DNA from: Candidatus Coproplasma excrementigallinarum
GTDB lineage: Bacteria > Bacillota > Clostridia > Christensenellales > Borkfalkiaceae
Assembly (NCBI GenBank): GCA_018714625.1
Contig: DVNE01000039.1
Span: forward strand, 1-36,614
DNA length: 36,614 nucleotides
Direction of reading: 5' to 3'
Shown: piece by piece, positions 1 to 36,614 of the stretch
Layout: each line of letters begins with the position of its first letter
How positions within the stretch are numbered: the stretch's first letter is position 1
Translations under genes and position numbers: made by a program
Notes under the pieces: generated by a model
Seen by the model: the letters and a program-made list of their open reading frames with translations, nothing else
What the model was told of the DNA's origin: nothing
Databases searched by the model: none

Positions 1-52
1 ATGGTTCTAATTTTATAGTTATTTTAAAAAAATGTAGCTTTAGCGGCTGAAT

Positions 53-67
53 ACGGCAAGATGCCGT
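53..67 (-). terminator. small hairpin downstream of the SGNH hydrolase gene
   Basis: ACGGCA and TGCCGT form a 6-bp stem with a 3-base loop, about 60 bases past the hydrolase stop on the minus strand. The only T-run on that strand (positions 26-32) lies about 20 bases beyond the stem, so this is not a canonical intrinsic terminator. It is a weak candidate. Confidence 0.3.
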
Positions 68-128
68 CTTAACAATGTTTTAAGGGTGCCGCTCCAAATT
101 TCAAGCGTGCCGCCGCACTCTTGCATTG

Positions 129-737
129 TCACATAAGGTGCTTTCTTATCGCCTTTATAGCGGTATCGGCTATCAGGCGCGAACCTCTGTGCGTGGGGTG
201 TACCCCGTCCACGGAATATTCGGTATAGCGTATGGATTCTGCAAGTCCGTTAAACACTTCGTCGTAAGCCACAAACTCGTCGGCAAGCTCTGTCGCCACG
301 CGGCGTATTATCTCAAGCTCCTGGTTAAACAGCGGGCGCATACGCAGTTTGTCGGGCGCGGGCATAAGGAAGGGTTCAAGCACTATAAGCAGAATTCCTG
401 CATCTTTGATTTTGGTCAGAAGAGCGCGGTAGTCGCGTTCAAACTGCTTCAAATCCAGCGTCTTGCCGTACTTGAACTGATGTATAACGTTGTTTATGCC
501 TGCCATTACCACGGCGGCGTCGGGCTTCAGGTCAATTACGTCCTTCTGCACGCGCGCAAGCATATCGCAGACCTCGTTTCCGCTCACGCCTCTGTTTATC
601 AGCTCTATATCCATATCGGGATATATCGGGCGGAGCTTGTCTGCAAGTATTTTAACGTATCCGTTGCCGAGCGAATTGTCGTCAGCGCGGTCGCGCTCGC
701 AATCGGTTATAGAGTCGCCAATAAAAACTATCTTCAT
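129..737 (-). CDS. SGNH/GDSL-family hydrolase (esterase/lipase-like)
   Basis: This predicted 202-residue protein belongs to the SGNH hydrolases, which cleave esters and often deacetylate sugars or act as lysophospholipases. Block I is FIGDSITD with the nucleophile at Ser9, block II is GVSGNE, block III is AGINN in place of the classical GxND, and block V is DGVHP with Asp177 and His180 completing the triad. There is no signal peptide, so it should be cytosolic. The listed ORF starts 10 codons earlier, but GAGGGGAAAG lies directly before the internal ATG at 737 and fits a ribosome binding site, and the family normally starts close to the GDS motif. It stands alone on the minus strand, about 240 bases past the tRNA-Ser terminator. 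The family is clear; the substrate is unknown. A role in removing acetyl groups from glycans would suit the neighbourhood but is only inference. Confidence 0.85.
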   Translation of the reverse strand: MKIVFIGDSITDCERDRADDNSLGNGYVKILADKLRPIYPDMDIELINRGVSGNEVCDMLARVQKDVIDLKPDAAVVMAGINNVIHQFKYGKTLDLKQFERDYRALLTKIKDAGILLIVLEPFLMPAPDKLRMRPLFNQELEIIRRVATELADEFVAYDEVFNGLAESIRYTEYSVDGVHPTHRGSRLIADTAIKAIRKHLM

Positions 738-941
738 CTTTCCCCTCAAAAAATGTTTATTGCGCACCTTTACAGTGTTTTGGTGCTTTTATGTTCCTAT
801 TTTACCACACTATATACGCATATTGCAAGTGGCGGGGCTTAAAACCTTAAATAATTTTTGCCGAATTTTTAAGGGTTGCAAGCTGATTTGTTTAAAGTGC
901 GCGGACAATAAAATTCTGTACTTTTAATCAGACTAATAAAG

Positions 942-978
942 AAATCCCCGCAACAGGTTTTTCCTGTTGCGGGGATTT
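942..978 (-). terminator. intrinsic terminator of tRNA-Ser
   Basis: A perfect 16-bp inverted repeat (AAATCCCCGCAACAGG and its complement) surrounds a 5-base loop. Read on the minus strand it ends in ATTTCTTTATT. The stem begins at the last base of the encoded CCA end of the tRNA, so termination and tRNA 3' end are directly juxtaposed. Confidence 0.85.
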
Positions 979-1068
979 GGCGCAGATGGTGAGATTTGAA
1001 CTCACGCTGCAGTTTCCCGCACTACTCCCTTAGCAGGGGAGCCCCTTGAGCCACTTGGGTACATCTGC
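978..1068 (-). tRNA. tRNA-Ser (anticodon GCU)
   Basis: The reverse complement begins GCAGATG and ends CATCTGC-G-CCA, giving a 7-bp acceptor stem, a discriminator G and an encoded CCA. The anticodon arm is CTCCC-CTGCTAA-GGGAG, giving anticodon GCU, which reads AGC and AGU serine codons. A long variable arm (class II tRNA, about 91 bases) and the T-arm GTTCAAATC are visible. It has its own promoter and terminator, so it is monocistronic. Confidence 0.95.
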
Positions 1069-1127
1069 ATAAAGCCTGCACGGGGATAGCTCTTGTCCGA
1101 GTGCCGATGTTCTTAAAAGACTTTGTT

Positions 1128-1156
1128 AATATACCATATTTTTATGAGTTTGTCAA
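1128..1156 (-). promoter_or_regulatory. sigma-A-type promoter of tRNA-Ser
   Basis: On the minus strand TTGACA is followed by a 17-base spacer and TATATT. Transcription would start near position 1121, about 50 bases before the mature tRNA 5' end, leaving a short leader for RNase P to remove. Confidence 0.8.
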
Positions 1157-1414
1157 AACTTTATTTGTCACTTTTACAAAAACTGTTGTAAATTTTGCTT
1201 TGCCGCCCGCTCTGCGGCCTAGGCGGAGCGAGTACGCCTCAAAAAAGCGACGGCTGGGCGAAAAAGGTTGCAGCGGTTGGCGGGCAACCGTTGCGGTGGT
1301 GTTGACGGCGGGAGCACTTGCTGCGGGCGGCAGCGCTGTACAGTGTTGACGGCGGCGCGCTTTTAAAAATTTGCTGGGAGCGGGATGGCGGATAAGTCGG
1401 GCAAAAACATAAGG
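1157..1414. other. intergenic region with hairpin and short direct repeat
   Basis: No credible gene is seen between the tRNA promoter and the dipeptidase terminator; the small ORFs here have low-complexity Arg/Ala-rich translations and no family resemblance. Positions 1270-1294 form a stem (GCAGCGGTTG / CAACCGTTGC, one G-T pair), followed on the minus strand by ACCTTTTT, which could be a backup terminator for the dipeptidase. The 13-mer GTGTTGACGGCGG occurs at 1299-1311 and again at 1343-1355. Confidence 0.5.
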
Positions 1415-1446
1415 GGGGCGTGCGCACAAAGTTGTGCGTACGCCCC
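1415..1446 (-). terminator. intrinsic terminator of the dipeptidase gene
   Basis: GGGGCGTGCGCACAA and its near-complement TTGTGCGTACGCCCC form a 15-position stem with one mismatch and a 2-base loop. On the minus strand it is followed by CCTTATGTTTTTG. It lies 19 bases past the stop of the M20 dipeptidase. Confidence 0.75.
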
Positions 1447-1464
1447 ATTAATACAAAACTTAAT

Positions 1465-2733
1465 TTATTCAGCCTTTTCCTTTGTAAGTCTTTCAAGTGC
1501 CAGCTTATATATCTTAAAGCACTTTTCAATCTTTTCAAAGGTTATGTATTCGTTGGCCTGGTGAATGGTGCTCTCTTCGCCCGCCTCTTCGGGGCCGAAT
1601 GCCGCGCCGCGCTTGAGCGCCCTGGCGTAAGTGCCTCCGCCTATGGCTATCGGCTGCATATTCGTGCCGCACACCTCGTTATATACTGCGCACAGCGTTC
1701 TGACCAGAAATCCGTCCTTTTCGCCGTAGAGCGGTGCCTGGGAGTTGGTTATTTCGTAGGGCACGCCGCACTTTTCAACTATTTCAAGTATCTGCGCCTC
1801 GGTATATGTTGCGGGATAGCGTATGTCGCAGGTGATGTACACGTCGTTGCCGCTGCTCTTTACTACGTCGGGCGAAAGGGTGAGTTTACCCGTCTCGTCT
1901 TCAAGGTCTTTAAGTCCGAGCTTTTCTTTGAACAGCAGGTCGGCAATGTCGTCGAGCTTCAAGTAGCGGAGTACCGGCTGCATTGCGTTCACGCCCTCAT
2001 CGGGGGTAGAGCCGTGCGCAGATTTTCCGCGCGAAACCACCTTTCCGCCCTCAAGCCTGAGCCCGTAAGCTGCGGGGTCGCCGTAGGAGCTGTCTGCCGA
2101 AACGCTGCAGTAGTCGCACACCATGTTTGCAAGCTCGCCGCCCTTAAGTTCGGCAAAGCGCGCGTTTTCCACGGTGAATTTAAGCTTTAAATGCAGTATG
2201 CCCTTTTCGGCATATATAACGGGGAAGTCGGCGTCGGGTGAAATACCTTCGTCGGGCATGTGCGCCACCTTCTTGTAGTGGTCTATGCACGCCCAGCCCG
2301 TCTCTTCGTTGCAGCCTACTATAAGCTTTATCTTGCGCGCGGGTTTAAAACCGTCGTCTTTGAGCGCCTTGAGCGCGTAGAGCATTATCACTGCGGGGCC
2401 CTTGTCGTCCATTGTGCCTCTGCCCCATATGCGTTCGTTTACCGTATCAATCTCTCCGCCGAAGGGTTCGTGCGTCCAGCCGCCGCCCGCGGGTACAACG
2501 TCGAGGTGGGCGAGCACGGCAAATTCCTCGCCCTCGCCGAAGATGACTTCTCCTGCAAAATTATCGTAGTTGTGCGTTTCAAAACCCATCGTCTTTGCAA
2601 GCCCCAAAAAGTATGCAAGCGCTTCGGCCGCAGGCGCGCCGAAAGGCATACCCGTCTCTGCGGGCTGTTTGTACGAAGGGAAGCGTACCATCTGTGAAAT
2701 TTTTTTCCTGATTTCGTCTGTGTAGGAAGACAT
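1465..2733 (-). CDS. pepV: PepV/Sapep-like M20 family dipeptidase
   Basis: This 422-residue cytosolic zinc peptidase belongs to the M20A dipeptidases (PepV/Sapep), which release amino acids from dipeptides delivered by peptide importers. Metal-site motifs are visible: AHLDVVPAG (His76, Asp78), GRGTMDDKGP (bridging Asp109), CNEETGW (Glu143/144, catalytic Glu and metal ligand), a distal Asp in SPDADFP, and the C-terminal IHQANEY histidine. The lid-type domain between them keeps AIGGGTYARAL, typical of PepV. It is somewhat shorter than the roughly 470-residue lactobacillar enzyme. AAGGA lies about 11 bases before the chosen ATG. A promoter-like element at 2836-2864 could drive it. It would pair functionally with the Opp importer at 27-36 kb. 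The gene symbol is by family resemblance; exact specificity is not shown. Confidence 0.9.
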   Translation of the reverse strand: MSSYTDEIRKKISQMVRFPSYKQPAETGMPFGAPAAEALAYFLGLAKTMGFETHNYDNFAGEVIFGEGEEFAVLAHLDVVPAGGGWTHEPFGGEIDTVNERIWGRGTMDDKGPAVIMLYALKALKDDGFKPARKIKLIVGCNEETGWACIDHYKKVAHMPDEGISPDADFPVIYAEKGILHLKLKFTVENARFAELKGGELANMVCDYCSVSADSSYGDPAAYGLRLEGGKVVSRGKSAHGSTPDEGVNAMQPVLRYLKLDDIADLLFKEKLGLKDLEDETGKLTLSPDVVKSSGNDVYITCDIRYPATYTEAQILEIVEKCGVPYEITNSQAPLYGEKDGFLVRTLCAVYNEVCGTNMQPIAIGGGTYARALKRGAAFGPEEAGEESTIHQANEYITFEKIEKCFKIYKLALERLTKEKAE

Positions 2734-2835
2734 AGCAAATACCGTCCTTCAGTCGTGCGCGCACACAAACACTACGGCGCGCGCCGCAAAAATTTTGCCG
2801 TATGCAACAAAAAATATGCACGCAAGCTTAAATTT

Positions 2836-2866
2836 ATTATACACTTTTTTAATTTTATGGTAAAAT
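2836..2866. promoter_or_regulatory. overlapping face-to-face promoters for pepV (-) and radC (+)
   Basis: Minus strand: TTTACC, 17-base spacer, TATAAT, pointing at the dipeptidase. Plus strand: TATACA, 17-base spacer, extended -10 TGGTAAAAT, pointing at the RadC gene and giving a leader of about 33 bases. The two candidates occupy the same 31 bases, so polymerase could use only one direction at a time. Both are AT-rich sequence matches only. Confidence 0.45.
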
Positions 2867-2905
2867 TATTTTAATATATAAAAATAAAATTTTAAGGTAA
2901 CTGCC

Positions 2906-3613
2906 GTGCACGAAGGCCACAGACGCAGAATGTACCAAAAACTTAAGAATGGCGACAACCTCTATGAACACGAAGTTTTAGAGATGCTATTGTTCAACGC
3001 ATACCCGCGCAAAAACACCAATCCCGTCGCCCACGAGCTGCTCGAACGCTTTCCGAGCATATCCGCCGTGCTGTCTGCCGACATAGACGAGCTGATGTCA
3101 GTCCCCGGCGTCGGCGAGCAGGTTGCGCTCTACTTAAAGTGCGTCGGGCTGTGCATAGAAAAGGCCAACACCGCCGAATGTTTTGCTGCCATCTCAAACA
3201 GAGGGGAGATGCTCCGCTTTGCAAAGATGAGAATGAACGGCCACAGCGTGGAAATTCTCGAGCTCTACTTCCTCGATAAAAACGGGAGGGTGACAAGGAT
3301 ATGCCGCTTTTCTTCGAGCGACAGCGACAGGGTGACGGTAGCGCCTGAAGAGCTCATAAAGCTGATATCCGTTGCGCACCCGTACGGAATGATAATAGCG
3401 CACAACCACATCGGTGTTGCCGCCAATCCGTCGGTTGCCGACGACGATTTTACCAAGCAGTGCCAGATTATATGCAGCATGAACAACGTGCGCCTTTACG
3501 ACCATATCATCTGCTCTGGCGAGCAGTGTTACAGTTATTTTGAAACGGGCAGGCTGGACGGCATAGAGCGCAGCTATTCCATATCGAGTATTTTGAAAAA
3601 TGGCAAAGAATAG
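2906..3613 (+). CDS. radC: RadC-type JAB/MPN domain protein
   Basis: This predicted 235-residue protein has the RadC architecture. The N-terminal half resembles the UPF0758/RadC helix-hairpin-helix region (MHEGHRRRMYQ, VLEMLLFNAYPRKNTNPVA, then VPGVGEQVA). The C-terminal half is a JAB domain with the JAMM metal motif AHNHIGVAANPS...D (His166, His168, Asp179). Canonical RadC has HNHPSG; here it is HNHIGV, a moderate departure. RadC was named for DNA repair, but that role is disputed and its real function is unknown. The start is a GTG with AAGG eight bases upstream. The gene overlaps the following histidine kinase by 14 bases, implying co-transcription and possible translational coupling, which is an unusual partner for RadC. 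Confidence 0.9.
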   Translation: MHEGHRRRMYQKLKNGDNLYEHEVLEMLLFNAYPRKNTNPVAHELLERFPSISAVLSADIDELMSVPGVGEQVALYLKCVGLCIEKANTAECFAAISNRGEMLRFAKMRMNGHSVEILELYFLDKNGRVTRICRFSSSDSDRVTVAPEELIKLISVAHPYGMIIAHNHIGVAANPSVADDDFTKQCQIICSMNNVRLYDHIICSGEQCYSYFETGRLDGIERSYSISSILKNGKE

Positions 3614-4829
3614 TAAGTTCAAACTCAATATTCAGAACGTGCGCAAGATACTCGGGCTGGTGGTGCTTGCCGCCCTTGTGGTGATGGAGATAATAATCTG
3701 CGCGCAGTACGCCTCCTTTTACGACCCCGAGCAGGAGTGGTGGATGTACCTCATGCTTGTGCCGTGCTGCATAGTGGTCGATATATCCGTCGCGCTCAAA
3801 TTTTATATCTTCATTCCGCAGAATATAAAATTTGCCATGTACGGCGCCGACTTTCTGTTTCTTCTGATAATTTCGGTAATAACGGGCAACGACTTTATCG
3901 TGGTAATGTACTGCCTCGATACCACCGAACTGTATATAAACAGCGAAAATCTCAAAAACAACCTCATAGTTTTCGGCGTGGGTGCGGGCGTATTCTTTGC
4001 CTCGTTTGCGCTCGGCTGGGTGCGCGTGCACGAGGGCGTTCAGCTCTACACCTCGCTGGTGGAAATTTTGGGCGGTTGTCTGTTCGGGTTTATAATTTTA
4101 AGCATACACTTTGTAGTCATTGCGGCGTTTATGCGCTATTACAGAATGTCGCGTCGGCTTACGAAGGCGCTTGCCGAGGCGGACGAAAGCAAGGCTCAGC
4201 TCGAGGCCGCTTATGAAAAACTTTCAATGACGGCGGTGCTGGAGGAGCGCAACCGAATAGCCAAGGATATTCACGATAATGCAGGACATTCCATAACGGC
4301 GGTCATAATGCAGACGGAGGCGGCTAAACTGCTCGTCGATTCCGACCCCGAAGAGGCAAAAAAGAAGATAATTTCTGCAAATATTCAGGCCAAGAACGCG
4401 CTCGACCAGATGCGCTCCAGCGTACACCTGCTTGCGGGCAGACCTGCCGTCACCTCGCTTAAGGACGGGATAGAGGAAATTGTAGCCCAGACGGTGGACG
4501 CCACCGACCTCAAGATAAGGAGCGACGTGGAGGACATAACGCTCGGCGAAGAGCGCACGCGCTTTCTGTGCAACAGCGTAAAGGAGTGCATATCCAACGG
4601 CATACGCCACGGCGGCGCTACCGCGTTCTATATCGGAGCGAGGAAGGTGGATGACGGTGTAAGCGTGCTCGTGTCTGATAACGGAGTAGGACCGAGCGCT
4701 GATTTCAGGCGCGGCTACGGCCTCAACAGCATGAGCGAAAAGGCCGAAGAATTCGGCGGAGGAATACGCATATCAGGCGACGCCGACGAGGGCTGCGAGG
4801 TTGAGATATTCATTAAATCGTGCGACTGA
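3600..4829 (+). CDS. NarL/DesK-class sensor histidine kinase
   Basis: This predicted 409-residue membrane kinase should autophosphorylate and pass phosphate to a response regulator. About six hydrophobic segments fill residues 16-180 with little extracellular sequence, so the signal is probably sensed in or at the membrane. A short coiled linker (187-212) leads to a HisKA_3 domain with ERNRIAKDIHDNAGH, phosphoacceptor His225. The HATPase domain has the N box NSVKECISNGIRHGG (Asn333), the G1 box SDNGVGP and the G2 region GYGLNSM. All motifs needed for activity are present. It overlaps radC by 14 bases and has only a weak ribosome binding site, so translational coupling is likely. The likely partner regulator lies 273 bases downstream. 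The signal is unknown; cell-envelope stress or lipid state would be typical of the class. Confidence 0.92.
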   Translation: MAKNSKFKLNIQNVRKILGLVVLAALVVMEIIICAQYASFYDPEQEWWMYLMLVPCCIVVDISVALKFYIFIPQNIKFAMYGADFLFLLIISVITGNDFIVVMYCLDTTELYINSENLKNNLIVFGVGAGVFFASFALGWVRVHEGVQLYTSLVEILGGCLFGFIILSIHFVVIAAFMRYYRMSRRLTKALAEADESKAQLEAAYEKLSMTAVLEERNRIAKDIHDNAGHSITAVIMQTEAAKLLVDSDPEEAKKKIISANIQAKNALDQMRSSVHLLAGRPAVTSLKDGIEEIVAQTVDATDLKIRSDVEDITLGEERTRFLCNSVKECISNGIRHGGATAFYIGARKVDDGVSVLVSDNGVGPSADFRRGYGLNSMSEKAEEFGGGIRISGDADEGCEVEIFIKSCD

Positions 4830-4865
4830 AATAATCCCGCGTAATAAGGTAATTATGAAGTAATT

Positions 4866-5092
4866 GCGGCATATTCGTGTACGCGTTTGTCTTAACGGCG
4901 CTATTGCGGCATATGTGCCTTGCAATTTGCTTTTATGGGCGGCGGGCACGGTTTAAATGCGGTATATATGCCGCTCAATGCATTTTTACCTGCCGTGTAT
5001 GATTGCAATATATGCGCCGTGCAATTTTTAAGCCGACTTTTGCGGCGTTTGTTATTAAAATAGCTTTGGATGCGGTATATGTGCCGTTCAAG
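4866..5092. repeat. five degenerate copies of a short GCGGYATATGTGCC repeat
   Basis: The gap between kinase and regulator has no gene. It holds five related units starting near 4866, 4906, 4959, 5004 and 5072. The approximate consensus is GCGGYATATGTGCCGTGCAA, often followed by a T-rich run. The core is near-palindromic (CGGCATATGTGCCG), and the third copy is GCGGTATATATGCCGC. The last copy abuts the AGGAGG of the response regulator. Related units occur in other gaps in this window (11802, 26911, and more loosely 6131, 19551, 24608), so this is either a dispersed repeat family or a set of binding sites. Confidence 0.6.
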
Positions 5093-5102
5093 GAGGATAG
5101 TT

Positions 5103-5741
5103 ATGATTCGCGTTATGCTTGCCGACGACCAGAAAATACTTGCCGAAGGCATAAAAAGCGTGTTGCAGACTTCGCCCGAAATCGAGGTCTGCGGCATAGC
5201 ATACAACGGCGTTCAGGCCGTGGATATGGCCAAAGAACTGCACCCGGACGTCATTTTAATGGACGTGCGCATGCCCGAAATGAACGGCGTTGCCGCCACC
5301 AAGCGCATAAAAGAGGCCTCGCCCGATATAAAGATAATAATTCTTACCACCTTTGACGACAGCGACTATATCCTGAGCGGCATAAACAACGGCGCAAGCG
5401 GCTATCTCTTAAAGGATATAGGCTCTACCGCACTCATAGATGCCATAAAAAACGCATATGCGGGCGATACCATACTGCCCTCCAAAATAGCCAAAAAGAT
5501 TACGGACGCAGCAATGCTCGTCTCGTCGGACAAGCAGATAAAGCTCAAAAAGGCGTACGGGCTTTCGGACAGAGAGGTCGATATAGCAATGATGCTCTCG
5601 GACGGGTTCACCAACAGGCAGATAGCCTCGGCGCTCAAGCTTTCAGACGGCACAGCCCGCAACTATATAAGCTCTATCTACCTCAAGCTGGGGGTAGACA
5701 GCCGCATGAGCGCAATTTCCAAAATCAAAGAACTTAGCTAG
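5103..5741 (+). CDS. NarL/LuxR-family response regulator
   Basis: This predicted 212-residue transcription factor consists of an N-terminal receiver (1-120) and a C-terminal LuxR-type helix-turn-helix (about 148-205). Receiver residues are complete: acidic pair in LADDQ (Asp8, Asp9), phosphoacceptor Asp54 in LMDVRMPEMNG, Thr in ILTTF, and the conserved Lys in YLLKD. The DNA-binding part shows LSDREVDIAMMLSDGFTNRQIA. The listed ORF begins 11 codons earlier inside the repeat array, but AAGGAGG lies just before the ATG at 5103 and the receiver begins there, so that start is chosen. It is almost certainly the partner of the upstream HisKA_3 kinase. Targets are unknown; the repeats upstream are candidate autoregulatory sites. 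Confidence 0.93.
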   Translation: MIRVMLADDQKILAEGIKSVLQTSPEIEVCGIAYNGVQAVDMAKELHPDVILMDVRMPEMNGVAATKRIKEASPDIKIIILTTFDDSDYILSGINNGASGYLLKDIGSTALIDAIKNAYAGDTILPSKIAKKITDAAMLVSSDKQIKLKKAYGLSDREVDIAMMLSDGFTNRQIASALKLSDGTARNYISSIYLKLGVDSRMSAISKIKELS

Positions 5742-5906
5742 GGAAATGCTCTGTTTTCGTGTGCGGTGTAAGTTTTTTAAAGTTGAAGGCCTTATATCCG
5801 CCTATTGAAACTGTAGTTTATGGGCTAAGTTTATTTATAAACGTCGTCAGTTTTTCAGCCGTTGAATGGCTGATATCTGCGCTTTAAAATTTTGTATCTT
5901 TGCTGC

Positions 5907-5955
5907 CCGCCCGCAGCAGCATTTTGCGCAGCGGCTGCGGGCGGACTTTTAATTT
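5907..5955 (+). terminator. intrinsic terminator after the response regulator
   Basis: CCGCCCGCAGC and GCTGCGGGCGG form a perfect 11-bp stem with a 16-base loop, followed by ACTTTTAATTTTT. It lies about 165 bases past the response regulator stop. Confidence 0.7.
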
Positions 5956-5958
5956 TTG

Positions 5959-5990
5959 CACCCGAAAAAAGTCGTTCGGGTGTATTTTTT
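5959..5990 (+). terminator. second tandem terminator
   Basis: CACCCGAA and TTCGGGTG form an 8-bp stem followed by TATTTTTT. It lies directly behind the previous terminator and insulates the two-component genes from the GH3 operon. Confidence 0.75.
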
Positions 5991-6063
5991 ATCATAAATT
6001 GGATTTGATAAACAAAATCGTTTGTTATTTATGATAGTATTTAAACAAATTATGCAAAAAATG

Positions 6064-6092
6064 TTGCAAGATTTAATTGATTGTGATAAAAT
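6064..6092 (+). promoter_or_regulatory. promoter of the GH3-GPH operon
   Basis: TTGCAA, a 17-base spacer and TAAAAT match the sigma-A consensus. Transcription would start near 6099, giving a leader of about 105 bases. An inverted element (AACAAA / TTTGTT) lies about 40 bases upstream, near 6012-6028, and could be an operator. Confidence 0.6.
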
Positions 6093-6138
6093 ACCACGTG
6101 GAAATAGCAAAGCACGGCAAATTTATTTGCCGCACATA

Positions 6139-6176
6139 TGCCCGCAACTGTTTCCCGGCGGGCGGGCAGCTTTTTT
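6139..6176 (+). terminator. possible leader attenuator before GH3
   Basis: Inside the predicted leader, TGCCCGC and GCGGGCA form a 7-bp stem with a 16-base loop, followed two bases later by six T residues. It ends 28 bases before the GH3 start. A second small hairpin (CGGCAAA TTTA TTTGCCG, 6115-6132) precedes it. A terminator between promoter and first gene suggests transcription attenuation, but no known antiterminator site was recognised. Confidence 0.45.
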
Positions 6177-6204
6177 CATAAAAAAATATCTATGGGGGAG
6201 GACA

Positions 6205-8610
6205 ATGACAAGAGAAGAGATTTTATCAAAAATGACTGTCAGGCAGAAAGCCGACCTTCTCACCGGCAAGGACTTCTGGAGCACGCAGGGCTATGAGGAG
6301 CTGGGCATACCGTCAATCTTTTTTTCGGACGGGCCTCACGGCTTAAGAAAGCAGGCGGCTGCGTCCGACCATCTCGGTCTTAACGCAAGTATTCCCGCAA
6401 CCTGTTTCCCTACTGCCGTATCCGTGGCGTCAGGCTGGAACGAAGGCATAGCCGAAAAGCTGGGCGAGGCGCTCGGCGAAGAGGCTGCGTCTCAGCAGGT
6501 TAACATGGTGCTTGGACCCGGACTGTGCATAAAGCGCAATCCCCGCTGCGGCCGTAACTTTGAATATTTTTCAGAAGACCCGTATCTCGCCGGCAAAATG
6601 GCAGCGTCATATGTGCGCGGCATTCAGAAGAACGGCACGGCGTCCTGCATAAAGCACTTTGCCGCCAACAGCCAGGAAGAGCGCAGAATGGTCACCGATT
6701 CCGTCATGGACGAGAGGACCTTGCGCGAAATTTACCTCACGGGCTTTGAAATTGCCGTAAAAGAGGGCAAGCCGCACGCAGTGATGTCTGCCTACAACAT
6801 GGTAAACGGCGCTTTCGCGGACGAAAACACCCACCTTCTGCGCGAGATACTGCGCGGCGATTGGGGCTTTAACGGCGTAATAGTTTCAGACTGGGCGGGC
6901 ACTAACAACAAAGTTGCCTCCACCATAGCAGGCAGCGATATAGAGATGCCCGGCTGCCGCTACGGCGCCGACGACATCGTAAAGGCGGTGGAAGAAGGCA
7001 GACTGGACATAAAGTATGTTGACGAATGCGTAAACCGCGTTCTCGACCTCATCGAAGCCACCACCAAGGGCGAAAAGGGAAAGCCGTTTGATAAAGAGGC
7101 GCACCACGCGCTTGCAAAGAAGTGCGCGGACGAATGCGTCGTGCTTCTCAAAAATAACGGCGTTCTCCCCATACAGAAGGATACGGAAGTTGCCATTGTG
7201 GGCGACTTTGCAAAATATCCCAGGTATCAGGGCGCAGGCTCTTCCATAGTCAACCCCACCAAACTTGAAAAGGCGTTCGACGATATGCGCGATTATTCCT
7301 TCAAGGTCAAGGGATATGCGCAGGGCTTTGAAAGGTACGGCAAAAAGAAGACGGAGCACCTCACCGCCGCCGTCGAGCTTGCAAAGACGGCCGATATAAC
7401 GCTGCTGTTCTTAGGACTTGACGAGTACAGCGAGGCCGAGGGCCTTGACAGACCCGATCTGAAGATGCCCGAAAATCAGATAGAAACTTACAGGGCGCTC
7501 AAGGCGGCAGGCTGCAAGGTGGTAATAATTCTCTCCTGCGGCAGCTCGGTATATCTCGACTGGGCGCGCGACGCCGACGCGATAGTTTATGCCGGTCTTG
7601 GCGGACAGGCAGGCGCAGCCGCCGTGCTCGACGTAATAAGCGGCACGGTCAACCCTTCGGGCAAACTTGCAGAAACCTGGTCTACTCCCGAAGCTCCCTG
7701 CGCAAGCCAGAGCTACTTCCCCGGCAAGCAGATGACCTGCGAATACAGAGAGGGGCTCTACGTAGGCTACCGCTACTTTGAAAAGGCTGAAAAGCCCGTT
7801 GAATTCCCCTTCGGATTTGGTCTTTCATATACAAAATTCGAGTATTCGGATATATCCTGCGACGAGGACGGCGTAAGCTTTACAATCGCCAACGTCGGCG
7901 ACTATGACGGAGCGGAGGTCGCTCAGCTCTATGTCGGCAAGGAAGACAGCAGCATATTCCGCCCCGTAAAGGAGCTCAAGGGCTTCAAAAAGGTATTCCT
8001 CAAAAAGGGCGAAAGCTGCAAAGTCACAATACCCTTCGACGATAAAACTTTCCGCTACTTCGATGTGGAGAGCAACAAGTGGGAGGTTGAAGGCGGCGAA
8101 TATGTGCTCTACGTGTGCGCAAGCTCGGCCGATATACGCCTCACCGCAAAGGTGACAAAGGCCGGCACAAAGCAGACTTGCCCCTATAATATGGCTGAAA
8201 TACCCGCATATTACAGCGGCGAAGTCGAGCACGTGGACGACGCTCAGTTCAAAGCTCTGCTCGGCAGGGAAATCCCCAGGAGCGGATACAACTTCTATAA
8301 AAAGAACCGAATGGTAATAACCGAAAACAGCACCGTTGCAGACCTCAGGTATTCAAAGCGCTGGGTGGGCAGGCTCTTTTCGGGAGTAATAAGGTTCGCC
8401 ATAAAATTCATGAACGGAATAGGTAAACGTTCAACTGCCAACACGCTGGTAATGGGCGTCCTGCATCAGCCGGTAAGGGGGCTTGCAAAGTTCGGCGGTA
8501 TGTCGCGCAGGCAGATGGAAGCGCTGCTGCTTATGTTCAACGGGCATTTGTTCAAGGGCATAGGTCAGTTTTTAAGTAAAGAAAAAATCAATAAGGAGGG
8601 AAAAAGCTGA
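6205..8610 (+). CDS. cytosolic GH3 beta-glucosidase-type enzyme
   Basis: This predicted 801-residue glycoside hydrolase of family 3 should remove non-reducing beta-linked sugars with retention. The N-terminal barrel (about 1-330) carries GPHGLRKQ, FEYFSEDPYLAG, CIKHFAAN and the nucleophile Asp229 in VIVSDWAG. The alpha/beta sandwich (about 350-560) has the probable acid/base Glu412 in EAEGLDR. A fibronectin III-like domain (about 600-710) follows. The final 90 or so residues are an unassigned extension with a basic, partly hydrophobic helix region. No signal peptide is present, so it acts in the cytosol. The listed ORF extends 61 codons upstream through the leader; GGGGGAGG before the ATG at 6205 decides the start. 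Its stop overlaps the transporter start (TGATG), so the two form an operon. The sugar could be glucose, xylose or another pyranose. Confidence 0.93.
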   Translation: MTREEILSKMTVRQKADLLTGKDFWSTQGYEELGIPSIFFSDGPHGLRKQAAASDHLGLNASIPATCFPTAVSVASGWNEGIAEKLGEALGEEAASQQVNMVLGPGLCIKRNPRCGRNFEYFSEDPYLAGKMAASYVRGIQKNGTASCIKHFAANSQEERRMVTDSVMDERTLREIYLTGFEIAVKEGKPHAVMSAYNMVNGAFADENTHLLREILRGDWGFNGVIVSDWAGTNNKVASTIAGSDIEMPGCRYGADDIVKAVEEGRLDIKYVDECVNRVLDLIEATTKGEKGKPFDKEAHHALAKKCADECVVLLKNNGVLPIQKDTEVAIVGDFAKYPRYQGAGSSIVNPTKLEKAFDDMRDYSFKVKGYAQGFERYGKKKTEHLTAAVELAKTADITLLFLGLDEYSEAEGLDRPDLKMPENQIETYRALKAAGCKVVIILSCGSSVYLDWARDADAIVYAGLGGQAGAAAVLDVISGTVNPSGKLAETWSTPEAPCASQSYFPGKQMTCEYREGLYVGYRYFEKAEKPVEFPFGFGLSYTKFEYSDISCDEDGVSFTIANVGDYDGAEVAQLYVGKEDSSIFRPVKELKGFKKVFLKKGESCKVTIPFDDKTFRYFDVESNKWEVEGGEYVLYVCASSADIRLTAKVTKAGTKQTCPYNMAEIPAYYSGEVEHVDDAQFKALLGREIPRSGYNFYKKNRMVITENSTVADLRYSKRWVGRLFSGVIRFAIKFMNGIGKRSTANTLVMGVLHQPVRGLAKFGGMSRRQMEALLLMFNGHLFKGIGQFLSKEKINKEGKS

Positions 8611-10418
8611 TGGCAGCTAAAAAAAGCGTGTTCGACAATCCCGTTTTATCAACAAAAGTTAAATCGGCGAACGTCAAACTTGTGCCCGAAGCTCTGTTAG
8701 GCTATCTCGTGGGTCCGTTCTGCGGCCTGCTTGCAAACAGTTTGTTCGGCACATATCTCGTATCCTATTTCCGCGATACCTTGTTCAAAACGGAAATTGC
8801 GGCAGGAAATACAGGGGTAGAGGCATTCCTCACAATATTCCCCATGATTTCGGCAATACTCATAGTTCTCGGTAACCTGCTCGCAGGGCAGATAATCGAA
8901 AGAACAAAGACGAAGGCGGGCAAGGCAAGGCCCTACATTCTGCTCTCCGCGGTAGTTCTTGCGGTAATAAGCGTTGTAATGTTCATTCAGCCGCTGCCTG
9001 ATAACACCATATTCAAGATGGTATGGCTGGTTATAGCTTATAACCTCTTCTATGCGGTTGCATTCCCGCTTTACAACACGGCAAACAGCGCGCTCATACC
9101 CGTTTCGACCCGTAACGGCAAGCAGAGAGGACTTCTCGCCTCGCTTGCAAACATGGCGGTACTCGGCGGCGCGGGCGCAGGTTCTATAATATTCCCCCAG
9201 ATAATAGGTGCGCTTGCCGCATCTGACAGCCTTGGCATGGACGGCCTCCCGGCCTCCGACGGCACCATTCCCCGCGTGCCCACCGCCAACGGCTACCTCA
9301 TTATATTCATAGTAATAGGCATTGTTACCTTCATCGGCTGCCTCGCGCAGTACTACTTCACCCGCGAGCGCGTAACCGAAGAGAGTATGGTAAAGACCTA
9401 CGAGTCTGATAAGGCAAAGGCCGTGGCAGAAGAGGAGGCTCTCGAAGCCAAGAAGGCCAAAGGTCCCTCGTTAAAGGAGCAGGCAAGGGCTATCTTCAAA
9501 GATAAGTTCTTTATGGTAACAATCATATTCTATCTGCTCTACCAGTTCTCGGGCTCTATAAAGAATGCGGCAATGAAGTCGTTCACCGACGCCATATATG
9601 CCAGCGCAGATATAGGCGCGAGCGGCGCGATGAGTATACTCGGCATAGTGGGCGCAGTGCCCATGGCTGTTGCCATCGTGTTTGTAGCTCCGCTGTGCAA
9701 TAAGTTCGGCAAACGCCCGATAGTATTTATCGGTATGGTAATAGGCGTTATCGGCGGCGTAATAGCTGGCATCTGGTACCAGAACTTTATCGTCGCTGCC
9801 ATAGGCATAGCCCTTAAGTGCCTCGGCTCCGCTCCCGCAGGATATATGATACTCGCCATGATTGCAGACTGCCTCGACCATATGGAGGCTAAAAACGGCT
9901 TCCGTTGCGACGGCTTCGGTATGTCATTGTACAGTGCAATACTGATTGCCGCAGTTCCTCTGGCAACCGGTATAGTAAGTGGCCTTGCAAGCATAGGTTC
10001 TTACGGCACGGTTGTGGCGTATATCTGGATAGAGACGGGCGCTTATGCGCTCTGCGCGATAACGGTACTCTTCTTCGGAGTTGAAAAGTTCCTTCCCGAA
10101 GACAACAAAAAGATAATTGCCCGCCAGAAGGCAGAGGCAGAGGCCGCAGGCATAGAGTGGATAGAGCCTGCCGAACGCCTCCGCATAGAGGAGGAAGAGG
10201 CCGACCGCATAGCTGAAGAGGCACGCGTTGCCGAACTCAAGGCCAAGTGCGAAAAGAAGGGCCTTTCCTTCGAGGAAGAAGAGGGCAAGTATCAGGCAAA
10301 GCTCGCCGAAAAGAAGGCCAAGGCAGAGGCAAAAGCTGCCGCAAAGGCTGCAAAGTCTGGCGCTCCCGCAGCCACGGAAGAAAAGCCTGACGACGGCTCT
10401 GACGCTGAACAGAAGTAA
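8610..10418 (+). CDS. GPH-family sugar:cation symporter with long charged C-terminal tail
   Basis: This predicted 602-residue, roughly 12-helix major facilitator belongs by resemblance to the glycoside-pentoside-hexuronide:cation symporters (MelB/XynP-like). Supporting features are the early ALLGYLVGPFCG and SYFRDTLF region, the TKAGKARPYI loop between helices 2 and 3, and NTANSALIP. A hydrophilic central loop (about 265-300) separates the two halves. After the last helix (about residue 495) comes a tail of about 105 residues rich in Ala, Lys and Glu, predicted helical or coiled; most GPH symporters end near 450-500 residues. AAGGAGGG precedes the ATG, which overlaps the GH3 stop by one base. 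It should import the glycoside or sugar processed by the GH3 enzyme. The tail might contact regulatory or enzymatic partners, but this is speculation. Confidence 0.88.
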   Translation: MAAKKSVFDNPVLSTKVKSANVKLVPEALLGYLVGPFCGLLANSLFGTYLVSYFRDTLFKTEIAAGNTGVEAFLTIFPMISAILIVLGNLLAGQIIERTKTKAGKARPYILLSAVVLAVISVVMFIQPLPDNTIFKMVWLVIAYNLFYAVAFPLYNTANSALIPVSTRNGKQRGLLASLANMAVLGGAGAGSIIFPQIIGALAASDSLGMDGLPASDGTIPRVPTANGYLIIFIVIGIVTFIGCLAQYYFTRERVTEESMVKTYESDKAKAVAEEEALEAKKAKGPSLKEQARAIFKDKFFMVTIIFYLLYQFSGSIKNAAMKSFTDAIYASADIGASGAMSILGIVGAVPMAVAIVFVAPLCNKFGKRPIVFIGMVIGVIGGVIAGIWYQNFIVAAIGIALKCLGSAPAGYMILAMIADCLDHMEAKNGFRCDGFGMSLYSAILIAAVPLATGIVSGLASIGSYGTVVAYIWIETGAYALCAITVLFFGVEKFLPEDNKKIIARQKAEAEAAGIEWIEPAERLRIEEEEADRIAEEARVAELKAKCEKKGLSFEEEEGKYQAKLAEKKAKAEAKAAAKAAKSGAPAATEEKPDDGSDAEQK

Positions 10419-10842
10419 TTTATTGCAGTGTTAATCTAAAAATTAAAAAAGTCAATTTGCCGATTTAGTGCCTTGCCGCCTCGTTTAGGTACGGAGTGCG
10501 TCTCCGCCGATTTCCCCCTCCCTCATATCAACTGTGCGGAGTGCGCGCGGCGGCAGGGCATTGGTCCTTTGCGTAAAAAAGACTTTTTAAAAATCTGATT
10601 TGTATGTATGCTGCCGCGCGCTCTTATAAACCGCGGCAGTATATTTATATGGCAGGCTTATTTCTGCTGAAAGCTGTGTCTGTTTTGGGTGCGCAATGGC
10701 GCTGCGGCGGGCTGTTTTTTGGCATTGCATTTGTTGCGGCGTGTTTTTGCGGGCAATGTGTTAAACGATACAGTCATTAAATAAGTCTGAGGCCGCAACG
10801 GCATATAAAGGCACAATAAAATAAATTTAAAGGAGAACGGTT
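10419..10842. other. intergenic region with possible structured RNA
   Basis: No gene is seen. Positions 10469-10480 (TGCCTTGCCGCC) pair with 10549-10560 (GGCGGCAGGGCA) through 12 positions with one G-T pair, enclosing a 68-base segment. That segment contains an inner hairpin CGGAG-TGCGT-CTCCG. Further down, CTGCCGCG and CGCGGCAG form an 8-bp stem near 10610-10638, followed by an AT-rich stretch. Either could terminate the GH3-GPH transcript, but neither has a clean T-run. A structured leader or small RNA is possible but unproven. Confidence 0.35.
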
Positions 10843-11790
10843 TTGCAATATACAGAACTCAAATATGTAAAACTTCCCGTATCGCGCGTGGTATTGGGCA
10901 CATCCATTGCGCCCTTCCTTCACGGCCAGGATTGCAGCGGCATACTTTCCGCCGCTCTCGATTGCGGTATAAATACAATAGATACCGCGCGGGTGTACGG
11001 CCTTTCAGAAAATGTTATAGGTGACTGGCTTGAGGCCAGCGGCAAGCGCGAAGAGGTAGTCATACTTTCCAAGGGCTGCCACCCCGGGCTCTTGTGGCAA
11101 AAGCGCATAAGCGTAAAGGCGCTTCACTATGATATTCAGAAATCGCTTTCCGCCCTCAAGACAGACCGCATAGATATATATCTGCTTCACCGCGACAATC
11201 CGCGCGTGCCCGTCGGCATATTGGTGGAGGAACTGAACGCCCTGCACGCAAAGGGTACGATTGGCGCGTTCGGCGGTTCAAACTGGACGGAGCGCCGCCT
11301 TGAAGAGGCCAATGAATATGCTTACAGCCATAACCTTGTTCCGTTCACGGCTTCCAGCCCCAATTATAGTTTAGCGGAGCAGTACCGCGTAGTGCTGGGC
11401 GGAGGCGTAACCATATCGGGCAAAAGAGGCGCGTCCGAGCGCGAATTTTATGCAAAGAGCGGCATTGCAGTATTCGCATATTCCTCTCTCGCCCGCGGAT
11501 TTCTTTCCGGCAGAATAAAGTCTGCCGACTGCCTTGCAGGAAGGCTGCACGGCGTTCCGCGCGAGTTCCGCGGCAAGGAGAATTATATTCGCCTCAGTCG
11601 GTGCGAAGAGCTTGCCTCGGCAAAGGGCGTAACGGTGGCGCAGATAGCGCTTGCCTACATTCTTTCGCAAAAAATGAATGCCTTTGCAGTCGTTGCCAGC
11701 GTAAAGCCTTCACGCCTTGCGCAGAATGCCGCCGCCGCGGATATAAAGCTTACCGCAGAGGAGCTTGACTACCTCGATTTGCTCTCTTAA
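10843..11790 (+). CDS. aldo/keto reductase family protein
   Basis: This predicted 315-residue cytosolic NAD(P)H-dependent oxidoreductase should reduce an aldehyde or ketone, possibly a sugar or sugar-derived carbonyl. The aldo/keto reductase tetrad is visible: Asp47 and Tyr52 in NTIDTARVYG, Lys77 in ILSKG, and His116 in YLLHRDNP. The late VTVAQIALAYILSQ segment and the following AVVASVKPSRLAQN region match the cofactor-binding end of the fold. The start is TTG, supported by AAAGGAGAA five bases upstream. It stands alone, about 420 bases after the symporter and convergent with the AraC gene. Its position inside a glycoside-use neighbourhood suggests a sugar-related substrate, but nothing in the sequence identifies it. 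Confidence 0.88.
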   Translation: MQYTELKYVKLPVSRVVLGTSIAPFLHGQDCSGILSAALDCGINTIDTARVYGLSENVIGDWLEASGKREEVVILSKGCHPGLLWQKRISVKALHYDIQKSLSALKTDRIDIYLLHRDNPRVPVGILVEELNALHAKGTIGAFGGSNWTERRLEEANEYAYSHNLVPFTASSPNYSLAEQYRVVLGGGVTISGKRGASEREFYAKSGIAVFAYSSLARGFLSGRIKSADCLAGRLHGVPREFRGKENYIRLSRCEELASAKGVTVAQIALAYILSQKMNAFAVVASVKPSRLAQNAAAADIKLTAEELDYLDLLS

Positions 11791-11801
11791 ATCAATTAAA
11801 C

Positions 11802-11825
11802 GGGGCATATGTGCGGGTCAATTTG
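11802..11825 (+). repeat. dispersed GCATATGTGC repeat unit
   Basis: The unit starting GGGGCATATGTGCGG and ending CAATTTG matches the second copy of the array at 4906-4929 at 19 of 24 positions. It lies just past the aldo/keto reductase stop. The rest of the gap 11826-11983 shows no gene and no clear signal. Confidence 0.5.
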
Positions 11826-11983
11826 TAAATCTGCATTTTGCCGCCAATAAGATATAGTGAAAAAAGTGCGGCAAATGGCAGACAATAAAACTTAAATACA
11901 GTTTTAAAGTCGGTAAAACAACCGCTTGAAAAATGGTACGGCACAACGTCTGAAATCCATGGCGTACAATTTAAATTAAAATA

Positions 11984-12025
11984 AGGCGCAGGCCTGTTCG
12001 CTTAATCGCGAACAGGCCTGCGCCT
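11984..12025. terminator. strong hairpin between convergent genes
   Basis: A perfect 18-bp stem (AGGCGCAGGCCTGTTCGC and complement) has a 6-base loop. On the minus strand it is followed by TATTTTAATTTAAATT, so it best serves the AraC gene. It can also block transcription from the aldo/keto reductase side, where the tail is poorer in T. Confidence 0.75.
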
Positions 12026-12103
12026 ATTGGTTTGCTCCGCAAATATACGGGCAATACATGTAGCATTTAAATTTGTAATATGCCTTAAAATTTTATGTGT
12101 TGC

Positions 12104-13003
12104 CTACGCCTTGGCAAGTTCTCCGTCAAAGTCGTCAGAGCTCTCTATCAGCACGCATTCGTGCATAGTGGGGTTCTGTTCGCGGTCGTTCAGGTCGGCA
12201 AAGTTCTCCTTCATTATAAAGTTTTCAGGTAAATTGGAGGGGGTATATCCCGTAAACGTTTTAAAAATTCTGTTAAAATTGCGTATGGTAGTAAACCCGC
12301 ATTTGAGCGAAATTTCCGTAAGTGAAAGTTTGCTCCCGCTGTTTATAAGGTCGACGGCCTTGCTCGTCTTAACATAGTTTAAGTATTGCGAAAAGGTCAT
12401 TCCCATCAGCTTGTGGAACATTCTTGAAAAGTAGGCGGCATTCACATTCATAAATTTTGCCGCGGTGTTCAAATCGTAAAACTCGTATTTTTCGTCTATT
12501 TCCTGCAACAGGTCTTTAAGCGTGGCCGAGCTGCCCTTTTTTGTACCTTGGGGGCAGGTTTTTTCGTGCATAAATACATTCAGCATCGCGTTTGCCACTT
12601 CAAGCGCCGTTTCGTGCCCCGAAAAAGGAGTGCGCGCAGCAAGCTTGTCCCTGAGCGAAAGATACAGCTCATTCACTGCGTATTTGCCTGAAAGCACGGG
12701 CGAAACCAATTCCGTTCCGTTTGCATACGGCTTTATCAGGTCGTAGTCGAATATAATCATAGAAACGACGGTCTGCGGGTCGCGTGCGTGCATATAGTGC
12801 ACCTGCTCGCTGTCTATAAATACCTCGTCACCGACGCGCACTCTGTAGTTCTCGCCATTGCAAAAGATGTCAAGCTCGCCGTGTTCAACATAGAGCAGCT
12901 CGCAGTCGTAGTGCCAGTGGGGCATATTGTGCGAATTTTTATATCGCCCGACCCATACCTTTGCACCCTTCTGATACTGCCATTGTTCCCTTTTGGCCTG
13001 CAT
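12104..13003 (-). CDS. AraC-family transcriptional regulator
   Basis: This predicted 299-residue regulator combines an N-terminal cupin-type sensor (about 20-120: MPHWHYDCELLYVEHGEL, VGDEVFIDSEQVHY) with a C-terminal AraC double helix-turn-helix (about 185-290: LNTAAKFMNVNAAYFSRMF, LSLTEISLKCGFTTIRNFNRIFK, GYTPSNL). The sensor histidines suit sugar or small-ligand sensing as in other AraC sugar regulators. The listed ORF begins 22 codons earlier, but a perfect TTGACA-17-TATAAT promoter at 13041-13069 would start the mRNA downstream of that ATG, and AGGTAAAG precedes the ATG at 13003, so that start is used. It is divergent from the tethered GH3 gene, whose promoter carries direct repeats suited to AraC binding. 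It is therefore the likely local activator. Confidence 0.92.
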   Translation of the reverse strand: MQAKREQWQYQKGAKVWVGRYKNSHNMPHWHYDCELLYVEHGELDIFCNGENYRVRVGDEVFIDSEQVHYMHARDPQTVVSMIIFDYDLIKPYANGTELVSPVLSGKYAVNELYLSLRDKLAARTPFSGHETALEVANAMLNVFMHEKTCPQGTKKGSSATLKDLLQEIDEKYEFYDLNTAAKFMNVNAAYFSRMFHKLMGMTFSQYLNYVKTSKAVDLINSGSKLSLTEISLKCGFTTIRNFNRIFKTFTGYTPSNLPENFIMKENFADLNDREQNPTMHECVLIESSDDFDGELAKA

Positions 13004-13040
13004 AGCTTTACCTGCTGAAAAGTTTTGTATTAATATCCAT

Positions 13041-13069
13041 ATTATATAATAATTTTGAATATTTGTCAA
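13041..13069 (-). promoter_or_regulatory. promoter of the AraC-family regulator
   Basis: On the minus strand TTGACA, a 17-base spacer and TATAAT form a full consensus match. Transcription should begin near 13034, about 30 bases before the chosen start codon. Confidence 0.85.
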
Positions 13070-13089
13070 TAGCGGGTAAAAAATTGTCT

Positions 13090-13118
13090 GAAAGTTGTAA
13101 AAAGGTTTCTTGAAAGTT
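13090..13118 (+). promoter_or_regulatory. candidate AraC operator (GAAAGTT direct repeats)
   Basis: GAAAGTT occurs at 13090-13096 and at 13112-13118, 22 bases apart, about two helical turns. The second copy overlaps the -35 element of the GH3 promoter. Tandem direct half-sites touching -35 are the usual arrangement for activating AraC proteins. A third copy lies at 13152-13158 inside the leader. Confidence 0.5.
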
Positions 13119-13138
13119 TTGCCCTCCGCTGTTAGAAT
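13110..13138 (+). promoter_or_regulatory. promoter of the tethered GH3 gene
   Basis: TTGAAA, a 17-base spacer and TAGAAT. Transcription would start near 13145, giving a leader of about 137 bases that contains a 7-bp hairpin (GCGCACG / CGTGCGC, 13235-13253) shortly before the ribosome binding site. Confidence 0.7.
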
Positions 13139-13281
13139 ATATCACGCAAAAGAAAGTTAATTGCATTTTTCTATTGATTTTTTTGTGTGTAATGAAAAAA
13201 TTGTGAAAAATGTGAAAATTTTATAAGGCGTCAGGCGCACGACGAGCGTGCGCAATATCAACTTATATGAGGAGGAATAAA

Positions 13282-16200
13282 TTGAAAAAATCAACAACCT
13301 TGCACGCCCTGCGCGGCGCTACCGCGGTGTGCGCACTGCTCTCTGTTGTGAGCATAGGCGCATCGGCGATAGCCGTAGCGTGGGAGCCGAACATCAACGA
13401 GTTCTTAGGAACTTCAAGCACGGAACAGGTGACGAGTGATGAGTCGAACCCTGAAGAACTGTACACCTATGTCAACGAGGACATTACCAACACCGATGAC
13501 CTTGTAGCATGGCACAAGGACCTTGCAGAGAGGGAGCAGGAGGAAGGTTCCGTTCTGCTCAAGAACAACAACGAAACTCTGCCCCTTGCCAACGGCGCAA
13601 AAGTAACGCTTCTCGGCAACCGTGCGGTAAACTCCGTTCACGGCGGCCAGATAGGCAGCAGCCCCAACTCTGCCCAGAATATCAGCCTTGCTGACGCGCT
13701 CGAACAGAAGGGATTTGATGTAAACCCCACCACGATTGAAGCTTATACCGCCGTCGGCAAGACGCCCGGCAGGCTCTCCAACAGCTTCGGCATGGTTCAG
13801 AAAGTTCCAAACGGCGTAGTGGTTAACGAACCCTCCGTTTCAGAACTTGAAGCAGCCAGCTCCAACTGGGGCGCAAGCATCACGGAATACTCCGATGCTG
13901 CCATCGTTGTAATCGGCAGACCGAGCTCTGAAGCCGCCGACTTCTATCCCGGCGAGGCCGGCCTCGGCAATCCCGACGAATTTGAAGAGGGCGAAAATAT
14001 CCTCGGCCTCAGCATAAACGAAAAGGCAATCATAGACTACGCCTGCGAGCACTTTGAAAAGGTAATCGTGCTTGTCAACAGCGACAGCGCCATGGAGCTC
14101 GACTATGTGCAGAACAAGGCGGAAGTAGACTCCATCCTCTGGGTGGGCGCAGTCGGCAACTACGGTTTCCTCGGCGTGGCCGATATACTCCGCGGCGAAG
14201 TTTCGCCCTCAGGTCATCTGCCCGATACATACGCCGTTGACTCCACCAGCTCGCCCGCAATGGTAAACTTCGGTCTGTTCTCGTTTGCCAACTATGCCGA
14301 TTACGGCGGCAATACCGATAACTCCAAGGGCTTTGCATTCCTCGACGAGCAGGAGGGCATCTACACCGGTTATCGCTACTATGAAACGAGGTACGAAGAC
14401 GCCGTTCTCGGCCGCTATAACGCAACTTCTGTAACGGGCTCAAGCACGGGCGAAGCGTGGAACTATGACGACGAAGTGCTCTACTCCTTCGGCTACGGCC
14501 TCTCTTACACCACATTCGAGCAGGAGCTTATATCCGTTTCCGAGAAGGAGGGCATGATAGAGGTAGTGGTTGAAGTCACCAACACGGGCGACTTCCCTGC
14601 AAAAGATGTCGTTCAGGTATATGTTCAGACGCCTTATACCGACTACGACAGGCAGAACCACGTTGAAAAATCAGCCGTTCAGCTTGCAGACTTTGCCAAG
14701 ACACAGACGCTTGCTCCCAGCGGAGAAGAGGGCGACTCTGAAGTAGTTACTCTTTCCTTCGACAAGAAGTATATAACCAGCTACGACTATGTGAATGCCA
14801 AGACCTATATCCTTGACGCAGGAGATTACTATCTCTCCATAGGCAACGGCGCGCACGACGCTCTGAACAATATACTTGCTGCAAAGGGCGCGGATGTGGA
14901 CGGCGACGCCCAGAAGGTTTACACCTGGACGCAGGACACACTAAACACTACAACCTATGCAACATCCGATTCCTCTGGCGAGGATGTGGCTGTCACCAAC
15001 CAGCTCGACGATATGAACCTCAACTACTGGACGGACAACGATATGTGGGAAGGTCAGCTCTCGAGGAGCGATTGGTCGGGCACGTGGCCTGAAGGCTATG
15101 AAGTTTCCGGCGATATCCACACCACCGACCTCGTTGCTACGGCAGCCATGATAAAGGAACTCACCAACGACGTATACAGCACCGAGGGCAAGGACACAAC
15201 GCCCACCGAGTGGGGACAGGATACCGGGCTCACCATAGGCGCGCTCAAGGGTGCGGACTATGACGACGAGCGCTGGGACGAGCTGCTCTCCACCATTACT
15301 CTCGAAGAGGCAATAGAGTTCTATGTATGGGCGCAGAACCAGACGGCCGGCATGGCCAGCATCGGCCTCGATATGCAGCACGTTCAGGACGGTCCTCTCG
15401 GCTTCAGCTATCAGACTCTCGGACACTTCAACACCAACGAAGAGGGCGACCCCGCAGCCATGGAGGAGGACGACGCCAACGCAGGATATTCGGTATACGA
15501 CTCTGTAACCGAGCCCGTTCTCGGCGCATCTTTCAACAAGGAGCTGCTTGAAGAGCAGGGCAGACTGTTCGGTACGGACTCGCTCTGGACGAACACCGCA
15601 ATACTCTGGGCACCCGGTCTCAACACGCACCGCACGCCCTACAACGGCAGAAATCACGAATACTATTCTGAAGACCCCATGCTCACCAACTATCTCGGTG
15701 CGGCAATAACGAGCGGCGCGCTTGAATACGGACTTGTAGTTGCTCCCAAGCACTTTGCTTTCAACGACCAGGAATCCAACCGTACGGGCGTTTCGGTATT
15801 CATGAATGAACAGCGTGCGCGCGAAATAGAGCTCCGCGCATTCCAGGGCGCATTCCAGGATGCGGGCTGCATGGGTACAATGACGGCCTTCAACCGTGCA
15901 GGTATGCGTTATGCGAGCGCACACGAAGGACTTATCACCAACATACTCAAAAAGGAGTGGGGCTTCACGGGATATATCGTAACCGATATGATTAACGGCC
16001 CCATGTACATGAGGGCGGATACCTCGCTCATGGCGGGCACTACCTGCCTCGATACCTCGGGCAACGAAACTTCCATTGCACTGCTTGAAGCCATAAAGGA
16101 CGACCCCGCAGCTCAGAATGCGCTTAAGGACGCAATGCATTCCAACCTCTGGGTACTTGCAAATTCCAACGCGCTCAACGGTGTGGACAGCCTTACAAAG

Positions 16201-16329
16201 ACGATAAATGTTACTCCCTGGTGGAAGGCTACCCTCACTGCGGTTGAAGTTGTGTTCATCGTTCTCACCGTAGCCGGTGCGGCAGGCTATGTTGCCGTTA
16301 CCCTCAAAAAGAAGAAGGAGGAGGTGTGA
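13282..16329 (+). CDS. membrane-tethered, domain-permuted GH3 glycosidase
   Basis: This predicted 1015-residue family 3 glycosidase has its domains in reversed order. A hydrophobic N-terminal segment (about 13-33) is followed by the GH3 C-type sandwich (GSVLLKNN, LPLANGAKVTLLGN, possible acid/base Glu217 in SSEAADF, SGHLPDTY), a fibronectin III-like domain (YSFGYGLSYTTFE, VEVTNTGDFPAKDVVQVY), then the barrel (LDMQHVQDGPLGFS, NHEYYSEDPML, VAPKHFAFNDQE, nucleophile Asp902 in YIVTDM). A second hydrophobic helix (about 980-1007) and KKKKEEV end the protein. Permuted GH3 enzymes are known from rumen clostridia. Anchors at both ends suggest an exported enzyme held on the outer face. The listed ATG start is really inside the AGGAGG ribosome binding site; the TTG at 13282 fits better. 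Substrate is probably a beta-glycoside. Confidence 0.9.
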   Translation: MKKSTTLHALRGATAVCALLSVVSIGASAIAVAWEPNINEFLGTSSTEQVTSDESNPEELYTYVNEDITNTDDLVAWHKDLAEREQEEGSVLLKNNNETLPLANGAKVTLLGNRAVNSVHGGQIGSSPNSAQNISLADALEQKGFDVNPTTIEAYTAVGKTPGRLSNSFGMVQKVPNGVVVNEPSVSELEAASSNWGASITEYSDAAIVVIGRPSSEAADFYPGEAGLGNPDEFEEGENILGLSINEKAIIDYACEHFEKVIVLVNSDSAMELDYVQNKAEVDSILWVGAVGNYGFLGVADILRGEVSPSGHLPDTYAVDSTSSPAMVNFGLFSFANYADYGGNTDNSKGFAFLDEQEGIYTGYRYYETRYEDAVLGRYNATSVTGSSTGEAWNYDDEVLYSFGYGLSYTTFEQELISVSEKEGMIEVVVEVTNTGDFPAKDVVQVYVQTPYTDYDRQNHVEKSAVQLADFAKTQTLAPSGEEGDSEVVTLSFDKKYITSYDYVNAKTYILDAGDYYLSIGNGAHDALNNILAAKGADVDGDAQKVYTWTQDTLNTTTYATSDSSGEDVAVTNQLDDMNLNYWTDNDMWEGQLSRSDWSGTWPEGYEVSGDIHTTDLVATAAMIKELTNDVYSTEGKDTTPTEWGQDTGLTIGALKGADYDDERWDELLSTITLEEAIEFYVWAQNQTAGMASIGLDMQHVQDGPLGFSYQTLGHFNTNEEGDPAAMEEDDANAGYSVYDSVTEPVLGASFNKELLEEQGRLFGTDSLWTNTAILWAPGLNTHRTPYNGRNHEYYSEDPMLTNYLGAAITSGALEYGLVVAPKHFAFNDQESNRTGVSVFMNEQRAREIELRAFQGAFQDAGCMGTMTAFNRAGMRYASAHEGLITNILKKEWGFTGYIVTDMINGPMYMRADTSLMAGTTCLDTSGNETSIALLEAIKDDPAAQNALKDAMHSNLWVLANSNALNGVDSLTKTINVTPWWKATLTAVEVVFIVLTVAGAAGYVAVTLKKKKEEV

Positions 16330-16330
16330 T

Positions 16331-16783
16331 ATGAACGTTAAAACCTTTTTCGAAAAGCAGTCTGTGGGCTTTTATGTGGGCGCAGCGGCCGTCCTCTTCA
16401 TGCTCATAGGTACAATAATTCTTTCAACAAACTGCAATATGGAGTACTATCAGGACTATACGGCCGTCGTACCTCTTCTCGGCAGTCTGGCAGTAATTGC
16501 GGGCGTTGCCCTGCTCGTAGCTCAGCAGTTCGTCAAAATCCCCCATCTGGACGCAATCTGGATAGTTTCAGTCATACTCATGGCCGCTGCGCTCATGATT
16601 ATGATAAGCATGAGGGTGGAATCCATGGCCTACATTTTAGGTTCCGACCTCGAAAACGACAACCCCATCGCAAAGCCTGCACTCAATAACTTCTTCGCTG
16701 GCGCGGCAATAGCGCTTGTAGGCATAATCGCGGCTGTGGTTGCGGCATTCTTCAGCACTGTAAAAGAGAAGGCAAACGCATAA
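16331..16783 (+). CDS. small four-helix membrane protein paired with the tethered GH3
   Basis: This predicted 150-residue protein of unrecognised family has four hydrophobic segments (about 13-31, 43-63, 72-92 and 119-141) and a short Lys-rich C-terminus. No catalytic motif is visible. It starts one base after the GH3 stop, with GGAGG overlapping the end of the GH3 gene, so the two are co-translated. The listed ORF begins 18 codons earlier inside GH3; the ATG at 16331 has the better spacing. By position it may be a membrane partner that helps insert, hold or stabilise the tethered enzyme, or a transport helper. This is inference from operon structure only. Confidence 0.8.
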   Translation: MNVKTFFEKQSVGFYVGAAAVLFMLIGTIILSTNCNMEYYQDYTAVVPLLGSLAVIAGVALLVAQQFVKIPHLDAIWIVSVILMAAALMIMISMRVESMAYILGSDLENDNPIAKPALNNFFAGAAIALVGIIAAVVAAFFSTVKEKANA

Positions 16784-16837
16784 CTTTCTGTGCGCTTATG
16801 GCATTATTTCCGAGCTTTTTCTCCTGAGATTTAACGG

Positions 16838-16867
16838 ATAGCGCGGGGCGGCAACGCCCCGCGCTAT
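16838..16867 (+). terminator. stable hairpin after the GH3 operon
   Basis: ATAGCGCGGGGCG and its complement form a perfect 13-bp stem capped by a GCAA (GNRA-type) tetraloop, 55 bases past the membrane protein stop. No T-run follows on either strand, so it may be a processing or stability element rather than a classical terminator. Confidence 0.5.
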
Positions 16868-17004
16868 GCGGTAAAAAAACAGTTTTGAATTTGCTTTTCA
16901 AGGCGCGTTCTGTCTGCCTCAGCGTGTAACATTTTTATAAAATGTTTCACGGTACAGCAGTCTGCCTGATTGTGTGTAAATAATGCTTTTTTGTGCCATA
17001 CTCA

Positions 17005-17033
17005 TTGACAAGACAGACAAATAATGTTACAGT
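17005..17033 (+). promoter_or_regulatory. candidate promoter of the GH2 gene
   Basis: TTGACA, a 17-base spacer and TACAGT, predicting a start near 17040 and a leader of about 130 bases. The 11-mer ATGTTTCACGG occurs both before this promoter (16942-16952) and in the leader (17074-17084). The rest of the 16868-17004 gap shows no gene. Confidence 0.6.
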
Positions 17034-17086
17034 ATAAAAGTAAAAGATTGTGCCTTTCACGGCATGCGCATAAATGTTTCACGGAT

Positions 17087-17106
17087 AAAACGCACGGCGT
17101 TTTTTT
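17087..17106 (+). terminator. possible leader attenuator before GH2
   Basis: AAAACGC-ACG-GCGTTTT forms a 7-bp stem that runs into a seven-T tract, 66 bases before the GH2 start and downstream of the predicted promoter. The same bases can pair differently with the following TGCG and CGTG, so a competing structure is possible. Confidence 0.4.
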
Positions 17107-17131
17107 GCGTGAGCAAGGTTAAAATTAAAGA

Positions 17132-17156
17132 TTTCAAGGCGCGCGTCGCCTTGAAA
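17132..17156 (+). promoter_or_regulatory. hairpin abutting the GH2 ribosome binding site
   Basis: TTTCAAGGCG and CGCCTTGAAA form a perfect 10-bp stem with a 5-base loop. The stem ends at 17156 and the ribosome binding site AAGGGG starts at 17157. It could affect ribosome loading or protect the mRNA 5' region. Confidence 0.45.
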
Positions 17157-17172
17157 AAGGGGTTTGAATTAT

Positions 17173-19542
17173 ATGATAAAAATGAGCTTCAACGATGGCT
17201 GGAAGTACGGACACATAGGCGAGGACTGGCGCAAGGAAGTCACCCTCCCGCACGACGCAATGATTTTGGAAAACCGTACGGCGGACAGTGCCAGCGGCAA
17301 AAACGCGGGCTGGTACGAGGGGTATGACTATGTGTACGAAAAGTCTTTCACCGCACCCGAAGAGTGGAAGGGCAAGAAGGTGGTGCTGGAGTTCGAGGGC
17401 GTTTACCGCAATGCAAAAGTATATATCAACGGCAAGGAGGCGGGCGGCTGGGCCTACGGCTACACCGGCTTCTATGTTCAGGCGGACGGGTTTCTGAACT
17501 TCGGCGGGGAGAATACCATAAAGGTAGAGGCGTTCAACGCCGACCAGCCCAACAGTCGTTGGTATTCGGGCGCGGGCATTTACAGACCGGTATGGCTGTA
17601 CGTGCTGCCCGAAGAGCATATAGAGCTCTGCGGCATAAAAATAAAGACGCTTGGCTATAATCCCCCCCGTTTTACGGTAAAGGTGAACACCAACTCGGCG
17701 GGCTCGCTCAAAGTGGAAATTCTCGACGGCGAAACCGTCGTTGCGGAAAAGGAGCAAAAGACGGAGGGCGAGGCTGTTTTTGAGTTCGAGCTTGCAGACG
17801 CAAAACTCTGGAGCACGGACAGCCCCAACCTCTATACCTGCCGCGTTACCTTCGGCGAGGACTTGCGCGAAGAGCGCTTCGGCATACGCCTTCTGGAATG
17901 TGACGCCAAGGGCGGCCTGCGCATAAACGGCAGGCGCGTAATTCTGCGCGGCGCGTGCATACATCACGAAAACGGTATTTTAGGCGCGGTAAACCACCCC
18001 TATGCCGATGCGCGCAAGATAGAGCTTCTGCAAAAATACGGCTACAACGCCATACGCTCGGCGCACAACCCTACCTCCAAGGCCACGCTTGAGGCGTGCG
18101 ACCGCCTGGGCGTGCTGGTTATGGACGAGTATGTGGATATGTGGTATATCCACAAGAACAAGTACGACTTTGCAAGTCAGTTTGCGGGCGAGTGGAAAAG
18201 GGATCTGAAGGCGCTCGTGAATAAGGACTATAACCACCCCTGCGTGGTTTTATATTCGATAGGCAACGAGGTTGCCGAAACGGGTCAGAAGAAGGGCATT
18301 GCCTTTGCCGCAGAGATGACAAAGTACCTCCACACCCTGGACGACCGCCCCGTTACCTGCGGCATAAATATATTCTTCAATCTGTTATATTCGCTCGGCT
18401 TCGGCATTTACAGCGATAAAAAGGCGGATGCGGAGCTCAAGTCTGCAGGCAAGAAAAAGAAGTCTGTCGGCAGCGAGTTCTTCAACGACCTTGCAGGCCT
18501 TCTCGGCGCTACGACAATGAAGATAGGCGCAACCCTGCCGGGCTGCAACGCAAAGACAAAGGACGCCTTTGCCGCCATGGACGTGGCGGGCTATAACTAC
18601 GGCATACTGCGCTATAAGGGCGATATGAAGAAGTACCCCGAAAGGGTAATACTCGGCAGCGAAACCTTCTGTGCCGACGCCCGCAAGTTCTGGCTGACCG
18701 CACAGAAGCACCCCGCACTTATTGGCGACTTTGTGTGGTCTGGCATAGACTATCTCGGCGAGGTAGGCGTCGGCTCGTGGCTGCACGCCGACTATGCCCC
18801 CGAGTTCACAGGAGGCGTAGGCTGGGTTACGGCAGGCAGCGGCAGGCTTGACCTCAACGGCCGTCCGCTTGCAGAGGCGCTCTATACCCGCGTGGCGTTC
18901 GACCTCGATACTATAAAAGTGGGCGTTGTCCGCCCCGATATGGCGTTTGAAAAACATTCGCCCTCGGCCTGGAAGCTTTCGCAGGCGTGGGACAGCTGGA
19001 CTTGGGATAACTGCGAGGGCAAAAAGACGATGGTGGAGGTATACACTACCTGCCCCAGAGCGGCCATATATATAAATGGTAAAAAGGTTGCCGAAAAGAA
19101 GGTGGGCGCAAACGCCCGCGCATATTTCAAGGCGGTATATATGCCCGGCGAGCTTGTTGCCGTCGGACTGGATAAGTCGGGCAAGGAAGTCTGCCGCTCC
19201 GCACTTAAAAGCGGCGGCCCTGAAACGCAGCTCCGCGCACTGCCCGAACATCCCTATGTTGGCAAGGACGAACTTTGCTATATCCGCTTGCAGTACACCG
19301 ATAAAAACGGCGTATGGAAGCCGCTTGCCCGCGGCGAAATTTCCGTCGAGGTCGAGGGCGGCGAACTTATGGCGCTCGGCAGCGCCTGCCCCTACAACGC
19401 ACACGGCTACAACGGCACGGTTACGGATACCTACTTCGGCGAGGCCATGGCCATAGTCAGACCTTCAGGCGAAGGCCCCGTCGTGCTCCGCGCCGAAAGC
19501 AAGTACGGCAGAGCGGAAGCCGTCGTAAATTGCAGGAACTAA
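17173..19542 (+). CDS. glycoside hydrolase family 2 (beta-galactosidase/glucuronidase-like)
   Basis: This predicted 789-residue cytosolic enzyme has the GH2 layout: jelly-roll sugar-binding domain (about 1-160: NAGWYEGYDYVYEK, YINGKEAGG, ADQPNSRWYSGAGIYRPVW), immunoglobulin-like domain (about 165-270), and a TIM barrel (about 275-580) with IRSAHNP, acid/base Glu366 in SIGNEVAE and nucleophile Glu497 in LGSETF. A C-terminal beta domain follows, with a DUF4982-like region around WDNCEGK and YINGKKVAEKK. It retains both catalytic glutamates. There is no signal peptide. A TTG at 17164 is the listed start; the ATG at 17173 with AAGGGG ten bases before is preferred. Nearby galT, galK and galM suggest beta-galactosides as substrate, but beta-glucuronides or other beta-glycosides cannot be excluded. 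Confidence 0.92.
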   Translation: MIKMSFNDGWKYGHIGEDWRKEVTLPHDAMILENRTADSASGKNAGWYEGYDYVYEKSFTAPEEWKGKKVVLEFEGVYRNAKVYINGKEAGGWAYGYTGFYVQADGFLNFGGENTIKVEAFNADQPNSRWYSGAGIYRPVWLYVLPEEHIELCGIKIKTLGYNPPRFTVKVNTNSAGSLKVEILDGETVVAEKEQKTEGEAVFEFELADAKLWSTDSPNLYTCRVTFGEDLREERFGIRLLECDAKGGLRINGRRVILRGACIHHENGILGAVNHPYADARKIELLQKYGYNAIRSAHNPTSKATLEACDRLGVLVMDEYVDMWYIHKNKYDFASQFAGEWKRDLKALVNKDYNHPCVVLYSIGNEVAETGQKKGIAFAAEMTKYLHTLDDRPVTCGINIFFNLLYSLGFGIYSDKKADAELKSAGKKKKSVGSEFFNDLAGLLGATTMKIGATLPGCNAKTKDAFAAMDVAGYNYGILRYKGDMKKYPERVILGSETFCADARKFWLTAQKHPALIGDFVWSGIDYLGEVGVGSWLHADYAPEFTGGVGWVTAGSGRLDLNGRPLAEALYTRVAFDLDTIKVGVVRPDMAFEKHSPSAWKLSQAWDSWTWDNCEGKKTMVEVYTTCPRAAIYINGKKVAEKKVGANARAYFKAVYMPGELVAVGLDKSGKEVCRSALKSGGPETQLRALPEHPYVGKDELCYIRLQYTDKNGVWKPLARGEISVEVEGGELMALGSACPYNAHGYNGTVTDTYFGEAMAIVRPSGEGPVVLRAESKYGRAEAVVNCRN

Positions 19543-19550
19543 AAAAACGC

Positions 19551-19654
19551 GCGGCAATATGCCGCAAATAATCAAAAAAAATGGCGGTTTGCCGCACGGT
19601 AAATTAAAACGTGCGGCAATATGCCTCAAATATATGCTGCGGCGAAATGCCGCA
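19551..19654. repeat. cluster of small GCGGCA/TGCCGC palindromes
   Basis: Four near-palindromes fill the gap before the GtrA-like gene: GCGGCAATATGCCGC (19551-19565), GGCGGTTTGCCGC (19583-19595), GTGCGGCAATATGCC (19611-19625) and TGCGGCGAAATGCCGCA (19638-19654). The first and third are near-identical over 13 bases. The last ends at the ribosome binding site AAGGAAG. They resemble the dispersed GCGGYATATGTGCC units. Confidence 0.5.
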
Positions 19655-19664
19655 AGGAAGTAAA

Positions 19665-20795
19665 ATGGAAGAACAAACATCTGCCGAAGAAAGTCTGCTT
19701 TCGCCCAAGCCGCTCTCGCAAAACGCCTTTAAGGCATTCTGGCAAAAAATATGGCGTTGGTGGCAGGGCGTGTGGTACGGCTTTTCTGAAAGGCGCCCCA
19801 AGATTGCCGCATGGCTCTATAAAATTGCACTCTTTTTTGTATTCAGCGTAAGCGTTACGCTGTTGCAATATATAGGCTTTGTCACCCTGCCCTATCTCTT
19901 CGGGCAGGAGCTTGCAGGTACGGAATTTATGTGGCCGCATTTAAAGCTCACCACGATAGACGGCAACGATATATATTGGAATATCCTCGGCTACAATGTC
20001 AGCTACAACGCGGCAGGCGAGGTGGTGATAGGCGGCGGACTGGGCTATTTTATCGCCTACGAACTCACCGTGTTTATTGCGCAGTGCATAAACTTTCCTC
20101 TGCAAAGGAATATCACCTTCCGCTCCCACGGAAATGTGTGGTGGCAGGCAATGTGGTACTTTTTCGGCTGGATACTCGTTTCGCTCTTCAGCAACGCCAT
20201 AAACGGACTGTGGATACCCTTTGCCGAGCTGTATGTTTCGGGTGCGGTATATAATATTCTGGTAACGGTAGTCACGGGCGGCGTGTCGATGGTGATATAT
20301 TTCTTTATCTTCCTCGTCATATTCCCCGACGCCGACAAGACCGAACGCTCTAAAAAGGCTGCGCTCAGTGCTGCCGAACGCAGAGCGGCACAGGCTCAGG
20401 GTAGCGCGGCGGCATCCAAGGCGCAGGCTGCGCTTGAAAGGGCGCGCGCAGAGTATAATATTGCGCTAGAAAACAAAAAGTTCTTCCACGCTGAAAAGGA
20501 CATATCCTCCGCCGTATCGCTCGCCGAGGCAAAGATAAACGGCTACAACGGAATGCTCAAAAAGCTTACAAAAACAAGGTCTGCGCTTGCTGACGCGGAG
20601 AATGCAGGCAATGCCGAAAAGACTGCGGCTCTTAATAAAGAGGTTGCTGAGCTTGAGGCCGCCGTTGGCAAGGCGAGGGCGCAGGCGCTCGAGGCCGCCC
20701 GCCGCAGAGAGGAGATACTTCCTCCCAATCAGGCAATACTTGAAGAGATAAAGGCGGCCCGTGCCGCCCGTAAGGCTGCAAAAAATAAGGCGTAA
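19665..20795 (+). CDS. GtrA-like membrane protein with long coiled C-terminal tail
   Basis: This predicted 376-residue protein has about four membrane segments (53-78, 123-142, 160-182, 196-220). It contains INFPLQRNITFRS, resembling the NF-x-x-x-R-x-x-TF signature of GtrA-like proteins, which are linked to moving undecaprenyl-linked sugars or anchoring glycan enzymes. A polar loop (about 80-120) interrupts the first helical pair. The last 155 residues are an Ala/Glu/Lys-rich, probably coiled-coil cytosolic tail; ordinary GtrA proteins are only 120-160 residues in total. The start is the ATG at 19665 with AAGGAAG upstream; the listed ORF begins earlier inside palindromic repeats. It lies between GH2 and the galactose genes without obvious partner. 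The GtrA assignment is a resemblance, not certain. Confidence 0.65.
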   Translation: MEEQTSAEESLLSPKPLSQNAFKAFWQKIWRWWQGVWYGFSERRPKIAAWLYKIALFFVFSVSVTLLQYIGFVTLPYLFGQELAGTEFMWPHLKLTTIDGNDIYWNILGYNVSYNAAGEVVIGGGLGYFIAYELTVFIAQCINFPLQRNITFRSHGNVWWQAMWYFFGWILVSLFSNAINGLWIPFAELYVSGAVYNILVTVVTGGVSMVIYFFIFLVIFPDADKTERSKKAALSAAERRAAQAQGSAAASKAQAALERARAEYNIALENKKFFHAEKDISSAVSLAEAKINGYNGMLKKLTKTRSALADAENAGNAEKTAALNKEVAELEAAVGKARAQALEAARRREEILPPNQAILEEIKAARAARKAAKNKA

Positions 20796-20812
20796 AGGGC
20801 TTCCCCTGAATA

Positions 20813-20909
20813 CGGCCGCCAGAGTATGTACATTCTCGATAAATATGGTCTCCATAAATACGGCCGCCCTGATTAGGGCCGCCAGAGTACGGCCGCAGAA
20901 ATTCGGCCG
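20813..20909. repeat. CGGCCG-rich repeat cluster before galT
   Basis: CGGCCG occurs at 20813, 20861, 20890 and 20904, and the 13-mer GGCCGCCAGAGTA occurs at 20814-20826 and 20877-20889. GGCCGCCCT and AGGGCCGCC (20862-20884) can form a stem with one C-C mismatch. The last two CGGCCG copies can pair with each other ahead of a T-rich run (20916-20921). The function is unknown; an upstream terminator or leader element is possible. Confidence 0.5.
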
Positions 20910-20970
20910 CAAAAATTTTTTATATCCCAAATCTTTAAATAAAAGTTTGAAATAAAGAAGGTGTTTTTGC

Positions 20971-22431
20971 ATGAATAATTTAAGTGCTGTCATAGATAAA
21001 CTCACCTCATATGCGCGCAAAAACCTCGGCCTTGCGCAGGAGGACGAAATCTGCGTCCGCAACTCGCTGCTCGATATTCTCGGTTCTCCCGCATATACCT
21101 ATACTGGTGAGGAGTGCAGCGACGTTTCCCCCGACGCCCTGCTCGGAGAGCTGTTCGCCGTATGCGAGAGAGAGGGCATCTTCACCGCGTATGAGCGCGA
21201 AGAGTACGCCGACAAGGTGATGGGCGCGCTTTCGCTCCGTCCCTCGGCCGTGCGAAAAGAGTTCGCACAGAGGCTTTCAGAAAATTCAAAGTCTGCAACC
21301 GACTGGTTCTATTCGTACTGCGTAAAGTGCGACTATGTGAAAAAGAGCAAACTCGATAAAAATCCCCGCTTTGATGAAAACGGGCTTGTAATAACTATAA
21401 ACATGGCCAAGCCGGAGTTCCGCGACCCCAAAAAGGCGGCAAGCGGCAACTCTGTGGCGGGCGGCTATCCCAAGTGCGCCATCTGCCGCGAAAACGAGGG
21501 CTGCCCCGTGCGCAACAAGCGTACGCTGCGCACCGTCGATTTGCTGCTTGACGGCGAAAAGTGGTTCTGGCAGTACTCGCCCTACGGCTACTTCTACCAG
21601 CACGGCATTGCCGTCAACTGCGAACACACCCCGATGCACGTCGATAAAAGCACCTTTTTAAAGCTGTGCGACTTTGTGGATATTTTCCCGCACTACTTCA
21701 TAGGCTGCAACGCACCCCTTCCCCGAATAGGCGGCAGCGTGCTCGCTCACGACCATTTCCAGGGCGGCGGCGAAATTTTGCCCATGCACAGAGCCAAGGC
21801 GTATAAAACGCTCGGCCGCAAGGGTTTTGACGGCACTGTTGAAGTGCTCGACTGGCCCGGCACGGTCATAAGGGTGGTAAGCGCTGACCGCGCCGCTCTT
21901 GCAGACGTATGCGAAGAGGTGCGCGCAAAGTGGGTTAAATACAGAGACGACGCCCTCGGCATCATACCCGAGGACGAGCATGGCATACATAACGCCGTAA
22001 GCCCCACCGTTGTAAAGACGGAGCGCGGCTACGAAATGAGCCTTATTCTGCGCAGCAACGTCACAAGCGAAAAGTATCCCGACGGCGTATTCCACGCCCA
22101 TCCCGAATTCCACTCCATAAAAAAGGAGTCCATAGGCCTTATCGAGGCGCAGGGACTGTTCATTCTGCCCGGCAGACTGCACGACCAGCTAAAGCAGATG
22201 GAGGGACTTTTGGAGAACGGAGGGGCGCTTCAGGGCGAGCTTGAACAGTTTGCCTTTGTGTTCGGGGAGATGAAGGCGCTCTACAATAAAGATAAGGCTG
22301 CGGGTGCAGGCGCCGCCGTCCGCCGCGAACTCGGTTCGGTATGTTCGCGCATACTCGAAAACACCGCCGTATTCAAGGATAAGGCGGTTACGGTAAAATT
22401 TGCAGAGGAGTTAGGGTTTAAGGTACTATGA
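20971..22431 (+). CDS. galT: class II galactose-1-phosphate uridylyltransferase
   Basis: This predicted 486-residue enzyme exchanges UMP between UDP-glucose and galactose-1-phosphate in the Leloir pathway. The long form, the N-terminal region rich in short helices (NNLSAVIDKLTSYA) and the active-site region LAHDHFQGGGEILPM (His260, His262, Gln264) match the GalT type found in Gram-positive bacteria rather than the shorter HPH-type enzyme. Other conserved-looking stretches are PKCAICRENEGCPVR, with a possible Cys pair, and YFIGCNAPLPRIGGS. AAGGTG lies before the ATG. The stop overlaps the galK start as ATGA, so the two genes are coupled. The CGGCCG repeat cluster lies in the leader. No promoter could be identified with confidence. 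Confidence 0.95.
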   Translation: MNNLSAVIDKLTSYARKNLGLAQEDEICVRNSLLDILGSPAYTYTGEECSDVSPDALLGELFAVCEREGIFTAYEREEYADKVMGALSLRPSAVRKEFAQRLSENSKSATDWFYSYCVKCDYVKKSKLDKNPRFDENGLVITINMAKPEFRDPKKAASGNSVAGGYPKCAICRENEGCPVRNKRTLRTVDLLLDGEKWFWQYSPYGYFYQHGIAVNCEHTPMHVDKSTFLKLCDFVDIFPHYFIGCNAPLPRIGGSVLAHDHFQGGGEILPMHRAKAYKTLGRKGFDGTVEVLDWPGTVIRVVSADRAALADVCEEVRAKWVKYRDDALGIIPEDEHGIHNAVSPTVVKTERGYEMSLILRSNVTSEKYPDGVFHAHPEFHSIKKESIGLIEAQGLFILPGRLHDQLKQMEGLLENGGALQGELEQFAFVFGEMKALYNKDKAAGAGAAVRRELGSVCSRILENTAVFKDKAVTVKFAEELGFKVL

Positions 22432-23552
22432 CAGAAGAAAGGGAATATGAATACAAGGTTTCGGCATCGGGACGCGTCAATATCATAGGCGAGCACATAG
22501 ATTACTGCGGCGGCAAAGTTCTGCCTGCGGCGCTCACCTTAAAAAATACGGTATATATCCGCCCCAACGGCACGGATAAAATAAATTTGAGCTGGACGAC
22601 CCTTCCCGATAAGGTCACGCTGGACATCTCCTCGCTTGCCGATTACAAGGGGCTCAAGTACGGCAACTACCAGGCGGGCAGCGTCTATCTCTGGCAAAAA
22701 GCTGGGCACAAAATTGTAGGCTGCGACATGGTTCAGGATTGCAAAGTGCCCTTCGGCAGCGGTCTTTCGTCCTCGGCCGCGATAGAGGTCTCCACGATTG
22801 CCGCGCTCGCAACCGTTGCGGGCGAAAAGTTCGATAATGTAGAGGTCGCCCTCACCGCCCAGGCGGCTGAAAGGGAGTATGCGGGCGTCAACTGCGGTAT
22901 AATGGACCAGTACGCCTCGGCGTGCGGCAAAAAGGGCATGGCAATGCTTCTGGACTGCAACACGCTCGACTGCTCATATATCCCTTTGGAGCTTGGCGAC
23001 TACGCCCTCGTCATAACCGACTGCAAAAAGCCGCACAGCCTTGTGGAGAGCAAGTATAACGAGCGCAGGGCGGAGACGGAGAAGGCGTTTGCCATTCTCA
23101 GAGAGGTGCTTCCCGTATCCTGCCTTGCAGACGTCACGCCCGAACAGTTTGTTAAGTTTTCTCACCTGCTGCCGGGGGTGCTCAAACAGCGCACCGAGCA
23201 CGTGGTGTATGAAGCGTACAGAGTAAAGCTTGCGGCGGATGCGCTGCGCAGCGGCGATATTTTAACGCTCGGCAAGCTGCTCAACCAGTCGCACGCCTCG
23301 CTTAAAAACCTCTATGAGACTACGGGTTTCGAGCCCGACGTGCTTGTCGAGACGGCTCAGAGACATCCTGCCTGCATAGGCGCGCGTCTGACGGGCGGCG
23401 GCTTCGGCGGCTGCGCAATTTCGCTCGTGCAAAAGGACGGCGTGGCCGACTTTGAAAAGTATCTTTTAAAGGTCTACGGCGAGAGGACGGGCTTCAACGC
23501 CGTCTGCTACAACGCGGGCATATCCGACGGCATCACTGTGGAAAAAATCTAA
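22428..23552 (+). CDS. galK: galactokinase
   Basis: This predicted 374-residue cytosolic GHMP kinase phosphorylates alpha-D-galactose at C1 with ATP. Motif 1 is GRVNIIGEHIDYCGG (15-29), close to the canonical galactokinase signature but with Ile for Thr and Cys for Asn. Motif 2 is PFGSGLSSSAAIE (108-120), with catalytic Asp160 in GIMDQYAS. Motif 3 is LTGGGFGGCAI near residue 325. The length is typical. The ATG overlaps the galT stop by four bases. With galT and galM it forms a three-gene Leloir operon. The two motif 1 changes might alter sugar preference but are not obviously disabling. Confidence 0.95.
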   Translation: MTEEREYEYKVSASGRVNIIGEHIDYCGGKVLPAALTLKNTVYIRPNGTDKINLSWTTLPDKVTLDISSLADYKGLKYGNYQAGSVYLWQKAGHKIVGCDMVQDCKVPFGSGLSSSAAIEVSTIAALATVAGEKFDNVEVALTAQAAEREYAGVNCGIMDQYASACGKKGMAMLLDCNTLDCSYIPLELGDYALVITDCKKPHSLVESKYNERRAETEKAFAILREVLPVSCLADVTPEQFVKFSHLLPGVLKQRTEHVVYEAYRVKLAADALRSGDILTLGKLLNQSHASLKNLYETTGFEPDVLVETAQRHPACIGARLTGGGFGGCAISLVQKDGVADFEKYLLKVYGERTGFNAVCYNAGISDGITVEKI

Positions 23553-23574
23553 TAATTATATCGGATAAAAAATT

Positions 23575-24597
23575 ATGAAAAAAATATCTTTCGGAAAATT
23601 CAACGGGCGCGAAGCCTATATCTATCAGCTCGAAACGGAATATTTCAAGGCTGGCATAGCCGACCTCGGCGCATCGCTGCAGTATGTAAAGGTAAAGTGC
23701 GGCAATAAATGGACGGACATCTGCCCCGGCTTTGACAACGCGCAGAAGTATATAGACAGCAGCTCTTACCTCGGCGCAACGGTAGGCAGGGTGGCAAACC
23801 GCATAAAGGGCGGTTCGTTCGTGCTGGAGGGCAAGCGCTATACTCTCCCCCAGAACGACGGCACAAACTGCCACCACGGCGGGCCTTTGGGGTACGATAA
23901 AAAGTTCTTTATAGCTAATCCGTGCGGCAATATGCTTGAATTAACGCTGTTCAGTCCCGATGGCGATATGGGTTTCCCGGGCGACCTCAGCCTCAAAGTG
24001 CAGTACATTGCCGATGGTCATTCGCTCATTATAAACTACTTTGCAATGAGCGATAAAACCACGCTCTGGGCGCCCACCTGCCACACCTATTTCAACCTCG
24101 AGGGCGTGCGCGGCGACGCCTCGCTCAAGGGCAATATGCTCAGAATTTACTCTAAAAGCTATACGCCGATAGGCGAGGGGATGGTACCCACGGGCGAAAT
24201 TGCCTCGGTTGTCGGCACGCCGTTCGATTTCAGCGACAAGTTCAGGGGTATAACCGAAAGAATAGGCGAAAATAACGCCCAGCTCGCGCTTGCGGGCGGG
24301 TACGACCATAACTACGTGCTGGAAGGCGAGCACGCAGCCAGCGCCTACGGCAGGGACAGCGGCATAGCGCTCGATATATATACCGATATGCCCGGCCTGC
24401 AGTTATACAGCGGAAATTTCCTCGGCGGGAATGCGGCCTGCGGCGTATTGCAGCCCCGTTCGGCATTCGCGCTCGAGGCACAGTTCTTCCCCAATTCGGC
24501 CAACATTCCGTCATTCCCTCAGCCCGTACTGCATGCCGGCGAGCATAAGCAGTACTATATCCGCTACGAGTTCGGCTGCAAGGAGCAGGAAAAGTAA
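23575..24597 (+). CDS. galM: galactose mutarotase (aldose 1-epimerase)
   Basis: This predicted 340-residue enzyme interconverts the alpha and beta anomers of galactose, supplying galactokinase with the alpha form. Key residues are His101 in NCHHGG, catalytic acid His170 in PTCHTYFNLEG, Asp244 in GGYDHNYVL, and catalytic base Glu301 in ALEAQFFPNSAN. The length matches the family. It follows galK by 22 bases and has only a weak ribosome binding site (CGGATAAA). It completes the galT-galK-galM operon. UDP-galactose 4-epimerase (galE), needed to close the cycle, is not in the window. Confidence 0.94.
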   Translation: MKKISFGKFNGREAYIYQLETEYFKAGIADLGASLQYVKVKCGNKWTDICPGFDNAQKYIDSSSYLGATVGRVANRIKGGSFVLEGKRYTLPQNDGTNCHHGGPLGYDKKFFIANPCGNMLELTLFSPDGDMGFPGDLSLKVQYIADGHSLIINYFAMSDKTTLWAPTCHTYFNLEGVRGDASLKGNMLRIYSKSYTPIGEGMVPTGEIASVVGTPFDFSDKFRGITERIGENNAQLALAGGYDHNYVLEGEHAASAYGRDSGIALDIYTDMPGLQLYSGNFLGGNAACGVLQPRSAFALEAQFFPNSANIPSFPQPVLHAGEHKQYYIRYEFGCKEQEK

Positions 24598-24746
24598 AGT
24601 TTTTTAGGCCGCATATGCGCCTGCAAATGCTGTTCAATCGCTGATATGTGCGGCTGAATACAGTTTTAGGGCGGGCATTGCCTGCACGGCTTCTAAGCAA
24701 TCTGACGCGGCTTAATTGCGATTTTGAGCGGCTGACAAAAAAATTA

Positions 24747-24781
24747 CACCGCCGCAGGGCTGCGGCGGTGCGGTATTTTTT
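24747..24781 (+). terminator. terminator after the gal operon, abutting the next start codon
   Basis: CACCGCCGCAG and CTGCGGCGGTG form a long stem with a very short loop, followed by CGGTATTTTTT. The T-run ends immediately before the ATG of the next gene, occupying the place where its ribosome binding site should be. The rest of the 24598-24746 gap contains two loose copies of the GCATATGCGCC-type repeat (near 24608 and 24642). Confidence 0.75.
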
Positions 24782-25792
24782 ATGAATATTCTTGTAACGG
24801 GCGGGGCGGGCTTTATAGGCAGCAATTTTGTAAATTATATGCTCGCCGAATACCCCGAACACCGCATAATATGCTTTGATAAACTCACATATGCGGGCAA
24901 TCTTTCCAACCTTGCGGCGGCGTTTTCAAATCCGCGTTTTTGCTTTGTAAAGGGCGATATCTGCGATACCGTGGCGGTAGAGGAGGTGTTTAAGCGTTAC
25001 TCTCCGCAAATTGTGGTCAATTTTGCCGCCGAAAGTCACGTGGATAACTCCATAAAGAGCCCTGAAGTCTGCATTAAAACAAACGTATGCGGCACACAGA
25101 CGCTGCTGGATGCCTGCGTAAGGCATGGCGTGCGCTTCCATCAGATTTCCACAGACGAGGTGTACGGTGACGCCGCTGACGGGAAATTTGCGCCTTTTTG
25201 CGAGGACGCACCCTTAAGGCCGTCCAGTCCATACTCGGCATCCAAGGCGGCGGCAGACCTGTTGGTCGGGGCATATTGCCGCACCTACGGGCTTTTTGCC
25301 ACAATTACGCGCTGTTCTAACAACTACGGCCCGTACCAGTTTCCTGAAAAATTCATACCGCGCGCCATAACCTGCGCGTTAGCCGACAGCCCCGTGCCGG
25401 TCTACGGCAGCGGTCAGAATGTGCGCGACTGGCTGGCGGTGGAGGATAACTGCAGGGCAATCTGCCTTGTGCTCTGGCGGGGAGAACGCGGCGGTATATA
25501 CAATGTGGGCGGAGGTTGCAGTCTTGCAAATACCGAGCTTGCAAAAAAGATACTCACCCTTCTCGGCAAGCCTCTCTCTCTTGTCAGTTTCGTGCAGGAC
25601 AGACCGGGGCACGACGTGCGCTATTCCATAAATTCTTCAAAACTGCGTGCGCTTGGCTGGCAGCCTCGCGTGCCGTTTGAGGAGGGCATTGCCCGTACTG
25701 TTGCCTGGTACAAAGATAATGCCGCGTGGCTTGGTCTGATTTCAAGCGGAAAGTACCGCAAGCTTTCGCCTGAAGATTTTACCCGCGGCTGA
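24782..25792 (+). CDS. rfbB: dTDP-glucose 4,6-dehydratase
   Basis: This predicted 336-residue extended short-chain dehydrogenase should convert dTDP-glucose to dTDP-4-keto-6-deoxyglucose, the second step toward dTDP-rhamnose and other deoxysugars. It has the NAD-binding VTGGAGFIGSN, the active-site ISTDEVYGD (Thr124, Asp125, Glu126), YSASKAAAD (Tyr151, Lys155), and the RfbB-type stretch RCSNNYGPYQFPEKFIP; these distinguish it from GalE. QDRPGHDVRYSI near the C-terminus is also typical. The start is fixed by the fold (MNILVTGG), yet no Shine-Dalgarno sequence precedes it because a terminator hairpin sits there. The usual rfbA, rfbC and rfbD partners are absent nearby. A role in cell-surface polysaccharide is likely. 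Confidence 0.92.
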   Translation: MNILVTGGAGFIGSNFVNYMLAEYPEHRIICFDKLTYAGNLSNLAAAFSNPRFCFVKGDICDTVAVEEVFKRYSPQIVVNFAAESHVDNSIKSPEVCIKTNVCGTQTLLDACVRHGVRFHQISTDEVYGDAADGKFAPFCEDAPLRPSSPYSASKAAADLLVGAYCRTYGLFATITRCSNNYGPYQFPEKFIPRAITCALADSPVPVYGSGQNVRDWLAVEDNCRAICLVLWRGERGGIYNVGGGCSLANTELAKKILTLLGKPLSLVSFVQDRPGHDVRYSINSSKLRALGWQPRVPFEEGIARTVAWYKDNAAWLGLISSGKYRKLSPEDFTRG

Positions 25793-25881
25793 GCGTTGTA
25801 AAAACGTCGCCTCAGGGGTATCTATTAACTTTGTATATAGTACGAAGTGCTTTTTTTTATCGTCAATTTGTATGGTAACAG

Positions 25882-25912
25882 GCCGCGCTTAAAGCGCGGC
25901 TATTTTTTATTT
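25882..25912 (+). terminator. intrinsic terminator after rfbB
   Basis: GCCGCGC-TTAAA-GCGCGGC is a 7-bp stem (extendable inward) followed by TATTTTTTATTT, about 90 bases past the rfbB stop. Confidence 0.9.
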
Positions 25913-25992
25913 AATTGATATTTTTAAGCGTGCGCGATTTATACGCGCGCGTGCGCGCACATTTTTAAATTTGTCGTTTTTTAAATTTTGTC

Positions 25993-26022
25993 TTGACGGC
26001 TGAGCGCGGTATATATTATAAT
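25993..26022 (+). promoter_or_regulatory. promoter of the short-chain dehydrogenase gene
   Basis: TTGACG, an 18-base spacer and TATAAT. Transcription would begin near 26029, past the first listed ATG at 26025, which argues for the later start at 26061. Confidence 0.8.
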
Positions 26023-26060
26023 GAATGTGCGACATTGTTTTTCGGAGTAAACTTTCAGAA

Positions 26061-26858
26061 ATGCATTCTGATTTTAAGGATAAAGTAGTGGTGGTTACGG
26101 GCGCTACGGCTGGCATAGGTCTTGCCGCGGCGCGGATGTTTAAAGATGGCGGAGCAAAGGTTGTCTGCGTGGCGCGCAGGCACAGCGAGGAATTTTTCAG
26201 CGTTCAGGCGGACGTCTCTGACTGCGAGCAGGTTCGTGCCGCCGTCGAACAAATTTTAAGCACATTCGGCAGGATAGACGTACTTGTCAACAATGCCGGC
26301 TGCGGCATCTCTGGCGCGGTGGAGGATACAACCGAAAAAGACGCCCGCGCGCTCTTCAATGTGGACTTTTTCGGTGCGCTGTTCATGATTCAGCAGTGTG
26401 TTCCGGCAATGCGTTCGGGCGGCGGCGGAACTATTATAAACGTAAGCTCTGTTGCGGCAGAACTTGCAATACCCTTCCAGGCCTTCTATTCGGCCGCCAA
26501 GGCTGCCATACTTTCGCTGTCCAAAGCGCTCCGAAACGAGGTTGCGCCGTTCAATATAAAGGTGACGGCCGTGCTTCCAGGTGACGTCAGGACGGATTTT
26601 ACTTCTGCGCGCAAAAAGAACGCAGCAGACAGCGCGGCATACGGCGACAGGGTTGCTCGCTCGGTTGCCGTGATGGAGGGGGACGAGCGGCACGGCATGC
26701 CGCCCGAGCTGATTGCCCGCACGATAGTAAAGCTCGCTGCGCGCAAAAATCCACCCGTAAGCGTGGCAGGCGGGGCAAAGTACAAGCTCTTTCTTCTGCT
26801 TAACAGACTGCTGCCGCAGCGGCTTGTGAGCTTTATAATAGGCAAAATGTACGGCTGA
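26061..26858 (+). CDS. short-chain dehydrogenase/reductase
   Basis: This predicted 265-residue classical SDR should use NAD(P)H to interconvert a hydroxyl and a carbonyl group. It carries the cofactor motif TGATAGIG (13-20), NNAG (77-80), catalytic Ser130 in NVSSVAA, and Tyr143 with Lys147 in YSAAK. LPGDVRTDF follows where the substrate loop begins, and the C-terminus has a hydrophobic, basic segment (KYKLFLLLNRLLPQRLVSFII) suggesting membrane association. ATG 26061 is chosen because the promoter would start the mRNA after the ATG at 26025; CGGAG lies 13 bases upstream, rather far. The substrate is unknown; lipid or sterol-like reductases are possible in view of the hydrophobic C-terminus. 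Confidence 0.88.
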   Translation: MHSDFKDKVVVVTGATAGIGLAAARMFKDGGAKVVCVARRHSEEFFSVQADVSDCEQVRAAVEQILSTFGRIDVLVNNAGCGISGAVEDTTEKDARALFNVDFFGALFMIQQCVPAMRSGGGGTIINVSSVAAELAIPFQAFYSAAKAAILSLSKALRNEVAPFNIKVTAVLPGDVRTDFTSARKKNAADSAAYGDRVARSVAVMEGDERHGMPPELIARTIVKLAARKNPPVSVAGGAKYKLFLLLNRLLPQRLVSFIIGKMYG

Positions 26859-26910
26859 AAGGCTTTATGCAGACGCGCTGCACACCGTCCGAAAGGGGCA
26901 GGGTATAATA

Positions 26911-26932
26911 TGCAATGTATGCGCCGCGCAAT
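26911..26932 (+). repeat. dispersed TGCAATATATGCGCC-type repeat unit
   Basis: This 22-base unit matches the fourth copy of the array at 5004-5025 at 20 of 22 positions, 22 kb away. It lies in the gap between the dehydrogenase and the oppA promoter. The remainder of 26933-27038 is AT-rich with no gene. Confidence 0.6.
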
Positions 26933-27038
26933 AAATATGATTGGATAATTTATACATTTATAAATTGTGATTATACAAACTATAAGAATTTTTTATGTTA
27001 AAATGGGGTGAAAAAAGCTGAACAATAAGGGTAATTTG

Positions 27039-27067
27039 TTGACAAAATAAACTAAAGCGGGTAAAAT
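27039..27067 (+). promoter_or_regulatory. promoter of the opp operon
   Basis: TTGACA, a 17-base spacer and TAAAAT, a near-perfect sigma-A promoter. It predicts a start near 27074 and a leader of about 150 bases. Confidence 0.85.
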
Positions 27068-27092
27068 AAACGTAACTTAAAGGCGGAGGGCT

Positions 27093-27131
27093 AACGGGGT
27101 ACCCCGTTATTCGTGCAAGTATTGCACGAAT
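27093..27131 (+). other. paired hairpins in the oppA leader
   Basis: AACGGGGTACCCCGTT (27093-27108) is a 16-base perfect palindrome. It is followed directly by ATTCGTGCAA-GT-A-TTGCACGAAT (27109-27131), a 10-bp stem. Both fall just after the predicted transcription start. No T-run follows. They may stabilise the 5' end of a highly expressed mRNA or bind a regulator such as a CodY-independent repressor; neither is proven. Confidence 0.55.
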
Positions 27132-27226
27132 AAAACATTACTCTGTAACAACTTTACAATCCGTCTGTTAAATTTGTATAAAAAGCGTTAAGCACGCTTA
27201 AAATTTTATATGGAGGCAAATTACTC

Positions 27227-29683
27227 ATGAACAAAAGAATGAAGATCGCAACCCTGGCGGTTGCAGCCGTAATGGTTTCTTCCGTAGCATTGTTCGCAGC
27301 GGGCTGCGGTAAGAAGACAGAAGATACCGGCAGCTATACCTATCGTGAAGCCACAACATCCCTTCCCACAAACTGGAACCCTCATTCGTGGGAGTCCAAT
27401 ACAGACGGCGCTCTGATGGCGTACGTTACTTCGCCCCTCGTTGATATGTCTATCCTCAACTCTGAAGAAAAAACATATCAGTGGGTATACGAAATGGCTA
27501 CCTCGGTAAAGGATGTTACTGCGGCAAACCAGACCGACCTTACAAAGTATGGCGTTACTCTCCCTGCAGGCCAGACGGCTTCCAATACCACTTCCGGCTA
27601 TGTATTCGAAATTGAACTGCGCGAGGGTGCGGCTTGGGAGAACGGCGAGGCTATCACAGCTGACGACTATGTATATTCTATGCAGCAGCTTGTCGATCCC
27701 GAGATGCTCAACTACCGTGCAAACCTGTATATAGCCAATGAATCGGAACTTGCAGGTGCATATAACTATTACTATTCCCTTCAGACGGAGATTTTCACCG
27801 CAGTTGCCGATCTTGGTGACTACGAAAGCATGGAGGCCGCTGTTGAAGACGGCTTGGATGTAGTTATCGATATGTGGAATTTGTGGGGTCTTCAGGGTGC
27901 GCTTGACGCAGACGGTAACGAGTGCCCTCAGTATGTATCTATAAGCAATACCACCAAATATCGTGACCCTGCAGTTGCAGAGGGTGAAGAGGGTGACTGG
28001 ATTTCGGCGTCTGAAATTTATGCTCAGAATGCAGGAATGCTTACCGTGGGCAGCGAATACGACGGCGTGTATATAGGTGTTATCGTCGAGAACGATAATA
28101 CCGATACCACCTGGGATAACGTAGGTTTCTACAAGGTAGACGACTATACCGTCCGCTATGTAACCCAGTCCTATGTTGACCTGAATACATTTATGACCAG
28201 CCTTACCTCTAACTGGCTCGTATACGAGGATCTGTATGAAGAGCTTAAGGAGACAGTTGGCGACCTTGTTGTTACCACTTACGGCACCAGCAAGGAAACT
28301 ACTATGTCTTACGGCCCCTACAAGATTGACTCCATCGATACCGGCAGGCAGATGAAGTTCTCGCAGAACGCAAACTGGTACGGATGGGACAGGGATGAGG
28401 ATGGCAAAATAGTGACCGACGATTACGGCAACTATGTTTCCACCACTGAGTTCCTTGTTGACGGCGAACATGTTCGCCAGTATATGACGACTAACATCCA
28501 GATAGACGTTATGACCGAAGATACGCAGGAGCTTGCGTTCTTCAGGGGCGAACTTACCACCTGGAATCCTCCCGCAGACCAGCTTGGCGACTATGCAATG
28601 AGCGACTATCTGTATCAGGAGGACGAGACTTACACCCTGAGCCTCTTCTTCAATACAGACCTTGACGCGCTTAAGGCTATGGACAAGGCAGGCACAAACA
28701 CCAACGGCGTTGTCGTTTCCAACTATAACTTCCGCAAAGCTATGAGCCTTGCTATAGACAGGTCAGCATTCTGCGAAGCAAGCCCCGGCTACAAGCCCGC
28801 TTATTCGCTTATGAACGAGCAGTATTACTACGATATTTACAACGACCCCAACTCTGTTTACAGATACAGCGAGCCCGCAATGCAGGCTATATGCAACCTT
28901 TACGGCGTTGAATACGGCGAAGGAACTCCTTATGCAACGCTTGAAGACGCTTACAACTCAATAACAGGCTATAATGCAACCGAGGCACACGATTTGCTTG
29001 CTAAGGCGTGCGACGAGCTTGTGGCAGCCGGTCTTTATACAAAAGGACAGCCCATCAACATCTCCATCGCCTGGTCGCAGGGTACTCTCGGTTCTGACGA
29101 CTATGCTCAGATTGCCGTTCTCAATCAAAATATCAATGCGGCTGCAAAGGATACAGGCTTCGGCACCATAACGTTTACGGCTGTAGGAAATATGCAGTCT
29201 CCTAATCCCTATGATGCAGTTCCTCAGGGCGTCTACGCAATAGGCTGCGGCGCATGGGGCGGCGCATTTCTCTATCCTTTCCGTAACTTCCAGGTATACA
29301 TGGACCCCGACCAGTACTCCATCAATGAGGCTGCTTGCTGGGATCCTACCACCGAAATGCTTACTCTCACCATCGGCGGAGAGGAAGTAACGATGACATG
29401 GCAGGCATGGTCGAACAGTATTTCTGGTTCGGGCGTATACGCACAGGCGAGCAACGAAGTTAAGCTTGAAATCACCGCTCAGCTCGAAGAGGCATACCTC
29501 AATCTTTACTACCGCATACCTATCTGCAATACGGTACTTTCCTATCTTCTCAGCCAGCAGTGCAGCTACTATACAGAGAATTACCACGTTCTCTACGGCT
29601 TCGGCGGACTTCGTCTTATGACCTATAACTACACCGATACCGAGTGGTTTGCTGCCATCGACGCAGGTGAAATTGAATACTGA
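27227..29683 (+). CDS. oppA: oligopeptide-binding lipoprotein (SBP family 5)
   Basis: This predicted 818-residue lipoprotein captures peptides outside the membrane for the ABC importer encoded downstream. It begins with a lysine-containing signal sequence and hydrophobic core, and a lipobox-like FAAGC places lipidated Cys27 at the mature end. Family 5 features include TSLPTNWNPHSW near the start, FEIELREGAAWENGEAITADDYVYS, and NYNFRKAMSLAIDRSAF, the usual second-lobe segment. Most OppA proteins are 540-650 residues, so it is enlarged; extra sequence seems spread between lobes (for example 165-260). GGAGG lies before the ATG. It has a strong promoter and structured leader, and a leaky-looking terminator separates it from the permeases, a common way to make excess binding protein. 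Confidence 0.93.
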   Translation: MNKRMKIATLAVAAVMVSSVALFAAGCGKKTEDTGSYTYREATTSLPTNWNPHSWESNTDGALMAYVTSPLVDMSILNSEEKTYQWVYEMATSVKDVTAANQTDLTKYGVTLPAGQTASNTTSGYVFEIELREGAAWENGEAITADDYVYSMQQLVDPEMLNYRANLYIANESELAGAYNYYYSLQTEIFTAVADLGDYESMEAAVEDGLDVVIDMWNLWGLQGALDADGNECPQYVSISNTTKYRDPAVAEGEEGDWISASEIYAQNAGMLTVGSEYDGVYIGVIVENDNTDTTWDNVGFYKVDDYTVRYVTQSYVDLNTFMTSLTSNWLVYEDLYEELKETVGDLVVTTYGTSKETTMSYGPYKIDSIDTGRQMKFSQNANWYGWDRDEDGKIVTDDYGNYVSTTEFLVDGEHVRQYMTTNIQIDVMTEDTQELAFFRGELTTWNPPADQLGDYAMSDYLYQEDETYTLSLFFNTDLDALKAMDKAGTNTNGVVVSNYNFRKAMSLAIDRSAFCEASPGYKPAYSLMNEQYYYDIYNDPNSVYRYSEPAMQAICNLYGVEYGEGTPYATLEDAYNSITGYNATEAHDLLAKACDELVAAGLYTKGQPINISIAWSQGTLGSDDYAQIAVLNQNINAAAKDTGFGTITFTAVGNMQSPNPYDAVPQGVYAIGCGAWGGAFLYPFRNFQVYMDPDQYSINEAACWDPTTEMLTLTIGGEEVTMTWQAWSNSISGSGVYAQASNEVKLEITAQLEEAYLNLYYRIPICNTVLSYLLSQQCSYYTENYHVLYGFGGLRLMTYNYTDTEWFAAIDAGEIEY

Positions 29684-29716
29684 GTTTTATTTAAAACTTT
29701 AAAATTCAAATGAATA

Positions 29717-29769
29717 TAGCCAAGGCAATGGGGGTTGTTTTTTACACTCCCATTCCTTGCTATTTTTTA
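29717..29769 (+). terminator. terminator/stem between oppA and oppB
   Basis: TAGCCAAGGCAATGGG pairs with CCCATTCCTTGCTA, a 14-bp stem with two bulged C residues, followed by TTTTTTA. The bulges may allow read-through, so the binding protein would be made in excess over the permease genes. Confidence 0.75.
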
Positions 29770-29824
29770 CTTTAAAAAAATGCCGTATTTGCGGCGTATT
29801 TTAAGCTGAACGGAGGAAAAAACC

Positions 29825-30784
29825 GTGACAAAATACATTATAAAGCGAATCCTTCTTATGCTGTTCACCTTTTTTGTAATAGTAACGATTTGCTTTATGC
29901 TTGTTAGAATGCTGCCGAGGACTTTGCCTACGGATAAAAACCTCGCGGCCATAATGGAGGCACGCTGGGAGGCGCTCGGCTATAACGAGCCGCTTCTCGT
30001 GCAGTACGGCATATATCTCAAGCTGATTTTCACACAGTGGGATTTCGGCACGTCGTGGTATGTCGATCAGCTCGAACCTGCGTGGAATGTCATTGCGGAC
30101 AGAATACTGCCCACGGTGCTTGTAAACCTCTATTCCTTTATAATATCAATACCCATAGGTCTCATTCTCGGCATACTTGCCGCAATTAAAAAGAACAAGT
30201 GGCAGGACCATACCATAAGCACGCTCGTTATGCTCTTCGTATCCATACCGGTGTACGTGTACGCATTCCTCGTGCAGTATTTGTTCTGCTTCCTGCTTGA
30301 CTGGTTCCCCCCTACGGTGAGTTCGCTTACCGACGCGGGCGGAAGCTGGTTCTCTCCTACTATGTTCTGGAGTATGATGCCTGCCGTTATCGCCCTCTCG
30401 TTCGGGCAGATAGCCGGCCTTACCAGGTTCACCAGGGCAGAGCTCACTGAAACGCTCACGTCCGACTATATGCTGCTCGCCCGCACCAAGGGCCTTAAAA
30501 AGAGCCAGGCAATAGTGCGCCACGCGCTCAAGAACGCAATGGTGCCCATACTGCCCATGATAATATCCACTTTTATCTCCATTCTGGGCGGCTCTATGAT
30601 AATCGAGCAGATATTCTCCGTCCCCGGCGTCGGACAGCTCTACATTCAGTCAATCAATCTTCGCGACTACGACGTATTCATGATGGATACCATATTCTAT
30701 ACGCTTGTCGGCCTGCTCGCAGGCATTGTGGTTGATATAAGCTACGGCTTTATCGACCCCAGAATACGAATGGGGGAGAAGTAA
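29825..30784 (+). CDS. oppB: oligopeptide ABC transporter permease OppB
   Basis: This predicted 319-residue inner-membrane permease forms one half of the peptide channel. About six membrane segments are visible, starting with KRILLMLFTFFVIVTICFMLVRMLP, the typical OppB/DppB opening. The EAA-loop that contacts the ATPases is RTKGLKKSQAIVRHALKNAMVPILP. GGSMIIEQIFSVPGVGQLYIQSI is also classic for this family. The length is normal, unlike its partners. The start is GTG with GGAGG upstream. Its stop is followed one base later by oppC, so they are coupled. Confidence 0.95.
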   Translation: MTKYIIKRILLMLFTFFVIVTICFMLVRMLPRTLPTDKNLAAIMEARWEALGYNEPLLVQYGIYLKLIFTQWDFGTSWYVDQLEPAWNVIADRILPTVLVNLYSFIISIPIGLILGILAAIKKNKWQDHTISTLVMLFVSIPVYVYAFLVQYLFCFLLDWFPPTVSSLTDAGGSWFSPTMFWSMMPAVIALSFGQIAGLTRFTRAELTETLTSDYMLLARTKGLKKSQAIVRHALKNAMVPILPMIISTFISILGGSMIIEQIFSVPGVGQLYIQSINLRDYDVFMMDTIFYTLVGLLAGIVVDISYGFIDPRIRMGEK

Positions 30785-30785
30785 T

Positions 30786-32354
30786 ATGGAAGAACTTAAA
30801 AATATCCCCAAGGAAAAATTTGAATTTGCCGACCGCAGCGATATGTCGCACGATAAGAAGTTCGACACAAAGCCGATAGGCTACTTTAAGGATGCCTTTT
30901 TGCGTTTCTGCAAAAACAAGGCCTCAGTCGTGGCGGCAATAATTATCTTTGCCATAATTTTATACGCGATAATTACTCCCCTGTGCGGAATACCTGAATT
31001 TATAGATACTACCTATGCCAAGATGGGTCCTCGCAACCTTGTGCTCAGGGAAATAGGCATTGCCACGGGTGGCTCTTCCGATAACTATAACGAAAGGTAT
31101 ATGATATACCACTATGCGCTCGGAGTTGCCGCAGAGGATGCCGAAGGCACTGGCGCAACCTGGCAGGAGGGTGTTGAGAGCTACTACCAGCCCGTACTCA
31201 GCATGAAGGAAAAGCAGGGCAGGGGCAACAATGTTACTTACGATGCCTCCGTGGACACCTATCTGGACGTCGGTTTCAGATACCGCAGCATTTCTCAGAG
31301 CGAATATAACTCTATCCGCGAGTGGGAGGAGCAGAGCGGCATTAAAGTCCTTTACCCGCTCATTGACGAAAAGAGCGGCTACTATGTTGCGCCTGCCGAC
31401 CAGAATATTACGGCCAACTACTGGTACAAGATGTCCTCAAAGTGGCAGCCCGTCAACGTTGTAAACGGCAAGGCCGAGGAAATTTCCCTTGACGACCTGC
31501 TTTCGGGTGATGCCCAGCTCGAAGACAACTATCTTCGCGACGAAAGCGGCAACCCTGTATATTATCAGTACACGGGCGGCGGCACGTCTGAAACGGCGCA
31601 GTACCGCGTGCGAGTGCTCTATTATAACTACTATGTATATCAGCACGGGTTCGAGCCGCAATATCTGTTCGGCACGGATTCGCAGGGGTACGACCTCTCG
31701 CTCAGAATGGCTCGCGGTGTTCAGCTCAGCTTGCTCATCGCCGTCTGCGTTTCGGTTATCAACCTCGTGCTCGGCGCAATATACGGCGCAATAGAGGGCT
31801 ACTACGGTGGCGCAGTCGACCTTGTGATGGAACGTATAGCTGATATACTTTCGGGCGTACCCTTCATAGTCGTGGCAACGCTCTTCCAGATACATCTGGC
31901 GGCGCAGGTGGGCGCAATACCAAGTCTGCTGTTCGCCTTTGTGCTTACGGGCTGGATAAGTACGGCCGCGCGCACCCGAACGCAGTTCTACCGCTTTAAA
32001 AATTCAGAGTACGTACTCGCTGCGCGCACGCTTGGCGCACGCGACAGACGTATTATCTGGAAGCATATATTCCCCAATTCGCTCGGCACTATAATCACTT
32101 CTTCGATACTCATCATTCCCAGCGTAATATTCTCTGAGAGTATGTTAAGCTTTTTGGGCATAGTAAACTTCGGCAGTTCCACTATGACCTCACTCGGTAC
32201 TTTACTTTCGGACGCGGCAAGCATCTGGACGCGCTACCCTCACCTTATGGTCTTCCCTGCGATAATAATATCGCTGCTGATGATTTGCTTTAACCTGTTC
32301 GGCAACGGTCTGAGGGACGCCTTCAACCCGTCGCTGCGCGGCGTGGAGGAGTAA
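30786..32354 (+). CDS. oppC: OppC permease with large extracytoplasmic insertion
   Basis: This predicted 522-residue permease is about 200 residues longer than ordinary OppC. The N-terminus is cytosolic, with a first membrane segment at about 47-66. Then an extra hydrophilic stretch of about 190-200 residues (roughly 85-285) precedes the conserved LFGTDSQGYDLSLRMARG. It is rich in Tyr and Asn with repeated YY pairs. From about 310 the usual five segments follow, with EAA-loop ARTLGARDRRIIWKHIFPN and the MLSFLGI and GNGLRDAFNPSLRG signatures. The insertion should lie outside the membrane, where it could contact OppA. It starts one base after the oppB stop. Confidence 0.93.
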   Translation: MEELKNIPKEKFEFADRSDMSHDKKFDTKPIGYFKDAFLRFCKNKASVVAAIIIFAIILYAIITPLCGIPEFIDTTYAKMGPRNLVLREIGIATGGSSDNYNERYMIYHYALGVAAEDAEGTGATWQEGVESYYQPVLSMKEKQGRGNNVTYDASVDTYLDVGFRYRSISQSEYNSIREWEEQSGIKVLYPLIDEKSGYYVAPADQNITANYWYKMSSKWQPVNVVNGKAEEISLDDLLSGDAQLEDNYLRDESGNPVYYQYTGGGTSETAQYRVRVLYYNYYVYQHGFEPQYLFGTDSQGYDLSLRMARGVQLSLLIAVCVSVINLVLGAIYGAIEGYYGGAVDLVMERIADILSGVPFIVVATLFQIHLAAQVGAIPSLLFAFVLTGWISTAARTRTQFYRFKNSEYVLAARTLGARDRRIIWKHIFPNSLGTIITSSILIIPSVIFSESMLSFLGIVNFGSSTMTSLGTLLSDAASIWTRYPHLMVFPAIIISLLMICFNLFGNGLRDAFNPSLRGVEE

Positions 32355-32357
32355 GCC

Positions 32358-34571
32358 ATGGCAGATAATATCTTACAGGTAAAAAATCTCAAAATTTCCT
32401 TCCGCACGGTAAGCGGTACGGTAAAGGCCGTAAGGGACATATCCTTCAACTTAAAGCGCGGCGAAACGCTCTCCATAGTGGGCGAGTCGGGCTCGGGCAA
32501 GTCGGTTACCTCCAAGGCCATCCTCGGCATACTTGCGGGCAACTCAATCATAGAGGGCGGCGAAATTCTGTACGACGGCAAGGACCTTCTGCGCATAAGC
32601 GAAGATGATATGCACAAAATCCGCGGCGACAAAATTTCCATGATATTCCAGGACCCGCTCTCCAGCCTCGACCCTATTGTCAAGATAGGCAAGCAGATAA
32701 CCGAGGCAATGCTCCTTAAAAACAAGGCCAACCGCAGGGCGGGCAGAAGGGAATTCAACGCCATGCTCGCCGAGCTTAAAAAGCATATGGAGGCGGCCGC
32801 CGGCGATGAGAAGAAGCAGGAAATCGAACAGCTTGTAAAAACTTTCGACAGCTTCAATATAGAGGCGCTAAAGCTCGAGGGCGCGTACAACGCCGCCCGT
32901 TCGGACGCGGAGGAGCTGATTGCAAATATAGACGACTTCCTGTTCCGCGTAAGCCACAAGCAGAAGTTTGATTTGCGCGGCAAGCTGCTCTCATTCAGCA
33001 AAAAGCTTGCCAGCGTCCACAACGAGTTCCTGACTTACGGCTATGAAGAGCGCCTTCTGGGCGAAGCGACAAAGCTCAAGGAGCTTGTTCACTCCCTCGG
33101 CGACAGCCTGGAGTTTGCGCGCGCCGCTTTAAGAAACATATTCGGCCGCGAAAAGACGGTAGATGTGCCTGAAGATGTGGTCAAAGAGCTTGAAGAGCTC
33201 AGAAAACTGCTCGAGGAGATAGTTTCCAAGGAGCGCCCCAACTTCTTCAGAATAGGGTATTGCAAGCTTGCAGGCCAGGATATATCCCTCAACGGCAGAA
33301 CGATCGAACAGCTCAACAGCGACGCGCTCGAGTACCTCGATAACAACTTTATGAAGGAGTTTCTGCTGCTCGCAGGCAGGGGCGTTGCTCATTCGTTCAA
33401 CCTTGCGCTCGAGGGCAAGAAGGCGGTAGTTGCAAATGCGCAGCGCATGCGTGACTTCTTCTCTGCCGATTTCGATAAGAAGGGCGCAGCCGTCAACACA
33501 AAAGAGCTCATCGAGCTTGTGGAGAAGTCGATAGACAGGCTCGAGCCTATAAAGGACAGCCTTGCCTATACCTTCCGCTCAAGCTTCAGAAATGCGGTAT
33601 CACGCTATTTTTACTATAAAAAGAACAACCCCAAGGAGGAGGCGCGCTTTGCTCGGCAGACCCGCCGCAGAGATGCGCTCATAGCAAGGGGCAGAAAGGT
33701 GGACTGGAAGGTAGTTCCCAAGGTGGTTATGGACCTCGGGGACGAGCGCGCCAACATTCTTTCGGTTATAGACAGACTTGTAAACAAGTACAAAGAGGAC
33801 ATTGCGGCGGCAGACGGCGTAAACTTTGACGATAAGTGCTATAAACTTGTAGACTTCTTCAAGGACAAGGCCTCGCAGGTGGTGTACCGCGTAACCAAGC
33901 GCATGGCGCGCGAAAAGGCCATAAAGCTTATGGAGGAGGTCGGCATACCCGAGCCGAGAATACGCTACAATCAGTACCCCTTTGAATTTTCGGGCGGTAT
34001 GCGCCAGCGTATAGTAATAGCCATCGCGCTTGCGGCCAATCCCGATATACTCATATGCGACGAGCCTACCACTGCGCTCGACGTTACCATTCAGGCGCAG
34101 ATTCTCGAGCTTATAAACAAACTCAAGGCTGAGCGCAACCTTTCGGTAATATTCATAACGCACGATCTGGGCGTTGTTGCCAACATGGCGGATAAAATAG
34201 CCGTCATGTACGCCGGCAAGATAGTGGAGTACGGCACTGCGGACGACGTGTTCTACAATCCCCGTCATCCCTACACGTGGGCGCTGCTCTCGTCCATGCC
34301 CGACCTCGACACCAACGAAAAGCTGGACGCCATTCCCGGAACGCCGCCCAATATGATATATCCGCCCAAGGGCGACGCGTTTGCCGAAAGAAACAAGTAT
34401 GCTCTTAAAATAGACTTCGAGCAGCAGCCTCCTATGTTCAAAATAAGCGATACACACTATGCGGCAACGTGGTTGCTTCACCCGGACGCGCCTGAAGTAC
34501 CCATACCCAAGGCCATTACAGACCGCATTGCCCGCATGAAAAAACTGACAGGTGGCGAAGATGGAAAATAA
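32358..34571 (+). CDS. oppD: OppD/AmiE-type ATPase with a roughly 390-residue insertion
   Basis: This predicted 737-residue ATPase powers the importer. Walker A is GESGSGKS (42-49), Q-loop Gln98 in [10 protein letters not shown], signature FSGGMRQR (544-551), Walker B LICDEP ending near 570, and switch His602 in THDLG. Between Q-loop and signature there are about 445 residues instead of the usual 55 or so, an insertion spanning about 122-512. It is highly charged and mostly helical with several coiled-coil-like stretches and no recognised motif. Ordinary OppD is 330-360 residues. The C-terminal region ([33 protein letters not shown]) matches the streptococcal AmiE/OppD type and lacks the four cysteines of Fe-S-containing DppD proteins. 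GGAGGAG precedes the ATG. It overlaps oppF. Confidence 0.93.
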
Positions 34572-35823
34572 TAACGAAGTTTTGCTCAAGGTAGAACATC
34601 TCTGCCAGTATTTCAAAATGGGGCGCAAGGAGCTTAAGGCCGTAGACGACGTCAGTTTCGATATAAAAAAGGGCGAGGTGTTCGGCCTCGTCGGCGAATC
34701 GGGCTGCGGCAAGACGACCACCGGCCGCTCTATAATCAAACTTTACGATATAACTTCAGGCAATATATATTTCAAGGGTCAGCGCATATGCGCAGGCACG
34801 CGCTCCTACCGTGACGAAATCTCCGCCGCACGTAAAAAGTTCCGCCTGACGGAGAAGGAGCTTAAGGCGCAGCTTAACGCGCATCCGGACGAAGCCGACC
34901 GCGTCAACGCTATTCTTGCCGAAAAACGCAGGGAGCTTGACGAGGTGATAGCGCACAACAATGCCGAGATAGTTTCGGCAAAGCGCGACCACAAGTATTG
35001 CGACAAGGAGTATGCCGACGGGCTCTTAAAAAAGCTCGAAGAGGAGTATGCCCCGAAGTTTGCGGCAGCCGCAGGCAACGAGGAGGAACTTAAAAAGCTC
35101 AAAAAGGAATACGCTGAAAAACGCTCTGTCGCGCGCAAGACAAAGCTTATAACGCGCATACAGATGATTTTCCAGGACCCCATCGCCTCGCTCAACCCCC
35201 GAATGACGGTGCGCGAAATCGTATCTGAAGGGCTTGTTATAAACGGCATTAAGGACAAGAAGTATATTGACGACAAGGTGTACGAGATGCTCGAACTTGT
35301 CGGCCTCGTGCGCGAACACGCGGGCAGATATCCCCACGAATTTTCGGGCGGACAGCGCCAGCGTATAGGCATTGCGCGCTCGGTAATAATGAACCCCGAC
35401 ATGATAATCGCCGACGAGCCCATCTCCGCGCTCGACGTGTCCATTCAGGCTCAGGTTATCAACCTTCTCAACGACCTGCGCGAAAAACTCGGGCTCACCA
35501 TTCTGTTCATTGCGCACGACCTCTCCGTCGTCAAGTATTTTTCAGACAGAATAGGCGTAATGTACTTCGGCAAGATGGTGGAGCTTGCCCCTTCAGACGA
35601 AATTTTCGCACATCCGCTCCACCCGTACACCCGTTCGCTGCTCTCGGCCATACCACTGCCCGACCCGCACTACGAAAAGCAGCGCACGCGTATAACCTAC
35701 AACCCCATTGCAGAGCACGATTACTCGGTTGATAAACCCTCTTTAAGAGAGATATATCCCGGTCACTTCGTATATTGCAACGACGCCGAAGAGAAGAAGT
35801 ATAAGGAACAGCTCGGCTTATAA
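34561..35823 (+). CDS. oppF: OppF/AmiF-type ATPase with a charged helical insertion
   Basis: This predicted 420-residue second ATPase of the importer has Walker A GESGCGKT (45-52), Q-loop Gln205 in FQDPIASLNP, signature FSGGQRQR (261-268), Walker B IIADEP and switch His319 in AHDLS. About 110 extra residues (80-195), rich in Lys and Glu and probably coiled coil, lie between Walker A and the Q-loop. This differs from the site of the OppD insertion. Ordinary OppF is about 300-330 residues. The C-terminus (SLREIYPGHFVYCND) resembles AmiF. The ATG at 34561, with AGGTGG just upstream, is preferred over the GTG at 34552; it overlaps oppD by 11 bases. Confidence 0.93.
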   Translation: MENNNEVLLKVEHLCQYFKMGRKELKAVDDVSFDIKKGEVFGLVGESGCGKTTTGRSIIKLYDITSGNIYFKGQRICAGTRSYRDEISAARKKFRLTEKELKAQLNAHPDEADRVNAILAEKRRELDEVIAHNNAEIVSAKRDHKYCDKEYADGLLKKLEEEYAPKFAAAAGNEEELKKLKKEYAEKRSVARKTKLITRIQMIFQDPIASLNPRMTVREIVSEGLVINGIKDKKYIDDKVYEMLELVGLVREHAGRYPHEFSGGQRQRIGIARSVIMNPDMIIADEPISALDVSIQAQVINLLNDLREKLGLTILFIAHDLSVVKYFSDRIGVMYFGKMVELAPSDEIFAHPLHPYTRSLLSAIPLPDPHYEKQRTRITYNPIAEHDYSVDKPSLREIYPGHFVYCNDAEEKKYKEQLGL

Positions 35824-36079
35824 TTTGCCGCTCATTTTTTAGCTTGTTTTCGGCGGATATTTAAATTCAGTACGGCAGATTTTTCTGTATTCTGACTATG
35901 CGCAGATGAGACCTTTCTGTATGCAGTATGTGCTTAGGGCAACCCTTTTGTATCCTGCCGTATAGGGCATGAGCAGAGGGGCTGATAGCTTGCCAAACAG
36001 CGCAGACTGCTTAAATGCAGATTGGTGCCGTACTATGCCTTAACCAATCCACTATAAAGCCGCACGTCCAGGAGAGAGC

Positions 36080-36490
36080 ATGATTAAAAAGACCTTAATT
36101 AAATATGCCGTCTCGCTTACGATTGCGGCGGTAATCGTCGTCCTCGTGCTGTGGATGCAGGGCTATTTTACACAGACGGAGTGGAGGGTGCAGTGCAAAA
36201 ATCTGTGCGACGCCTTCACCGTTTCGGGGCTGGTGTTCATACTGGTCAGCGCCCTCGTATGGGTAAGCAATATGGGCATATTCCTCGGCCTCGGATACGC
36301 ATTCAGCGTGTTTATAAACAGCATTATACCCTTCCGTGGCAAAAGGCGGCACGAATCCTATGCCGACTACCGCGAGCGGAAGACAGGCAAGGGCGGCTTA
36401 AAGGGTTATTCTTTTATTTTCTTTACGGGTCTTGTATATTTTGTGGTTGCAATAGTATTCCTTATAATCTACTACCAGCTCCCAGCATAA
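36080..36490 (+). CDS. DUF3899-like small membrane protein
   Basis: This predicted 136-residue protein has three hydrophobic segments (about 8-27, 47-76 and 109-133) and a basic loop between the second and third (FRGKRRHESYADYRERKTGKGG). The DAFTVSGLVFILVSALVWVSN stretch followed by a YxDYRERK loop resembles DUF3899 proteins of Firmicutes. The function is unknown. GGAGAG precedes the ATG. The 256-base gap between oppF and this gene holds no recognisable promoter, terminator or gene. Family assignment is by eye only. Confidence 0.7.
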   Translation: MIKKTLIKYAVSLTIAAVIVVLVLWMQGYFTQTEWRVQCKNLCDAFTVSGLVFILVSALVWVSNMGIFLGLGYAFSVFINSIIPFRGKRRHESYADYRERKTGKGGLKGYSFIFFTGLVYFVVAIVFLIIYYQLPA

Positions 36491-36588
36491 CAGGTTAAAG
36501 TTACTTTGCCTGTGTTGCAGAAAACCGAACTTTAAAGCGTGAATACTCTTAGTGTAAAATTTTTCATAAAACCTACCTAAAAAACGGC

Positions 36589-36614
36589 CGTGCGCTGCAA
36601 TTTTGCAGCGCACG
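36589..36614. terminator. hairpin at the window edge, probably bidirectional terminator
   Basis: CGTGCGCTGCAA and TTGCAGCGCACG form a 12-bp stem with a 2-base loop. On the minus strand it is followed by GCCGTTTTTTAGG, a good T-run. The plus-strand tail is cut off by the window end. It lies about 100 bases past the DUF3899-like gene. Confidence 0.65.

Follow-up and report, generated by a model that had tools for sequence, protein, structure and literature searches.

A permuted GH3 glycosidase bearing hydrophobic helices at both termini and a co-inherited four-helix membrane protein: a putative two-subunit surface enzyme

Results

A permuted GH3 gene and a small membrane protein gene

The window analyzed here, by which we mean the whole stretch of 36,614 nucleotides from Candidatus Coproplasma excrementigallinarum (family Borkfalkiaceae; contig DVNE01000039.1, positions 1 to 36,614), contains a gene for a GH3 enzyme and, directly downstream, a gene for a small membrane protein. 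The features of the locus are as follows:

12104..13069, minus strand: AraC-family regulator, divergent, a possible regulator of the locus
13269..13275, plus strand: Shine-Dalgarno AGGAGGA of the GH3 gene
13282..16329, plus strand: predicted permuted GH3 exo-glycosidase, 1015 aa (N-terminal helix, alpha-beta sandwich, Fn3, TIM barrel, C-terminal helix)
13324..13380, plus strand: N-terminal hydrophobic helix (by hydropathy), preferred as an uncleaved anchor over a signal peptide
13930..13932, plus strand: predicted acid/base catalyst E217, aligned to E458 of Thermotoga Bgl3B, in an R-x3-E motif
15985..15987, plus strand: predicted catalytic nucleophile D902, aligned to D242 of Thermotoga Bgl3B and D709 of GlyA1
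16249..16305, plus strand: C-terminal transmembrane helix, with PWW before it and KKKKEEV after it
16331..16783, plus strand: four-helix membrane partner, 150 aa, N-in/C-in by charge, outside named families
17164..19542, plus strand: GH2, beta-galactosidase-like, no transmembrane segment; a neighbour outside the conserved pair

The GH3 gene starts with TTG at 13282 and ends with TGA at 16327-16329. An in-frame ATG at 13267 overlaps its Shine-Dalgarno sequence, and the Pfam and transmembrane (TM) residue numbers given below are those of the 1020-aa ORF counted from that position. Membership of GH3 is supported by three Pfam domains above their gathering scores: PF01915 (94 bits; cut-off 31), PF00933 (78 bits; 27) and PF14310 (30.5 bits; 25). 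The domain order is permuted, because Pfam places Glyco_hydro_3_C (residues 96-414) first, followed by Fn3-like (447-527) and Glyco_hydro_3 (751-910); this bears out the reversed sandwich-before-barrel order proposed in the initial annotation. With a sandwich, a middle FnIII domain and a barrel at the end, the protein has the architecture that defines the GlyA1-type permuted subfamily.

GlyA1 is a permuted GH3 beta-glycosidase from the rumen (PDB 5K6L-5K6O; PMC5104943), with the same sandwich-FnIII-barrel order and a catalytic pair, E143/D709 (PMC5104943), that aligns to E217/D902 of the window protein. It differs in having an extra C-terminal domain of 120 residues, which is not obligatory in the subfamily (PMC5104943); in the window GH3 the barrel is instead followed by a short linker, the PWW motif and the TM helix. 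The main text of the GlyA1 report (PMC5104943) makes no mention of transmembrane segments (0 occurrences), and a small membrane partner is absent from the passages of it consulted. The beta-glucosidase of Paenibacillus barengoltzii (5WUG/5WVP) also has the permuted order by profile alignment; the crystallised protein has 955 residues, compared with 1015 aa for the window GH3. The conventional GH3 Bgl3B of Thermotoga neapolitana (2X40) aligns to the window protein in its catalytic residues and in both main domains, but its barrel precedes its sandwich.

Catalytic residues are conserved across permuted GH3s

Catalytic sites were placed by profile alignment to Bgl3B (2X40) and GlyA1 (5K6L). We take D242 and E458 of Bgl3B to be its nucleophile and acid/base, respectively, and these residue numbers fit the 2X40 alignment. 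Another glutamate of the window GH3, E358, was considered as the acid/base and discarded on the alignment to 2X40, which gives E217. The window protein has the full set of catalytic and -1 subsite residues (D902, E217, R790, K823, H824, R834 and D703). In our alignment of the 206 permuted GH3s collected, E217, R790 and K823 are invariant (206 of 206), whereas D902 is present in 203 (the remaining three being gaps) and H824 in all except gapped rows. Because of this conservation, the permuted GH3s are predicted to be working-type enzymes and not dead receptors. The -1 subsite aspartate D703 is replaced in 63 of the 130 partner-bearing GH3s, by N (51) or E (12), and by N in 12 of the 76 partnerless ones; such replacements may mark a change of specificity.

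Both ends of the enzyme carry a hydrophobic helix

Hydropathy, by which helices were called throughout (and additionally by AlphaFold2 for the partner and for one fusion), gives the GH3 one TM segment per end, at residues 20-38 and 995-1013. Tethering at both ends had been regarded as unexpected in the initial annotation. The helix at each terminus is indeed there, but the surprise is not, since 59 of the 76 partnerless permuted GH3s share the arrangement, as do 115 of the 130 partner-bearing ones. Double anchoring thus appears to be the norm of the permuted branch and nothing special to the window gene.

The initial annotation held that a cleavable signal peptide at the N-terminus would refute its reading. 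By motif count, as opposed to a trained predictor, only 21 of the 130 partner-bearing GH3s have an A-x-A motif after the first helix; the looser small-x-small pattern is found in 112 of 130 and is uninformative. The residues just past the first helix are conserved as I-[ND]-x-x-[LF]-G, and in two natural fusions (see below) the same helix is internal to the protein. Judged by these motifs and fusions, an uncleaved anchor is favoured over a signal peptide.

The partner is a four-helix protein outside named families

The partner ORF begins with ATG at 16331, one base beyond the GH3 stop, and stops at 16781-16783; its own Shine-Dalgarno lies within the 3' end of the GH3 gene. Hydropathy predicts four TM segments, so that the 150-residue four-helix protein described initially stands as annotated. 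Both termini are positively charged and the outer loops are acidic, and from this charge distribution both termini are predicted to lie inside the cell. The window protein has the features by which we define the family: it is matched by the partner profile, contains four TM segments and is encoded next to a permuted GH3.

Searches of the Pfam, NCBIfam and PDB families returned no match. DUF2157 (PF09925) was considered and rejected: the score of 19.3 bits, reached by the window partner only (1 of 42 members), is under the gathering score of 32.4. The AlphaFold2 model is a confident four-helix bundle (pLDDT 92.5, pTM 0.87), whose top PDB structural match by Foldseek is the Fc epsilon RI beta chain MS4A2 (8YVU_B; TM 0.64, E 0.058, 17% identity); a search of a viral structure library gave nothing significant. 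MS4A2 is an accessory subunit of four helices, packed against the single-pass helices of its partner chains. At that E value, and with no MS4A chain recovered by profile, we detect no homology to MS4A or other tetraspan receptors, and the resemblance is one of analogy only.

We found no conserved polar residue inside the helix cores of the partner, and therefore its role is more easily understood as structural than as transport or catalysis. This bears on the idea of the partner as a channel or hand-off protein that takes the sugar freed by the enzyme into the cell or passes it to a transporter, for which the window offers some context in a GPH symporter, Leloir genes and GH2 and GH3 enzymes of the cytosol. 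Conserved polar or charged residues are nevertheless missing from its helices, it matches no transporter family and no transporter is fused to it or paired with it, which makes such a role highly improbable. The related proposal of the initial annotation, that sugar is released close to a transporter, finds no support, given the same lack of polar residues and the absence of a transporter from the conserved pair. The window does carry Opp genes and the GPH symporter, but as neighbours of the pair.

The enzyme-partner pair recurs across genomes

The window genome (1.43 Mb in 60 contigs, 76% complete) has about 12 GH3s of the size class of the window gene, of which nine have a partner. A profile of eight partners recovers eight loci, all adjoining permuted GH3s, and a broader profile adds the ninth, upstream of the C44 GH3. 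Across the family, 44 of 151 genomes match the partner profile at E 0.001, the weakest matches being doubtful, and one 2.0-Mb genome has the highest copy number (26). Across the order, 26 of the 347 genomes have matches, and 13 of the 137 genera are represented.

To describe what adjoins the partner we took 94 regions around family members outside the window genome, selected by the partner itself. Of the 101 partner ORFs in them, 62 lie downstream and 33 upstream of a permuted GH3, while another two form a single protein with one (97 of 101), usually with a spacing within 40 bases. Among the remaining four, one proved adjacent on inspection (L213, the 98th), two are likely deletion remnants (L250 and L253) and one is a true exception (L180). 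The pairing spans Clostridia, Bacilli, Bifidobacterium and Thermophilibacter, and it occurs in named strains of Bifidobacterium asteroides (L049), Butyrivibrio (L034), Thermophilibacter (L044) and Murimonas intestini (L103; unverified record). Recurring in the window genome and in several classes, it exceeds chance.

When loci were chosen by GH3 similarity alone, the partner was scored beside 18 of 80 named GH3s and not beside the other 62, one of which (L036) was mis-scored owing to a size filter. Since about three quarters of this broader sample lack it, the partner is not generally needed by doubly anchored GH3s. Absence of the small gene beside most homologues, which the initial annotation had set against its own reading, is accordingly true of the broad sample and untrue of the clade of the window gene: 56 of its 57 GH3s were scored with a partner and the last, L036, has it in the next ORF, giving 57 of 57.

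In the apparent deletion remnants (L253, 4340-5110; L250, 5561-6379) the C-terminus of a partner is joined either to a response regulator or to the N-terminal part of a GH3, and several partner genes of the most amplified genomes contain in-frame stops, suggesting birth-and-death turnover. Such decay would fit a reading in which the adjacency arose by accident as the gene family was amplified, and the partner is a functionless hitch-hiker. That explanation is the least probable of those considered: the pair survives a change of gene order and spans classes, the two proteins occur fused, and the partner has a confident, conserved fold.

Natural fusions occur in both orders

Three fused genes were found, all in draft or metagenome assemblies. 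In L035, the four-helix domain lies past the C-terminal GH3 helix in a single frame of 1213 residues. In L215 and L252, it lies ahead of the N-terminal GH3 helix; these two are 61% identical to each other, and for that reason probably represent one fusion event. At least two independent fusions are thereby indicated, in both orders known from separate genes. The model of the L035 fusion (pLDDT 87.6; pTM 0.84, a value dominated by the GH3 domain) was built from an alignment of ten adjacent in-frame pairs, read through the intervening stop, plus GH3-only rows, and its best PDB matches are the permuted GH3s 5K6M and 5WVP.

Two further arrangements were seen. In L036, the ORF next to the GH3 (3325-7074; 1249 residues) begins with a partner domain, after which come a fifth helix and extracellular-type repeats of about 1000 residues. 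In L043 of B. asteroides (9320-10615), an esterase domain (PF00756) stands behind a membrane region with a weak relationship to the partner, directly 3' of a GH3 and a small membrane gene.

The fusions also bear on the main rival explanation, in which the partner would help the GH3 to insert into the membrane or to fold, acting in biogenesis only and not as a lasting subunit. The pairing and co-inheritance data would also fit such a factor, and so would partner helices without conserved functional residues. Covalent fusions in two orders, open from end to end, suggest instead a lasting 1:1 association, and we consider a pure biogenesis factor unlikely.

Enzyme and partner are co-inherited

On a tree of the 206 GH3s, scored for no partner, an upstream partner or a downstream partner, nine changes of state are needed, compared with a mean of 92 (minimum 83) after shuffling; the tree is midpoint-rooted, and its root cannot tell partner gain from loss. 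Within single genomes, tree distances among GH3s correlate with tree distances among their partners: Mantel r is 0.81 (p 0.001) for the 19 downstream pairs of genome G051, and the correlation is 0.74 for eight downstream pairs of G101 and 0.56 for eight pairs of the window genome. Because they hold inside single genomes, these correlations argue for cognate pairing beyond species history. Residue covariation between the two proteins was above a within-state permuted control; a focus of this covariation on the GH3 helices was not found, so it yields no contact map.

Neighbouring genes and regulators

Close to the pair, the window has galactose genes (GalT, GalK and an aldose epimerase). Upstream of the pair (6022-10418) lie a non-permuted GH3 without TM segment, related to an NCBIfam exo-alpha-1,6-L-arabinopyranosidase below the cut-off, and directly after it the GPH-type symporter. 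The gene context suggests use of galactosides or arabinopyranosides. Between GH2 and galT lies a 394-aa protein (19611-20795) that is matched by neither Pfam nor NCBIfam and has roughly three hydrophobic segments.

Of ten GH3 loci examined in the window genome, eight (L012, L013, L014, L015, L017, L019, L020 and L022) carry a LytTR response regulator together with a GHKL histidine kinase that has several membrane helices. This raises the idea that the partner couples the enzyme to signalling, for instance through the adjacent two-component system. The window pair, however, has the AraC regulator in its place, only 40 of the 94 family loci have a response regulator inside the region retrieved, and we saw no fusion of a partner to a kinase; we regard coupling to signalling as very unlikely. 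Giant permuted GH3s (1413-1459 aa) that include Ig-type domains are encoded at three loci (L015, 10693-14934; L017, 10597-14976; L020, 4944-9248); the one at L015 has He_PIG and adjoins lipoprotein-like proteins with Big_3 and Listeria-Bacteroides repeats.

Discussion

Domain order, catalytic residues, terminal hydrophobic helices, gene pairing, fusions and co-inheritance are established here at the level of sequence. They are probably best explained by a membrane-bound, two-subunit exo-glycosidase of the cell surface, in which the four-helix protein is the cognate accessory subunit. The GH3 ectodomain would lie outside the cell, with one helix holding each end, and the partner would be a dedicated, co-inherited subunit packing on those helices within the membrane. 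By such contact it may stabilise the enzyme, orient it, or both, for the trimming of short glycans at the cell surface, presumably for sugar foraging. The membrane-bound surface glycosidase complex of the initial annotation thus finds support in adjacency, fusions in both orders, tree agreement and within-genome covariation; the delivery of sugar to a transporter finds none.

In Gram-positive gut bacteria, the breakdown of glycans at the cell surface is usually seen as the work of single secreted or anchored enzymes together with ABC transporters. A search of open-access full-text literature, a body of text mostly without subscription papers and preprints, returned no description of a GH3 paired with a four-helix partner. 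The real novelty of the locus would be the partner protein, double anchoring being less unusual than first thought. We think it reasonably likely that the partners form a new family of bacterial four-helix accessory subunits, and that the enzymes are two-component, doubly anchored surface glycosidases, paralogously expanded, each with its cognate tetraspan-type subunit. Named strains carry the pair, so the two-subunit idea may be testable. A conserved membrane subunit for each amplified, catalytically intact enzyme copy suggests a modular two-part machine at the cell surface.

Follow-up and report, generated by a model that had tools for sequence, protein, structure and literature searches.

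A conserved insert in the OppD ATPase of a putative enlarged Opp importer subclass of Clostridia

The operon and its closest described relatives

The helical subdomain of ABC ATPases contacts the membrane subunits of the transporter, and its size is normally tightly held. In the SMC, Rad50, and ABC-F ATPases, a helical element in the helical lobe, located between Q-loop and signature, is used as a lever or arm. OppD and DppD of Escherichia coli (PDB 8z21, 8z1v) share with the OppD described here the motifs of Opp/Dpp nucleotide-binding domains (NBDs), the oligo_HPY region and, in the case of Dpp, the glutamate residue of helix alpha-3 that contacts the permease, but they have no insert between alpha-3 and alpha-4, and the four cysteines that ligate the [4Fe-4S] clusters of DppD and DppF are missing in the OppD described here. 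By sequence, the best match among the solved structures was OppABCD of Mycobacterium tuberculosis (Rv1280c-Rv1283c; PDB 8j5q; E 2e-118), which differs by the fusion of its two NBDs in one chain, by an Fe-S domain, and again by the absence of an alpha-3/alpha-4 insert. OppD proteins of the Mollicute type (NF043079, MMSYN1_0167) are likewise enlarged and belong to a cysteine-free Opp group.

The window, which is the whole analyzed stretch of 36,614 nucleotides from Candidatus Coproplasma excrementigallinarum, contained an oppA-B-C-D-F operon, and this gene order was also present in the surveyed loci where the operon was complete. All five genes were on the plus strand and open under translation table 11, without an internal stop in the oppD frame. 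Table 11 is also the code of the genome, which belongs to a Clostridia relative and not to a Mollicute. The features of the operon were as follows.

27227-29683, plus strand: oppA, binding protein, 818 aa, enlarged; hydrophobic N-terminal segment and then GC, resembling a lipoprotein signal
29825-30784, plus strand: oppB, permease, 319 aa, normal size
30786-32354, plus strand: oppC, permease, 522 aa
30984-31724, plus strand: enlarged segment of OppC, aa 67-313, between hydrophobic segments 1 and 2
32358-34571, plus strand: oppD, ATPase with insert, 737 aa, Pfam ABC_tran and oligo_HPY
32481-32504, plus strand: OppD Walker A GESGSGKS, aa 42-49
32649-32651, plus strand: OppD Q-loop Gln98; Walker A-Q spacing of 56 in 108/108 insert-bearing OppDs
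32703-32705, plus strand: OppD Glu116; Glu in 108/108, aligned with E. coli DppD Glu114
32721-33893, plus strand: OppD insert, aa 122-512, in the alpha-3/alpha-4 loop of the NBD helical subdomain
33987-34010, plus strand: OppD ABC signature FSGGMRQR, aa 544-551
34047-34064, plus strand: OppD Walker B ILICDE, aa 564-569; found in 108/108
34161-34163, plus strand: OppD switch His602; H-loop in 108/108
34552-35823, plus strand: oppF, ATPase, 423 aa; its start overlaps the end of oppD
34783-35151, plus strand: OppF region aa 78-200 with the OppF insert, between Walker A and Q-loop

The ABC ATPase motifs were intact in all 108 insert-bearing OppDs. By these motifs and the oligo_HPY C-terminal region (Pfam matches PF00005, E 1.6e-27, and PF08352, E 1.7e-14), the window OppD is a predicted ATPase of the Opp/Dpp peptide importers. 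Cysteines for a [4Fe-4S] cluster as in E. coli DppD were not present; the C-terminal region had no cysteine in 105 of the 108 proteins and a single one in the other 3. Most of the insert-free OppD relatives also lacked these residues, so the idea that the insert stands in for a lost Fe-S assembly domain was not supported. The cluster is not universal, since it is also absent from M. tuberculosis DppD (PMC12136057). C-terminal tails extended some OppDs to 795 to 917 aa (L011, L061, L062, L063, L068, L069, L074, and L076); that of L011 was acidic and of low complexity.

The original prediction had noted that Mollicute Opp ATPases are also enlarged. Kinship with the Mollicute OppD was not borne out: the Mollicute insert occupies another site, its bearers form a separate clade, and the two inserts gave an hhalign probability of 0.2%. 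Model NF043079 contains ~225 extra positions between Walker A and Q-loop. The window OppD reached 464 bits against it, below the curated cut-off of 740, although this was still its best NCBIfam score, while the clostridial Mollicute-type OppDs L125 and L126 matched the model along their own length with 691 and 710 bits. Together with L128, L140, and L149, these two formed a clade of their own (support 100/98). In these five, an OppD insert of ~240 aa was positioned before the Q-loop, and OppB was enlarged to 523-539 aa. Because the Mollicute-type OppD is enlarged before the Q-loop, the wider Opp group gained unrelated insertions at another site.

Size, conservation, and predicted fold of the OppD insert

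About 445 residues had been predicted between Gln98 and FSGGMRQR, with all motifs intact in one frame; the measured distance was 446 residues, and the limits of the insert at aa 122 and 512 were correct. The same distance was 59 residues in the nearest insert-free OppD, L120, so the net insertion comprised ~387 aa. A gap of this size could in principle result from an assembly error, a frameshift, or a pseudogene, especially in a genome that is fragmented and 76% complete. The frame was intact, however, an insert with 63% identity occurred in another genome of the genus, and the insert recurred in frame, with a length of 352 to 406 aa, in 91 non-redundant OppDs from a total of 108 loci in independent assemblies made by different groups. 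The probability of an artifact, an objection raised with the prediction itself, is therefore negligible. One carrier, L137/G447, was a single-contig genome of 1.79 Mb, the insert copy of which was divergent (E 1e-11, partial profile match).

From the GTDB genome contigs, 172 candidate stretches encoding relatives were obtained and 80 of them kept; after dereplication, the insert alignment contained 91 sequences. The insert was located inside OppD in all 108 parsable loci. Mean column identity was 43%, and 35 positions were at least 90% identical; the conserved motifs were PNFFxxGYY, KDSxAYTF, and GKxPDWKV. Identity of the window insert to those of seven further genomes was 32 to 36%. In close pairs, the dN/dS ratio of the insert was 0.04-0.21, compared to at most 0.06 for the OppD core, so that the insert is under purifying selection and evolves faster than the core. 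A plain self-comparison of the insert gave no sign of an internal repeat, yielding the full-length match alone.

The insert was present in 33 of 200 sampled genomes of the order of the window and in 7 of 391 genomes of the class sample, which included the window's own genome, i.e., in 6 of 390 others. A phylum sample of 300 genomes gave, beyond the window, one match of 70 residues (E 6e-4), which is probably due to chance, and thus no convincing match among 299 genomes. The insert is confined to Clostridia and limited to one OppD clade; it is not a common part of ordinary OppDs, the finding that would have spoken against a special variant. Its distribution was patchy, because most genomes of the genus of the window were without it. 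The named carriers were mostly metagenome-assembled genomes (MAGs) from the guts of ruminants, deer, horse, rabbit, and chicken. L057, titled Acholeplasmatales, and L059, titled Gammaproteobacteria, hold the clostridial operon and are probably binning or naming errors.

No match to the insert was found in the plasmids searched or in PHROGs. Two GenBank records from human feces, L157 (MT837479.1) and L158 (MT837253.1), are labeled Bacteriophage sp. and carry the insert. The matched open reading frames in both were opp genes of the same family, so that these records probably represent bacterial DNA in virome data, and carriage by phages was rejected.

In a model of full-length OppD, the NBD was poor (mean pLDDT 68), and a fold search with this model returned NBD matches only; the insert was therefore folded again alone. 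AlphaFold2 predicted from the 91 sequences a domain of 13 helices (pLDDT 95.6, pTM 0.86). This model, a content of 33% K/R/D/E, and the position in the helical subdomain agree with the predicted charged, mostly helical segment without a recognized domain. The window insert matched no Pfam or NCBIfam family above the curated cut-off, Pfam searches over the 91 inserts gave scattered weak matches only, and the matches from a sequence search of the PDB were exclusively coiled-coil-like. Foldseek returned as best match a CHAD domain among 350,542 PDB chains (E 0.18, probability 0.25) and a value of E 0.078 among viral models. As far as the predicted model goes, the fold thus appears to be without a relative in the PDB or among viral models, but Foldseek performs weakly on helical arrays, and to call it a “new fold” would be premature.

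The position between Q-loop and signature, where SMC and Rad50 also have their helical insertions, is a feature shared with these proteins. They and the ABC-F ATPases are, however, not transporters, whereas the OppD insert is a predicted compact 13-helix domain in an Opp operon. A long antiparallel coiled coil with a hinge or zinc hook was absent from the compact model, and no such match occurred among the 350,542 PDB chains. In the open-access literature searched, no description of the OppD insert was found; within this scope, the original claim that a known machine occurs here in an undescribed form holds.

Enlargement of OppA, OppC, OppD, and OppF

A tree was calculated from the OppD ATPase core after removal of the insert and contained 39 insert-bearing rows, all of which were on one side of a single branch with a support of 99/93. 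The insert was gained once, and no loss within the insert clade was visible in the sampled core tree. L120 was the sister (99/95), followed by L139 and L147 with fused NBDs. The operon of L120 encodes an OppA of 616, an OppC of 383, an OppD of 352, and an OppF of 321 aa and is without OppD and OppF inserts. Since L139 and L147 have an OppA of 664-669 aa and an OppC of 375-387 aa, a moderate enlargement of OppA and OppC may predate the inserts.

Inside the insert clade, all complete OppA proteins had 803-953 aa (76/76) and all complete OppC proteins 500-582 aa (88/88), while OppB was mostly 316-384 aa in size and not enlarged. Of the 89 complete oppF genes, 88 encoded a Walker A-Q spacing of at least 79. 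The remaining one was L071 (7342-8856, plus strand), where one open reading frame of a public MAG joins two different oppF genes across a run of unknown bases, which indicates an assembly chimera; its second half still contained the OppF insert. The OppD insert is thus always accompanied by an enlarged OppF, OppC, and OppA, and the enlarged OppD is one part of a remodeled machine. These data identify a conserved and, in the literature covered, undescribed accessory domain, which is predicted to be folded and apparently obligate in a distinct, enlarged Opp importer subclass of Clostridia.

By standard OppC topology, the enlarged segment of OppC should be extracytoplasmic. A possible model for the enlarged OppC and OppA may be the MalF-P2 loop of the maltose importer, a large extracytoplasmic permease loop (~180 aa) in contact with the binding protein, although MalF-P2 belongs to another permease and has another position.

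The spacing between Walker A and Q-loop was 160 in the window OppF, compared to ~52 in insert-free relatives. That the OppD and OppF inserts are copies of one domain was ruled out by an hhalign probability of 0.3%. Seven OppFs of the insert clade, from five genomes (G029, G014, L061, L074, and L075), had a spacing of ~300 residues, and their hydropathy profiles contained two strong hydrophobic segments around ~90 residues within the ATPase domain. The oppF genes with two predicted transmembrane helices in the insert were located as follows.

L011, 9545-11275: oppF with two predicted transmembrane helices
L016, 8946-10649: the same (L078 and L098 represent the genomes of L011 and L016 again)
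L061, 10346-12028: the same
L074, 10239-11921: the same
L075, 9850-11568: the same

These helices in five genomes suggest that the membrane is within reach of at least the OppF insert. An OppF ATPase domain with predicted transmembrane helices is unusual in itself and represents the most unusual side finding of this study.

An insertion that lacks a function of its own may have been tolerated and then retained because the protein now folds around it. In the wider Opp group, unrelated inserts entered the ATPases at different positions, for example in the Mollicute-like type, which indicates that the ATPase fold tolerates insertion, and the faster evolution of the insert compared to the core would fit. 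The narrow length range of 352-406 aa, the 35 highly conserved positions, and the dN/dS ratios well under 1 argue against such neutral accretion, as do the strict co-occurrence with three other enlargements and the lack of a loss in the sampled tree, leaving it a very small probability.

Candidate functions of the insert

Some six residues downstream of Glu116, the insert departs from helix alpha-3, at a site that was conserved in 108/108 OppDs. Residues 9-316 of L120 OppD align with residues 3-310 of E. coli DppD, which assigns Glu116 to position 114 of DppD, assuming that there are no compensating gaps. DppD Glu114 forms a salt bridge with Lys243 of DppB (PMC12136057). Simulations of MalFGK2E indicated an ATP-driven change in the helical subdomain that is relayed via the coupling helices (PMC3150292). 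Because the domain departs from a helix that contacts the permease, the favored reading is that of a brace or gate in cis on the coupling between ATPase and permease, to which we would assign a chance somewhat short of even. The insert domain would work within the transporter and move together with the helical subdomain, which would shift upon ATP binding and drive the coupling helices. It might thereby brace or gate NBD closure at the OppD-OppB interface in a transporter rebuilt around a larger receptor module of OppA and OppC.

Co-variation was evaluated from residual distances after regressing out the cores, so that part of the signal of shared ancestry may persist. No residual co-variation was found between the OppD insert and the OppF insert (r 0.02, p 0.41), the OppC loop (r 0.00), or OppA (r 0.07, p 0.14). 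A tight direct contact of the insert with any of these three, including a clasp formed by the OppD and OppF inserts, is therefore unsupported. The OppC loop and OppA remained correlated (r 0.17, p 0.002, with shared ancestry not fully removed), which is in line with a possible extracytoplasmic contact.

Alternatively, the domain may be a docking platform in trans, which recruits a cytosolic peptidase, a regulator, or another protein encoded elsewhere for hand-over of peptides or regulation of uptake. The motifs PNFFxxGYY, KDSxAYTF, and GKxPDWKV are among the best conserved parts of the insert and include loop residues, which would suit a binding surface, and an open reading frame resembling PmbA/TldD, identified by eye only, was near the operon in 8 loci. 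No gene beside the operon was conserved, any neighbor being present in at most 8 of the 108 loci, which disfavors a partner encoded with the operon; the predicted docking of such a regulator or peptidase has so far found no support. A partner alone would also leave unexplained why the extracytoplasmic OppC segment and OppA were enlarged on the same branch. Docking in trans is thus unlikely, although it retains an appreciable chance.

MalK and MetN have C-terminal regulatory domains and provide a model for an autoregulatory insert, which would hold the NBDs apart and sense the peptide pool or a ligand in the cytosol. That the domain is globular, sits on the helical subdomain that moves (PMC3150292), and has loop motifs with conserved polar and aromatic residues agrees with such a function; however, the insert was not similar to any ligand-binding domain, in sequence or fold, and this explanation is improbable.

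The OppD and OppF inserts may also surround the cytoplasmic channel entrance or rest on the bilayer, forming a vestibule for long peptides. The two predicted transmembrane helices in the OppF inserts of five genomes and the enlarged OppA and OppC would be compatible with this. The OppD inserts, in contrast, were without a hydrophobic segment (0/108) and near neutral, and the two inserts did not co-vary, so that a vestibule has a low probability. For docking to the membrane, which the original prediction had considered, a mechanism through charge likewise found no support at a mean net charge of +1.3.

A further-reaching reading would be a separate Opp class of gut Clostridia with four of five subunits enlarged together. 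An OppD domain of an unseen all-helical fold would then gate ATP hydrolysis where OppD meets the permease, restricting the firing of the pump to a particular class of large peptides that the larger OppA and OppC hold. This extended version is speculative and, taken as a whole, doubtful. A domain of 390 residues, grafted onto the helical subdomain in a single gain and selected alongside three other enlarged subunits, represents a natural experiment in which the sister operon of L120 is directly comparable with the insert-bearing operons. It bears on the coupling of ATP hydrolysis to the docking of the binding protein and concerns a nutrient importer of common, mostly uncultured bacteria of animal guts.

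Upstream of the operon, the window encodes on the plus strand a GH3 protein with reversed domain order (13267-16329), in which the C-terminal domain and an Fn3-like domain come first and the N-terminal domain last. A galactose pathway stretch (19611-25792, plus strand) follows GH3 and GH2 glycosidases and contains genes for GalT-like, galactokinase, aldose epimerase, and GalE-type epimerase proteins; its first open reading frame (19611-20795, 394 aa) had no Pfam match.
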